From IMG/VR virus record IMGVR_UViG_3300031712_000008, positions 1 to 47,632 of that record: 47,632 bases of DNA; one strand, written 5' to 3'. Positions 1-47,632 of this stretch are shown piece by piece. The notes beneath the pieces are model-generated. The model searched no databases. It had not been told where the DNA came from and was given only the letters and a program-made list of their open reading frames with translations. The stretch's first letter is position 1; each line of letters begins with the position of its first letter. A program made the position numbers and the translations under genes. The DNA comes from a virus.

Positions 1-44
1 TGCTCCTTCGTGGTTCGCTTTCCGTCGTTCATTGGTTCGCGCAT
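1..44 (-). CDS. Possible 5' end of a leftward gene cut by the window edge
   Basis: On the minus strand an ATG at 44 opens a frame that stays open for the 14 codons left before the window edge (MREPMNDGKRTTKE). It lies 53 bp downstream of the end of the next leftward gene and points the same way, so it would continue the operon. A second in-frame ATG sits at 32. Nothing can be said about function, and the frame is too short to exclude chance. Confidence 0.3.
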   Translation of the reverse strand, partial: MREPMNDGKRTTKE

Positions 45-97
45 ACGATGTGTATGAGATGGGAGGCGGGACAGAACCTGCCGGCCCGGTAGAGTGG

Positions 98-358
98 CTA
101 TGCGCGGAAGAAGGCGATCAGCGCCTCGCGCATGTGGCAGCAACGATTCACGCGCACCTGGTTGGCGTCGTAGTCGTGGCCGTGGTCGATCTCCTTGCGG
201 AAATGGTTTTCGAGTTCGCGCAGATCTCCGAACACCTTCTTTTGGGCCTCGGCCCGAAGGCTGAAGGCGCCGAAGGGCTCCGGGGCTTCAACGGCCGGCG
301 GATCGTCTGTCGGGACGACTTCTAGCGTCCGGATCTGGTAGGTGGAAAGGAGTCTCAT
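98..358 (-). CDS. Small hypothetical phage protein
   Basis: This 86-residue protein is not recognised. It has a short N-terminal strand-like part, a Pro/acidic linker at about residues 17-30, and then a charged, probably helical C-terminal half with a His-Asp-rich stretch (DHGHDYD) and a Cys-Cys pair. The ATG at 358 was chosen because it lies 4 bp after the stop of the upstream gene (363..638). The frame is open further upstream, but that extension would run through the neighbour and has shadow-like composition. It is the last complete gene of the leftward small-gene operon. Confidence 0.7.
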   Translation of the reverse strand: MRLLSTYQIRTLEVVPTDDPPAVEAPEPFGAFSLRAEAQKKVFGDLRELENHFRKEIDHGHDYDANQVRVNRCCHMREALIAFFRA

Positions 359-362
359 GGGG

Positions 363-638
363 TCAGCTTTTGAAGACGTGGGCAAAACCAAGGGAGCCGG
401 GAAGGCAGCCGGTGACAAAGGGACGCCGCCAGGGATTGGCACGCTGGGGCGTGCCGTAGGCTTCGGCGTCTTCGGAGACAAACTTCTTGCACAAGGTCTG
501 AGCAACGATACGGTGGGCGCCGTCACAGCTGGGAGCCTCTGGCCAGCTGATAACAATGGAGCCCCGCTCGCACGTCGCTTTGATGCGGGTCGGCCGGTGC
601 TCAGTGCAGGGAAGGGTTCTGGTAAGAATCGCTTGCAT
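363..638 (-). CDS. Small hypothetical phage protein
   Basis: The 91-residue product has no recognised domain. It has an even, soluble-protein composition with four scattered cysteines and no membrane segment, and the middle looks beta-rich (GSIVISWPEA). The start ATG at 638 lies 37 bp after the stop of the next gene upstream (676..936), and its stop is 4 bp before the start of 98..358, consistent with one polycistronic leftward mRNA. No Shine-Dalgarno is visible. Function cannot be inferred beyond membership of a presumed early accessory cluster. Confidence 0.7.
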   Translation of the reverse strand: MQAILTRTLPCTEHRPTRIKATCERGSIVISWPEAPSCDGAHRIVAQTLCKKFVSEDAEAYGTPQRANPWRRPFVTGCLPGSLGFAHVFKS

Positions 639-675
639 GATGCTTTTTTTAGAGTTGACGGGTCAGGGTTGAAAA

Positions 676-936
676 TCAGGACGCCAGGTCCGCCACGCGG
701 CCGGCTTCGAGTCGGGCGGTTTGAATCCGGGCAAACATCTGGCGCCAGGGGGTGAAGGTGAGCCCGCGCAACTGGCTTCGCTCAACCTCGGTGTAGCCAC
801 TCAGCCGGAGACAGGTTTCCAACGCGCTTTCTTCGCCCAGCCGGCGGCGGTTCAGGTAGTCGGCTTCGGCGCTGGAGAGTAGCCCGGTGGGGGCGACCCA
901 GACACGATGCAGGATGTTGACGGCTTCGGGATCCAT
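676..936 (-). CDS. Small helical hypothetical protein
   Basis: An 86-residue protein, predicted from composition to be mostly alpha-helical (charged helices around Leu-, Arg- and Glu-rich segments), with no recognised motif. Two starts are possible, ATG at 936 and ATG at 975. The 936 start is preferred because the leader just before it (AAACCCCTCCT on the coding strand) resembles the leader of 4411..4632 (AAACCCTCCT), and because the extra 13 residues of the longer form look atypical. It belongs to the leftward small-gene operon. Confidence 0.65.
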   Translation of the reverse strand: MDPEAVNILHRVWVAPTGLLSSAEADYLNRRRLGEESALETCLRLSGYTEVERSQLRGLTFTPWRQMFARIQTARLEAGRVADLAS

Positions 937-1011
937 GATGCAGGAGGGGTTTGAACTGTGTGGAAAGTGTATCATTTGAGTTCGGGTTGCAAGCTTTTTC
1001 GAAGGATTTCT

Positions 1012-1293
1012 TCAACTATTTTCGAGCCGGCGGCGTTCAGCCTTGCGCGTCCGCTTGGCCTTGGCCCGGGCGATTTTCTCCGCCTGTTCGGCCGCCGATC
1101 CGCGAGACTTCGGAACGGCCGGCGGAGAGAAAACGCGCGAGCCTCCTCCGGCCATGGCGAGACCCAGCAGGGTAAGAGCGAGAAACGATTTCCCGTAGCG
1201 GGAGACGACGTGAACGGACTCCCGGCGCGTCAGGACCTGAGCCACGAGCGGCGACGAGGGTGCGGAATCAGCAATGACAATCCGGGGCGGCAT
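1012..1293 (-). CDS. Small protein with one hydrophobic segment and basic C-terminus
   Basis: This 93-residue protein has a hydrophobic stretch at about residues 36-49 (FLALTLLGLAMAGGG), which may be a single membrane span or a buried helix. It ends in a strongly basic, Ala/Lys/Arg-rich helix (residues 66-93). The ATG at 1293 is 2 bp after the stop of the 58-residue gene upstream. The motif AACGAAAGG, which also precedes the starts at 3163 and 5367, lies 13 bp upstream and probably serves as the ribosome-binding site. Function unknown; a small membrane-interacting or nucleic-acid-binding host-takeover protein would fit but is not shown. Confidence 0.7.
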   Translation of the reverse strand: MPPRIVIADSAPSSPLVAQVLTRRESVHVVSRYGKSFLALTLLGLAMAGGGSRVFSPPAVPKSRGSAAEQAEKIARAKAKRTRKAERRRLENS

Positions 1294-1295
1294 GG

Positions 1296-1472
1296 TTAAT
1301 CAGTCTCCTTTCGTTGCTCCTCCAGCGCGTGGCGCCAGCTATCCCAGCACAGCCAGCGCACCGCACACCAGAGGACCCGCAGGACCGGCACCGCCGGCCG
1401 GGCGGCATAGTCTGCCGCAGCATGGTGCAGCCGGCGGAAGTCGGCCCTTTGGGTTCGCTCGTGTTCGTTCAC
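1296..1472 (-). CDS. 58-residue Trp-rich protein with GTG start
   Basis: This short gene fills the gap between 1012..1293 and 1469..2053. The start is a GTG at 1472 in a GTGA overlap with the stop of the upstream gene, the same coupling seen elsewhere in this genome (7280). The 58-residue product has a polar N-terminus, then a Trp- and Cys-containing hydrophobic stretch (VLRVLWCAVRWLCWDSW, residues 31-47), then a charged tail. It could be a small membrane-associated or amphipathic protein. Exact tiling between neighbours is the main support. Confidence 0.65.
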   Translation of the reverse strand: MNEHERTQRADFRRLHHAAADYAARPAVPVLRVLWCAVRWLCWDSWRHALEEQRKETD

Positions 1473-2053
1473 TTGAAGATTTCCGCCACGACGGCCGCGT
1501 CAGCGTCCGGGAGACGGCGTGGAATTTCGCAGCCTTCGAAGTCGGGCTCGGTGCGGCGGATCACCTGACCGGCCGCGTTTTTGATCGCGGTCCGCAGGGT
1601 CTGCACCAGTTCGCCCCGCTCCCATTTGTGCCAGTCGGCCCGGCCGACTTCCCACGCTTCGCCGGACTTCGCCACGAGAATATACCCGCGCAGCCCGAAG
1701 GCATTGGTCGCACTGGAGACGGACACGACTTTGAATACGACATATTCCACGCGGCCGACCTCGGACGGCGGCGGCGCCGGCACCTCGGGTTGCGCCAGGA
1801 TCTCACGCGCCTCGCGCGCCGGGACGTGCTGCAGCGAGTTGACGAGGACCAGCCCGTAGAACTGGCCGGATCGCGCGTCTTCGATATAGCAATGGCCGAA
1901 CGTGCCGTTTTTCGGCGCGCCGCAGCCGGGATGGGTTTTGCGCACCAGCGTCCCGTCGGCCGGGGTGTAGACGCGCTTGTCGAAACGGTCCCAGCCCACC
2001 GCTTGGAAGCGGTACACCGGACCCGTTGCTTTTGGTTTTTGGTATGTGCTCAT
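1469..2053 (-). CDS. Hypothetical phage protein (194 residues)
   Basis: A 194-residue soluble protein without a recognised family. It looks beta-rich in the first half (FGHCYIEDARSGQFYGLVLV) and alternates strands and helices after that; a Pro-rich bend (PEVPAPPPSE) lies near residue 95. The ATG at 2053 is 2 bp after the stop of 2056..2673 and gives a compact start (MSTYQKPK). An 8-residue upstream extension is possible but would overlap the neighbour. Its stop overlaps the GTG of the next gene, so the two are probably translationally coupled. Confidence 0.75.
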   Translation of the reverse strand: MSTYQKPKATGPVYRFQAVGWDRFDKRVYTPADGTLVRKTHPGCGAPKNGTFGHCYIEDARSGQFYGLVLVNSLQHVPAREAREILAQPEVPAPPPSEVGRVEYVVFKVVSVSSATNAFGLRGYILVAKSGEAWEVGRADWHKWERGELVQTLRTAIKNAAGQVIRRTEPDFEGCEIPRRLPDADAAVVAEIFK

Positions 2054-2055
2054 GA

Positions 2056-2673
2056 TTAAAGGGGGGCGACGCGCCACGCGTTCAGGATCAGCCGGCCGGG
2101 CTTGGGGGCGAAGCTGTCATGGACCGCGCCGTCAATCAGGGCAAAAACGTGGCCGGTGTAGCGCACCAGAAAGGCGCCGCGCGGGCGTTCACGCACAAAG
2201 CGGGACAGCCGGCACGGGGGAAAAGGGACCGGGGTGAACGTCGCGCGCAGCCCGGGAATGAACCGGCCGGCGGCATACCGGTCGAAAATCTCCCGGTGCC
2301 GGACCAGCCTGTAAGCGGACGGCGACACCGCGACAACCGGCAGAAACTTGTCGACATTGGTCCCGGTGCAACGCGGTCCCGGGTTATAGTCCGGGGAATT
2401 TTCACAAAGCCACTGCTCCACTTGGGCGTAGCTGTTGGGCGTGAGGAGGGTGAGCGCGCGACAGACGCAATCGGACCGGCGCGCAAAGGGTTCGATCACC
2501 CGGAACGGCGGCGCCGCGTGGCCGCATTCGGACAGCTGGGTCAAGTCCCATTGCCCGGCCGGCTCCGCGCGGAACGTCCGCTCCGCCTCGCCCCGGCCGC
2601 CGTCCGTTTTCACAAAGGGAAGCGGCGGCGGCGGGCGCTGGATCCGGCGCAACTGTTTTTTGCTCCAGTCCAT
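2056..2673 (-). CDS. Hypothetical phage protein (205 residues)
   Basis: This 205-residue product is not recognised. It starts with a basic, proline-rich segment (KKQLRRIQRPPPPLP) and continues with a mixed alpha/beta region containing several cysteines, including CVCRAL. No membrane segment or signal peptide is visible. The ATG at 2673 lies 1 bp after the stop of 2675..3163; in-frame codons further upstream would run into that gene. Position in the leftward operon suggests an early accessory role, which is inference only. Confidence 0.75.
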   Translation of the reverse strand: MDWSKKQLRRIQRPPPPLPFVKTDGGRGEAERTFRAEPAGQWDLTQLSECGHAAPPFRVIEPFARRSDCVCRALTLLTPNSYAQVEQWLCENSPDYNPGPRCTGTNVDKFLPVVAVSPSAYRLVRHREIFDRYAAGRFIPGLRATFTPVPFPPCRLSRFVRERPRGAFLVRYTGHVFALIDGAVHDSFAPKPGRLILNAWRVAPL

Positions 2674-2674
2674 C

Positions 2675-3163
2675 TTAGTAAAACCTGGCGCACTTGTTGG
2701 CGAGGGTGAAGGAGGTCCACTTGTCAACCGGCGGAAGGTCGCTCCGTTTGATCCGGCAGATGTTCCCGAGAGCTGTCGTCACCCACGCAAAGCGCGCGGT
2801 CCATCGCACGGACTGCGCCCCGCCCAGCAGTGAGCACGCGGCCGGGAAGACCAGAAACCCGGCGGTGTTGAGTCTCAACGGTACGGGATCCGGCTCACGC
2901 GGCCGGAGGTAGCACGCGTGACCGGTCCGCGTGCAAACGGCGAAGTCGACCAGACGGTAAATGGCTTGCTCGGCGCCGGTGTCCCCATGGGGCAGTATGA
3001 CCCAGACGGCGCCGCCGAATTTCCCTTCCTGACGGACGGCGGAGGGATGCCGCTTTAGAAACTGGGCTAGAGTAGCGGGGATGGACGGTCCGTGGGCGAT
3101 GTGAACGGCCGGTAGGGAAGCGGCAATCTGGCTGCCGGGCGAAGTGTCGGGATCATGGCTCAT
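2675..3163 (-). CDS. Hypothetical phage protein (162 residues)
   Basis: This 162-residue protein has no recognised domain. A beta-rich core with hydrophobic strands (GGAVWVILPHG, FLVFPAACSLLGG) is flanked by basic patches. The start at 3163 is fixed by the element AACGAAAGG eight bases upstream, identical in sequence and spacing to the one before 5086..5367. Such a well-placed ribosome-binding site suggests the gene starts a well-translated part of the leftward operon. Confidence 0.75.
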   Translation of the reverse strand: MSHDPDTSPGSQIAASLPAVHIAHGPSIPATLAQFLKRHPSAVRQEGKFGGAVWVILPHGDTGAEQAIYRLVDFAVCTRTGHACYLRPREPDPVPLRLNTAGFLVFPAACSLLGGAQSVRWTARFAWVTTALGNICRIKRSDLPPVDKWTSFTLANKCARFY

Positions 3164-3171
3164 GAGGTGTG

Positions 3172-3180
3172 CCTTTCGTT
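3172..3180 (-). promoter_or_regulatory. Ribosome-binding element AACGAAAGG before 3163
   Basis: On the coding strand AACGAAAGG ends 8 bases before the ATG at 3163. The same nine bases with the same 8-base spacing precede the ATG at 5367 (5376-5384), and the same nine bases occur 13 bases before the ATG at 1293 (1307-1315). The GAAAGG part fits anti-Shine-Dalgarno pairing. Most other genes here have no such element. Confidence 0.5.
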
Positions 3181-3184
3181 GGAG

Positions 3185-3529
3185 TTAGCGTAACGGGAGA
3201 TTCAGGGCGGCAGCGAGACGCGCGCAAACGGCATCCGTAAACCGTCCCTCAGGACTGGCGTCACCAAACTCGGCGAGGTAGGCGGCACCAAGCTTGTCTT
3301 GCAGGAGATACGGCCAGACATCCGCAAGCTCGCTCCATTGCACATGGCGACAGGACCAGCGCTCAAAAGCCCGGCCGCATTCCATGCACTGGCGCAGAAA
3401 GTTATCTCCGCCGTTGAAAGCGTCGCTCAGGTTTCGAAGCGCCTTGCGGGCTTCATAAATGGCGAGGGCGGCGGCAAACTCTGCGGCCGGATCCGGAGCA
3501 TCGATGCTGGCAAGGTTTTTCTTTTTCAT
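3185..3529 (-). CDS. Small protein with Cys cluster
   Basis: This 114-residue, largely helical protein is not recognised. It has a cysteine cluster at residues 48-60 (CMECGRAFERWSC) followed by His62, compatible with a small metal-binding site, although a fourth ligand is not certain. The N-terminus is basic (MKKKN), followed by an Ala-rich helix. The start ATG at 3529 sits directly after a 20-base leader repeat shared with the start of 3550..3933 (one mismatch), so both genes are probably initiated by the same mechanism. Confidence 0.75.
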   Translation of the reverse strand: MKKKNLASIDAPDPAAEFAAALAIYEARKALRNLSDAFNGGDNFLRQCMECGRAFERWSCRHVQWSELADVWPYLLQDKLGAAYLAEFGDASPEGRFTDAVCARLAAALNLPLR

Positions 3530-3549
3530 GGGATGCGTGGGCTACTGGG
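3530..3549 (-). repeat. Leader repeat, copy 1 (before the start at 3529)
   Basis: The plus-strand sequence GGGATGCGTGGGCTACTGGG lies immediately upstream of the start codon at 3529. The other copy, 3934-3953, differs at one base and is equally adjacent to the ATG at 3933. Here the copy lies between genes, while copy 2 overlaps the stop codon of the preceding gene. The conservation is therefore not protein-driven and points to a translational or mRNA-level control site. Confidence 0.6.
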
Positions 3550-3933
3550 TTAAACGGCCGCTGTGTTGGGATCCAAAGCGTCAACGCGCTCAACTTCGCT
3601 GAGCTTGTGCACCTTCACGGCTTCCACCGTCACCAGCCCACCAGCCTCGCGCGCAATGCGGGTGCGATTCTGCAGCGCCCGCAGGCCAAACGTGCGGGCG
3701 AGCTCGGGCAGGTCCAGCAGCAAAACGAGCTCGGCGGATACCTCGGTTTCCACCGTCTTCTGTTCCGCCCGGCGGAACGGCTGATAGACACACCCGGACT
3801 TGGAATCCGGGTATGTGGTGACGAGCGTCCGGCCGGTTTTCTCCCGGCGGGACAGGGTGACCTTCTCAGCCAAGAAGTGAACGGCGAGGGTGCCGTTGGC
3901 TGCGTTGTCGAATTTTCCGAGGGTGATGATCAT
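3550..3933 (-). CDS. Hypothetical phage protein (127 residues)
   Basis: A 127-residue protein of unknown function. The first half looks like a beta-rich fold with basic patches (EKVTLSRREKTGR), the second half is helical (LVLLLDLPELARTFGLRAL) and ends in a beta-type segment. There is no membrane span. The ATG at 3933 is preceded by the 20-base leader repeat at 3934-3953, and the gene's own stop sits next to the second copy at 3530-3549. A DNA-mimic or host-factor-binding role is possible for such an early gene but unsupported. Confidence 0.75.
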   Translation of the reverse strand: MIITLGKFDNAANGTLAVHFLAEKVTLSRREKTGRTLVTTYPDSKSGCVYQPFRRAEQKTVETEVSAELVLLLDLPELARTFGLRALQNRTRIAREAGGLVTVEAVKVHKLSEVERVDALDPNTAAV

Positions 3934-3953
3934 GGGATGCGTGGGTTACTGGG
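3934..3953 (-). repeat. Leader repeat, copy 2 (before the start at 3933)
   Basis: This is the second copy of the 20-base leader element, differing from copy 1 by a single C-to-T change on the plus strand. It directly abuts the ATG at 3933 and includes the TAA stop of 3946..4398. No Shine-Dalgarno is present within it. Confidence 0.6.
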
Positions 3954-4398
3954 TGACACTGGCGGGGGCAGAATAAAGTCGGATGGTCTCGGCGCGCCGG
4001 ATCTCCGCCGGCCGCATGGCGCCACGCTCCCAAACGGATTTGGAGCCGTTTTCCTGCTTGGGAAGCAACTGGCAATTCGCGAGGCTGTAGCCTTGGGAGG
4101 ATTCGATCCGGTCAATCTCCCAGCCGTCCGCGCGGAGGATATGGTAGCCGGTTTCGTGGCAAAACTGGGTGAATTCCTCCAAGGTCCAGAGGACCGCAAT
4201 GCGCCTTTGCTTGGCGTTCCATTTGTGAATATGCCAGCACGCCACGACTGGGTGGCGGATCCTCCAGCGCCGGAATTGCTCGCGACGCAGCGCCCGGACG
4301 TGCGCTTGCTTGCGCTCGGCGAGATTCAGGCGCCGGACGTGCAGTTTGCCAGCTGGCTTTCCGTCAGCTTCCCGGACGATTTTCAAGGAGTGGAACAT
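3946..4398 (-). CDS. HNH-type motif protein
   Basis: This 150-residue basic protein carries the sequence IDRIESSQGYSLANCQLL at about residues 96-113. It matches the pattern IDRID-x-GY-x-x-x-NC seen in phage HNH-type endonucleases and their DNA-binding relatives. The N-terminal 60 residues are very basic (RALRREQFRRWRIRH). The region just before the motif has His-containing segments (CHETGYHILRADGWE), but a complete catalytic His-Asn-His set cannot be assigned by eye. It may be a nicking/homing-type nuclease or a decayed DNA-binding derivative. Its leader (AACCCTTTCCTTTT before the ATG) resembles that of 4689..5060. Confidence 0.7.
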   Translation of the reverse strand: MFHSLKIVREADGKPAGKLHVRRLNLAERKQAHVRALRREQFRRWRIRHPVVACWHIHKWNAKQRRIAVLWTLEEFTQFCHETGYHILRADGWEIDRIESSQGYSLANCQLLPKQENGSKSVWERGAMRPAEIRRAETIRLYSAPASVTQ

Positions 4399-4410
4399 AA
4401 AAGGAAAGGG

Positions 4411-4632
4411 TTAGCGGATCCGGACCGCAATGCGTCCGTGAGTGGCGCAGGAACTGGCGCCGCCGCCGGCCACGAGGCTGCAGGGGTAGCAGTCGCGCGG
4501 ATAGCATGGCGCCGGCGCGCTGGGATCGGCCGGATCCCATCCGCAATTTAGGCAACGGCCACCAAAGGTGAGGTGGGTGGCGTGGCAAGGCTGAGACGGG
4601 CGAAACCTGGCAATATGTTCGAGGTGGGTCAT
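4411..4632 (-). CDS. Small cysteine-rich protein
   Basis: This 73-residue protein has seven cysteines (residues 16, 27, 30, 43, 48, 51 and 62) and several histidines. The pairs CLNC at 27-30 and CYPC at 48-51 could together form a zinc ribbon-like site. No family is recognised. The ATG at 4632 follows an AAACCCTCCT leader on the coding strand, and its stop abuts the leader of the next gene. A small zinc protein in an early operon might bind nucleic acid or a host protein. Confidence 0.7.
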   Translation of the reverse strand: MTHLEHIARFRPSQPCHATHLTFGGRCLNCGWDPADPSAPAPCYPRDCYPCSLVAGGGASSCATHGRIAVRIR

Positions 4633-4688
4633 AAAAGGAGGGTTTCATCTGCCCTCCCGGACGGCCGGAAAGGCAGAGGGAACGCATC

Positions 4689-5060
4689 CTAATCCAAGCT
4701 GGCAAGGTCTTCGTTTGTGTGGGCGCCCGGTTCCTGCGAGGTGTCATTCCACTCCACAAGGACATCCCCGAGGGGCGAGGAAACCAGCACGGCCGACTGA
4801 CAGAAGCAAATGGCACAGAATTGGGCGAAACGGTAGACCTCGGGAGTATAGTCCGGGCGAAGCTCAGAGACTTCCAAACGGATGGACTTCTCTTCAATCG
4901 CCCGGCCGGCCGCGTCATTCCATCCGCCAAAAACCGTGCTTACCGAGTAGCCGCCAAACCGGGCGAGTGCTTCACGTTTCACAGCTGTCAGCTTGGCGCC
5001 GGCGTTTCGAACCGGCCGGCCGTTGCGGTCAAATTTGGATCCGATATAGAGGGTAAACAT
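4689..5060 (-). CDS. Hypothetical phage protein (123 residues)
   Basis: This 123-residue acidic protein is not recognised. The region from about residue 25 to 70 (REALARFGGYSVSTVFGGW...) has the look of a compact alpha/beta domain, with a Cys-rich strand (FCAICFC) near residue 82 and an acidic C-terminal tail. The frame is open upstream for over 100 codons, but that part is antisense-like with respect to 5086..5367. The ATG at 5060 gives a normal start after a pyrimidine-rich leader (AACCCTTTCTCCCT). A 56-base gap follows the gene. Confidence 0.75.
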   Translation of the reverse strand: MFTLYIGSKFDRNGRPVRNAGAKLTAVKREALARFGGYSVSTVFGGWNDAAGRAIEEKSIRLEVSELRPDYTPEVYRFAQFCAICFCQSAVLVSSPLGDVLVEWNDTSQEPGAHTNEDLASLD

Positions 5061-5085
5061 AGGGAGAAAGGGTTGAGTGCTTAGA

Positions 5086-5367
5086 CTACCTGAAAAGCTC
5101 GGGCGAAGACTGAATGACAACCGATCGGCCGGACAGTTTGAGGACCTTGCTGGACGGCGCCGGGGTATGCTCCAGAGTTTGGACAATTTCGAAAGCGGAA
5201 TCAGAGGTAAAAAGTTCCTCCATGGCAAAACAGTACGCCTCATCGTTAGAGGTGAAGCGCTTCGCCCGGTCCAAGGTGGAGAAGTAGGGAGAAAACCCAT
5301 GGACGGCCACATAGTAGCAATGGGGACCTTCGGCCGCGCGGTGGGTGGATTTGATGACGTAGAACAT
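5086..5367 (-). CDS. First gene of the leftward operon, hypothetical
   Basis: This 93-residue protein is promoter-proximal in the leftward block. It has alternating strands and helices (MFYVIKSTHRAAEGPHCYYV, then TLDRAKRFTSNDEAYCFAME) typical of small phage early proteins, but no recognised family. The ATG at 5367 is supported by AACGAAAGG ending 8 bases upstream. It lies about 130 bp from the nearest palindrome of the control region, so the operators found there would most directly govern this gene and the operon behind it. Confidence 0.75.
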   Translation of the reverse strand: MFYVIKSTHRAAEGPHCYYVAVHGFSPYFSTLDRAKRFTSNDEAYCFAMEELFTSDSAFEIVQTLEHTPAPSSKVLKLSGRSVVIQSSPELFR

Positions 5368-5375
5368 TTGATGCG

Positions 5376-5384
5376 CCTTTCGTT
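5376..5384 (-). promoter_or_regulatory. Ribosome-binding element AACGAAAGG before 5367
   Basis: The coding-strand sequence AACGAAAGG ends 8 bases before the ATG at 5367 and supports this start as the translation start of the first leftward gene. It is identical to the element before 3163. Confidence 0.5.
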
Positions 5385-5495
5385 AGGGTGTTGGCTGATG
5401 CGTTGCGATGCAACTGGGACCATAGATCCCGGCCGTCAGAATGCGAGGGAAAAACACCCTTCATGCAAACGAGTAGACAGGCTTATTCGAGGTAG

Positions 5496-5718
5496 TGAGA
5501 CCAACAGTCGCAATAAGAAACCCGTCCACCCAAGGTCTTATTGAGACTCAGTCTCATTACCCGACCCGCAAGGGTGTAATGAGACCAAGTCTCAATAAGA
5601 CGCCCGACCCGCCTAGTTGAGACCCAGTCTCAATAACACATCCACTCTTGACTCTAATGAGACTTAGTCTCAAAGCTCCTCCAGAGCTTTGCCCCTCCTG
5701 TAATGAGACCAAGTCTCA
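5496..5718. repeat. Array of TGAGAC-NNN-GTCTCA palindromes
   Basis: Five perfect 6-base inverted repeats with a 3-base spacer occur at 5542-5556, 5580-5594, 5618-5632, 5658-5672 and 5704-5718. The spacers read TCA, CAA, CCA, TTA and CAA. A degenerate sixth copy (TGAGAC, 5-base spacer, GTCGCA) lies at 5496-5512. Start-to-start distances are 46, 38, 38, 40 and 46 bases. Several arms extend outward to TTATTGAGAC or GTCTCAATAA. Repetition, symmetry and regular spacing indicate binding sites for a dimeric protein: operators of a phage regulator or iterons of an origin. The flanking DNA is not conserved apart from short CCCGACCCGC stretches. Confidence 0.85.
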
Positions 5719-5749
5719 AGAAGAAGGGAGCTCCGCGCCGAGGTGTTGC

Positions 5750-5840
5750 GGGCCATTCGGACATCAAACCCTGATCCTCTAGCAAGTCAACTGCTTAGGC
5801 TCCTGATGGTTAGGAGCCTAACCACTTCGCCACCGCGCCC
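5750..5840 (-). other. tRNA-like segment with a strong hairpin
   Basis: Read on the minus strand, this 91-base segment begins like a tRNA: GGTGGCGAAGTGGTTA matches a D-arm, and GGGC/GCCC ends can pair. A 10-bp stem with a 7-base loop follows (arms 5795-5804 and 5812-5821, loop 5805-5811), where an anticodon arm would be. However, the loop is AACCATC, without U33 or a purine at 37, and no canonical TTCGA T-loop is present. It is therefore not called a tRNA. It may be a decayed tRNA, a tRNA mimic or a regulatory hairpin. Confidence 0.4.
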
Positions 5841-5889
5841 ACAAGGCGCTAGTGGGCTTGGGTATTTGCTGCGCTGTGTCGTTTGCTCT

Positions 5890-5987
5890 GGGTGACATTT
5901 GCCCTTGGTCTCTGGGTACCGTTTGCAATTCGGTTCTCCTTTCTGCGTTTGGTGCCATCGCACCAGAGACGTTGGGGTACCATCTGC
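5890..5987 (+). repeat. Degenerate direct repeats GGGTRCCRTYTGC
   Basis: Similar 12-13-base units occur at 5890-5902 (GGGTGACATTTGC), 5914-5926 (GGGTACCGTTTGC), 5950-5961 (TGGTGCCATCGC) and 5975-5987 (GGGTACCATCTGC). Their starts are 24, 36 and 25 bases apart. The match is imperfect, so they could be iteron-like protein sites next to the palindrome array, or relics of an old duplication. They also explain the repetitive short open frames here. Confidence 0.4.
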
Positions 5988-6134
5988 GTCCCAGGGCCAG
6001 GAAAGGGGCAGGCCTGTGGGGGATCCAGGACTGTTTGCGGGCTGTTACGGGGAACGCATCAACTGGAGAATATACTGGCCAGTAAAGCGGGCCTTTTGGG
6101 TAAAAGAATCCTTTGGGACTCCGGTCTGGATTTC

Positions 6135-6162
6135 GTCAAAAATTATGGTGGGATTTTTTGAC
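6135..6162. repeat. Inverted repeat GTCAAAAA ... TTTTTGAC
   Basis: Perfect 8-base arms at 6135-6142 and 6155-6162 are separated by 12 bases. The repeat lies at the start of a visibly AT-rich zone in an otherwise GC-rich genome. Just downstream, three GGCCTG units follow each other (from about 6171 to 6206). It may be a regulator site or part of an origin. Confidence 0.4.
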
Positions 6163-6339
6163 AGAACGGGGGCCTGGTTTTGGGCCTGAAAACGGCCTGG
6201 AATTTTAGCAGAAAAACCAGGAATTGAATGCAAGGGTGCGGAGGAAACCCATGATAGAGAGGAATAGATGGCAATAACCTATACAAGCTGGCGACTAAAA
6301 TAATGAATGTATATAGTAGTACCTTCTAATCTGCTCTAC

Positions 6340-6357
6340 CACGGGTTTCCTCCCGTG
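6340..6357 (+). terminator. Rho-independent terminator candidate
   Basis: The stem CACGGG/CCCGTG with loop TTTCCT is followed by TTTTCT on the plus strand. About 30 bases further on, a weaker stem (CTTCC/GGGAG) is followed by a run of eight Ts ending near 6408. Together they would stop any rightward transcript that starts in the control region before the promoter of the late block. Confidence 0.55.
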
Positions 6358-6431
6358 TTTTCTCGTTCTCCTCGTAGGAGGCTTCCGTTTTTGGGAGATT
6401 TTTTTTCTTCAACACTAGATTTATGCTTGAC

Positions 6432-6440
6432 TGTTATAAT
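6432..6440 (+). promoter_or_regulatory. Extended -10 promoter candidate for the rightward block
   Basis: TGTTATAAT matches the extended -10 consensus TGnTATAAT and lies 76 bases upstream of the ATG at 6517, just after the terminator-like hairpins. No -35 hexamer stands at 16-18 bases. The TTGACT at 6427 is too close (2 bases) to count, which is tolerable for an extended -10 promoter. Confidence 0.45.
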
Positions 6441-6516
6441 AAGTTTAGATCTTGTGGGTAACTCAGATCAGATCGTACTTCGTTTCCAGGAACCTCTCTT
6501 CTATATTGAAAATAAC

Positions 6517-6981
6517 ATGCCCCTCCAAATCATCCCAATTTACCGTATTCAGGCTGGAATTGAGCAGCCGGATCGGACCTGTTTTTTGCGCGAATTATAT
6601 CGCACTTCCGAGCAGCCCGTTTTTGAGCAGGTTTGCCGCCAGATTTCCGAACTGGTGAAACCGCTTCCCAAGGTTCGAAATATCCGAGGGGGCTCATCAC
6701 GATCGATCACGGTTTTCAAACTGGTTGACCAGACGGAGGCGACCAAGTGCCGGATGAGTGGGGCCGTCTCGGAAACCGTGGAGGCCGGGTGGATCTTTCC
6801 CACCATCGAACTGGCCGCGGAGGCGCTGGGCTACGCGGTGGGCACCCTGACCATGATGCTCTACCGGGCGCGGAAGGCGTCGGGTACGGGAATCGACCAG
6901 GACATCGTGGTGCGCGGGTGGCTCGTTGGTTACACGGACAAGTCCCGGTCCTATCGCAAGGCGGAAAGAAATGTTCCATGA
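6517..6981 (+). CDS. Hypothetical protein with possible DNA-binding C-terminal module
   Basis: This 154-residue protein opens the rightward block. The C-terminal part, about residues 95-130 (WIFPTIELAAEALGYAVGTL), resembles the short helix-turn-helix modules that follow the pattern 'FPS-x-x-EAA-x-x-LG-x-x-x-x-T', as in NUMOD-type DNA-binding segments. The N-terminal half is unrecognised. The ATG at 6517 was chosen because the upstream frame runs through promoter- and terminator-like sequence. It overlaps the next gene by ATGA. A transcription regulator of the late block is a reasonable guess. Confidence 0.75.
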   Translation: MPLQIIPIYRIQAGIEQPDRTCFLRELYRTSEQPVFEQVCRQISELVKPLPKVRNIRGGSSRSITVFKLVDQTEATKCRMSGAVSETVEAGWIFPTIELAAEALGYAVGTLTMMLYRARKASGTGIDQDIVVRGWLVGYTDKSRSYRKAERNVP

Positions 6982-7283
6982 AGAACGACCGGTTCCAATG
7001 TGGGGTGGAGGTGGTCTTTCCCGGTGGCAAACCCGAGTCGTTTGACAGCCTGGCCGCCGCCAGCCTTTACCTGTGCAAGCCTCCGCAGTGGCTCGCCTGG
7101 CAAGTCATCAATTACCGCCGGAGAACCCTGGACGCCTGGCCGGAGGAACTCGTGCTTCCCGGGTTCATCGTCCGGCTGGACTGGACCAACCGGCCGCTGG
7201 CCTCTCACCGGGTATCCCTGGCCTCCCGGGTCGCCGGCCGGTCACTGGTGGCCGCTGAGAAATCCTGGACGGGACGTCTGTGA
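6978..7283 (+). CDS. Hypothetical protein, possibly related module to its neighbour
   Basis: The 101-residue product starts at ATG 6978 in an ATGA overlap. Its segment at residues 12-40 (VVFPGGKPESFDSLAAASLY) has the same layout as the module in the preceding gene: a beta strand with FP, then an Ala-rich helix and a second helix ending in YRRR. Both may be small DNA-binding proteins from a duplication, although identity is low. The stop overlaps the GTG of the next gene, so all three are probably translationally coupled. Confidence 0.75.
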   Translation: MKNDRFQCGVEVVFPGGKPESFDSLAAASLYLCKPPQWLAWQVINYRRRTLDAWPEELVLPGFIVRLDWTNRPLASHRVSLASRVAGRSLVAAEKSWTGRL

Positions 7284-7723
7284 GCACCCATCGAAAACGC
7301 CAACTGCCCGACGGGGCCTTCTATGTGGCAGAGGCCAACTGCCGGCCGGCCTGGAACGACGGGCATTCACGGTACGTCGCCGCCAGCCAGGCCTATTACC
7401 AGTTGCTGGCCGCGTTCTGCCCGGTGGTGGCCGAGTCCTTTACGGAATTCACACCGGCCGCCTACCGGTCGCTGAACCGCCTGGTGCCTTGTCAGAAGGA
7501 CCAGGGATTTTATCCGAGGGGTACGTTTGCCCGGATCCACTGTGCCACCGACGACCAGCGCGACGCGCTCGACCGTCTCTTTGATTTTGTTCAGAAGGCG
7601 CTGGTCGAGGCCTACGAGGATGGTCGCAAGGACGGCCGGGGACTGCTGGTCTCGCTGGCGCGCGGCGAGATCACGGCGGCTGAACTCGACGGCCATAAGA
7701 AATCGGAGGACTCTGACGAATGA
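7280..7723 (+). CDS. Hypothetical protein upstream of terminase (GTG start)
   Basis: This 147-residue soluble, helix-rich protein starts at a GTG overlapping the previous TGA (GTGA). The C-terminus is charged (GHKKSEDSDE). No domain is recognised. The aromatic-rich central region (YVAASQAYYQLLAAFCPVVA) looks like packed helices. It lies 58 bp upstream of the small terminase-like gene and may function with packaging or its regulation; this rests on position only. Confidence 0.75.
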   Translation: MSTHRKRQLPDGAFYVAEANCRPAWNDGHSRYVAASQAYYQLLAAFCPVVAESFTEFTPAAYRSLNRLVPCQKDQGFYPRGTFARIHCATDDQRDALDRLFDFVQKALVEAYEDGRKDGRGLLVSLARGEITAAELDGHKKSEDSDE

Positions 7724-7781
7724 ACCTCCTGCAAAAAATTTTGAGTCGCTTTTTCAACGTGCCGCTGGCACATCTCTACCC

Positions 7782-8753
7782 ATGTCCGACTCCCCCGAAG
7801 ACTCTTCCGTTGCCGCCATCCTTGAAGCCGCCGCTGCACCGGTGAAGCCCGGGAAGGTGAAGATCAACGCGCGCACCGGCGGATCGCGCAGCCCCGGGAT
7901 CAACTGGGCCGCGGCGTTCGTCCTGTTCTGCAAGGGCATGTCCCTGGACGAGATTGCCGGCCAGTTCGGCTGCCAGGTGGTCGTGCTGCAGAAACGCCAC
8001 CGGTCCGAGGACTGGGGCGCCCTGGCGGCCAAGTCCCGCGCGCTCGTGGCCCCGGCCGTGGCTCCGTCGGATCTCGTGCTCTCCGCCGAGGAAACGGAAA
8101 AGAAGGCCCGGCGCATCGAACAGAACCGGGAGTCGGCACTTTCCGTATCACAAAAACTCCGGGCCAGGATCGAGGAGGCCATGCTGAAGATCGACCAGCG
8201 GGCCGACGCGATTGCCCGGACGCTGCGCGAGTGGCTGGAGAAAACCGATCGGGGGGACGATGGCCCGAAAGCTCCCGGCCGGATGGCGGTGGTTGCATTT
8301 TTTGAACTCGTGAAGGAGTGGGACTACCAGCGTGTCGGGGATATTCTGGCCCTGGCCAAGTCCGCGAAGCTGGTGGACGAGGCCTCGATGACCGCGCTGG
8401 GGGACGTCGCCCAGAAGGGCGGCAACCTGGGCAACCCGTCCTCCGTCCCCACCTACATCATCAACCTTCCGGGCGTGGCCTCCCAGCCACGCATGAAGGC
8501 GGCTGACCGGGTGCTCGAGATCCCGGCAACTACTAAAGCTGAGCCGGCTAGTAGTGAATTAGTAGATCCCGAGCCCCCGCCGCCAATCGATCCGCCGGGA
8601 GCCCCCGAAGTGGATCCTCCGTACCAGCTGTACGAGTCCGACGGCCAGGAGGAGTCGGAGGAGGTGGTCGAGGTCGAGATCATCAGCCCCAACCAGGATG
8701 ATTCCAAGCCGGCCCCAACCGTGGGGGATACCATCGACTTCGAGAAACTATAA
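7782..8753 (+). CDS. Terminase small subunit-like DNA-binding protein
   Basis: This 323-residue protein is likely the DNA-recognition subunit of the packaging motor. Near residues 40-75 there is a helix-turn-helix-like segment (FVLFCKGMSLDEIAGQFG, followed by a second helix) of the type found in small terminases. A long helical, charged central region (residues 90-180) would allow oligomerisation. The C-terminal 80 residues are low-complexity, rich in Pro, Glu and Asp. The gene stands four genes before the large terminase, the usual order. The ATG at 7782 follows a CTCTACCC leader with no Shine-Dalgarno. Longer than typical small terminases because of the tail. Confidence 0.65.
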   Translation: MSDSPEDSSVAAILEAAAAPVKPGKVKINARTGGSRSPGINWAAAFVLFCKGMSLDEIAGQFGCQVVVLQKRHRSEDWGALAAKSRALVAPAVAPSDLVLSAEETEKKARRIEQNRESALSVSQKLRARIEEAMLKIDQRADAIARTLREWLEKTDRGDDGPKAPGRMAVVAFFELVKEWDYQRVGDILALAKSAKLVDEASMTALGDVAQKGGNLGNPSSVPTYIINLPGVASQPRMKAADRVLEIPATTKAEPASSELVDPEPPPPIDPPGAPEVDPPYQLYESDGQEESEEVVEVEIISPNQDDSKPAPTVGDTIDFEKL

Positions 8754-8757
8754 CTCT

Positions 8758-8946
8758 ATGAAAAAATTATTCAAGTTAGGCCGCCGGCGATGGTGGCGGC
8801 TGGCGCTGGGAATCCCCGGTCTGGTGGCCGGGCTCGTGCTCGGACTCGTCGGCCTGGTGCTCATGACCGTTGGAGAGTGGCTGTATGAATCAGTGGACGG
8901 GGGTCTCGAGTCGCTCGGCGACTGGATGAATCAGCCAAGAAAATGA
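8758..8946 (+). CDS. Small membrane protein
   Basis: This 62-residue protein has a basic N-terminus (KKLFKLGRRRWWR), a long hydrophobic segment at about residues 16-42 (LALGIPGLVAGLVLGLVGLV) and a short acidic C-terminus. This gives one or two membrane spans with the positive end inside. Size and layout would suit a holin-like or other small inner-membrane phage protein, but location inside the packaging cluster makes that uncertain. The stop overlaps the next start (ATGA). Confidence 0.7.
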   Translation: MKKLFKLGRRRWWRLALGIPGLVAGLVLGLVGLVLMTVGEWLYESVDGGLESLGDWMNQPRK

Positions 8947-9116
8947 AAGCCGAGTACGCCCAGACAATTTCAGAATTGGACCAGGTTCTTGGGATGGTCC
9001 GTCAGCCGGGGATGGCCGAGACTTCCAATCCGGTGCTTACTCCAGAGCAGGTCGACCAGATTGAGAATGGTCCCTGGGCGGCGGAGTGCTATGATGATTC
9101 CTTGCCGGGATTCTGA
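8943..9116 (+). CDS. 57-residue hypothetical protein
   Basis: This short gene fits exactly between its neighbours: ATG at 8943 overlaps the preceding stop (ATGA), and the TGA at 9114-9116 is 2 bp before the next ATG. The product is acidic (MKAEYAQTISELDQVLGMVR... ending CYDDSLPGF), with an N-terminal helix and no recognised domain. Support comes from tiling and coding-like composition. Confidence 0.65.
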   Translation: MKAEYAQTISELDQVLGMVRQPGMAETSNPVLTPEQVDQIENGPWAAECYDDSLPGF

Positions 9117-9118
9117 GC

Positions 9119-9370
9119 ATGAGCTACGATGTTCTCCAGGCAGCCAACGGGGACGACGGGGATTTCCGGAAGTTCTCCGACCGGGCGCACGCGATGTGGT
9201 ACTATCATCGCGAGGGATTCATCGTCGGAGTCTTTGAGTGCGAGGCCTGCGGCCACCGGATGGACACGTTCATTGATCCGCGGATCGTGGTCACCCGGTT
9301 CCCGACGTGTGATGCCTGCGGCTTTTTGAAGACTCGGTTCATGTCGGAGATTCCTACTGCGCCTAAATGA
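9119..9370 (+). CDS. Small zinc-ribbon-like protein
   Basis: This 83-residue protein has two CxxC pairs, CEAC at about residues 41-44 and CDAC at about 64-67, separated by about 20 residues. That spacing is typical of a rubredoxin-like or zinc ribbon fold binding one metal ion. It ends in an ATGA overlap with the large terminase gene, so it is produced together with it. Such small zinc proteins in packaging clusters may bind DNA or the terminase, but no specific family is recognised. Confidence 0.75.
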   Translation: MSYDVLQAANGDDGDFRKFSDRAHAMWYYHREGFIVGVFECEACGHRMDTFIDPRIVVTRFPTCDACGFLKTRFMSEIPTAPK

Positions 9371-10965
9371 AAGCCCGGATCCGAACCTCCTGGCGTGACC
9401 GCCACACTGAGAAGGCCGAAACCTGGTATCGTCCCGGCAAGTCGATTGCCGAGTTCCATCAGTCCCAGGCGTTCATCCGCGTGCTCGTGGGCGGCCGGGG
9501 ATCCCAGAAAACGACGGCGTGCGCGGTGGAGGCTATCCGCCACTGCACGCACTACGCCGGCGCCAAGGTTCTGGCAGTGAGGCAGACCCAGGTGTCCAAC
9601 GAAGACACGTCGGTCCGCACGTTCAATGAAGTCTACGACCGGTGTGGCTACCGGATCCAGGAGGATGAGGAGACCAGTCTTTTTCGCAAATGGAACGACG
9701 GGCTCACGGTTCGCATTCCCTCCGCGGACGCGCTGGCGGCCTACAATGAGCTCATGCAGACGGGTCCCACGCGCCAGCAGATCAAGACCTGGATCGACAA
9801 TGACGGGGACCGGCTCTGTAGTTACATCGAGTTCCGGGGCCTCAAGGATGAGAACAAGGTCGAGGGCCAGTTGCGCGGTTATGAATGCTCGATGGGCATC
9901 CTGGTGGAGGCCGACCTGCTGCAGGAGCAGGATCTGGATCTGTTCGTCGCCTGCCTGAGATGGAAGGACGCCTACGGCAATTACATTCCTGACTACTCCA
10001 TCATCCTCGACACCAACCCACCCAGCCCGCGGCACTGGATTGCCAAGATGGAGACGCGGGTCCAGGGGGATCCCACCTACCGCTACTGGCACATCCGGAC
10101 GGAGGAAAACGTCAACCTGCCTCCTGGGTACATCGCCAGCCTCGAGCGTCAGTACCGTAACAAGCCGGCGCACCGCCGCCGGTATTTGCTCGGTGAATAC
10201 GCCGAGTTGTTCGAGGGTTCCCCGGTGCTCTTCGCCTTTCGGGAGGACAAGCACGCCTTCGAGGACATCCCCTGGCCGAGCGGGGCTTACCTGGTCCGGG
10301 GGTGGGACTTCGGCTCGATCCATGCGGTGATCTGGTCGGCCTACTTCAAACTGGATTTCCAGGTCGGCAAGGCGGTGGTCCCCTTCGAATACTGGTGGGA
10401 TCTGCACGAGTATTTCAACGAGATGAGTGACACGGAGCGCCAGTGCCGCGCGGTGATCGACATCACGGACCGGGAGTTTCCGTTTTGGAATGACCGGAGC
10501 ATTTGTGCCGGGGTGATGGATTTCTGCGATCCGGCCGGGGCTGCCCGGACCGACAAGGGGTCCTCGGTTGACGTGGTCCGGGCCAACATTCCCGGGATCG
10601 TGATGAACTGGCAGACCCGGGTGCGCTCGCTGGACACGACGATTTCCGTTTATAACCGGCTGCTCGAGGCCCGGGATCCAGCCAGCCGGTTTGTGTACAA
10701 GCTCGACAAGAAGTGGTGCCCCCGGCTTTACGCCGCCAGCCTGGGCGAGTACCGGTGGCCGCTGCCCGGCGAGGCGGGATATACGTCGGGTGATCCGATC
10801 AAGGGGCCAAAGTGCAATGGGGCGGATCACCTGGTCGACGCCAGCCGCTACCCAAAGATCAACTGTCTTCGCATGGCCCAGCGCGTCTTTGATGAAGTGA
10901 CCAAGAAAAACCTTTTGCCGGGTGGAAAGCCCAAGTCCTTGAACCGATTACGTCGGGATTATTAG
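9367..10965 (+). CDS. terL: Terminase large subunit (packaging ATPase/nuclease)
   Basis: This 532-residue protein is the DNA-packaging motor and genome-cutting subunit. The N-terminal ATPase has a Walker A loop GGRGSQKTT (residues 42-50), a Walker B-like strand GILVEAD (177-183, Glu181 as likely catalytic carboxylate) and a coupling motif DTNPPS (215-220). The C-terminal RNase H-fold nuclease shows WDFGS with Asp314, MDFCDPAG with Asp385 and Asp388, and DHLVDASRY with Asp487 and Asp491, a full set of metal-binding acidic residues. The length is normal for the family. The start overlaps the preceding stop (ATGA). The portal gene follows after one small gene, as expected. Confidence 0.93.
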   Translation: MKARIRTSWRDRHTEKAETWYRPGKSIAEFHQSQAFIRVLVGGRGSQKTTACAVEAIRHCTHYAGAKVLAVRQTQVSNEDTSVRTFNEVYDRCGYRIQEDEETSLFRKWNDGLTVRIPSADALAAYNELMQTGPTRQQIKTWIDNDGDRLCSYIEFRGLKDENKVEGQLRGYECSMGILVEADLLQEQDLDLFVACLRWKDAYGNYIPDYSIILDTNPPSPRHWIAKMETRVQGDPTYRYWHIRTEENVNLPPGYIASLERQYRNKPAHRRRYLLGEYAELFEGSPVLFAFREDKHAFEDIPWPSGAYLVRGWDFGSIHAVIWSAYFKLDFQVGKAVVPFEYWWDLHEYFNEMSDTERQCRAVIDITDREFPFWNDRSICAGVMDFCDPAGAARTDKGSSVDVVRANIPGIVMNWQTRVRSLDTTISVYNRLLEARDPASRFVYKLDKKWCPRLYAASLGEYRWPLPGEAGYTSGDPIKGPKCNGADHLVDASRYPKINCLRMAQRVFDEVTKKNLLPGGKPKSLNRLRRDY

Positions 10966-11022
10966 AGATCAGGCTTGACCCGGAAAGTTTCCAGCCCGAT
11001 CCTTTCCCCGAAGGAACATTTT

Positions 11023-11469
11023 ATGAATAACCTCGGCGTCACCAGAAAAGAAGGTCCCGGCGCGATTGCGGAGCCGGCCCAGAATAAGTCCACGACCCGT
11101 TTCCCATCTGCCACCTTTGAGGGTGAGCAGGTTGCGGCGATTGGTCTCGAGAAAGCCAAGATCGACACGGAGTACTGCCTCAACAAAGTCTACGTCAAGG
11201 TGCGCAGCGTTGAGCGCCCGAGCTATGGGGACGGTGAAAAACGTGTCACCGTCGACCTGCTCCATTCCGCCCCCGCGATTGAAGAGTCGCAGGAGTCGGG
11301 TGAGGACGAAGAGTCCGGCGAGGAATCAGGTGATGAGGAATCCGAGTCGGGTTACGAGTCCGAGGGATCCGACGAGGCTGACACCGAGAACGAAACCACG
11401 GGCCAGTCCGTGCGTGAGGCTCCTGATTTCAAGACCAGCGCGGTGAGCCCGGCTGAGGCGGGCCTGTAA
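11023..11469 (+). CDS. Hypothetical virion-cluster protein with acidic Ser/Gly/Glu tail
   Basis: The first 85 residues of this 148-residue protein form a plausible small alpha/beta domain. They are followed at about residues 88-125 by an extremely acidic run of Glu, Ser, Gly and Asp (for example ESGEDEESGEESGDEESES). Similar acidic stretches occur in the capsid and several tail proteins in this window. A clear AAGGAA site lies 7 bases before the ATG at 11023. Position between terminase and portal suggests a head-related role, perhaps as a decoration or assembly factor. No family is recognised. Confidence 0.75.
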   Translation: MNNLGVTRKEGPGAIAEPAQNKSTTRFPSATFEGEQVAAIGLEKAKIDTEYCLNKVYVKVRSVERPSYGDGEKRVTVDLLHSAPAIEESQESGEDEESGEESGDEESESGYESEGSDEADTENETTGQSVREAPDFKTSAVSPAEAGL

Positions 11470-11474
11470 TCCTG

Positions 11475-13676
11475 ATGACCCCGGCTGTCGTAGATCGGGC
11501 TGCGGATCCAGCAGCTTCTTCCACTCCGAAGACTTTTAATTCGCTGACAGAGCGGCTGGAGACCGACGAAAAATTTCGAAAAGACCTGCTGAAAATTGTG
11601 CAGGATTACGCGATGCACGGCCGCGTGATGCTGGACTACTACATGCCGGACTTTGATGCCGCGCATGACATCATTCAGTGCTTTGCCACCCTGACGCGCA
11701 AGGACTACGTCCAGCTGGCAAAAGGAAATCCTCGCCGGTTCACGCTGCCAATCACGACCACGCACGTCCACACGATGACGACCTTCCTGGCCGCGTCGTT
11801 GTTTGGGACCAACTCTCCGCATACGGTTGACCCTGGGACTCCGGAATCTGAGGCGCCGGCCCGGGCGATGAATCTTCTCCTGGCCTGGAATGCCGGCAAG
11901 CAGGCCGCGGGCATGTACCATCTCGGTTGGATGTGGATCGAGAACTGCCTCACCTACAACCGCGGGGTCATGTATGATAGTTACGTCCCGATCATTCATA
12001 CGGAGTGGAAGGACGTGCCGGTGCTCGATGAGGCGGGGGAGCCGGTGCTCGATGAGTCCGGCAATCCCACGACCAAGTTGCAAAAGCAGGCCACCCACGT
12101 CGCCTCCTATTGCAAGATCGACCTGGTCTCTCCCTACGACTTTTTCATGGACCCGCTGGTTCCGATTTACCGGTTGCAGGAAGGCCGGTTCTGCGCCCAC
12201 CGTTTTATCAAAAGCTGGATGGAGATGAAGAATCGGTCGCTGCTGCCAAAGGACGATCCGATGTACGTTTCTCCGGCGGCGATCGAGCGCATCAAATCAA
12301 AAAGTTCCCGGGCTGCGGGGTTCACCTACCCGGCCGGTGGATCGATCACTGGCGCGCAGGGAGTGGAGAATACCTCCCGCACAGCCTACGAGCGGTCGAA
12401 GATTACCACGCCGGCTGACGCCCGGGCTGATTCCAAGGATTTTGGGGTGATGGACGGTCTCGAGATGTGGGTCCGCCTGGTGCCGAAGGAATACGACATC
12501 GACGACCGCACGGATCCGGTTCTCTTTCAAATTCTCGAGGCCAATGATCGCGAGGTTCTCGCCGTCAATGAGGCGCCGAACACCCACGATATGTACCCCT
12601 ATTCCGTGGGGTCGCCCCGGCCGAGTCCGTTCTATCAGTTTGTCCCGTCCTGGGTGATGCTTTTGAAGGCGACGCAGGACTACGTTGACTATCTGAAGAA
12701 CCGGCACCAGGAGGCTATTTCCCGCACGATCGGAAATGTGTTTATTGCCAAGTCGTCCATGATCGACATTGCCGACTTTGAGGATCCGGACCGAGAGGGT
12801 AAGTTCATCACCGTTTTGCCGGAGGCTGGATCTACGCCGCTCAATGACATCATCCGCCAGGTTCCGATCGTGGATATGACCGCCAACTTCCCGAAGGAGA
12901 TGCAGCAGTTCATCAGTTTTGCTGAGGCCACGAGCGGGGCCAACCAGGGACTGCAGGGCCAGCCGGCAGCCGGAACTCCGTCGGCCACGGAATTTGCCAG
13001 CACGCAGCAGAATGCCGGTGGTCGACTGGGGGCGATCGCGCGACTGCTTTCTGCGCAGGGACTGGTGCCCCAGACCGTCCGGTTCGTTTCCAATTTCCAG
13101 CAGTGGTACGACGGATCCATGGTCAGGAAGATTGAAGGGGAGGCGCTTTTGGATATGACCGAGGGGGCTCCCACAGCGATCACGATCGATTCTGATTCCA
13201 TCCAGGGACAGTTCGAATTTCGGCCGCATGACGGGACGCTGCCGGGCGCAGATTCCAAAAAGGTTGCCGCGCTCAGCCGGGCGATTCAGGTCATGCCACT
13301 CTTCCCGCAAATTTTTGCACCCGGCCAGGCCGGGCTCAATCCGCGTAAGATCTTCATCGATTTGTTCAGGGCGACCGGAATGAATCCGGAAAACTATCGG
13401 TACTCCCAGGAAGAGATAGCCGCGGCTCAACAGGCGATGGCTGCCCAGGCTGCAGCCGCGGCTGGTGGTGCTCCGGGTGGTCCTCCTGGTGGTCCTCCTG
13501 GAGGTGGTCCGGCTGGTCCGGCACCGGGATCTCCGCCGGCGCCTCAGAACATGCCTCCGGGTACCGCGCCAGGGGCACTCAACCTGCCAGGACCCAAGCC
13601 GCTTTCTACTGGAGTTGTCCCGCCGCTTTCATTGCCGTCGGCGGCTCCTGACCAGATCCGGCCGTCGAACGCTTGA
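11475..13676 (+). CDS. Portal protein
   Basis: At 733 residues, in the slot between terminase and scaffold/capsid, this is the head portal that forms the DNA channel and docks the terminase and tail. The body is alpha/beta with long helices, including the stretch around WVMLLKATQDYVDYLKNRHQ, typical of podovirus-type portals of about 700 residues. The last 100 residues are low-complexity, with a collagen-like Gly-Pro-Pro run (GGPPGGPPGGGPAGPAPG) and Ala-rich helix, likely exposed and flexible. The start ATG at 11475 is 5 bp after the previous stop. Assignment rests on size, order and helix pattern rather than a signature motif. Confidence 0.85.
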   Translation: MTPAVVDRAADPAASSTPKTFNSLTERLETDEKFRKDLLKIVQDYAMHGRVMLDYYMPDFDAAHDIIQCFATLTRKDYVQLAKGNPRRFTLPITTTHVHTMTTFLAASLFGTNSPHTVDPGTPESEAPARAMNLLLAWNAGKQAAGMYHLGWMWIENCLTYNRGVMYDSYVPIIHTEWKDVPVLDEAGEPVLDESGNPTTKLQKQATHVASYCKIDLVSPYDFFMDPLVPIYRLQEGRFCAHRFIKSWMEMKNRSLLPKDDPMYVSPAAIERIKSKSSRAAGFTYPAGGSITGAQGVENTSRTAYERSKITTPADARADSKDFGVMDGLEMWVRLVPKEYDIDDRTDPVLFQILEANDREVLAVNEAPNTHDMYPYSVGSPRPSPFYQFVPSWVMLLKATQDYVDYLKNRHQEAISRTIGNVFIAKSSMIDIADFEDPDREGKFITVLPEAGSTPLNDIIRQVPIVDMTANFPKEMQQFISFAEATSGANQGLQGQPAAGTPSATEFASTQQNAGGRLGAIARLLSAQGLVPQTVRFVSNFQQWYDGSMVRKIEGEALLDMTEGAPTAITIDSDSIQGQFEFRPHDGTLPGADSKKVAALSRAIQVMPLFPQIFAPGQAGLNPRKIFIDLFRATGMNPENYRYSQEEIAAAQQAMAAQAAAAAGGAPGGPPGGPPGGGPAGPAPGSPPAPQNMPPGTAPGALNLPGPKPLSTGVVPPLSLPSAAPDQIRPSNA

Positions 13677-13708
13677 TTTACGACACCTGATTTTAGGTGC
13701 CGTAAATC
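13675..13708. other. Inverted repeat at the portal gene 3' end
   Basis: Arms GATTTACG (13675-13682) and CGTAAATC (13701-13708), extended by CACCT/AGGTG with one mismatch between, form a long stem around the loop GATTTT. It overlaps the portal stop codon. There is no T-run on either side, so it is not a standard terminator; it may protect or cleave mRNA between portal and scaffold genes. Confidence 0.5.
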
Positions 13709-13756
13709 ACGATTGGGCTTGAGGGTGCCGGTCAGAGGGTTACACCTGAAGTCTCG

Positions 13757-13984
13757 TTGAACCTCATAAGATCCCTCCACGAAGCCACCGGCCTTTCCCC
13801 GGCCGACGAAACGGACATCCGATCCAAGATGCCTACCTCTCCGTTTCGGAAGCTTGTGGAATATGATCTCGAAAAACGCAAGATCGAGGCCCAAGGCGAC
13901 GCCACTACTGATTTCAAGAAGGGGGTTGTCGAGGGGCTTGCGGTTGCGATTGGAATTCTGAACCGTCCGAACAAATCCTCCTAA
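13757..13984 (+). CDS. Small helical protein before the scaffold gene
   Basis: A 75-residue helical, charged protein of unknown role. The longest start is a TTG at 13757; an ATG at 13829 would leave a 51-residue form. The TTG form has a natural-looking N-terminal helix (NLIRSLHEATGLS) and is preferred with some doubt. It lies 11 bp before the scaffold-like gene, so it may assist head assembly. Confidence 0.6.
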   Translation: MNLIRSLHEATGLSPADETDIRSKMPTSPFRKLVEYDLEKRKIEAQGDATTDFKKGVVEGLAVAIGILNRPNKSS

Positions 13985-13995
13985 CCTCTACTACC

Positions 13996-15225
13996 ATGCC
14001 TAAAGCTGCTTCTAGCAATGACCCCGCTACCGAACGACAGTTGGACCCTACGTCCAATATCGTGTCCGTCCAGGAGGCCTTTGGGCTTCCCAAACCCGAG
14101 GATGTCAAGGCTGAGTTGGCGAAACTTTCCTCGGTCCGCGAGGATCAGGTTGATACTACCCCTGAGGAGGATGCCGCGGCCAAGAAGGCTGCTGAGGATA
14201 AGGTCGCGGCGGAAAAGGAGCCGGTGACCGAAACTCCTGAACAAAAGGCCGCGGCTGAGAAAGAGGCGGCTGAAAAGGAAGCGGCAGCCAAAGCTGCGGC
14301 TGAGACGCCTGAGCAGAAGGCCGCGGCGGAAAAAGCTACCAAGGAAGCCGCGGAGAAGAAGCTGGCCGAAGAGGCAGCCAAGAATCAAAAAATCCTCGTT
14401 GGTGGCAAGGAGTACACGCGTGAGGAGCTCGAGGCAGAGTTGAAGAAGGCCCGCACTCCTCCGGTTGAGCCGGCTAAGGCAGCGCCAGTAAAAGAGCCGA
14501 CTCCCGAGGAGAAGGCTGCCCAGGCTGTTGAGGTCAAGAAAAAGGAGGACGCCTGGGTTGCTGACACGGCCAAGCTCCTCGAGGCCCCGATCGATGAGGC
14601 GTTGCTCGACAAAATTCTTGCCGGAGGCAAGGAGGGGGTGGCCGCCTTCCAGGAACTCCGTCGCCGCGACATGGCTCTTGCCATTCTCTCTGCACGCAAG
14701 AGGATCCACCAGGACTTTGAGCCGGTGATACGGGACCTGCTTGATAAGCAGGAGCCTATCCAGAAATTTGTTTCTGACGCTGAAACAGCCCGCGTGGTGT
14801 CGGAATTTACCAAGGCCTATCCGCACCTGTCCGACCGGATGGATGTCGTTGACAGTTGTGCCCAGGTGTTGCTTGACACCCGGGGCGACTCTGCCCGCGC
14901 CATGAGCCGGGCCGATTTCTTCAAGGAGACCGCAAAACTGGCGGATGACTACATTGCTCATCTGCAGCCGGCCAAGACCAAGATTGGGGATAAGGAGTAC
15001 ACGCGCGAGGAGCTTGAGGCTCTTGTCAAGGGTGCTCCGGCTCCGGCTGCAACTCAGACTCCGGAACAAAAAGCCGCTGCTGAGAAGGCGGCGAAGGAGG
15101 CTGCGGCCAAGACCGCCCGGGAAACTGCTGCCAAGAAGAAGCCCCCGCTGGGTGGGAATCCTCCGGGTGGCGGGGCCACTGGTGGCGGAAAGGGTGGCCA
15201 AAGTGTTGCTGATCTTCTCCCCTGA
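13996..15225 (+). CDS. Scaffold-like head assembly protein
   Basis: This 409-residue protein lies between portal and capsid, the usual place of the scaffolding protein that shapes the procapsid and leaves before DNA filling. It is rich in Ala, Lys and Glu with long coiled-coil-like helices. It has clear internal repeats: TPEQKAAAEK occurs three times (about residues 77-120 and 352), and KEYTREELEA occurs twice (near 138 and 334). The C-terminus ends in a Gly/Lys-rich flexible tail (GGNPPGGGATGGGKGG). Scaffold proteins evolve fast, so the call rests on position, length and composition. The ATG follows a CTCTACTACC leader. Confidence 0.7.
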   Translation: MPKAASSNDPATERQLDPTSNIVSVQEAFGLPKPEDVKAELAKLSSVREDQVDTTPEEDAAAKKAAEDKVAAEKEPVTETPEQKAAAEKEAAEKEAAAKAAAETPEQKAAAEKATKEAAEKKLAEEAAKNQKILVGGKEYTREELEAELKKARTPPVEPAKAAPVKEPTPEEKAAQAVEVKKKEDAWVADTAKLLEAPIDEALLDKILAGGKEGVAAFQELRRRDMALAILSARKRIHQDFEPVIRDLLDKQEPIQKFVSDAETARVVSEFTKAYPHLSDRMDVVDSCAQVLLDTRGDSARAMSRADFFKETAKLADDYIAHLQPAKTKIGDKEYTREELEALVKGAPAPAATQTPEQKAAAEKAAKEAAAKTARETAAKKKPPLGGNPPGGGATGGGKGGQSVADLLP

Positions 15226-15240
15226 TAACCCCCTTCTACC

Positions 15241-15618
15241 ATGCCCAAACGTGTAAAGCAGGCGGCCCAGATTCTTGGTCCGACCGACGTAGTTGCTCCG
15301 GCTGAGCCGGTAGTTCCTACTCCTCCTTCGGCTTCTTCAGACGAGCGGCCCACCGGCGGTCGTTTTGAGCCTCCTCCTGGTATGCAGGACGGGGAGGTTG
15401 TGGCCAACAAGCCTCCCGTTGTTCGGAAGGCTGTAAAGTCGGGGAAGACCTGGCGGTTTGTGAAGAATATCGACACAGACCGGCCGCTCAAATTCTTCGA
15501 TGGCTCCACCTACGTTTTCTCCCAGGCGTTGCTTGTGACATCGGACGAAAATCTCGCGGCGAAGATTATCTCCGTTGCAAAAAAGAACCACGTCTGCATT
15601 GAGCCTCGGGAAAGTTGA
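15241..15618 (+). CDS. Hypothetical head protein (possible decoration or cement)
   Basis: The first 55 residues of this 125-residue protein are Pro/Ala-rich and probably disordered. Residues 65-120 (SGKTWRFVKNIDTDRPLKFF, then STYVFSQALLVTSDENLAAK) look like a small beta-barrel followed by a helix. The position directly before the major capsid gene fits a head decoration or completion protein. No homologous family is recognised. A 112-bp gap with a short hairpin (CCGAAAATCGG near 15629) separates it from the capsid gene. Confidence 0.7.
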   Translation: MPKRVKQAAQILGPTDVVAPAEPVVPTPPSASSDERPTGGRFEPPPGMQDGEVVANKPPVVRKAVKSGKTWRFVKNIDTDRPLKFFDGSTYVFSQALLVTSDENLAAKIISVAKKNHVCIEPRES

Positions 15619-15730
15619 TTGTTGGACCCGAAAATCGGATCGATGATCAAGTTTTAGTTGACTACCGGACTGTAGAGCTTTCGAGTGGGAAAGTTCTCTC
15701 AGTTCTGTAAACCAACCAATCCACACGACC

Positions 15731-17020
15731 ATGAGCCTTATTTCAGGCCTTCTGTCCGCCGGCAATGCCGACACGACCGATCTCACGGGTGAGTGGCAGC
15801 AACACGTCCTCGTCCGCCATGCCAAGGGCATTGGCAACGGCGCCGTGCTGTTCGCTCTCATGTCCATGCTCCGCAAAGAAAGCGCGGAAGCTTCCGAATT
15901 CAATTGGTTCGAACGCAATCCGGTTCGAAACGATTTCTACTCCAGCGCCGGGGCCAATAGCTCGGCGAGTCCGCTCACGTTTGACGACGGGTCGGGCAAT
16001 GCGGTCTGGCAGGGTCTTTCCCTCCACACCGTCCTGGAGAACAGCCGCACGGGTGAGCAGGTCTTGGTGACCGCTGATCCGACCAGCGCCAATGTGGCTG
16101 TCACTCGCGGTCACGCGGGCACTACGGCCGCGTCGATCAATGACAACGACCTCTGGTCCCGCATCGCGGTGACCGCTGAGGAAGGTGCCGATCCGACGCG
16201 TGCGGTGTACGAGACTCCCGAAGAGTTGAAGAACTACATCGGGACGTTTCAGTCCACCGTCTACCTGACGAACGCCTACAAGGGCACGGTCCTGCGCAGT
16301 GACCTCGAAGGCCCTCTGAAGGAACGCCGGCTCTATGCGCTGGAGCGCGTCTCCGGTGACATCGAGAAGTCATTCCTCCTGGGGCGGAAAAACCGCAACC
16401 TGGGCTCGGATGGCTACATCTACCAGACTGGTGGCATTCGCGATGCACTCGTGAAGGCCGGCTTGACCTCGACCCACATCCTCGATGGCGGCGGCAGTGC
16501 CGGCGTCTCGATGGGGGACTTCAAGGATTGGCTGCAGTCGTTCATGGTCTACGGCTCGAACCAGAAGCTCGCGCTTTGCGGGCCGAAGGCTTTCGCCGCG
16601 GTGTCGAACTACGCCAATTCGGCGCGGAACGGTTTCCGGATCATGAATAACGAGACGGTGTTTGGAATGAACATCACGACCATCGTCACGCCGAGCGGCA
16701 TTCTGGAGCTCACGTTCCATCCCTTGCTGCAAGAGCTCACCGCCTACCGCGATTCAATGTTCGTGCTCGACATGGCGAACATCGTCCAAAAGGTCATGGA
16801 GCCGCTCTTCCTGGAGCGCAACATCCAGACCCGCGGTAAGGACGCGTACATGGAGCAATTCCGGGCCAAACTCGGTATCAAGCTCAAGTTCGCCGAGTCC
16901 TTCGGGTTCGCCTACCGCCTGCGCGGCATCGACGACACCGACGAATCGGGCTCCGATGATTTCGGTGGTTCGGGTGAATCCGGCGAGGCCGGCGCTCCTG
17001 CGACCGAGTCCACGGTCTGA
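15731..17020 (+). CDS. Major capsid protein (SU10/DUF5309-type)
   Basis: The 429-residue product resembles the SU10 major head protein group (DUF5309), a HK97-fold branch found in podovirus-like phages. Features include the segment around RVSGDIEKSFLLGRKN (residues 208-223), an N-terminal arm, and a central domain with many short strands. The last 30 residues (from about 400) are an added acidic Ser/Gly/Glu/Asp tail (TDESGSDDFGGSGESGEAG) that probably hangs outside the fold. The start ATG at 15731 follows a CCAACCAATCCACACGACC leader without a Shine-Dalgarno. As the main shell protein it would be the most abundant product of the block. Confidence 0.85.
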   Translation: MSLISGLLSAGNADTTDLTGEWQQHVLVRHAKGIGNGAVLFALMSMLRKESAEASEFNWFERNPVRNDFYSSAGANSSASPLTFDDGSGNAVWQGLSLHTVLENSRTGEQVLVTADPTSANVAVTRGHAGTTAASINDNDLWSRIAVTAEEGADPTRAVYETPEELKNYIGTFQSTVYLTNAYKGTVLRSDLEGPLKERRLYALERVSGDIEKSFLLGRKNRNLGSDGYIYQTGGIRDALVKAGLTSTHILDGGGSAGVSMGDFKDWLQSFMVYGSNQKLALCGPKAFAAVSNYANSARNGFRIMNNETVFGMNITTIVTPSGILELTFHPLLQELTAYRDSMFVLDMANIVQKVMEPLFLERNIQTRGKDAYMEQFRAKLGIKLKFAESFGFAYRLRGIDDTDESGSDDFGGSGESGEAGAPATESTV

Positions 17021-17067
17021 CCAACTGACCTCAACCAACCAACTCTGTAAATAAGGAGATCACTACC

Positions 17068-17250
17068 ATGGCAAAAACCACTCCCAACGGTCCCACGGCC
17101 AGTTCCAAGATCAAGTCGCCTGCTCACAATCCTGCTGAGCAGGAGTCGACCCTCGGTGGAATGCCGCCGCTGAAGACCGAACCGCAGATCAACGATGCCA
17201 ACGACCCGTCGAAGCGCAAGCCGGCTCCCGACACGGTCCACGGAGTCTGA
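17068..17250 (+). CDS. 60-residue hypothetical protein after the capsid gene
   Basis: This polar protein is rich in Pro, Ser, Lys and Asn and probably largely disordered. It has one of the few strong Shine-Dalgarno sites in this block: AAGGAG lies 8 bases before the ATG at 17068. A rho-independent terminator (17272-17310) follows, so it is the last gene of the head transcription unit. It may be a small head-binding factor; no family is recognised. Confidence 0.75.
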   Translation: MAKTTPNGPTASSKIKSPAHNPAEQESTLGGMPPLKTEPQINDANDPSKRKPAPDTVHGV

Positions 17251-17271
17251 TCCGGCCCGCAGTTAATTCAC

Positions 17272-17310
17272 GGACGGTGGTTCCTGGTTGACAGGGGCCA
17301 CCGTCCTTTT
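17272..17310 (+). terminator. Rho-independent terminator after the head genes
   Basis: A perfect 9-bp stem, GGACGGTGG (17272-17280) with CCACCGTCC (17298-17306), is followed by TTTT. The loop contains TTGACAGGGG, a sequence repeated in two other gene junctions (34185-34194 and, on the minus strand, 44263-44272). Confidence 0.8.
17288..17297 (+). promoter_or_regulatory. TTGACAGGGG element, copy 1
   Basis: TTGACA matches a -35 consensus and lies 27 bases before the adaptor gene start. The next 20 bases contain no good -10 hexamer. Two identical 10-base copies occur at gene junctions at 34185-34194 (+) and 44263-44272 (-). It may be a promoter half-site for a phage-specific or modified polymerase. 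Confidence 0.35.
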
Positions 17311-17323
17311 CATTTGTAGATCA

Positions 17324-18022
17324 ATGATGACCACCGCTGCAGCCCTCGACCGCATTCGGGCCGCCGTCCTCCGTGACGATCTTGAGGATCGTTACATCGA
17401 CTTTTTGAACGAGGCGATTCATCATCTGGCGTTGCGGCATTCGTGGATCCAGATGAAGACCTATGCGGACCTTGCGGTGCCGGCCAGGTCCCGGGTCGTG
17501 GCGCTTCCGGCAGACTTCAAGGAGTTTCAGAACGGGCGTTTCCCGGCGATCCTGGACGTTCCCTACGACGGTAGCTCGGGTGACAGTGATAGTGGCAGCG
17601 GAGAGCGGGAACGCCAGCCTGTGCCGGTGTTTGCCCGTCAGGAGATCGAGCATCTTCCGCCTAGCTTCCGGCCCAACCCTCACCTGATCTATCAGCAGGA
17701 CGATGAGATCTGGCGCGTGGTTTTTCCTGAAAAAACTAACCAGGATCTGGTCCTGACGGTCTACTACTTTGCTTTTCCTCCTCCGCTTTTCGATGAGAGT
17801 GGGGAGAGTTCGGAATCGGGCTCCGATGACGCCGGTGACAGCACGCCGTTGCTCGAGGAGTACCCGGACCTGGTGCTTGAGAAGGCTCTGGCGATCGCGT
17901 TCAAGTCGATCAATGATCCGGTGGCGGACGAGCATCTCAAGAATTTCGAGGACCTCCTGACCGACTCGATTGCCAAGGATGTTACCCGGTCCCAGCCGGC
18001 AGCCCAACTGGAGAAGGATTGA
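17324..18022 (+). CDS. Tail adaptor (head-to-tail connector), acidic-insert paralogue
   Basis: This 232-residue protein probably forms a ring under the portal, like adaptors of short-tailed phages. It is a clear paralogue of 18231..18884: both share the order FLNEAIHHLALRHSW / MINQALKDCQQLRSW, then ALPADFKEFQNG / ALPDNFKEPQGG, then EYPDLVLEKALAIAFK / EYPMIVLNKAIALTFR. This copy has two extra acidic loops, SSGDSDSGSGERE near residue 83 and DESGESSESGSDDAGDS near residue 157, that the other lacks. The start is ATG 17324 (or 17327). It begins the tail gene group after the terminator. Confidence 0.75.
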   Translation: MMTTAAALDRIRAAVLRDDLEDRYIDFLNEAIHHLALRHSWIQMKTYADLAVPARSRVVALPADFKEFQNGRFPAILDVPYDGSSGDSDSGSGERERQPVPVFARQEIEHLPPSFRPNPHLIYQQDDEIWRVVFPEKTNQDLVLTVYYFAFPPPLFDESGESSESGSDDAGDSTPLLEEYPDLVLEKALAIAFKSINDPVADEHLKNFEDLLTDSIAKDVTRSQPAAQLEKD

Positions 18023-18024
18023 AC

Positions 18025-18234
18025 ATGCCTGATCAGCTTCCAGCGCCCAAGTCGTATTACCCGGATGCCTCTAACGCTACGGTAGGGGTGGACACCCGTA
18101 CTCCTGAACAGAAAATTCAGGATCTGGTTCTCAAGCGGCGTCTGCTCGCTTCTCAGGGCCAGTCTTTGCCGTCCCCGCTTGCATACTATCCCAATCCGGA
18201 AAAAGCAACGGTTGGGTTTAGAAAGACGCCATGA
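18025..18234 (+). CDS. Small protein with two YYP-ATVG repeats
   Basis: This 69-residue protein contains the same short motif twice, YYPDASNATVG (about residues 11-21) and YYPNPEKATVG (about 54-64), with a basic helix between (TPEQKIQDLVLKRRLL). A TTG start at 18019 overlapping the previous stop is possible, but the ATG at 18025 is preferred. Its stop overlaps the next start (ATGA). Sandwiched between two paralogous adaptor genes, it may bridge them, with each repeat contacting an equivalent site. This is inference. Confidence 0.7.
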   Translation: MPDQLPAPKSYYPDASNATVGVDTRTPEQKIQDLVLKRRLLASQGQSLPSPLAYYPNPEKATVGFRKTP

Positions 18235-18884
18235 CGCGCGACGAACTAAAGTCACTGGTCCATAATGCGGTGAAGAACGACGTGCTTCTAGGCATCATCC
18301 CCGAGATGATCAACCAGGCGCTGAAGGATTGTCAGCAGCTGCGTTCCTGGCGTGGGATGAAGTCTACACTCCCTTTCACGATCCCCAATGGGGGCACCAC
18401 TTATGCTCTTCCAGACAATTTCAAGGAGCCTCAGGGGGGCTACAACCCCATGCTGGTATCCACCCTGGACGATGCCGAGGCCACTCCCTGGATGCTCCTT
18501 TCCAAGCAGGAGATGAGCCGCCTGCAACGGATTGGCACGGCCACCGCGGATCGCAAGGCCTACATTGACTATGGGGTCGGGCCTACGCCGGTGCTGGTAC
18601 TCCCGGGTCCGGCGCTGGTGGACTACCAGGTTTCGCTTGACTGCTATCTCTTCCTGCCTCCGTTGACCACAGGAAACTCGGATAACTGGCTGACAAAGGA
18701 GTATCCGATGATCGTGCTCAACAAGGCGATCGCTCTGACCTTCAGGCTCGACAATCAGAATCCCAACTTCCAGGCTCAATCCGACGTGTACACGAAGTAT
18801 TTTAGAGATGATTTCAAACAGGCCTCTGCCGACGACGCTGTCCGTGAGACGCGCGGCCGAAGCTATCGAATGGGGGGCGTATAA
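18231..18884 (+). CDS. Tail adaptor (head-to-tail connector) paralogue
   Basis: This 217-residue protein is the second adaptor-like protein. It has the same core as 17324..18022 but without the acidic inserts, and lies two genes downstream. The fold looks like an N-terminal helical pair, a central beta domain (TLPFTIPNGGTTYALPDNFK) and a C-terminal helical bundle. In podovirus-type phages such proteins connect portal and tail nozzle. The start overlaps the preceding stop by ATGA. The C-terminus is basic (RETRGRSYRMGGV). Confidence 0.75.
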   Translation: MTRDELKSLVHNAVKNDVLLGIIPEMINQALKDCQQLRSWRGMKSTLPFTIPNGGTTYALPDNFKEPQGGYNPMLVSTLDDAEATPWMLLSKQEMSRLQRIGTATADRKAYIDYGVGPTPVLVLPGPALVDYQVSLDCYLFLPPLTTGNSDNWLTKEYPMIVLNKAIALTFRLDNQNPNFQAQSDVYTKYFRDDFKQASADDAVRETRGRSYRMGGV

Positions 18885-18899
18885 CTCGAGGATTCCATC

Positions 18900-19634
18900 A
18901 TGGCTCTTTTTGGAACAGGTTTCAACATTGCCGACCCGGCTGACGCTTCTCCCGTGAGCGAGGGCGCCTCCTGGATCCGGGATCTGAAGAACATTCTGGT
19001 TAATTTTCTTGGAGTAAGTTTCGACCTCGATACAGGGGTGCTCCTTGCCGATGCAGTTCCAAATCCAGTGACTACTCCTTACGGGGCTGCCGGGTCTATC
19101 TACACTTCGGATGGCCCTTCGGGTACGCCTTACTGGGGACCACAGTCGGGGATGCCGATCGGTACGGTTGTTATGTGGCCGGTGGCTTCTTTTCCGGATG
19201 GTTATCTGGCGTGCGATGGATCTTTGAAGCTGACTGCAGATTATCCAGCCCTGGCAGCCATTCTAGGCATGACCTATGGTGGAGACGGGAGTACGAGCTT
19301 TGGGCTTCCGAACTTTTCCGGTCGTGCGCCAGTGGGCGTTGGGGAAAGCGATGCTCCAGATGCAACGGTGTGGACGGCCGGCATGAAGAAGGGTACGGAG
19401 ACTCATTCTCTGGTGGAAGAGGAACTTCCCCACATTGCGCTCGCGGTCCAGCTGAACCAGTCCCAGGCCGACGCCAATACGCCAAAGCTTGGAGGCATCC
19501 TGTGGGGTTCCAATACCCAGGATCTTGCCACGGCGGATACGCTCGAGTTTGGTGGTGACAGCGGTGACAATACGGTCTCCCATAACAATCTGCAGCCCAG
19601 CCTTGGAATTTATTTCATCATTAGAGCTCTGTGA
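18900..19634 (+). CDS. Tail collar domain fibre protein
   Basis: This 244-residue protein contains a phage tail collar domain (microcystin-dependent/MdpB-like family). The typical sequence runs from GTVVMWPVASFPDGYLACDG (about residues 88-107) through FGLPNFSGRAPVG (about 133-145) and ends with HNNLQPSLGIYFIIRAL, the characteristic C-terminus. Such domains form trimeric fibre or collar parts that touch the host surface. The first 80 residues are a virion-attachment region. The gene follows the adaptors directly. Confidence 0.88.
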   Translation: MALFGTGFNIADPADASPVSEGASWIRDLKNILVNFLGVSFDLDTGVLLADAVPNPVTTPYGAAGSIYTSDGPSGTPYWGPQSGMPIGTVVMWPVASFPDGYLACDGSLKLTADYPALAAILGMTYGGDGSTSFGLPNFSGRAPVGVGESDAPDATVWTAGMKKGTETHSLVEEELPHIALAVQLNQSQADANTPKLGGILWGSNTQDLATADTLEFGGDSGDNTVSHNNLQPSLGIYFIIRAL

Positions 19635-19637
19635 GCC

Positions 19638-20036
19638 ATGCGTCGAAAATTAGATCCAGATGCCCCGCCTGCGGCCAATCTTACCGGGGCGGGTGGCCGG
19701 TTTGAGATTGTCGTCAGAGCCCCGACGGTCGGGCTCATCACGCGCATTCCCGCGGAGCAGCCAGACCCTCGAGCCTCCCAGTTTGCTTCCAATGTGCGGT
19801 TTGACGACGGGGTGGCCCGGACGGCGATGGGCTATGGAAGGCTGACCACGAGTCCGGATCTCGACTCTCTTCTGAACCTTATTTTCTACGGGGAACTGAT
19901 GACGGGCTCGATGTTGAACATTCGCAACGTGCTGGTTTTTGGGACGGCGCAGAAGCTGTGGGCTACGACCCGGTACGCCGAGGGCTATTTGAGAGTCGAC
20001 GCCGGTCCCGACCAGGAGTATCTCATTGGAGCGTGA
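19638..20036 (+). CDS. Tail protein, N-terminal part of a broken PKD-domain gene
   Basis: This 132-residue frame ends in the middle of a PKD-like domain: its last residues RVDAGPDQEYLIGA continue smoothly in the -1 frame as VKLYGSYRDTFGLP. They align without gaps to an intact second copy beginning NAGPDQTTYSVDG in 20033..21802. The N-terminal 110 residues (APTVGLITRIPAEQP, SNVRFDDGVARTAMGYGRL, VLVFGTAQKLWATT) resemble the start of short-tail nozzle proteins. Either one base has been lost at GCG-GTG (20031-20035), or translation re-initiates at the GTGA overlap. Confidence 0.75.
   Translation: MRRKLDPDAPPAANLTGAGGRFEIVVRAPTVGLITRIPAEQPDPRASQFASNVRFDDGVARTAMGYGRLTTSPDLDSLLNLIFYGELMTGSMLNIRNVLVFGTAQKLWATTRYAEGYLRVDAGPDQEYLIGA
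20031..20036 (+). other. Frame break inside a PKD domain (GCGTGA)
   Basis: The upstream frame reads GCG TGA and the downstream frame reads GTG from the shared G at 20033. Restoring one G (GCG GTG) joins the frames exactly where the domain alignment requires. No slippery heptamer is visible just before it, which argues against classical programmed -1 frameshifting. Confidence 0.7.
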
Positions 20037-21802
20037 AACTGTACGGCTCCTATCGTGATACCTTTGGGCTTCCGGTCACGACGCTCTGGACACTGAGGTC
20101 CGGCGCCGGTCCGGCCACGATTGCCGATCCCGCGAGTTTGGAAACGGACTTCACCGCCTCCGTGGAGGGGGTGTATGTCTTTCGGCTTACAGCAACCAAT
20201 GCGATCGAGACGGTTCATGACGACGTCCAGATTTTTCTTCGCAAGGGGGCGCTCGAGGTTAATGCCGGCCCGGATCAAACTACCTATTCGGTGGACGGGG
20301 TGGTGGTCGGATCGGTGACCAGAGACACCTATGGACTTCCACTTACACTCACCTGGTCGATGGTGTCGGGTCCAGGTGCCGTTACCTTTGATAATCCGTC
20401 CTCTCCGTCAACTGGGTTCCACATGTCGTTCCTGGGAACTTATGTGCTTCGTCTGACGGCTACCAATGGGCTGGCCACGGCCTCCGACGATCTGACGGTT
20501 TCTCCAAAAATTTCCGGGCGTACCTGGGGCGGCCCCGCGGGTGTGTCGGGGGATTTTCAGTGGTACGGATTCAAGCCGTTCAACTGGTTTTATAACGGCC
20601 GGGTGGCGGACTACTATTTGCTCGATACTGGTTCGGGGTTTTCGATGGGGCAATCCTGGGCTGCTCCGCCGTATTCCAATCCGCGTATGGGCTACATCGA
20701 CGCCGTGAGTTTGGGGGGTGCCAGGGTGGTGAACGTGACTACTGGCGTGGTTAGCGGAGATTTTGGGACGACTTGGGAGTATTCAGGCAACATGTGCTCG
20801 GGGAGCAGCTTTCGCTCTTCTTACGGTGGATTTACAGGGGATAGTTTCGTTGACAAGTCTTCCATCCATTTTGCAGATTTGCTTCCGTTCTTCACCAACA
20901 TTATAAACGGAGGTACGACGCGGGAGTATGTTACAGGGGACTATCCGGAGCCTCCCGGATGGCTCGACACTTACTGTGGTAATCCGGTATGGGGCAACCC
21001 GGGTGACATTGCCAGGGAAGAGCTTTCCGAACAGATGACAGTTGACCAGGCTGCAGCGAACGGGGGTAGCGCTGAGGTTTCGTTCACCGGGCATACGCGG
21101 GTTGAGAGCTATAGTCCCACCACCGGGCTAGCAGTAGGTGTGGTCAGCGAGCGGGACGTGGTGACTAAAACTCCCAGCAAGACTGGTTGGGTGTTGGCTA
21201 CTTTTTCATACACGGCGACGCCGATAGCCGGCGGAGCTTCGACAGACATTGTGGAACTGGTTCCGTATCAGGTCGGAGTTGGTGGGTTGCTCGACACCAC
21301 CCGTACCATCCCAATGATCGTGGGCCAGGATGTGGTCTGCACCAGCATCGCTTACCAGGATCTTGGGGTGTTCATGGACGACGGGGAGCAGCTGCCGGCG
21401 GACTCCTATTACGGTTCAAATCAGTCCAGTTATCCCACGCTGGTTGACTGGCCTCAGTCTCCCGCATTCCAGACAGACGGCCCGGGTGAATTTTGGGATG
21501 ATGGGGAGGACCTGGACGACGGTGTGGTCTCCATTACGACCGGGGGAAACAACTGGGCGGCGACCGGGTTGCTGAGCGCTTTTGATATTCCAGGAGAATT
21601 CTGGGACGATGGTGAGGGGTATCCGGACGGTGAACTGGATTTTGAAACGCTTGGCCAGGGCTGGCTTGAAAAAGGCTACTTTACCATCCTGGATTACACT
21701 CCGTTCGACGATGCTGGAGAAGATTACCCGGATGGAGCCTTGACAGCCACTACCGGAGGCGATAGCTGGTTGGGGGACGGATCGTTCCAAGTAGATTCCT
21801 AA
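20033..21802 (+). CDS. Tail/receptor-binding protein with PKD-like domains, C-terminal part
   Basis: This frame begins at a GTG that overlaps the previous stop (GTGA); it is also open from a GTG at 19958, but similarity starts at 20033. The 589-residue product has the rest of one PKD-like domain, a second complete one (about residues 77-165, ending YVLRLTATNG), an unrecognised 270-residue region rich in aromatics, Gly and Ser, and a C-terminal set of about 35-residue repeats. The repeats start at 21485, 21593 and 21704 (FWDDGE-x-x-x-DG ... GG-x-x-W). PKD domains often bind polysaccharide or act as spacers, so this is a likely host-contact protein. Confidence 0.75.
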   Translation: MKLYGSYRDTFGLPVTTLWTLRSGAGPATIADPASLETDFTASVEGVYVFRLTATNAIETVHDDVQIFLRKGALEVNAGPDQTTYSVDGVVVGSVTRDTYGLPLTLTWSMVSGPGAVTFDNPSSPSTGFHMSFLGTYVLRLTATNGLATASDDLTVSPKISGRTWGGPAGVSGDFQWYGFKPFNWFYNGRVADYYLLDTGSGFSMGQSWAAPPYSNPRMGYIDAVSLGGARVVNVTTGVVSGDFGTTWEYSGNMCSGSSFRSSYGGFTGDSFVDKSSIHFADLLPFFTNIINGGTTREYVTGDYPEPPGWLDTYCGNPVWGNPGDIAREELSEQMTVDQAAANGGSAEVSFTGHTRVESYSPTTGLAVGVVSERDVVTKTPSKTGWVLATFSYTATPIAGGASTDIVELVPYQVGVGGLLDTTRTIPMIVGQDVVCTSIAYQDLGVFMDDGEQLPADSYYGSNQSSYPTLVDWPQSPAFQTDGPGEFWDDGEDLDDGVVSITTGGNNWAATGLLSAFDIPGEFWDDGEGYPDGELDFETLGQGWLEKGYFTILDYTPFDDAGEDYPDGALTATTGGDSWLGDGSFQVDS

Positions 21803-21814
21803 TTTTCACCCCGT

Positions 21815-22564
21815 ATGGCTACAAAGTTTACAGTTTCTGGAAAAGCTCAGGTTGCCCAGGCCTCCCACGAGCGGGAGAAGCGGCTGACCAATCTGGGATC
21901 AGCCTGGAATGAGGTTCGGATTGGATTCATCGGCACGATGGTTCCGACCGCTTCAGATGATGCTGCCGCGAATGCCGAGAGCGTGGCCTATGCGTCCCTC
22001 ATTGACTGGTTTGCGTTCGGGCTGATCAACGATCAGTTGGCCATTCCGGGTCAAGCTGGCTGTCAGTTTGTGGGGGCTTGCTCTGATCCTGTTTATACTC
22101 AAAACCACGACCACATCCGGGTGACCGACAATGCCGCGGGTGCCGGGCATGTGGGCGAGTACGGGCAGTACGACTATGGTGATTTTGCGGCGCTGGCTTT
22201 GAACGGAGCTACCGTTATATCCAAGGGGAGCGGCGCCGTTGGGTCTTTCAACTATCCGATCTATGCCAACGACGGTCGGGGAGCTCTGTTTGCACTCAAG
22301 TATGTCGTGGCCAATCCCGGTGCGGCCAACCAGACGATTGCCCTGTCTTACGCCAATCCAGCGACCGCGGTGGTGACAACTCCGTCGACTGCCAAGGCAA
22401 CGCTGCGCAGCTTGCTCACCGGGGCCGCCTATACTGCCGCGGCCACCCTCAACTGGTACGCGGCTGGAGTGGCGCTTCCACTTCCCGATACTTGGTTTTT
22501 GCGCTCTCCGTTCATCAACAATCGGATTCGCTGGGCGGTCAAGGGAGGCCTCATAATTTCCTAG
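21815..22564 (+). CDS. Tail fibre-like protein, paralogue of 30559..31287
   Basis: This 249-residue protein is Ala/Gly-rich and beta-rich, without a named domain. It is a clear paralogue of 30559..31287: both have TN(L/I)GSAWNE-x-R near residue 28, a mid-region with NGATVI, and end with VALPLPD followed by W and an INNRIR/ATNRFR segment. Each copy follows a gene that ends with the same W/G repeat. Such twin genes in tail clusters are often alternative tip or fibre parts. ATG 21815 is 12 bp after the previous stop. Confidence 0.75.
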   Translation: MATKFTVSGKAQVAQASHEREKRLTNLGSAWNEVRIGFIGTMVPTASDDAAANAESVAYASLIDWFAFGLINDQLAIPGQAGCQFVGACSDPVYTQNHDHIRVTDNAAGAGHVGEYGQYDYGDFAALALNGATVISKGSGAVGSFNYPIYANDGRGALFALKYVVANPGAANQTIALSYANPATAVVTTPSTAKATLRSLLTGAAYTAAATLNWYAAGVALPLPDTWFLRSPFINNRIRWAVKGGLIIS

Positions 22565-22599
22565 TTCAGTTTGAGATTGGTGCCTTACTTTTATCCCCG

Positions 22600-23613
22600 A
22601 TGAACACTGCCCTAGTCTGCGGAGCCGATGGGTTCATTGGCTCTCATCTCGTCGCCCGCCTCAAGGAGGAGGGCTATTACGTCCGAGCGGTTGGCCGCCG
22701 TAGTGGGGAGTTCCTCCCACCCGGAACGAAGCTCGCCAATGAGTACCACACGGCTGATCTGAGGTCCGAGGTGGTCTGTAAAGGTGTTGTCCGCCGCGGC
22801 GGTCTTCCGTTTGATGAAGTCTACCAACTGGCGGCTGAGATGGGTGGCATGGGGTATATTTCTTCCTCTGAGTGTGACATCATGCGAAACAGCTGCCTGG
22901 TGAACCTGCACATGATCCATTCGGCGGCAGAAGCCGGCGTGCGATTGTTTTTCTTTTCGTCCTCGGCGTGTGTTTATCACGACCAGGGGGTTGGAGATCT
23001 GGAACTGGCCGAACGCGATGCGTATCCGGCCTATCCCGACAATGAGTACGGCTGGGAGAAACTTTTTTCCGAGCGGGTGCTTCAGGCCTATGGTCGGAAG
23101 TACCCGATGGAGGTTCGGATTGGCCGGTTTCAGAACACCTACGGGCCTGATTCCCACTGGTCGGGCATTCGGGCAAAGGCTCCCGCGGCCATGTGCCGAA
23201 AGGTGATCGAGTGCCCGCCCGGAGGGACCATTGAGATCTGGGGGAATGGGAGGGCGATGCGGGCCTACACCTTCATCTCCGACACGATCGACGGGATCAG
23301 AGTGCTTATGCAGGCACGCCCGGTTGACGCTATCATGCACGACGAACTTTCGGAGCCGTACAACATTGGCCGGCGTGAGTACGTTTCCGTTGACCAACTG
23401 GCCCAGGAGGTGATTTCAATTTCAGGCAAGACCCTGAAGATCCAGCATGTGCCAGGCCCGGAGGGTGTGCGTAATCGTGGGTTCCGGGCAGATCGCATTG
23501 CTATCCTGGGGTGGGAGTCCAAGGTTTCTTTGCGGGATGGCCTTACGGAAACCTACCGGTGGGTCGAGGAGCAGATCAAAAAACAGTCCCATCCTGCCCA
23601 TGGGAGCTCTTAG
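22600..23613 (+). CDS. GDP-mannose 3,5-epimerase-like sugar epimerase
   Basis: This 337-residue short-chain dehydrogenase/reductase resembles GDP-D-mannose 3,5-epimerase, known from plants and some bacteria, which makes GDP-L-galactose or GDP-L-gulose. The N-terminal NAD site is GADGFIGSH (residues 8-16). The family-specific AAEMGGMGYI lies at 78-87, SSACVY with Cys124 matches the catalytic cysteine, YGWEK (150-154) holds Tyr and Lys, and RAKAPAAMCRK has Lys193 matching the second acid/base. The downstream HVPGPEGVR is also a family mark. Length fits (about 340-380). It overlaps the following glycosyltransferase gene by 14 bp, implying a common pathway. Other NDP-sugar epimerases are less likely. 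Confidence 0.85.
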   Translation: MNTALVCGADGFIGSHLVARLKEEGYYVRAVGRRSGEFLPPGTKLANEYHTADLRSEVVCKGVVRRGGLPFDEVYQLAAEMGGMGYISSSECDIMRNSCLVNLHMIHSAAEAGVRLFFFSSSACVYHDQGVGDLELAERDAYPAYPDNEYGWEKLFSERVLQAYGRKYPMEVRIGRFQNTYGPDSHWSGIRAKAPAAMCRKVIECPPGGTIEIWGNGRAMRAYTFISDTIDGIRVLMQARPVDAIMHDELSEPYNIGRREYVSVDQLAQEVISISGKTLKIQHVPGPEGVRNRGFRADRIAILGWESKVSLRDGLTETYRWVEEQIKKQSHPAHGSS

Positions 23614-25315
23614 CCAGCTGACGATAGTCATTCCCAATTTCCGGCGCGCCGGGCTCCTAGACCGCGCTCTGGCTTCCGTTCGGGCTGCTGGAATTCGCCG
23701 GGTGGTGGTGGCATCCTCGGAGCCTGGGGAGGATGTGATGAAAGTGGTCGATCAGCATCGGGAGGGCTGGGAGTTTTTTCAGGCGGTAATGTTCCCTACG
23801 GATATTGGAGCAAATCGGACCTGGCTGATGGGACTCTACGCGGCCAAGACTGATCGAATTCAGATTCTCTATGACGACGATGTTCTGTTTCCCGAGTACG
23901 GAGAGGTCTACGAGACGTTGATCGCTCCAGCCCTTGACGTGGGAGCCGGTTTTGCTACCTGGGAGGCCAGTTTCTTTGACGAGGATGGGAGCCGGCGCCC
24001 GTCTCGTTACTGGAGCGGACCGACTCGGTTTCTTTTGGCGTCTGAGCTATTGAAAATCGTCGGGATGCCTGGTCGGCTGTCGCTCTCTCCGATCCTCGGG
24101 GTGTTTGACCGGGCGACGGCGATCCGGGCGTGTGAGGAGGCTCAAAAATTCTTGGACCAGCCGGCCAATTATACCCGGCCGGGGATGCTCATCGGAAACG
24201 ATCTTTTGATCTACTACCGGCACATCGAGCGATCGAAATTTTGGTTGTACATAGAGCAACCGCTGTGCGGGTACGGGGTTCATGCGGGCAGTGAGACCAT
24301 CTCCCACGAGCGAGCCGGAAGCCTGAGGCGGCTTACGAACGCCTATGACCTGGCCCGTGTTCAAGGCAGTAAGCCGGCGCCGGATCTCGGGCTTCAGATT
24401 GAGCTTCCCTCTTCCCCGGTTTCAACGACTCGGGAGACGTCTCCGGTGATCCAGCATGTGTTCAGCCATACGATCCCCGGGGACATCGAGACCCTTCGCC
24501 GGTACGGATTTGCCCGATCCACCTGGTACCGGGAATATCGTGCTTCTCCGTCGCGGTGGAGGCCGATTCCGGTTTCCGATGGGCAGCTATCCCGAGACGG
24601 AAAAAGCAGCCTGGGGGACTTGGCGCCGGTGCCTTTCATCCGTGATCTCATTCAGGAGGGGGTGAAAAATTCTGAAGCCGGGGATATTATTTTCCTTACG
24701 AACTCGGATGTCTGCTTTGTACCAGGCATCACCGAGAAGTTGCTTCGGCTGATAGCGAAGCACGGGGCCGCGTTCAGCTACCGGTGGGACTTCCCGGCCC
24801 CCATGCTGGCTCCCGTGTTGACTGAACGTGGACTTGAGCGGGGTACCTGGTACCTGGGGTGCGATGCTTTCGCTTTCTCTGTTGAGTGGTGGGCAAAGAA
24901 TGGCCAGAAGTTCCCTGACATGGTCCTCGGTCGGCATTGCTGGGATACGGTGATGCGCGGCCTGATGAAACTCGAGGGAGGGGTCAATCTTCCTGCGGCG
25001 ATTTATCATGAGGTCCACCGGTCGTTTTGGAATTTCAGGGGCGCGGCGTGGAGAGATTCTCTGGCCGGGAACATCCATAACGCAGCCCTGGCTAGGAAGT
25101 TTTTCCAAGAGTTCAATTGCGGGGGAAACGACTGGCGGACGGCCGAAGATGTTCCGAGAGCAGCCCCGGTTGAGTCGGGAGTCTCGGTTACCCGCCGATC
25201 CAATCGACTCTCCCAGCAGAAGCTGGCCCTTTTGCGGGGTCCCCGGTTTTCCCGGCATCTGGTGGAGTATATGCGCCGGCATCCGGAGATCGTCTGGCCG
25301 GGGGTGAAGGTATGA
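23600..25315 (+). CDS. Two-domain glycosyltransferase
   Basis: This 571-residue protein has two GT-A-like halves. The first begins TIVIPNFRRAGLLDRALASV (residues 8-27), a typical family 2 start, and has the acidic motif YDDDV (91-95) for metal and nucleotide sugar. The second, from about residue 290, contains FLTNSDVCF (Asp370) in the equivalent place, then a WYLGCDAFAFSVEWW-like acceptor region. The last 50 residues are basic. It starts inside the end of the epimerase gene and overlaps the next gene by ATGA. The target may be a virion protein or host surface glycan; the sequence does not tell. Confidence 0.82.
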   Translation: MGALSQLTIVIPNFRRAGLLDRALASVRAAGIRRVVVASSEPGEDVMKVVDQHREGWEFFQAVMFPTDIGANRTWLMGLYAAKTDRIQILYDDDVLFPEYGEVYETLIAPALDVGAGFATWEASFFDEDGSRRPSRYWSGPTRFLLASELLKIVGMPGRLSLSPILGVFDRATAIRACEEAQKFLDQPANYTRPGMLIGNDLLIYYRHIERSKFWLYIEQPLCGYGVHAGSETISHERAGSLRRLTNAYDLARVQGSKPAPDLGLQIELPSSPVSTTRETSPVIQHVFSHTIPGDIETLRRYGFARSTWYREYRASPSRWRPIPVSDGQLSRDGKSSLGDLAPVPFIRDLIQEGVKNSEAGDIIFLTNSDVCFVPGITEKLLRLIAKHGAAFSYRWDFPAPMLAPVLTERGLERGTWYLGCDAFAFSVEWWAKNGQKFPDMVLGRHCWDTVMRGLMKLEGGVNLPAAIYHEVHRSFWNFRGAAWRDSLAGNIHNAALARKFFQEFNCGGNDWRTAEDVPRAAPVESGVSVTRRSNRLSQQKLALLRGPRFSRHLVEYMRRHPEIVWPGVKV

Positions 25316-26031
25316 TCGACATTCTTTACGTTCTTGGGGACGGAAGCAAGTGGGGCAACCAGGAGCTTCGCTTTTCCCTTCGGTCTCTCTGCCGGTTTGC
25401 GTCAGGAATCGGGCGGGTGTTTGTAGTGGGGAAGGATCCCGGCTTCTTGAGAGATTGCACGGTCCTGGAGGTGCCAGACCCGACTAAAACGAAGGAGTAC
25501 AACATCACTTACCAGGTTTTGTGGGCTTGCCAGAACCTGGACATCAGTGAAAATTTTCTCCGGGTCGACGACGATACTTTCTTGGTTGCCCCGATTGGTG
25601 CAGAGAACTACCCGAATTACTGTACCGGGACTCTGGAGGAGAAGATCCGGCGGGCGATCGCCCCGCGGTACCGGACAGCACTCACCCTGACCAGGGACAA
25701 GCTGATTTCACTGGGCAAGCCGACGATGAGCTTTGAGCCGCACGCTCCGATCATTCTAAATCGCACCCGGTTCAGGGGACTGCTCGAGTACTGGGATGAA
25801 AGCCGTCGGTTGAAGTGCGGGTACACCCTGCGTTCTTTTTACTGCAACTACTACGGGGTTCCGGGGACTCCAATGGCTGACTGCAAGCTGCGTTTCCCGC
25901 AGGGGCCGGAGGCGGTTATGGCCAGGATCAAGGATCGGCATGTGTTCTCGGTTTTTGATACGGCAATTCCATTGGGGGTGGGTAAAATCCTGGCGGAGAT
26001 GTTTCCCGAGAAGTGCCGATTTGAGGCTTGA
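25312..26031 (+). CDS. Glycosyltransferase / stealth-type sugar transferase
   Basis: This 239-residue protein resembles stealth-type sugar-phosphate transferases and related GT-A enzymes. An N-terminal strand-turn LYVLGDGSKWGNQELRFSLR (residues 5-24) is followed by VFVVGKDP, then YNITYQVLWAC and the metal-binding FLRVDDDTFL (82-91, Asp86-88). The layout matches the conserved regions 1 and 2 of that family, but the protein is shorter. It is the last gene of the sugar cassette, coupled by ATGA to the two-domain transferase. Alternative: a family 2 or 32-like glycosyltransferase. Confidence 0.72.
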   Translation: MIDILYVLGDGSKWGNQELRFSLRSLCRFASGIGRVFVVGKDPGFLRDCTVLEVPDPTKTKEYNITYQVLWACQNLDISENFLRVDDDTFLVAPIGAENYPNYCTGTLEEKIRRAIAPRYRTALTLTRDKLISLGKPTMSFEPHAPIILNRTRFRGLLEYWDESRRLKCGYTLRSFYCNYYGVPGTPMADCKLRFPQGPEAVMARIKDRHVFSVFDTAIPLGVGKILAEMFPEKCRFEA

Positions 26032-26064
26032 CGGCCATGAAGGCCGTGACATCTAATCGGGCTT

Positions 26065-26535
26065 ATGACCAACTGGATTAGGAGCCTGCGCCCCTCGTTT
26101 TTGACAGTGATTTTTCCAACTATCGTGCTGGCCATCCTTGGGGGCTTGTGCACGCTTCTGGTTTTTTCCGGGAAGTCATACGCGACCAACTTTGTGGACA
26201 ATCATCCGGCGATCGTTGAGACGCGGGATTTTATGAAGGAGAGCAAGGCTGATCGGGTTAAGCTGAACCTGAACGTCCACGACATCCAGCTTTCGCTGGT
26301 CAATTTGACCGACATTGCCAAGAGCAATAACGAGGCGCTTGGTACGGCGGCGAACATGCAGATCGAAAACGCCCGGCAGATCACGGCGTTGGCTGAGCAG
26401 ATCCGGGCTTTGAGCTCCCAGGAGGCTCTCGACCATGTGGCGGCTAAGGATCGTGAGGATCATATCGAGGCGTCCTCGGTCGATCGGGACAACCGGCTGC
26501 AGGACAGGCTCGACAAGGTACCTATTAAACGCTGA
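26065..26535 (+). CDS. Membrane-anchored coiled-coil protein
   Basis: In this 156-residue protein the basic N-terminus is followed by one strong membrane segment at about residues 12-36 (LTVIFPTIVLAILGGLCTLLVF). The rest is soluble and mainly helical with coiled-coil character, ending in a highly charged tail. This topology occurs in inner-membrane spanins and in some tail or ejection-associated proteins. No outer-membrane partner lipoprotein is seen nearby, so a spanin role is only a possibility. It stands between the sugar cassette and the large tail gene. Confidence 0.72.
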   Translation: MTNWIRSLRPSFLTVIFPTIVLAILGGLCTLLVFSGKSYATNFVDNHPAIVETRDFMKESKADRVKLNLNVHDIQLSLVNLTDIAKSNNEALGTAANMQIENARQITALAEQIRALSSQEALDHVAAKDREDHIEASSVDRDNRLQDRLDKVPIKR

Positions 26536-26580
26536 GTTCGGGTTTGACCTTTCTGGCTGGAGGGAAAAGAGTTCTACCCC

Positions 26581-28704
26581 ATGGCCGACCTCACTGCGGA
26601 CATCCTTCAGATCTATGATTACGGCACTCGGCTGGCGTCCCCCGCCCGTCGCATTACGGCCTGCAGTTTTCTGGACAAGGTGATTTTTGCGCAGCCGGAC
26701 GCTCCTTTGCTGGCCTGGGCCGGCTCCGGCCAGGCGTCCGAAGTTCCAGGGCTGATCCCCGGTGAGCGATTCTGGGGAGTCTATGCTTTCAAGGACATCC
26801 TCCTGTTGTGGGCGGGGAGCCGCCTGAAGTGGAGCGACAGTAACGATTTCACGACCTGGATCCCGGTGGCAAAAACCGCTTCTTCCTTTGTGTTCATTTT
26901 GACTCAGCCGTTCATTGTTCCGGCGCTTGGGGTTGAGAGCGGCATGGTCCAGGTAGACCGAGACACGACCGGCCTTGTTGCCGGCCAGTTTCTCCGTCTC
27001 GACGATGCTCCGTACTACACGTTTTTTCAGGTGGTGTCGGTGGTTCCGTCCATCGGGGTTGATGGGCAACCCTCTGGGTTTGTCCAGACCGTCGGACCGC
27101 TTGCAACCAAGGACTTGTTCCTGCAGGCCTTTGTGCCCTATGTGAAGGGAAATCGGGTCGCTTACGACGGCAGTCTGGCAACTCTCGAGGTGCAGAAGGA
27201 CGCAGTTCCTGTAAGTTCTGAGGTACTTCAGGTGGCGGAGGATTTCACCAATCCAATGCCGGGCGATACGATCCAGATCAAGCTCACCTCCCAGCCATCC
27301 ACATCCCCAGGGGGGTATGTCTCGATTGGGGACTCGGTGGTTCCCGGCCAGGATATTTTTGCAGTGAGCTCGGTGGATCCGGCAGCCAAGACCATGGTGA
27401 TTCAGCGAACGGGGATTGGGGCCGTCTCTTCTCCGCTGGTCCACACTGCCGGCCAGTTCATCGTGGCGCAGCCTTTCGTGCGGGTGAAGAACCTTTCTTC
27501 GACTACGGTGGCCACCGGGTCGTTCTTGAACCGGTTGAAGGAGGTGCACGGGTTCACGGTGAAGTCTGTCCGGTTGACCGGGGCTGTTGCGGCCGGCCAG
27601 TCCTACCCCGTCGGAACTCAGATGCTCACGTTGGATGCCAACGAGGCTGGAGAGATGGACAATTCGGGGGCCAGTATCAACGGTGAGATCCTTCAGGTCA
27701 CGAGTCTGGGGGAGCTTGGGTATATTCTCAAACATCGGTCGATCCAGTCGATGCAGTATGTTGGCCCCGACCAGGGGGTTTTCTATACGCGCGCTGAGAT
27801 CACGGGTGAGGGGCTTCTCAGCCGCTATGCCTTTGTCAAGGTGGGTCTCGATGCAATTTATTTCTGGGGTAACCGGGAGATTTACAAGTACTCCGGAGGA
27901 AACCAGCTGGAGCCGATCGCGATGCAGTTCACCAAGCAGCTTTTCAAGGAACTGGACCGGTCACGCGCCGACCAGATTCTTGCCTTCCATAAGGAGAGCC
28001 AGAAGGAGATCTGGTTTGTGTATCCGAGCAACCTTCTCCCGAATGTTGGGCCGCTTCGGGTTTTCATTTACAACTACATCGAGAATTCCTGTACGATCGA
28101 CGATTATCCGGCGTCACTTCAAGGCCTCACAGCGGTTGCCCGGGTGGCTTGGGATACAGCCATTGCCTGGGCTTCGGCGCTTGGGACCTGGCTGAATCCT
28201 CTTTCGTGGCCGGTGTTGGCAACCTGGGCCAGTCTTCACGCGGATGTGGCGCCTTCCTACGACCTCATCGGTGCCGAGAGTGGTGAGTCGGATGAGGGAT
28301 CAGGCGACATCGAGACGACGGCTGGGCTGGTCCACGGGGAGGAGTGTTACAGCCGGTTTGGGCAGCCGTATCTTTCCCTCTGGGAGTCCGCTGACATGGA
28401 CAACGGAGATCCGGCCGCGTGGAAGTATCCCGATACGATCATTCTTTCGCTGCAGATCAAAGGCGTTCCTCCTCCGCTGGCCACGGTCAATGTTTATCTG
28501 GGGACCAAGCTGAATACTGATGACCAGGTTGTTTGGCACGGCCCCAAGGCGGTGCGGGTTGATGCTCTCAGTGGAAAGCCGACCAAGGTTAACATCCCTT
28601 GTGCGGGGAAGATCCTGCGACTCAGAATTGACTCCAACACAGCCGATCTGCAGTGGCGGGTTTCTCAGTTCCGGATTCTTGGCCGGCTGGGAGGGACGTA
28701 CTGA
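26581..28704 (+). CDS. Tail nozzle/hub-like protein
   Basis: This 707-residue, beta-rich protein is about the size of the large tail tube/nozzle proteins of short-tailed phages. Segments such as FWGVYAFKDILLLWAGSRLKWSD (about residues 64-86; here split as two motifs, VYAFKDILLLW and LKWSDSNDFTTW) resemble the propeller strands of those proteins. A second motif, AIYFWGNREIYKYSG, follows near residue 425. At about residues 563-577 an acidic insert (AESGESDEGSGDIE) interrupts the fold. The C-terminal 120 residues form a separate beta domain. The N-terminus looks truncated relative to nozzle proteins, and a matching N-terminal region sits in 19638..20036. Confidence 0.65.
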   Translation: MADLTADILQIYDYGTRLASPARRITACSFLDKVIFAQPDAPLLAWAGSGQASEVPGLIPGERFWGVYAFKDILLLWAGSRLKWSDSNDFTTWIPVAKTASSFVFILTQPFIVPALGVESGMVQVDRDTTGLVAGQFLRLDDAPYYTFFQVVSVVPSIGVDGQPSGFVQTVGPLATKDLFLQAFVPYVKGNRVAYDGSLATLEVQKDAVPVSSEVLQVAEDFTNPMPGDTIQIKLTSQPSTSPGGYVSIGDSVVPGQDIFAVSSVDPAAKTMVIQRTGIGAVSSPLVHTAGQFIVAQPFVRVKNLSSTTVATGSFLNRLKEVHGFTVKSVRLTGAVAAGQSYPVGTQMLTLDANEAGEMDNSGASINGEILQVTSLGELGYILKHRSIQSMQYVGPDQGVFYTRAEITGEGLLSRYAFVKVGLDAIYFWGNREIYKYSGGNQLEPIAMQFTKQLFKELDRSRADQILAFHKESQKEIWFVYPSNLLPNVGPLRVFIYNYIENSCTIDDYPASLQGLTAVARVAWDTAIAWASALGTWLNPLSWPVLATWASLHADVAPSYDLIGAESGESDEGSGDIETTAGLVHGEECYSRFGQPYLSLWESADMDNGDPAAWKYPDTIILSLQIKGVPPPLATVNVYLGTKLNTDDQVVWHGPKAVRVDALSGKPTKVNIPCAGKILRLRIDSNTADLQWRVSQFRILGRLGGTY

Positions 28705-29825
28705 TGGCTCTTAGATCCTCAGTTATTGCCGACGCCCCTCGGAAGGTGTCGAAGGATTCTTCTTCCGAGCTTGGGCGCGTAGAGAACGAGGTGACGCTCT
28801 GGGCTCGGACGGTGTCTTTGGCAATCCGGTCGCTTCAGAATGCCCAGCCGGCAGCGGCAGCGGCTCCGGTTGCGGCATCTACGCCGGCGGCAGCCGCGGC
28901 CACGGTAATAAACCCTCCTTCGCTTCCTCCGACGCCCGCACCCCCGCTGGACAAAAATCTTTTGGCGATTGCCGCGTTGATTGGTGCGGGGTTCCTTCAG
29001 AAAACTGTCGAGGGGGTCTGGAGGTTTAATACCAACGTGGCGACGAAAGACGACCTGGCGGGCATTGGGGGCGGTACACCAGGGGCCAACTCAATCCTCT
29101 TTACTCAGATCCAGAAGATTCCGGGGATGACCATCCTCGGGAACGATAGTGAGTCGTCTGGGGACATCATGGAGCTCACCATTCCGGAGATTCTTGGGAT
29201 GCTGGCTTCGACGGATGTGGCACTCGGGGGCGGATCTCCGTCAGACCTTTTGGTACCCACTCAGAAAGCGGTAAAAGCCTATGCGGACCAGCTGCTGGCT
29301 GCAAGCGAGGCGATGATCTTCAAGGGGGTTCTGAATTGTTCAGGAAATCCTGATTATCCGGCCGCCACAGCCGGGTGGGTATACAAGATTTCAGTGGCGG
29401 GCCGGATCGGTGGAGTTTCCGGCCCCAAGGTCGAGGTGGGGGACACCGTCTATTGCATTACCACCAATGTCGGTGGAACGGATGCTTCGGTTGGAATGGA
29501 TTTTGTGATTGTCCAGGCCAACATCGATGGCTATGTAATCGGCCCTGCTTCAGCTGTGGACCTTCGGGTGGTGGTTTTCGATGGAGCCACCGGGAAACTG
29601 ATCAAGGACGGTGGAATTCTTCTTTCGGCGCTCCTGCAGGCCGGACTGATCACTGGTTCCGGCCTGACCATGAGCAACAATCGTTTGCTGGGCCGGTGGG
29701 ACGCAGGAACGGGGGCTCTCGAGGAGGTCCAACTCGGGACCAACCTTTCTTTGGCCGGGGGGTTTCTATCCGCTGCGAGTGCCGGGGCCACCCTTGACAT
29801 TCGGGATGTTTGGCTTTTTGAATAG
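28704..29825 (+). CDS. Tail fibre/baseplate-type protein
   Basis: The first 60 residues of this 373-residue protein form a charged helix; residues 48-90 are Ala/Pro-rich linker. The remainder looks like a fibre shaft with the typical segment PSDLLVPTQKAVKAYAD (about residues 187-203), often found in phage tail fibres. A short acidic insert, GNDSESSGD, lies near residue 143. The start overlaps the previous stop (TGATG), so it is coupled to the tail hub gene. Probably a side-fibre or its adaptor. Confidence 0.72.
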   Translation: MALRSSVIADAPRKVSKDSSSELGRVENEVTLWARTVSLAIRSLQNAQPAAAAAPVAASTPAAAAATVINPPSLPPTPAPPLDKNLLAIAALIGAGFLQKTVEGVWRFNTNVATKDDLAGIGGGTPGANSILFTQIQKIPGMTILGNDSESSGDIMELTIPEILGMLASTDVALGGGSPSDLLVPTQKAVKAYADQLLAASEAMIFKGVLNCSGNPDYPAATAGWVYKISVAGRIGGVSGPKVEVGDTVYCITTNVGGTDASVGMDFVIVQANIDGYVIGPASAVDLRVVVFDGATGKLIKDGGILLSALLQAGLITGSGLTMSNNRLLGRWDAGTGALEEVQLGTNLSLAGGFLSAASAGATLDIRDVWLFE

Positions 29826-29839
29826 TTTCCGTCTTATCC

Positions 29840-30205
29840 ATGGCAACACCCACACATGGCGTACTGGTAGCGGCGCTTGTTCAGCAGCTTGCGGCGGCAG
29901 CTGCGGCGGTCTATGACAACCCGTCTTCCACCACCACCTATATCAAGGGGTGGAGGTTGTTTAATTCTGGATCAAACCCAGAGCTAGTTAAGATCTATGT
30001 CGTGCCGGCGGCGGGCGGCCCGGTACTGGGTGTAGCCGCGGCAGCTAACCAGGTTCTCGAGTATACGCTTCAGGCCAAGGAATCTTTGACAGAGGATTTT
30101 CCTGCCATGGGCATTGTCCTTGGTACCCAGCACGATAGCATCCAGGCCATGGCGGCTGACGCTTCTACGGTTAATCTTGTCCTCTTTGGTGATACAGCCG
30201 TCTAA
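29840..30205 (+). CDS. Small beta-rich tail protein
   Basis: This 121-residue Ala/Val-rich protein has an N-terminal hydrophobic helix (LVAALVQQLAAAAAAVYD), followed by a beta-sandwich-like part (TYIKGWRLFNSGSNPELVKI). No family is recognised. It sits among fibre genes, 14 bp after the previous stop with a CTTATCC leader, and is probably a structural tail component. Confidence 0.7.
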   Translation: MATPTHGVLVAALVQQLAAAAAAVYDNPSSTTTYIKGWRLFNSGSNPELVKIYVVPAAGGPVLGVAAAANQVLEYTLQAKESLTEDFPAMGIVLGTQHDSIQAMAADASTVNLVLFGDTAV

Positions 30206-30207
30206 CC

Positions 30208-30546
30208 ATGTTCCGTTCTCTCAACTCTGCTGGTTTGTTTCCCAAGAATTCGGTGGGCAGGCCACCGGCCAGAAACAGTGTTCTTGGCCCGGCCAGTCCC
30301 TTTTTGCAGGGGGATATGCGTGAGTCTGCGGAGGATTTTCTGGCTATCGCCTCCGGAACGTACAGCCTGATTCAACCGTGGACAGACCGGAACGGCGTGG
30401 TGATCTGGCCCGGCCCAATGATGTTTCTCTTTCTCGACTACACGTGGTGTGATGACGATTTTCTCTCCTACTCCAATGGCAATTACTCCTCCCTCAGTGG
30501 GGGCAACGGATGGCTGTCTGACTGGTCATTCTTTGCCCCCACCTAA
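30208..30546 (+). CDS. Small tail protein ending in the W/G repeat
   Basis: This 112-residue protein has a basic, unstructured N-terminus (about residues 1-30) followed by a compact segment. It ends in one copy of the repeat seen three times at the end of 20033..21802: DDDFLSYSNGNYSSLSGGNG, then WLSDWSF. In both places the repeat-bearing gene directly precedes one of the two 240-250-residue paralogues (21815 and 30559), so the repeat probably forms the docking point for that partner. Begins 2 bp after the previous stop. Confidence 0.72.
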   Translation: MFRSLNSAGLFPKNSVGRPPARNSVLGPASPFLQGDMRESAEDFLAIASGTYSLIQPWTDRNGVVIWPGPMMFLFLDYTWCDDDFLSYSNGNYSSLSGGNGWLSDWSFFAPT

Positions 30547-30558
30547 CCCACTACTCCT

Positions 30559-31287
30559 ATGTCCGGCATAGATATTGCCACCGTCAACAGTCGTCAGGTT
30601 GGTCTGCTGCAGGCTCGCAATGCAGCCCACCGCCGCACCAACATCGGCAGCGCGTGGAACGAAGCCCGATTGGGCCTGTTCATCGCTGTCACACCTTCGG
30701 GCAACAACGACGCTGCCGTAACCCCGGAATCCTTCACACCATCCAGTTACCTCGACAGCCTCACCATCGGGCTCAAGGACTCCTCGGTGAATCCGCCCCG
30801 CAAGGCGGGCAGCCAGTTCATGGGAATGATGTGGCCAGATCGTAACGGGTTAGACACCTTATGGTGTACCAGCAATTCTGCCGGTGTCGGAGCCATCAAC
30901 TGCGGCACTGGCAATGCCCGGACGATGTTTGGCACGGCCAACGGCGCTACAGTCATCACCTCGGCCCTCACGACTGGATGGCCGATCACCCAGCAGGCGA
31001 GTGGCTGGGCCGAGTTTCTGGGCATCCGGTTTCTCGTGGCCAATGCCGGTCTGTCAACCCAGACTGTCCAGATGTTTTACAGTACGCTCTCAACCAACAA
31101 GAGCGCCGATCTTTCCAAGAACGCTTTGCGAAACTCCGTTATGTCGGTCTCGTGGACTGCTGCGGTCACAGCCAACTGGTTCAGTGGCGGTGTCGCGCTT
31201 CCCCTTCCGGATTACCTCTGGATCTACCTGCCCTTTGCCACCAACCGCTTTCGCATCCCTAATGTGGACGTTTGGAAGATCTCTTGA
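30559..31287 (+). CDS. Tail fibre-like protein, paralogue of 21815..22564
   Basis: This 242-residue beta-rich protein is rich in Ala, Ser, Thr and Asn. It shares with 21815..22564 the segment TNIGSAWNEARLG (residues 28-40), the mid motif NGATVI and the end VALPLPD...W with ATNRFRI. The central third differs strongly between the two copies, as expected for receptor-contact surfaces. The ATG at 30559 follows a CCACTACTCCT leader. A likely role is a second version of a tail tip or fibre component. Confidence 0.75.
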   Translation: MSGIDIATVNSRQVGLLQARNAAHRRTNIGSAWNEARLGLFIAVTPSGNNDAAVTPESFTPSSYLDSLTIGLKDSSVNPPRKAGSQFMGMMWPDRNGLDTLWCTSNSAGVGAINCGTGNARTMFGTANGATVITSALTTGWPITQQASGWAEFLGIRFLVANAGLSTQTVQMFYSTLSTNKSADLSKNALRNSVMSVSWTAAVTANWFSGGVALPLPDYLWIYLPFATNRFRIPNVDVWKIS

Positions 31288-31341
31288 AAGTTAGGCTTGC
31301 TTTTCGGTAAAGCTTTTCCCAGCGTTCATCCCTACCCTCTT

Positions 31342-32196
31342 ATGAAAAACTCCAATCGCGGCGAAGTCGTTACGGCTGCCATGATTCTGTGGCTGCTCGG
31401 CGGAATACTCATCGGGTCCTCTGTTCCAGTGATCAAGAATACCGTTGGGATCAAGGATCCTCACGCGGATCAAATACCGGTCCTGCAGAAAAAGGTGGAG
31501 GACCAGCAAAAGGTGATCGACGGTGTCCAGGCAAAGGTCGATGCCGCGGTGGCGACCGAGAAAGCGGCTACCAAGGATGCCGCGGGTGTGGCCCAGCAGT
31601 GGACCCATGCCACGGTGGCTGAGTTGGGCAAGCCGACTCCCAATATCGAAACCGCTAAGTCAATGGCCCAGAATGCCGACGATTCGCTGGTCAGGATTTT
31701 CGGAAAAATTACTGCCGAGCAGCAGGCTCAGGTCGAGCTCGTGATCGAGCTTCGCGCGCAGGGGAAAGTGCAGGAAGCCCAGAAGGCACAGGCCGCGGTG
31801 GAGGCTCGGCTGGATGAAAAGGTGAAGCTGATTGCCACCATGGAAACCCAGCAGACCGAGCTCAAGACCCAGTTGAAAACTGCCAACACCGACAAGGCGG
31901 ATCTTACCGACCAGCTGCATGTGAAGACGGCAGAAGTGGTGACGAAGACTGATGCTCTGGTGGCCAAGGCGACTGAGCACACCGGTCTGCAGGGGGTCTA
32001 TGATAACTTCGTTCACGTCGTCAAGGTGGTGGCTATCTGGCTGTTCGCCGCGTTCATATTTTTGTTCTGGATCATGCCGTCTCTCGACGATGAGATCGAC
32101 AAGCATTATCCTCCGGGGGCCGCTACAAATCCCCGATGGGTGGCGTGGTTTCACACCGTCTACAACTTCACGAAGAGTGTGACCTGCGCCCACTGA
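31342..32196 (+). CDS. Membrane protein with central coiled coil and two spans
   Basis: This 284-residue protein has a hydrophobic segment near residues 9-30 (VVTAAMILWLLGGILIGSSV), about 190 residues of Ala/Lys/Gln/Glu-rich coiled coil, and a second span near 226-247 (VVKVVAIWLFAAFIFLFWIM). A basic cytoplasmic-type C-terminus follows. The layout resembles a membrane hairpin whose coiled coil would lie in the periplasm. It could help DNA ejection, superinfection exclusion or lysis; the position, just before the ejection-type genes, favours the first, but this is inference. Confidence 0.72.
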   Translation: MKNSNRGEVVTAAMILWLLGGILIGSSVPVIKNTVGIKDPHADQIPVLQKKVEDQQKVIDGVQAKVDAAVATEKAATKDAAGVAQQWTHATVAELGKPTPNIETAKSMAQNADDSLVRIFGKITAEQQAQVELVIELRAQGKVQEAQKAQAAVEARLDEKVKLIATMETQQTELKTQLKTANTDKADLTDQLHVKTAEVVTKTDALVAKATEHTGLQGVYDNFVHVVKVVAIWLFAAFIFLFWIMPSLDDEIDKHYPPGAATNPRWVAWFHTVYNFTKSVTCAH

Positions 32197-32200
32197 CTTT

Positions 32201-33592
32201 ATGAAATCTGTAGTACGGTCGGGGCTTAATCCGGAACTCGTGGCCAGGATTTGGGCACTCCGGGGAAAGATGAGTGACCGGGAGATCCGGATTGAGATCC
32301 GGCGCCTGGCGGAAGTGGGCCGGGCCAGGGGCGATGACATCTTTCGTCAGGTCTTTCGAAAAACCGATACCGGGGCCGAGCCCCCTCCGCCCCTCAAGAG
32401 TGCCTCCGTTTCCGAGACCGGAGATTCAGTGATTGCCGAGTCAGTGGATCCCCGCGTTCACACGGTCGAGGAGTTGCTCAAGCTTTGCAAGGTTGACCTG
32501 GCCATCTGGGAGGTTGAGAGATTTTTGGTCAACAAATGGGAGGTGGCGATGGCCGAGCCGGCGACGACGGTCGGGGGTGCCGGGAAGCAAGCCCGGCTTG
32601 TTCGCGGCAAGGGTGGCCGGGTGCATACCCTTTGGACCCGGGGAAGCAACGAGCCACTTCATGAGCCGCTTTTCCAGGTAAAGGTGTGGCTGAAGCGTCG
32701 GCGGGAAGCTGACGCAGTCGACATCATCAAGTTCTTCCAGGATGAGGTTGCACGGGTGAAGGCGCCTTACTTCACTTCTGGTCTCAAGTATCTCGCTGAA
32801 CCCACGAAGGGGCTGCTCTACGAAATTTGTTCGCCAGATCTCCATCTCGGAAAACTGGCGTGGAAGCCCGAGGCCGGGGAGCATTGGGATTCGAAACTGG
32901 CGATCGAGGCTGATAAAAAAGCCACAGGCGCCCTGGTGTCCTATGTTCCGGTCGACCGGATTGCGAGGTTCCTGCTCCCGATCGGCAACGATTTCTTCAA
33001 CGTGGACAACTCCAACGAGACGACCACGGGCGGCACGCCGCAGCGCGAAGATGGACGCTGGCAGAAGTCTTTCCGGGCCGGCTGTGCGCTGATGGTCGAG
33101 AAGATCATCAGTCTCGCCAGCATGGCCCCGGTGGATGTGGTGGTGGTCGCGGGTAACCACGATCACGAGCGGTGCTTCTATCTCGGGGAATACCTTACGG
33201 CCTTCTTCAGGAATCATCCGGGAGTTACGATCGACAATTCCCCGAAGACCCGGAAGTACTATGTGTGGCAAAAGATCCTGATTGGCATGTCTCACGGGTC
33301 TGAGGAAAAGATCACCGAGCTTCCGCTCATCATGGCCACTGAGCAACCCGCGGCGTGGGCTCAGGCCACGGCCTACAAGGGATTCCAGGTCGGCCATTTT
33401 CACCGGTCGGCGCTGCAGAATTTCAATCTTGAGGACATCAAGGGTGTCGAAGTGCAGACGCTTTCCAGTCTCTGTCCTCCGGATGACTGGCACGCGAAAC
33501 GTGGGTTTGTTGGCAGCATTCGTCGGGCCGAGGGTCTCCTGTTTGACGGTGAAAACGGACTCGTGGCCAAGTACTACTTCAACATGAAATGA
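32201..33592 (+). CDS. Calcineurin-like metallophosphoesterase
   Basis: This 463-residue protein has a complete set of metallophosphoesterase motifs in the C-terminal 260 residues: SPDLHLG with Asp213 and His215, IGNDFFN with Asp264, AGNHDHER (317-324), GMSHGS with His365, and VGHFHR with His399 and His401. The N-terminal 50 residues look like a helix-turn-helix-type segment (ARIWALRGKMSDREIRIEIR). Related phage proteins are thought to be DNA or nucleotide phosphoesterases. Location in a virion gene cluster is notable and may mean it acts on DNA during entry. It overlaps the following gene by ATGA. Confidence 0.85.
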   Translation: MKSVVRSGLNPELVARIWALRGKMSDREIRIEIRRLAEVGRARGDDIFRQVFRKTDTGAEPPPPLKSASVSETGDSVIAESVDPRVHTVEELLKLCKVDLAIWEVERFLVNKWEVAMAEPATTVGGAGKQARLVRGKGGRVHTLWTRGSNEPLHEPLFQVKVWLKRRREADAVDIIKFFQDEVARVKAPYFTSGLKYLAEPTKGLLYEICSPDLHLGKLAWKPEAGEHWDSKLAIEADKKATGALVSYVPVDRIARFLLPIGNDFFNVDNSNETTTGGTPQREDGRWQKSFRAGCALMVEKIISLASMAPVDVVVVAGNHDHERCFYLGEYLTAFFRNHPGVTIDNSPKTRKYYVWQKILIGMSHGSEEKITELPLIMATEQPAAWAQATAYKGFQVGHFHRSALQNFNLEDIKGVEVQTLSSLCPPDDWHAKRGFVGSIRRAEGLLFDGENGLVAKYYFNMK

Positions 33593-34179
33593 GCCGGATT
33601 CGGGCCATGGTCACTGCCGGCCTTTTGTCAGCCGAGCGAAAGATCTTTCAACTGCGCAAGCGGTTGAATACGGACCCGGCAAGCTGTGCACTTCTGGTCC
33701 AGGTGTACCCGGAAAAAATTCCAGGGTCGGTCTATGCCGCGCGCACGGTGGACGTTCTTCAGGCGGAGTTGGCCAAGCTTCCGCAGACGGTGACGCCGCT
33801 TCGGCATACGTTTGTTCCCGGTCTCTATGCCCGGGAGATTTTTGTACCGGCGGGTACGATTGTGATCACCAAGATCCACAAAACAGAGCACGTCTATGTG
33901 GTATCCAAGGGAGACCTGGCCGTATGGGTCGACGGCGTCGGGGTGAAGAAGATTTCGGCGCCGTTCACCGGTGTCACCAAGCCGGGTACCCGGCGGGTTT
34001 GCTACACTTACACCGATGTTGTGTGGACCACTTTCCACCCCACGGAGGAGACCGATCTGGAGAAGATCGAGGAGGACGTGATTTTCAAACGCGACCTCGA
34101 GTTGCCGGCTGGGGAGGATCCCCGGGGCATCGTCCGGGAGCTTTTGCGAGCGGCGTTTCCTCCGCAGCTTCCCGCATAA
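33589..34179 (+). CDS. Cupin-like phage protein
   Basis: In this 196-residue protein residues 85-165 show a cupin-like beta barrel: FVPGLYAREIFVPAGTIVIT, then KIHKTEHVYVVSKGDLAVWV, and near the end a strand with TTFHPTEETDLEKIEEDV. The HxxxH(V) pattern and terminal His-Pro fit a cupin metal or ligand pocket. Similar small cupin proteins occur near the internal virion genes of podoviruses. The N-terminal helix is basic. It overlaps the upstream stop by ATGA. Confidence 0.72.
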   Translation: MSRIRAMVTAGLLSAERKIFQLRKRLNTDPASCALLVQVYPEKIPGSVYAARTVDVLQAELAKLPQTVTPLRHTFVPGLYAREIFVPAGTIVITKIHKTEHVYVVSKGDLAVWVDGVGVKKISAPFTGVTKPGTRRVCYTYTDVVWTTFHPTEETDLEKIEEDVIFKRDLELPAGEDPRGIVRELLRAAFPPQLPA

Positions 34180-34184
34180 TCCAG

Positions 34185-34194
34185 TTGACAGGGG
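34185..34194 (+). promoter_or_regulatory. TTGACAGGGG element, copy 2
   Basis: This copy lies in the 42-bp gap before the internal virion gene at 34222. TAAAAC stands 15 bases downstream as a weak -10 candidate. The other identical copies are at 17288-17297 (+) and 44263-44272 (-). Confidence 0.35.
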
Positions 34195-34221
34195 TGGGCG
34201 GGTGGTAAAACCTTGGGGCTT

Positions 34222-35067
34222 ATGTCCTGGCTCACTGTTGGAACTACTGCAGCTGGCCTCGTTTCCAGCTATCTTGGAAGCAAGCGGCCAACCCAGCAGC
34301 TGGCACCGAACGTGTACAACCCCTATGGCGAGTTGAACACGCCGGCCACAGGCGCAATCAATTCTCGCAATCAGATCTTCAACAGCCTGGGCGCCTATCA
34401 GCCCGGGCTTACCACGGCGACTGGAAATTATGCGTCGGCTTTGACCAGCGCAGCTTCAGATCCGGCCTTGCAGGCGACTAAGAATTACTCGACGGGGGTT
34501 CTTCGGGGCGATTATCTGAGCAGTCCTCAGGTCAATAATTATGCGGATCTGGCCGCAGCTGGGATCAAGGCGTCGGGTGCGGATACCCGGGCTCGCATGG
34601 GCGCGGCTCTCGCCCGGGGCGGTCAGGGATTTTCCACCGGGGCGGTGCAAGCTGCCCAGACCGGGGATGCAGCTGCCGCGGCGGAAGCAGAGCGCACGCG
34701 GGCCGGCATCAAGATGCAGAATTACCAGGCCGAGCGCCAGATTCAGAATCAGGCGCCGGGTCAGATCCAGAGCGAAGTTGCCCAGCCGTCTCAGTTTTTG
34801 AGCGGAGTGGCCGGGGCTTATTTGAACCCGCTGCAGGCCGAGGCTGGGCTGACTACGCAACTGTTGGGTGGTCAGAATCAGATCAAGGACCAGACTCTGA
34901 TGCAGTCGCCGTCGTTCAGTGACAAGCTGGCAGCTGGTCTGAAGACTGGCACGGGGCTGGCTGACATCATCGGCCAGATCTACGGTAAGACCGGAACCAG
35001 TAATCCTAACGGGACTCCAGGCTACGATTCCTATGGCAATCCTGTCTGGAAAGCCCCCAACACCTGA
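34222..35067 (+). CDS. Internal virion (ejection) protein, small
   Basis: This 281-residue protein has a short hydrophobic N-terminus (SWLTVGTTAAGLVSSYLG) followed by an Ala/Gln/Gly-rich, mostly helical sequence. It resembles the smallest of the internal core proteins of T7/N4-like podoviruses, which are ejected to build a channel across the envelope. The ATG at 34222 is preferred over a TTG at 34213. It is followed within 1 bp by a coiled-coil gene and then by the giant gene, the usual small-to-large order of ejection genes. Confidence 0.7.
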   Translation: MSWLTVGTTAAGLVSSYLGSKRPTQQLAPNVYNPYGELNTPATGAINSRNQIFNSLGAYQPGLTTATGNYASALTSAASDPALQATKNYSTGVLRGDYLSSPQVNNYADLAAAGIKASGADTRARMGAALARGGQGFSTGAVQAAQTGDAAAAAEAERTRAGIKMQNYQAERQIQNQAPGQIQSEVAQPSQFLSGVAGAYLNPLQAEAGLTTQLLGGQNQIKDQTLMQSPSFSDKLAAGLKTGTGLADIIGQIYGKTGTSNPNGTPGYDSYGNPVWKAPNT

Positions 35068-35068
35068 C

Positions 35069-35941
35069 ATGCCTGTAATCACTGTAGAAGATCAAGGTCT
35101 GCTCAACTCTTCTGATGCCTTTCAGGGGATCGCCCGTGAACTGGCCGCCCGGACCGCGCAGCGTCAGGCGTTGAAGCAACAGGCCGAGGCTTTTCCGCTG
35201 GAGCAGCGCAAGCGTGCAGCTGAGGCCACGGCTACCGAGGCAGATGCTGATACTGAAAGTCAGATGCGGGCGATCACGATCAAGGTGCAGGAGGCCCTGG
35301 CGAAGCAGCGTGAGGCTGAAGCCGCGCGAAGTCAGGGCACACTTGGCGCCGACATCGAGACCGCGGTAGCGAATGCCCGCAAGGCCACGATCGAGGCCGG
35401 GATTGCCGCCGGCAAGTCCGAGTCGGAAATCAGGCTGCTTGCCGCCCAGGCTGAGACCGCCGTTCGTGCCAATTACGCGAAGAATGAGGAGACCACGGTG
35501 ACCAATCCGTCACCAGGTATCCACATCAGTACGACCAAAAGCACTTTGACGCGCCCGGATGGAACGCAGCTTCCCCCCAGTACGACTACCCAGACCGAGC
35601 ACAACCGTCCGACGTTGCAGGACTATGGGTACATGGGCCAGCCCGAGGTCACCAAGGATATGTTTGGTCGGGTGACCGGGGCGCTGGCTCTCCGGCTTAA
35701 CCAGCAGACTGGACTGTTGCAGCCGCAGTACATCGGGGCTGGCCCGCTGGCTCCTGGAGCGCAAAACAGTCAGAATGGCCCGGTGCCCACTCCGGAGCAT
35801 ATTGCCATTTTGAGGGCTCGGCCTGAGACCGCTGAGGCTTTCGACAAACATTATGGCCAGGGAGCCGCTCAGAAGTACCTGACGCAACAGTCCACCACTG
35901 GATCCGGCCTCCCTGAGGCCACGTCGCCTTACTCGCAATGA
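35069..35941 (+). CDS. Coiled-coil internal virion protein
   Basis: This 290-residue protein has a long Ala/Glu/Gln coiled coil in about residues 20-145 (for example ARTAQRQALKQQAEAFPLEQ), and then a polar, probably extended region. It lies between the small ejection-type protein and the giant protein, 1-4 bp from each, so the three are one functional unit. No named domain is visible. Its likely place is inside the capsid around the portal, by analogy with podovirus core proteins. Confidence 0.7.
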   Translation: MPVITVEDQGLLNSSDAFQGIARELAARTAQRQALKQQAEAFPLEQRKRAAEATATEADADTESQMRAITIKVQEALAKQREAEAARSQGTLGADIETAVANARKATIEAGIAAGKSESEIRLLAAQAETAVRANYAKNEETTVTNPSPGIHISTTKSTLTRPDGTQLPPSTTTQTEHNRPTLQDYGYMGQPEVTKDMFGRVTGALALRLNQQTGLLQPQYIGAGPLAPGAQNSQNGPVPTPEHIAILRARPETAEAFDKHYGQGAAQKYLTQQSTTGSGLPEATSPYSQ

Positions 35942-35945
35942 CCCC

Positions 35946-38900
35946 ATGGACGACCCCTATGCTACGCCAGGTGCCCCGTCGCCGGCTTCTCTGAGGGCGC
36001 CGGGCGCGGATCCTTATGAGGATCCGTATGCCGACGATCCGTATGCGGAAAAGCCCAGCCTTCGAAAGCGGGTAGGCGATTATTTGTCCAAACAGCAGTC
36101 CCAGGCTAACCCGGCCTGGATGCGCTACCTGGACCCGGCGTACCTGCTGGACCAGGCTGGCAAAGGTGCCGAGACGGCCACGGATGCCGCGGTGGAGAAG
36201 ATCCGGCCGATCAGCGAGGCGGCTGACAAGGCGGTCCAGGACATGCAGTCGCCTGATCGCGGGCTGCCCTCCCGGGTTGCTGGCGCCGTACTTTCCTCCG
36301 TTCCCAGCGCCGATCAGTCTTTGGTGCCTGTTCCCCGCATTTCCCAAGTGCCGGGGCAGTCCTATCTCAATCCGCTGATCTACCCGGCAATAGCCTGGAA
36401 CGATGTGGCTGTCCCTCTGGGCGAGATGGCGACTGGCCGCACCCTGGCAACTGTGGGCGCCTTTAGCCCCGCGGCAGTTGCCGAGGCTATTCCTGGCCTG
36501 GCTGGGTTGAGTGCCAAGGCTTTGCGCATGGCAGCCGAGGCCAAGTTTGGCAGTGACATGGCTGAATCCACCTGGAACTCCATCAAACAGGCCTGGCAAG
36601 CTCTTCATAATCCGAATCTTAGCCCCCAAGAGACTGGTGAGGCCGTTGGCAAGCCAGTGACGCCGTTCATGATGACCGCTGGGCTGGTCGGCCATGTTGT
36701 TTCTGAGACCATGCCGCCGGGAGGGGCCACTCCACCCCCTATTTCAGCCAAGGCAGCCGCGCAGGCCAGGATCCAGGCCAGGGCTGGAGGCCCAGAGGCC
36801 GGCATTGAGACCGCACCGGAAGCCGCCAAGGTGGCTCCCGCGGCTCCCGTTTTGCTCGATCGGACGATCGACGAGTTCAAGCCGGGCGACAAGTTCACCG
36901 CTGGTAAGACTGAGTACACTGTCGGATCTTCAGATCCCGATGGTACGGTTACGGTTACAGGATCAGACGGTGTTGAGGTCCAGCTTCCCAAGGGTACGAA
37001 AATGCAGGTCAACGCGCCCAAGGTTCAGGAAACTCCTTACTCACCAGCAGTTAAGCCAACCCCCACGGTTGCCGGGGGTCCTACGACCAAGGTTGAGGCC
37101 ACGCCGGCGCCCGAGGGATCCACCAGCACGGCCGGGTCCACGCTCAAGCCAGAGGCCCAGGTGGGCCGGGAAAAGGTCCAGGACGCCGCGGCGGCCCCGC
37201 CGGCCACTCCGCCGATCGCGGAAGGCTCCCGTGTGGCCGTTGAGTCGCCTTCTGATCGGGCCAAGAATGCGGCTGAGCCGGTTGCAGGCAAGGCGGCTCA
37301 GATCCAGCAGGCGGTCCAAACGGAGGGGGTGGATTACCGCTATTCCGTCCAACGGCCCCAGACTGTCGAGGGGCGCACCTACCCCGGTGTCACCCAGGTT
37401 GACGTAATCGACCCGAAGGCCGAGCGTCCGCTGGTTTCATCGAACGTGGCGGATCTGAATGCCGCTGGTGCCGGAATCCCTGATGTACCCGACTGGGTGC
37501 CGCAGGGCCAGTTTACTCGTGCACAGATCGAACAATTCATCAAAGAGGGTCCTCCTAATGCCACTGGAATCAAAAGCCCAAGTCCGGAAATTCTTCGCAA
37601 CGCCCAGCCTGCGTCACCTGGTCCACAAGTGGCAGGCGGAGTCCCCGGTGTCGATCAAGGCGCTGCCGGAGCACGTCCGCCAGGAGAAGTCACACAAACC
37701 GTCCGTCGGGAGCCACCTGGCGCGGGGGCCGAAGGCGTAAAGCCGTCGATCCTTTGGGATTCCAAAAAGGGGATTGGGAACACCCCGAACGGAGCAGCGG
37801 TTGGGCATTTCGGCTTTGAAACGACTATGTCTCCAACTGACTTCCTTGCTCTAGCGGCCAAAGGTGGAGACCTAGAAACAGCAAGTGCTGCCGGCATAGA
37901 AACAGTAATTCGAGGCGGGAAATCAATAGCTCCTCCGATCCTGGCGGCCGATTGGGACCCGGTTGACAAGGTCTGGAAGGTAACTTCCCATGAGGGACGA
38001 AACCGGTCGATTGCAATTCAGAACATCGATCCTGCAGCCAAGATGCCTGTGCAAATTATGCCCAATAAGGGGCTGAGGGCACGAGATGTTACAGATGAGA
38101 TGAAGGCTGCTCCGATCATTGCTGAAGGAAAGAAAACGAATCGATTTCAACCTGGCCCGGGGACCGAAGGAGTAGCTCAGACGCCGGCATTTTCTCAAAA
38201 GCTGTTTCGAGGCACTGGGGCAACTCCCGAGGAAGTCTATGGTCCGGAAGCGGTGAAGGAAGGCCGGGCTGTTCCGATTCTCGGGAAGGGAAGCTACTAC
38301 GCGTTTTCCGAGGAGGACGCGGCCAACTACGGCAAGGTCAGCCAGCACCAGGTTGAGCTCAAGAACCCGCTGGTGATTTCTTCCAGTGGTCAATGGTACG
38401 ATCTGCTTGATGCGGCTAATGCCCAGCATCTCAACAGCCGGGCGGCGCTGTTCTACAAAGAGCCTGGCAAGATCCCGGAAGCAGCCGAGCGGCTCAAGGC
38501 CTATGTCCAGTCTCAGGGTCATGATGGGATTATTGTCCGGAACACCGAGCAGCAGAAGGCGCTCCGGGAGTCCTTTGGCCACGACACGGTGGTTTCCTAC
38601 AACGAGGGTCCTCCGCAGCCCAAGATCTCTCCCAAGCAGGCGGCCCAGACCCGCATTACCCAGCGGGCCACGGCCGACAAGATCCAGACCGCCACGGAGA
38701 ATGGCGTCGCCAGTACGCCGTTTGAACCGGGCAAGCTTCCCGATGGTGCGGCGGTCACCCGGCCGTCCGAGACCTACCAGAAGGCGCACGAGGCCAGCGG
38801 TGGCAAAGGCAACCTCTGGGTCCGGCAGTCTCCGGTCCAGTCCAACGCCGGCCGCACGCTCATGGTCCAGTTTGCCTCGGATGTCCTCTACCCGCCGACG

Positions 38901-41900
38901 GGTGAGAAGGGCGAAGCCGGGGAGTACTACGACAAGCTCTACGAAAAGCGCGCCGGCGTGGGCTACAAGCGCATGGCCGATTTCTGGGAGGTCCCCCAGT
39001 GGCAGGCCGTTCTCTCGCACAACCTGGGGGACAAGGCAGACCTGTATGTTGTGCGGGATCTCGAGGAGGCCAAGAAGTTCCTCAAGAGCTCGGGCTACGA
39101 CCACGTTGCATTCTCCGTTTTCGAGCCGGCCAAGGCCCATGTGCTGGAGCTCGCTCCTTCGATCGATGGCAAGATCGACCTGGGTGGCTATCCGAACACC
39201 AGCACCGATGAGATCACTTCGAAGTTTCCGAATGCCACCCGGTTCGACACGGTGCCGGATTACGTCACGAGCCTGGGCCATGACTACATGCCTGGTTACG
39301 ACTACCGCCTCTACAAGAACAGTGAGGTGATCCCGCGGCTCGAGCTCTCGACCGGCTGCCGCCACTTCTGCAAGCTCTGCGTGATGGAGCGGGTCGTGAC
39401 TGAGAAGCCGGCCAGTGAGGTGGCCCAGCAGGTCGATTCCTTTGCAGATCTCCACGGCGACCTGGTCTACCTCAATGACAAGACCTTTGGACAGGCCTCC
39501 AATTACAAGGATTTGCCGAAACTGGCGGAGCAGATGCGGGCAAACAATCCGAACTTCAAGGGCTTTGTCATTCAGACCACGGCTGCACAGATGAAGAGCT
39601 TCACGCCGGAGTTTCTCAAGGCCTCGGGCATCAAGTTTGTCGAGATCGGCGTTGAGTCGTTCAACGATTCAGTGCTGAAGCTGCAGCGCAAACCGGCCAC
39701 CGAGGCGTTGATCCAGGCGGCGGCTGACAAGCTGAAGGCAGCTGGCATCGCGATGATTCCCAACCTTGTCATCGGGCTTCCGGGCGAGACCAGTCTTACC
39801 TATGATCGTACCCTCTCCTGGCTGAAGGCCAACGAGGACAACATTTCCCACGCCAATATCTACAACCTGGCAGTCTATGAAGGCAGCGACCTGGCCAAGG
39901 AGATCACGGCCAAAACGGCGGCCGATGCCGATGAAAACGTGGGTGGCAAGAGCTTCCGCACTCCGGAAGAACTGCAGGCCGATGAGGACTTTTCCCGCGA
40001 CGTCTACGCCTGGGCCAGCGGGGTGCTCGACAAGACCCCGGCCAGCCTGCAGTCCGCCAAGGAAGGCGCCCAGCTGGAACTGCCGATCGAAGCCACCCCG
40101 GAGAAAGCGGTCCAGGCCGTCAAGTCGCCGGATCTCCCCGACCGGCCGGCGCTCGTGGCCGAACTCAACAGGGCCGGACATGCCGGGGAAGAGGTCGTCA
40201 AGGGTCTCGAGTCCGGGGATCCCAAGGCGCTCGTGGAAGAGGCCTCCCGCGGCAATGGGTCGGCCGGCCGGATGCAGTCGGCCTACTTCCAGGCGCGTAA
40301 ACTGGGGCTCATTTCCGACACGGCCAACCGGGCTTTCCGCACGCAGCTGCTGGTGCAGAATCCGGACCTTTTCCGCCTGATCGACGGTGCTGAGAAATCC
40401 CAGGGCATCGGGATCGTGGCCGTGCCCAGCGTCCTGGATCCGCCGGCCCTGCTGAAGAAGCTTTCGAGCGCGGCCGAGATCGCCTGGACGGCTGCCCGGG
40501 AGGCGCTGTTCAACACCACGGGTGGAGTCAGCCGCCAGGTGTTCGAACTTTTCCACCAGATGCGCGGGAGGAACGCGGCGGCCCTGGATACCGTTTCATC
40601 TCTGGCCTATGGGCCGGGTGGAGTTAGCCCGAGCTTCGGGGGCAAAATCACCGAGGAGCAGATGACCGCGGCAGCAGCGTATCTCGACCCCCGCTTTCTC
40701 AATCGGTTCTCCAAAGAGGGGGCCGCCGCAGTCCGGGCGGTCATGGCCCAATTGACCGATGCCCAGAAGGCGGCTCTTGATGCGGGCCGGGATTTCATTA
40801 CCCACGGGTCCGAAACCATGACCGAACTGGGGATCACCAAGGAGGGGCTTTCCGAGGTCATCCGCAACAACTACGGCCGGTACGTCAGCCGGTCCTACAA
40901 GATTTTCAGTCGTGAGCAGGGGCCGGCCTACATTCGCGCGCTGCGCACCCCAGGGACTCCGGAGTATCAGACCCGCTACCTGCCCACTATCAAGGCGCTG
41001 GCGGCCGACGGAGACATTGAGCAATCGAAGATCTTTGTTGATCGAATGCTGGACACGATCGCCCAGAAGAACGATCTCCCGCGCCGGGTCATCGACAATC
41101 TGATTCGAGACGAGGTAAAGCGTTTGGGGTCCAACATCACGCTGAACCGCACGCTGCGGGAGGACTCGATTCGTAATCTCTATGGCGAGATCGTCGATCC
41201 GATCCAGCAGCTGGCCCACACCATCATGAAGCAGCAGGAGTTGATCAACACCTGGATGTTTCGAAAGCAGCTGGCCGATAACCTGGGCGAGCAGGGCCTT
41301 GTGCGGACGATCGATCCGGACCAGATCGCCCGGGATTATGCCGATCACCAGAAGGAGATCGTCGACGAAGAGGTTGCCAAAGCAGTGAAGGCGGAGACCA
41401 TGCGCCGGGCCGACACAGATCAACCCATGACTCCGCAGCTGGCCAAGGCGATCGAGGCCACCGTGCGGGATCGCAACCCGTTGTTTTCCCAGAAGGTCCG
41501 GACCCGGTCGCAGGAGCTTATGTTCGAGGCCCGGTCCAACGGCCGCACGCCTGATTTCTCCGCCGCCACCCTGAAGGCCGAGCGCGAAGTCTACTCGGAA
41601 CACCAGGAGCAGGCGCTGGAGTGGTATCGGGACTCCGGCCAGATGGAGCCGGGTGAGTCCCTCTTCGCGCTGGATCCCGCCTACCGGGCCGGAATGCAGA
41701 TCGACAGCAGCCGGAACATCAACGACCCCTTTGCCAACCTCGTGGTCACCAAGGCGGCGCGGCCGTACTTGATGGAGTACACAAAAATGCTTTCGAAGGG
41801 GATGAACCTCTTCCAGGAGGCAACCCAGCTGGTCAACACGGGAGCCACCGTGCTGGCGCCGATGACGGTGGCCCGGAATCTCTTCACCTCTCTGCAGCCA

Positions 41901-43601
41901 ATTATCTCCGCTGGCAATGCACTGCGGCTGGGGACGAGTTATGGCCGAGAAGCCGTTGTCACGGCCCAGGCCATCTGCAACCACTTGATCTTTGGTGCCA
42001 AGCTGGACCCGAAGCTGGAGCCGTTGCTCAAGGAATGCTTTGAACAAGGTGCCACTGCCCGGGGCGCGCTCAGCGGCGACACGGCCAACCTGATCACTTC
42101 CTTCCGGGACGTCTACAAGCGCACCAGCAAACTTATGCGCGAGGTGAAGGAGACCGGCCAGCCGTCGCTCGAGCCGATCACCTCGAGACTGCCGGGAATG
42201 CGCCCGGAGGAGGCGGTGACTAAGATCGCCTGGGGCAACGAGTCCCGGCTCTCCCCGTTGCTGCCCTATGAGGCGATCGCCCGGCACGCCCAGGATCTGT
42301 ACCGCGGCGGCGATGATTTTCCGAAGATCATCAACTACTTGATCGAAAAGCAGAAGGCATCCGAGGCGTACCCGGACGATCCGGCGCTTGCCCTGTCGGA
42401 GGCGCAGAGGAAATTCCGGGCTACGAACTACGACTACGGCCGGATCATCCCGATCGTGCGGCTGGCCCGGCAGGTTCCGATCATCGGGCTGTTCACCTCC
42501 TTCGTCAGCGAGTCTTACCGGGTGGTGGCCAACTCCTTTGGCATGGGCCTGCAGGACATGGCCCAGGGCATGAAGACCGGCAACGCGGCCCTCTTGCGCC
42601 AGGGATCCGAGCGGCTCATCGGCACCTCGATCGCGGTGGGCGGCCTGGCGGCTTACTGCGAGACCAGCCGCACCGCGGCCGGTCTGTCCTACGAGGATGA
42701 GAAGACTCTCCGCAAACTGCTTCCAGCCTGGTCCAACAATTCCCACCTCTACTGGTACAAGGCTGCAGACGGCCACGTTCAGTACATCAACTTCGGAAAG
42801 AACGAGATGTTCTCGGCCGTCAGCCAGCCAGCGAGCGCGCTGCTGTCCCGGCTGCAACACGGGGACGTGATGAATGATCCCTCGGCCACGCTGGGCAAGG
42901 AGGCGTGGACCCAGGTGCAGGAGGTCCTCAAGCCGTTCATCAGCCCGCAGATCTTTTCCCAGGCCTTGCTCGATGTAGTGGCCGGCCACTCGGCAACCGG
43001 CAAGCCGATCTTTGCGCCGGACGACGGTCCCGGTGATCGCGCGGTGAAATCGATGCAGTACATCGCGGCGCACGCACTGAACCCCGGCGTCGCCCGGAGC
43101 GCCTGGGCTTCGATCCAGGGTGCCGCCGGAGCCACCAACCGGTTTGGCCAGCCGCTGAAGGCTGAACAGCCGATCCTCAACCTGGCCGGCCTGGGAGACA
43201 TTGACATGAAGCAGTCCTTCATGTTTTACGCGCTCCGGGGGCAGAGGGATATGCAGGCGATCGAATCCGAGTTCCGTACCATGAGCCAGGACCTGTCGAC
43301 CGGCGTCACCCTGGACAAGGTCTACGCCAAGCTGCAGGACGTGGAGGAACGCCGCAAGGCCTACTACCTCGACATCCAGCGGGCGGCGCTCGTGGCTCTG
43401 AAGACCGGAGTATCCCAGGAGGATCTTTTCACCATTCTGCAGCAACAGGATTTCCAGCGGCGCGACATCGGGACGTTCCTCGAGAACGGAAAATATCTTC
43501 CGTTCGTTCCGGCCAAGAGCACGTTCCTGCGGGCGGAACAGATTGGCCGGCCGCTGGATCCGGACAGGGTTCTGTCGATCGTCGGACAGTACGCTCCGTA
43601 A
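35946..43601 (+). CDS. Giant polyvalent virion protein with ParB-like, ADP-ribosyltransferase-like and radical SAM domains
   Basis: This 2551-residue protein starts with DPY repeats (ADPYEDPYADDPYAEKP). A ParB-like segment carries HEGRNRSIAI at 682-691. An ADP-ribosyltransferase-like domain spans about 752-890 (FRGTG at 754-758, GSYYAFSEEDAANYG, GHDGIIV at 858-864). Residues 919-1137 are alpha/beta, possibly B12-binding-like. A radical SAM domain follows (CRHFCKLC, Cys1138, Cys1142 and Cys1145 for the 4Fe-4S cluster; FVEIGVES at 1231-1238; VIGLPGET at 1275-1282). The last 1100 residues are helical and resemble giant ejection proteins. It is last in the late block and follows two internal virion genes. 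It is probably packaged and injected into the host; this is inference. Confidence 0.85.
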   Translation: MDDPYATPGAPSPASLRAPGADPYEDPYADDPYAEKPSLRKRVGDYLSKQQSQANPAWMRYLDPAYLLDQAGKGAETATDAAVEKIRPISEAADKAVQDMQSPDRGLPSRVAGAVLSSVPSADQSLVPVPRISQVPGQSYLNPLIYPAIAWNDVAVPLGEMATGRTLATVGAFSPAAVAEAIPGLAGLSAKALRMAAEAKFGSDMAESTWNSIKQAWQALHNPNLSPQETGEAVGKPVTPFMMTAGLVGHVVSETMPPGGATPPPISAKAAAQARIQARAGGPEAGIETAPEAAKVAPAAPVLLDRTIDEFKPGDKFTAGKTEYTVGSSDPDGTVTVTGSDGVEVQLPKGTKMQVNAPKVQETPYSPAVKPTPTVAGGPTTKVEATPAPEGSTSTAGSTLKPEAQVGREKVQDAAAAPPATPPIAEGSRVAVESPSDRAKNAAEPVAGKAAQIQQAVQTEGVDYRYSVQRPQTVEGRTYPGVTQVDVIDPKAERPLVSSNVADLNAAGAGIPDVPDWVPQGQFTRAQIEQFIKEGPPNATGIKSPSPEILRNAQPASPGPQVAGGVPGVDQGAAGARPPGEVTQTVRREPPGAGAEGVKPSILWDSKKGIGNTPNGAAVGHFGFETTMSPTDFLALAAKGGDLETASAAGIETVIRGGKSIAPPILAADWDPVDKVWKVTSHEGRNRSIAIQNIDPAAKMPVQIMPNKGLRARDVTDEMKAAPIIAEGKKTNRFQPGPGTEGVAQTPAFSQKLFRGTGATPEEVYGPEAVKEGRAVPILGKGSYYAFSEEDAANYGKVSQHQVELKNPLVISSSGQWYDLLDAANAQHLNSRAALFYKEPGKIPEAAERLKAYVQSQGHDGIIVRNTEQQKALRESFGHDTVVSYNEGPPQPKISPKQAAQTRITQRATADKIQTATENGVASTPFEPGKLPDGAAVTRPSETYQKAHEASGGKGNLWVRQSPVQSNAGRTLMVQFASDVLYPPTGEKGEAGEYYDKLYEKRAGVGYKRMADFWEVPQWQAVLSHNLGDKADLYVVRDLEEAKKFLKSSGYDHVAFSVFEPAKAHVLELAPSIDGKIDLGGYPNTSTDEITSKFPNATRFDTVPDYVTSLGHDYMPGYDYRLYKNSEVIPRLELSTGCRHFCKLCVMERVVTEKPASEVAQQVDSFADLHGDLVYLNDKTFGQASNYKDLPKLAEQMRANNPNFKGFVIQTTAAQMKSFTPEFLKASGIKFVEIGVESFNDSVLKLQRKPATEALIQAAADKLKAAGIAMIPNLVIGLPGETSLTYDRTLSWLKANEDNISHANIYNLAVYEGSDLAKEITAKTAADADENVGGKSFRTPEELQADEDFSRDVYAWASGVLDKTPASLQSAKEGAQLELPIEATPEKAVQAVKSPDLPDRPALVAELNRAGHAGEEVVKGLESGDPKALVEEASRGNGSAGRMQSAYFQARKLGLISDTANRAFRTQLLVQNPDLFRLIDGAEKSQGIGIVAVPSVLDPPALLKKLSSAAEIAWTAAREALFNTTGGVSRQVFELFHQMRGRNAAALDTVSSLAYGPGGVSPSFGGKITEEQMTAAAAYLDPRFLNRFSKEGAAAVRAVMAQLTDAQKAALDAGRDFITHGSETMTELGITKEGLSEVIRNNYGRYVSRSYKIFSREQGPAYIRALRTPGTPEYQTRYLPTIKALAADGDIEQSKIFVDRMLDTIAQKNDLPRRVIDNLIRDEVKRLGSNITLNRTLREDSIRNLYGEIVDPIQQLAHTIMKQQELINTWMFRKQLADNLGEQGLVRTIDPDQIARDYADHQKEIVDEEVAKAVKAETMRRADTDQPMTPQLAKAIEATVRDRNPLFSQKVRTRSQELMFEARSNGRTPDFSAATLKAEREVYSEHQEQALEWYRDSGQMEPGESLFALDPAYRAGMQIDSSRNINDPFANLVVTKAARPYLMEYTKMLSKGMNLFQEATQLVNTGATVLAPMTVARNLFTSLQPIISAGNALRLGTSYGREAVVTAQAICNHLIFGAKLDPKLEPLLKECFEQGATARGALSGDTANLITSFRDVYKRTSKLMREVKETGQPSLEPITSRLPGMRPEEAVTKIAWGNESRLSPLLPYEAIARHAQDLYRGGDDFPKIINYLIEKQKASEAYPDDPALALSEAQRKFRATNYDYGRIIPIVRLARQVPIIGLFTSFVSESYRVVANSFGMGLQDMAQGMKTGNAALLRQGSERLIGTSIAVGGLAAYCETSRTAAGLSYEDEKTLRKLLPAWSNNSHLYWYKAADGHVQYINFGKNEMFSAVSQPASALLSRLQHGDVMNDPSATLGKEAWTQVQEVLKPFISPQIFSQALLDVVAGHSATGKPIFAPDDGPGDRAVKSMQYIAAHALNPGVARSAWASIQGAAGATNRFGQPLKAEQPILNLAGLGDIDMKQSFMFYALRGQRDMQAIESEFRTMSQDLSTGVTLDKVYAKLQDVEERRKAYYLDIQRAALVALKTGVSQEDLFTILQQQDFQRRDIGTFLENGKYLPFVPAKSTFLRAEQIGRPLDPDRVLSIVGQYAP

Positions 43602-43606
43602 AACAG

Positions 43607-43635
43607 AAGGCCCCGGATCTAAGATCCAGGGCCTT
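43607..43635. terminator. Bidirectional terminator hairpin between converging blocks
   Basis: The stem AAGGCCC-C-GGATCT / AGATCC-A-GGGCCTT has 13 paired bases with one C/A mismatch and a 1-base loop. It lies 6 bp after the stop of the giant gene and 51 bp from the end of the leftward gene 43686..44201. No long T-run follows, but AAGG/CCTT ends and position support transcription stop in both directions. Confidence 0.75.
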
Positions 43636-43685
43636 CCGAGTTACCCTAACATCCCGGGCGGAACGGGAGGCGCCCGGAGAGTGAA

Positions 43686-44201
43686 TCAATACTCCGCATT
43701 CGTGGGGTGACTGCCCGGATAATTGACGTAGAACTGGTTGACCATGTCCCGCACCGACTGGGCGTCGGCCGCGGCCTGGTCCGCCACGGACTGGGCATGG
43801 TTGGCTGCGCCCTGGGCATCCGAATACTGCTGGTCGCAGAACTCGGAGTCGATCACGAAGGGATAGTAAGCGTCCAGCTGGTCCTGCGTTGCGTTGGGCG
43901 GCAGGTTGTTCAGCGCCGTGAGAAAGTTGATATAGGCGTCGGCTGCGGCAGCGGCGACGGCTAGTGAGGCAGACACGGCGGCAGCAGCAGCCACAGCAGC
44001 AGCAGAAGCGGCCTGAGTGGATGCGTCCACCTTGCTGTCCAACACGGAGCTTTGCGGAGGAGTTCCACCGGCTGGGACGTTTACGAGGGAACTGGTCTGG
44101 TCGACCTGCTGGCTGGCAATAGCCCGCTGGGCCATCGCCTCATTGTCCTTAGCGACGGCGGTCGCCTTGCCGTTCGCGGCATTGTCTCTGGGATTTGACA
44201 T
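43686..44201 (-). CDS. Ala/Gln-rich coiled-coil protein
   Basis: This 171-residue protein is helical and very Ala-rich (SAAAVAAAAAVSASLAVAAA near residues 67-86), with a polar N-terminus and a Gln/Asp-rich C-terminal helix. It may be a structural or membrane-associated small protein; no family is recognised. It lies last in the right-hand leftward block, next to the shared terminator. The leader contains a TTGACAGGGG element 62 bases upstream of the ATG at 44201. Confidence 0.72.
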   Translation of the reverse strand: MSNPRDNAANGKATAVAKDNEAMAQRAIASQQVDQTSSLVNVPAGGTPPQSSVLDSKVDASTQAASAAAVAAAAAVSASLAVAAAAADAYINFLTALNNLPPNATQDQLDAYYPFVIDSEFCDQQYSDAQGAANHAQSVADQAAADAQSVRDMVNQFYVNYPGSHPTNAEY

Positions 44202-44262
44202 GGTAGGTGTGGTTGATGGTTGCTGAGCACTGAAGCGACTCAGTTCTCCAACACTCCTCTGA

Positions 44263-44272
44263 CCCCTGTCAA
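44263..44272 (-). promoter_or_regulatory. TTGACAGGGG element, copy 3
   Basis: On the minus strand TTGACAGGGG overlaps the stop codon of 44269..44427 and precedes 43686..44201 by 61 bases. It is the third identical copy in the window, and all three lie at gene junctions. No convincing -10 hexamer follows at 16-18 bases. Confidence 0.35.
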
Positions 44273-44427
44273 CCCTTTACTTTGTTGAGACGGGGGTTCG
44301 CCCGATGAGCAGCTGGGGAGGCCTTGCGGGCTGCCGCGGCGAGGACCGCACCTGGATTTCGAATGTTGGGCTCTTTCTGCGCGATCACCGCAGCAGCCCT
44401 TTTGAAACCAGGATGAGCGGCGGCCAT
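44269..44427 (-). CDS. 52-residue basic protein
   Basis: The ATG at 44427 and the TGA at 44269-44271 delimit a small, basic, helical protein (AAAHPGFKRAAAVIAQKEPN and ending RANPRLNKVKG). The pattern 'helix, GAVLAAAARKAS, then NPRL(N/K)KV' is common in short phage proteins of unknown role. It fills the gap between neighbours exactly, 3 bp after the stop of 44431..44664. A nucleic acid-binding function would suit its charge. Confidence 0.7.
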   Translation of the reverse strand: MAAAHPGFKRAAAVIAQKEPNIRNPGAVLAAAARKASPAAHRANPRLNKVKG

Positions 44428-44430
44428 GGC

Positions 44431-44664
44431 TCAGAGTCTCCGGGCCGCGGAGACCGCACTCGAGGAGAGGGTCTTGGCCTCAGAAGCGGCGATCTCGGCT
44501 TCCTTCGCGACCGTGTCCCCCGTAGTTACGACGGCGCTTTCAATCTTCGGGTTCTTGTGGAACACAAAGGCGCTGAGGAGTGCCCCGAGAACCAGGGCGA
44601 TGAGCAGGTAGCCGGTCAACTTGAGGCCGGAAATGACGAGGGCGAGGACGAGTAGAGAGATCAT
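44431..44664 (-). CDS. Small membrane protein, two hydrophobic segments
   Basis: Residues 1-36 of this 77-residue protein form two closely spaced hydrophobic segments (ISLLVLALVISGLKLTGYLL then IALVLGALLSAFVF). The rest is a charged, Ala/Glu-rich helix likely in the cytoplasm or periplasm. Size and hairpin topology are compatible with a class II holin, but no endolysin gene lies beside it in this window. It is 2 bp from the next gene upstream (44667..45014). Confidence 0.7.
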   Translation of the reverse strand: MISLLVLALVISGLKLTGYLLIALVLGALLSAFVFHKNPKIESAVVTTGDTVAKEAEIAASEAKTLSSSAVSAARRL

Positions 44665-44666
44665 GG

Positions 44667-45014
44667 TTATTGGGATTTCGAGGCAAACGCTATGGCGATC
44701 GCCATCAGGTTGTCAACTTGGATCAGAGCTTCGCAGGGAGTGGAGGGAAAATCGTAGCCACCGGCCTGGGTCCGGGAGATGAGAGTGCCGGCGTCCACTC
44801 CGGTCTGGTAATAGAGCCCCTTGGAGTCATTCGGAACTTTGGGAAGAAGGGGGAGACGGGCGGAGGGGCTGAGCCCAAAATCGGCCGGGTCCAGGTTTAC
44901 CAGGGCGATTGCCTCATTGATATCATCCACAGTGCCGGCCAGCACGATCTCGAGGGCTGACAGAATGGCCAACGCCGGGTTGGCGTAGATTACGAGGAAC
45001 GGGGCCAGGCGCAT
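44667..45014 (-). CDS. Hypothetical protein with N-terminal hydrophobic helix
   Basis: The N-terminus of this 115-residue protein (MRLAPFLVIYANPALAILSA) could be a signal-like or membrane helix. The rest is a small acidic domain with two cysteines at most and the hydrophobic C-terminal helix DNLMAIAIAFASKSQ. Function unknown. It is located between a RuvC-like gene and a small membrane protein gene in the leftward block. Confidence 0.7.
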   Translation of the reverse strand: MRLAPFLVIYANPALAILSALEIVLAGTVDDINEAIALVNLDPADFGLSPSARLPLLPKVPNDSKGLYYQTGVDAGTLISRTQAGGYDFPSTPCEALIQVDNLMAIAIAFASKSQ

Positions 45015-45023
45015 GGGAATACC

Positions 45024-45587
45024 CTATTTTACCGGGGAGGCGTGTCGAGTCTTTTTGCGGGCCTTCTTTGCATGAACGACCGTCGGTGCGTCCGGGTTCA
45101 ACTGGTACCAGAGGGCGATGAGAATCGCGTCCGCGGTGTTGTGGTCCTTCTTCCGCTTGAGAAATTGGGCGCTGCGGGGCAGGAGTCGTTCGCACGTCGC
45201 GACGGAGTCAAAAATGGTCTTGTTGCCCTCCAGGATCTGGCCGGTAGCCATGCCGCCCTGGGTGTAAAACCCCTGCCATCGCTGGGGTGTCACCTCTACC
45301 AGCCGGCGCTCAAGTGTGGTGGGATCCGGGGCCGTGACGAAACCGCAGGACTGCAGGGTGCCCAGGGCTATGCCGTGCGCCTGGCCAAAGCCGAACATTG
45401 AGGACACCCCCTGGCCGGGCATGGCGTGAACAAGCTCGATCACGGCAACCTGGGCCTGGGGAGAAAACTCAGAGATGGCAGCGGAGATGTCCTCCACCGT
45501 TTCGAAGTCCCGGCGCACCTCGAGGATGTGGGGACCAAAAAGAGCAACGGCGCCAGAGCGTCCGGGGTCAACGGCGAGGATGTTCAT
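45024..45587 (-). CDS. RuvC-like Holliday junction resolvase
   Basis: This 187-residue protein has an RNase H/RuvC fold signature: the first strand ILAVDPGRSGAVALF (residues 3-17) with Asp7, the strand AVIELVHAMPGQG with Glu51, then SSMFGFGQAHGIALGTL (62-78), and the C-terminal acidic pair in DHNTADAILIALW (Asp149, Asp153). These are the catalytic positions that resolve branched DNA before packaging. The length is normal for RuvC-type phage resolvases. The start overlaps the stop of the 27-residue gene (ATGA). Found with DNA polymerase further upstream, it belongs to the replication/recombination genes. Confidence 0.88.
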   Translation of the reverse strand: MNILAVDPGRSGAVALFGPHILEVRRDFETVEDISAAISEFSPQAQVAVIELVHAMPGQGVSSMFGFGQAHGIALGTLQSCGFVTAPDPTTLERRLVEVTPQRWQGFYTQGGMATGQILEGNKTIFDSVATCERLLPRSAQFLKRKKDHNTADAILIALWYQLNPDAPTVVHAKKARKKTRHASPVK

Positions 45588-45667
45588 ACCATGTAATCGG
45601 GTTCGTCGTCCTCAAAGATCCAGACGAGGACGGCAACGAAAAGGAGAAATAAGATTCCGATCCACAT
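45584..45667 (-). CDS. 27-residue membrane micro-protein
   Basis: The frame ATG 45667 to TGA 45584 encodes a single hydrophobic span (WIGILFLLFVAVLVWIF) followed by an acidic tail (EDDEPDYMV). An AGGAG site lies 5 bases upstream of the ATG, and the stop overlaps the RuvC-like gene start (ATGA). Both signals are stronger than for most genes here, so this tiny gene is likely real. It may be a host-membrane or holin-like effector. Confidence 0.65.
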   Translation of the reverse strand: MWIGILFLLFVAVLVWIFEDDEPDYMV

Positions 45668-45670
45668 AAG

Positions 45671-45979
45671 TTACTCCTGTTTTCGCCAGGTGATGAACTC
45701 GCTGCCACCGGGCGCCTGGCGCGTCTCGACGACGATTCCGTTGGCCACATTTTCCCGCAGGATGGGGAACTCCTCGACGGGGTACTTTTCGGCCTGGGAG
45801 TTGAGGATCCACGCCGCACAGCGGCAGGTCGGCTCGTGAAAGCCCCGCCCCTCCTTGGAGAGGAGCTTGCTGAGGCCGGAGGGTGAGATTCCCAGGGTGG
45901 CGGCAGCCTTCTGGCGGCCCCCGTGAGGCAGTGCGGCAACGACAGCGTCGAGCCACGATCGTAGAGCATCAGCGTTCAT
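45671..45979 (-). CDS. Helix-turn-helix regulator-like protein
   Basis: The N-terminal 42 residues of this 102-residue protein form a Cro/Xre- or Fis-like helix-turn-helix (GRQKAAATLGISPSGLSKLL, residues 21-40). The C-terminal part holds three cysteine/His positions (HEPTCRCAAW) and a beta segment. It could be the protein that binds the palindromic array at 5.5 kb, since no other small clear DNA-binding regulator is found in the leftward blocks, but there is no direct evidence. Overlaps the upstream gene by ATGA. Confidence 0.75.
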   Translation of the reverse strand: MNADALRSWLDAVVAALPHGGRQKAAATLGISPSGLSKLLSKEGRGFHEPTCRCAAWILNSQAEKYPVEEFPILRENVANGIVVETRQAPGGSEFITWRKQE

Positions 45980-46401
45980 AGTTTGTTTTCCTCTTTGAGG
46001 CGTTTGCGCATTTCAACCTGGCCGGGACCGGGGGTGCCACCAGCTACGGGAAAACCCCGGGCGTCATATACAGTCCAGGATTGATCGTGGCGGGTGATGA
46101 CCCGGAGTGGGCGTGTGCCCATCAGGCGCAGCTTCCAGCGGGCCGCCATGACGGGGCCTGTCAGACCTAAAATTTTACCAACCAAGGCTTCCCCCGTGTG
46201 GCGGCTCTTGATGACTATCTTAGACTTTTTTGGCAAAGGCCGTTCGAACCAATTGAAGCGGGGCTCTGTCTGGCTTTCGGTCTTCAGTAACTTGAGAAGT
46301 CCGAGCAGAGGACACTCCTGCGCGAGAACCACGGCGCCAGAGGCCAGGCTGAACATTGGGTAGCCTTGAGGAGGCTTCTTTGGCCGGCGCGCGAGGATCA
46401 T
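45976..46401 (-). CDS. Hypothetical protein (141 residues)
   Basis: This basic 141-residue protein has a hydrophobic segment (SLASGAVVLAQECPLLGLLK) near residues 18-37 and beta-rich sequence further on, including a strand pair around RPLRVITRHDQSWTVYDARG. No family is recognised. The ATG at 46401 overlaps the stop of the next gene upstream (ATGA) and its stop overlaps the start of the helix-turn-helix gene, so all three are coupled. Confidence 0.72.
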   Translation of the reverse strand: MILARRPKKPPQGYPMFSLASGAVVLAQECPLLGLLKLLKTESQTEPRFNWFERPLPKKSKIVIKSRHTGEALVGKILGLTGPVMAARWKLRLMGTRPLRVITRHDQSWTVYDARGFPVAGGTPGPGQVEMRKRLKEENKL

Positions 46402-46772
46402 GTGTCCTTTTTAATTCGGACGTTTCCCTCAAGATCCGTGTACAGGCGGAACTCGTTGAGGTTGGTTTCGAAATCGATAGCAATGATCGGAAGGCCCCGT
46501 TCGACAAAGCCATCGATCCTGGCCTTCAGGGTGGTGAGAACCTCGGCAGATGGACGGAGGCTGCAGTTGACCCCGGTGACCATTCTGGTCTTTTGGATTC
46601 TCACTCCGGGGATCCAACCGGTGAGCGCGCGACGATATACCTCGGCTGTCAGGCTCTGGATTTCCATGGCCAGATCGACCATCTGGTCGTTGACCGGCTT
46701 GGCGGCGGCATAGGCGGCCTCGAGCTTTTTCAAAAGTTGCTCTTTTGGCAAACTTTCCAATTTGGGGTCCAT
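46398..46772 (-). CDS. Hypothetical protein with helical N-terminus
   Basis: Residues 1-50 of this 124-residue protein are a long charged helix (LPKEQLLKKLEAAYAAAKPV). Residues 60-124 look like an alpha/beta domain ending in strands (IIAIDFETNLNEFRLYTDLE). A similarity to nucleases suggested by the IAIDFET stretch is too short to trust. It is coupled to the gene after it, and may act in replication given the neighbours. Confidence 0.7.
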   Translation of the reverse strand: MDPKLESLPKEQLLKKLEAAYAAAKPVNDQMVDLAMEIQSLTAEVYRRALTGWIPGVRIQKTRMVTGVNCSLRPSAEVLTTLKARIDGFVERGLPIIAIDFETNLNEFRLYTDLEGNVRIKKDT

Positions 46773-46793
46773 TTCGGTTTGGAGGGTCTACGA

Positions 46794-47003
46794 TCAATTT
46801 GGGGTTGTCAACTTCTTTTTCAGCTTTCTGCCCCAGTTTTTTGACCGGACCTGAGGCTTCACTTTTACGGTTTTGAAAGTTTGGCCGAGACGTGCGCGGA
46901 GAATGGTCAGACGTGAGACTCGAAACCGGTGCGCCAGGAAGGCATCTGCTGATCTCGAATTGCGTATCAGCTTGATTACTCTGGGAGTTAGCTTGGCGTT
47001 CAC
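46794..47003 (-). CDS. Small basic helix-turn-helix-like protein
   Basis: This 69-residue protein is very basic. Residues 5-40 (TPRVIKLIRNSRSADAFLAH then RFRVSRLTILRARLG) read like a homeodomain- or resolvase-type helix-turn-helix. The C-terminus is a Lys-rich tail (KNWGRKLKKKL). It probably binds DNA. It lies 3 bp after the DNA polymerase gene in the transcription direction. Confidence 0.7.
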   Translation of the reverse strand: MNAKLTPRVIKLIRNSRSADAFLAHRFRVSRLTILRARLGQTFKTVKVKPQVRSKNWGRKLKKKLTTPN

Positions 47004-47006
47004 GGG

Positions 47007-47632
47007 TCAGTCCTTAGTGTACCGGCTGAAGATACCGCCACTGGCGCCGATCGGGAGTCCGGTGGCCCACTCGGGGGTGGTCTGCATGATCTGGCGCGCT
47101 TCAAGCAAAGCATCCGCCTTGTCGGCTTCATCCACCTCAACAATTACTTCGTCGTGGGCGTGGAAGCAGACCGGGATTCCCGCGGCTTCGAGGTTGATCA
47201 CCGCTTCGGCGAGGAGGTCCCGGGCCATGCGCTGGGTGATGTTCTCAACGATCTTGGCTCCGTAGATGTCCTGCAGGTTCTTGGGATCGTGGGACCCCAG
47301 GATCTTGGCCCCGGCGAAGGCGTACCGCTGGGAGCCGTCCAGGTTGTTTTTGATGTACTGCTGAACCTTGAAACGCCACATGATCTCACCGTTGGGCATC
47401 TGGATGTTCAGGAGACCGTCTCCATGGGCCGCTTCCTCCACGGCGCGCTGCATGTCGCCCCAGAAACCAACGGTCTTGGGGTTGTCACGGCGGTAGCTGA
47501 AAACGATGTCCTGGGACCGCTCCAGAGAGATTTTCAACTGGGCCATTTTCCAGGCGACCAGGGGGAACTTTTTGTAGCCGCACCCGTATCCCAGGCCGAG
47601 CACTTCAGCTTTGGCAAGTTTGTAGAGCTCGG
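47007..47632 (-). CDS. DNA polymerase I (family A), C-terminal part; 5' end outside window
   Basis: The visible 208 residues are the end of the polymerase domain of a phage family A DNA polymerase that copies the genome. At the window edge is the finger-helix segment ELYKLAKAEVLGLGYGCG, matching motif B (K...YG). Further on are KIVENITQRMARDLLAEAV and motif C, AHDEVIVEVDEADKADAL, with the catalytic HDE. The protein ends normally. The start lies beyond position 47632. It anchors the right-hand leftward genes as the replication module. Confidence 0.88.
   Translation of the reverse strand, partial: ELYKLAKAEVLGLGYGCGYKKFPLVAWKMAQLKISLERSQDIVFSYRRDNPKTVGFWGDMQRAVEEAAHGDGLLNIQMPNGEIMWRFKVQQYIKNNLDGSQRYAFAGAKILGSHDPKNLQDIYGAKIVENITQRMARDLLAEAVINLEAAGIPVCFHAHDEVIVEVDEADKADALLEARQIMQTTPEWATGLPIGASGGIFSRYTKD

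Follow-up and report, generated by a model that had tools for sequence, protein, structure and literature searches.

A radical SAM module in giant virion-type phage proteins and its OGG-like partner in related phages

A 2551-residue protein encoded in the window (the whole 47,632-nucleotide stretch analysed, from a phage in an environmental sample; IMG/VR record IMGVR_UViG_3300031712_000008) contains, by profile, motif and model, a genuine radical SAM (rSAM) domain with predicted [4Fe-4S]/SAM chemistry, and the module to which this domain belongs is an apparently mobile one, built into unrelated giant proteins. Radical SAM enzymes bring about chemical changes that are possible for few other enzymes. 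A phage-dominated rSAM family, its placement in giant virion-type proteins and a glycosylase-like partner together point to a new modification of nucleic acid or host at infection; it may be that phages bring radical chemistry into the cells that they infect, with DNA bases as a possible target. Giant multi-enzyme phage proteins that are injected are a class already described, as polyvalent proteins, by Iyer et al. (2017; PMC5512222), and the novelty therefore lies in the rSAM module and its partner rather than in injected enzymes. An initial sequence-only reading had known of no described system with this architecture. This stands insofar as the architecture was not found in open-access full text, where no paper describing an rSAM enzyme as virion cargo was found either, but the class of injected multi-enzyme proteins was known and the module is not a one-off, being present in at least 68 further viral records. 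The words 'radical' and 'glycosylase' are absent from the main text of PMC5512222, and rSAM and OGG-like domains would extend the polyvalent-protein catalogue.

The giant ORF closes the late block as its last gene, with a terminase, a portal/adaptor, the major head protein and a virion structural protein as neighbours in the block. Its features are as follows.

35946..43601, + strand: giant ORF, 2551 aa; single open frame with linkers between domains, polyvalent-type architecture
38202..38630, + strand: ADP-ribosyltransferase-like segment of polyvalent type; visual resemblance only, no tool support
38733..40070, + strand: B12-type-fold/radical SAM module, residues 930–1375 (about 440 residues); homology boundaries, AF2, profile E 2.7e-178
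38733..39332, + strand: five-stranded Rossmann (B12-binding-like) domain; AF2 secondary structure, Foldseek; no cysteines
38979..39002, + strand: DFWEVPQW, family signature motif (alignment A2)
39342..39821, + strand: radical SAM core, residues 1133–1292; PF04055 match
39357..39380, + strand: CRHFCKLC, predicted [4Fe-4S] ligand loop (Cys1138, Cys1142, Cys1145); alignment
39636..39659, + strand: FVEIGVES, rSAM core motif
39768..39791, + strand: VIGLPGET, rSAM core motif
42276..43565, + strand: virion-protein homology at the C-terminus (gp123 of Cellulophaga phage phi18:3; phrog_22602)

The rSAM motifs had been noticed in their proper order from the sequence, and independent tools now agree with that assignment. 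PF04055, which was also sought by a six-frame search of the whole record, matches the protein with E 1.4e-8 and 35.5 bits against a curated cut-off of 29.5, a significant match to the superfamily. The AF2 model of residues 930–1375 (pLDDT 93.5, pTM 0.90) comprises an N-terminal Rossmann domain followed by the rSAM core, and Foldseek against the PDB returns rSAM enzymes with E down to 1e-15; the profile score, the fold and these matches rule out a chance occurrence of the motifs. PF04055 is matched by all 37 aligned family members, and the core motifs and three cluster cysteines are invariant across them at identities down to about 30%, so that the expected conservation of the cysteines in homologues is seen in 37/37; no other cysteine column is conserved. 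The signature DFWEVPQW keeps its E, P and second W unchanged throughout alignment A2, with the F and first W conserved at 90% or more.

A B12-binding-like domain had likewise been proposed ahead of the core. The AF2 model bears this out as a five-stranded Rossmann fold (strands at positions 42–47, 102–107, 124–129, 147–152 and 168–170 of the module segment), and the proposed coordinates lie close to the homology boundaries at about 930–1375. By profile the proposal fares less well, since PF02310 (B12-binding) has no match in the window and reaches E ≤ 0.01 in only three of the 37 relatives (best 3.7e-5; L009 and L033 both below the cut-off), while Foldseek gives near full-length matches to the B12-type rSAM enzymes AprD4, CysS, TokK, TsrM and OxsB. 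AprD4, a close fold match, is not known to contain cobalamin. Class 1 cobalamin-dependent rSAM enzymes carry a five-stranded Rossmann domain N-terminal to the core (reviewed in PMC13331322), an arrangement that the AF2 model reproduces, and the Rossmann-then-barrel order of OxsB, TokK and TsrM (Class 1; PMC13331322) and of AprD4 is that of the module. The module differs from Class 1 enzymes, however, in its TM-scores to them and AprD4 of only 0.50–0.59, in reaching no subfamily cut-off and in being almost phage-only. The modelling thus supports the fold of a B12-binding domain, and cobalamin binding is putative. None of the NCBIfam rSAM subfamilies reached its curated cut-off (TIGR04479, PhpK-type P-methyltransferases, 46.8 bits against 600), and the best-scoring curated models, all far below their cut-offs, are B12-rSAM enzymes with small-molecule or lipid substrates. 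A methylthiotransferase identity was considered and rejected. MiaB and RimO share the common core with the module (profile matches to RimO/TM_1862, Foldseek matches to MiaB), but the window module has no cysteine N-terminal of the cluster loop and the family no other cysteine column, and hence no second [4Fe-4S] cluster as in MiaB/RimO; no TRAM domain was detected in Pfam scans.

The family is dominated by phages. Module copies lie mostly within giant ORFs and some are separate genes: among 71 scored copies, 49 are in ORFs longer than 600 aa, 20 are standalone and two are cut by contig ends (L003/L010 and L008/L043 are each one contig, which leaves 47 embedded copies when counted by contig). 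The giant carriers are otherwise unrelated, the module alone being common to the window protein and those of other phages. In the module tree the embedded forms group together, with one standalone clade nested inside. No module was found in cultured phage records, and only one of about 85,000 prokaryote species genomes has a copy. This sole cellular member (Rhizobium) lies in a metabolic operon with an aldolase, an aldehyde dehydrogenase and a cobalamin adenosyltransferase, for which reason the ancestral substrate may be small. One partial plasmid-borne rSAM protein (27% identical, beside an agmatinase gene) was taken as a generic rSAM match.

The relatives have a recurrent partner, DUF7178. 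Of 58 distinct module loci, 28 encode it within 10 kb on the same strand; 19 of these 28 have both domains in one ORF, with DUF7178 invariably C-terminal to the module. The other 30 lack it within 10 kb, and a further four loci have it elsewhere in the contig. In a control at matched sensitivity, with one tblastn query for both sets, DUF7178 accompanied four further module loci of 57 and occurred in 44 of the 50,697 phage records used for comparison; the binomial value, 2e-7, ignores the ancestry that the loci share. Searched against the PDB, the DUF7178 profile (A4) has only N-glycosylase/DNA lyases among its six best matches (E 2.5e-4 for the first), and the top Foldseek match of its AF2 model (pLDDT 91.2) is MjaOGG, with probability 0.96 but a weak E of 0.49. 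An invariant Lys and Asp lie 20 residues apart (Lys-x19-Asp), so that DUF7178 combines the OGG-like fold with the conserved Lys and Asp of HhH-GPD glycosylase/lyases. In profile, fold and Lys-x19-Asp it is like the OGG1, OGG2 and AGOG 8-oxoguanine DNA glycosylase/AP lyases, its catalytic role and base specificity being putative; it likely resembles OGG-type DNA glycosylase/lyases. Unlike the OGG-linked relatives, the window record, which may be incomplete, lacks DUF7178 even with an iterated profile, and its link to DNA is therefore by family only. The few, partial terminase-related phage contigs also lack it.

Packaging and injection of the window protein are probable. We infer packaging from its C-terminus, its late-block position and the presence of a different giant (2183 aa) in the same slot of a related phage (terminase 65%, head protein 72%). 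The supposition that the C-terminus is that of a virion protein is strengthened by its homology to gp123 of Cellulophaga phage phi18:3, annotated 'experimental MS/MS proteomics', and to phrog_22602, a virion structural protein; a limit on this support is that the gp123 homology spans about 400 C-terminal residues at 23% identity. Of the other giants, L047 alone has upstream genes that PHROGs clearly identified as virion structural proteins. Searches of viral contigs found no close relatives of residues 600–930 or of the C-terminal 1133 residues. In giant size, multiple domains, late-gene position and predicted injection the module carriers are like polyvalent proteins, and several of the relatives' module proteins also carry ART-PolyVal, LPD38, RadC, NUDIX or GNAT domains; of the polyvalent markers that co-occur with the module in relatives (ART-PolyVal, LPD38, RadC), Pfam finds none in the window protein. 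An ART-like reading of residues 753–895 was negative by Pfam (ART-PolyVal), PDB and phmmer searches, and a ParB-like reading of residues 596–745 gained no significant phmmer match among the fetched loci. The tool-supported parts of the window protein are only the rSAM module and the virion-type C-terminus.

We tentatively propose, as a reading that falls a little short of probable, an rSAM enzyme delivered at infection and acting on a nucleic-acid base. The Rossmann and rSAM module, with one [4Fe-4S] cluster, would sit in a giant polyvalent-type virion protein, be packaged alongside the phage DNA and enter the cell with it. Protein transit through a phage tail requires unfolding, so the module would refold in the host, where it would acquire its cluster, and perhaps cobalamin, and use host SAM. 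A radical modification, most likely of a nucleic-acid base, would then precede phage gene expression, and the incoming phage DNA would carry a mark or be repaired, or else the change would fall on host nucleic acid. The initial list of targets (RNA, protein, lipid, phage DNA) is narrowed towards nucleic-acid bases by the DNA-glycosylase-like partner of the relatives; a nucleic-acid target is inferred from the DUF7178 linkage, its OGG likeness and a DNA adenine methylase gene as the immediate upstream neighbour in two jumbo-phage families carrying the module. There is precedent for virion-carried enzymes at infection: according to PMC5512222, the head component DarB of phage P1 acts on DNA and protects the injected DNA, and Alt of phage T4 acts on host protein, although their chemistry is that of a methyltransferase and an ADP-ribosyltransferase and not of an rSAM enzyme.

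The target of the injected enzyme could instead be a protein, peptide, lipid or metabolite of the host, as in PhpK, HpnJ, AprD4 or RiPP methyltransferases, with the OGG-like domain as independent cargo. We consider this rather unlikely. It would liken the enzyme to T4 Alt, which reprograms the host by ADP-ribose, and it agrees with the substrates of the top curated models, the metabolic surroundings of the Rhizobium member and the unrelated activities that polyvalent proteins typically combine (PMC5512222); against it, every curated family model scores far below its cut-off, and the OGG-like partner recurs, in the same ORF or as a nearby gene on the same strand in distinct lineages, beyond what free mixing of cargo would give. 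That the protein is made late and repairs or modifies phage DNA during packaging in the producing cell, its own packaging being incidental, would suit the late-block position, and standalone phage homologues need not be virion proteins; embedding with injected-type polyvalent domains in many lineages would nevertheless be needless before packaging, and we regard this account as improbable. A free virion is an awkward place for an oxygen-labile cluster, which would favour a catalytically dead fold with a structural or binding role, but the invariance of cluster cysteines and core motifs across such divergent members makes this very improbable indeed.

If the nucleic-acid reading holds, the module of the relatives would act with the OGG-like glycosylase/lyase domain on the same polypeptide or from a nearby gene. 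A more specific and speculative form of it, which we think unlikely, is a hitherto undescribed base-editing kit delivered at infection, in which the rSAM modifier and the OGG-like excising lyase form a mark-and-excise pair by which, during the first minutes of infection, phage and host nucleic acid are told apart; from the gene arrangements, such a kit would be fused in many relatives and encoded by nearby separate genes in others. DUF7178, which Pfam lists as unknown and to which a likely fold is now assigned, also occurs in cultured phages of Prochlorococcus, Synechococcus, Roseobacter and Mycobacterium.

The gene that closes the late block of the window, a virus record of 47,632 bases, carries a radical SAM (rSAM) module, which is a real constituent of giant phage proteins that are otherwise unrelated.

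35946–43601 (+): giant ORF of 2551 residues; single unbroken frame, final gene of the late block

Pfam Radical_SAM matches residues 1133–1292 of this ORF with an E-value of 1.4e-8, exceeding the curated cut-off, and is the sole Pfam match in the protein; the radical SAM identity proposed in the sequence-only reading is thus borne out, and the cluster loop and rSAM motifs lie exactly where it placed them. The AlphaFold2 model of the module (37 sequences; pLDDT 93.5, pTM 0.90) likewise contains the rSAM core, preceded by a five-stranded Rossmann domain without cysteines (residues 930–1129). The best PDB structure matches (AprD4, CysS, MgmA, TokK, TsrM, OxsB and MiaB) cover both domains with TM-scores of approximately 0.5–0.6. 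The suspected B12-binding-like character of the first domain is consistent with this fold and coverage. Of the 37 members, 3 match PF02310 (B12-binding) with E ≤ 0.01. The modelled domain arrangement is that described for class 1 cobalamin-dependent rSAM enzymes (PMC13331322), cobalamin binding by the module being putative. All NCBIfam rSAM subfamily models score far under their cut-offs, so that the module, judged by these profiles, falls within none of the curated subfamilies tested. Every one of the 37 aligned family members has all three cluster cysteines, and no other cysteine column of the alignment reaches 30% conservation.

With the window segment as query, seven relatives were found in viral contigs, and alignment-based scans of viral contigs gave 45 and then 68 loci. 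Among 71 scored copies, which take in the Rhizobium copy and count two contigs twice, 49 lie inside ORFs of more than 600 residues (the longest 4974), 20 are standalone proteins of 367–549 residues and two are cut by contig ends. The window protein and the other giants have only the ~440-residue module in common, the remainder being unrelated to the window protein. Within searchable data the family is mainly viral, because only one member, that of Rhizobium smilacinae, emerged when prokaryotes were scanned (one genome per species, ~85,000 species), and searching 398 Pseudomonadota genomes by profile recovered the same member and no further one.

9941–11227: R. smilacinae module gene (locus L009), the only cellular member found

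Its neighbours encode an ABC permease, a class II aldolase, an aldehyde dehydrogenase and a cobalamin adenosyltransferase. In an unrooted maximum-likelihood tree the embedded forms group together and enclose one standalone clade, and from this nesting the module seems to pass between embedded and standalone states.

Matches in the late block include a terminase, a portal/head-tail adaptor, a major head protein and a virion structural protein. The C-terminus of the giant protein had been thought to resemble an ejection protein; what has been added is homology to virion proteins, namely of residues 2115–2516 to gp123 of Cellulophaga phage phi18:3, recorded as 'annotation based on experimental MS/MS proteomics analysis', and of residues 2117–2301 to phrog_22602 (virion structural protein). 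We strongly infer that the giant protein is packaged and injected; DarB of phage P1 is a known precedent for a head-carried enzyme guarding injected DNA (PMC5512222). A related phage, with terminase and head protein 65% and 72% identical to those of the window phage, has a different giant in the corresponding slot.

23643–30191 (−): 2183-residue giant ORF of the related phage (record G054, loci L087–L089)

This protein has no detectable similarity to the window giant and lacks rSAM; the position resembles a slot for exchangeable cargo. Among 19 giant relatives that were sampled, Pfam finds ART-PolyVal (three), LPD38 (two), NUDIX (two) and RadC (one), domains by which their carriers are classed among polyvalent proteins. 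ART-PolyVal has no match in the window, nor has LPD38, for which the same search matched no control either. In locus L006 (ORF 7205–11749) a NUDIX domain was recognized by eye at residues ~1379–1513, directly after the module. No system joining rSAM to polyvalent, ejection or injected proteins was found in the open-access literature searched, in agreement with the earlier impression of an undescribed architecture, and the words 'radical' and 'glycosylase' are absent from the main text of Iyer et al. (2017; PMC5512222). We regard as new the enzymatic module, whose rSAM subfamily is uncurated, and as known the kind of protein that carries it, a polyvalent-type virion protein.

A nucleic-acid base is the most likely target of the module, because an OGG-like partner recurs. 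This partner, DUF7178, occurs beside standalone modules and within giant proteins. By iterated profile, 28 of 58 distinct loci (Rhizobium included, window excluded) have it within 10 kb of the module and never on the opposite strand, these being L019, L045, L063 and 25 others; at 19 loci it shares the ORF, C-terminal to the module every time. A whole-record Pfam search of 50 records detected it in 24, in four of these elsewhere in the contig, and 44 records of cultured phages carry it as well; no paper naming it was found in the literature searched. The six best PDB matches of its profile are all N-glycosylase/DNA lyases (best E-value 2.5e-4), and the top Foldseek match of its AlphaFold2 model (pLDDT 91.2) is Methanocaldococcus jannaschii OGG, with a probability of 0.96 and TM-score of 0.57 at a weak E-value of 0.49. 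HhH-GPD glycosylase/lyases carry a Lys/Asp pair, which the invariant Lys and Asp of DUF7178, 20 residues apart, resemble. DUF7178 thus looks like an OGG-type DNA glycosylase/lyase. The window record and about half of the loci lack DUF7178, which keeps the nucleic-acid target a matter of inference; in the chief rival reading a host protein, lipid or metabolite is modified instead. The standalone module of two jumbo-phage families has a gene for a DNA adenine methylase directly before it.

L070, 9228–10028: gene for a D12-class adenine methylase, immediately ahead of the standalone rSAM gene and overlapping it; jumbo-phage contig
L071, 1256–2062: gene for a D12-class adenine methylase, immediately ahead of the standalone rSAM gene; jumbo-phage contig

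Elsewhere in the window, a NAD-dependent nucleotide-sugar epimerase (22492–23613, +; PF01370, E-value 3e-37) lies inside the late block, and a short way ahead of the giant gene an ORF (32201–33592, +) matches phrog_704, a family of phage DNA repair exonucleases, with an E-value of 1.2e-55. A sub-threshold Pfam match to S-adenosylmethionine lyase (4692–5423, −; E-value 0.0064), if real, would mean that the phage also destroys SAM, the co-substrate of rSAM.
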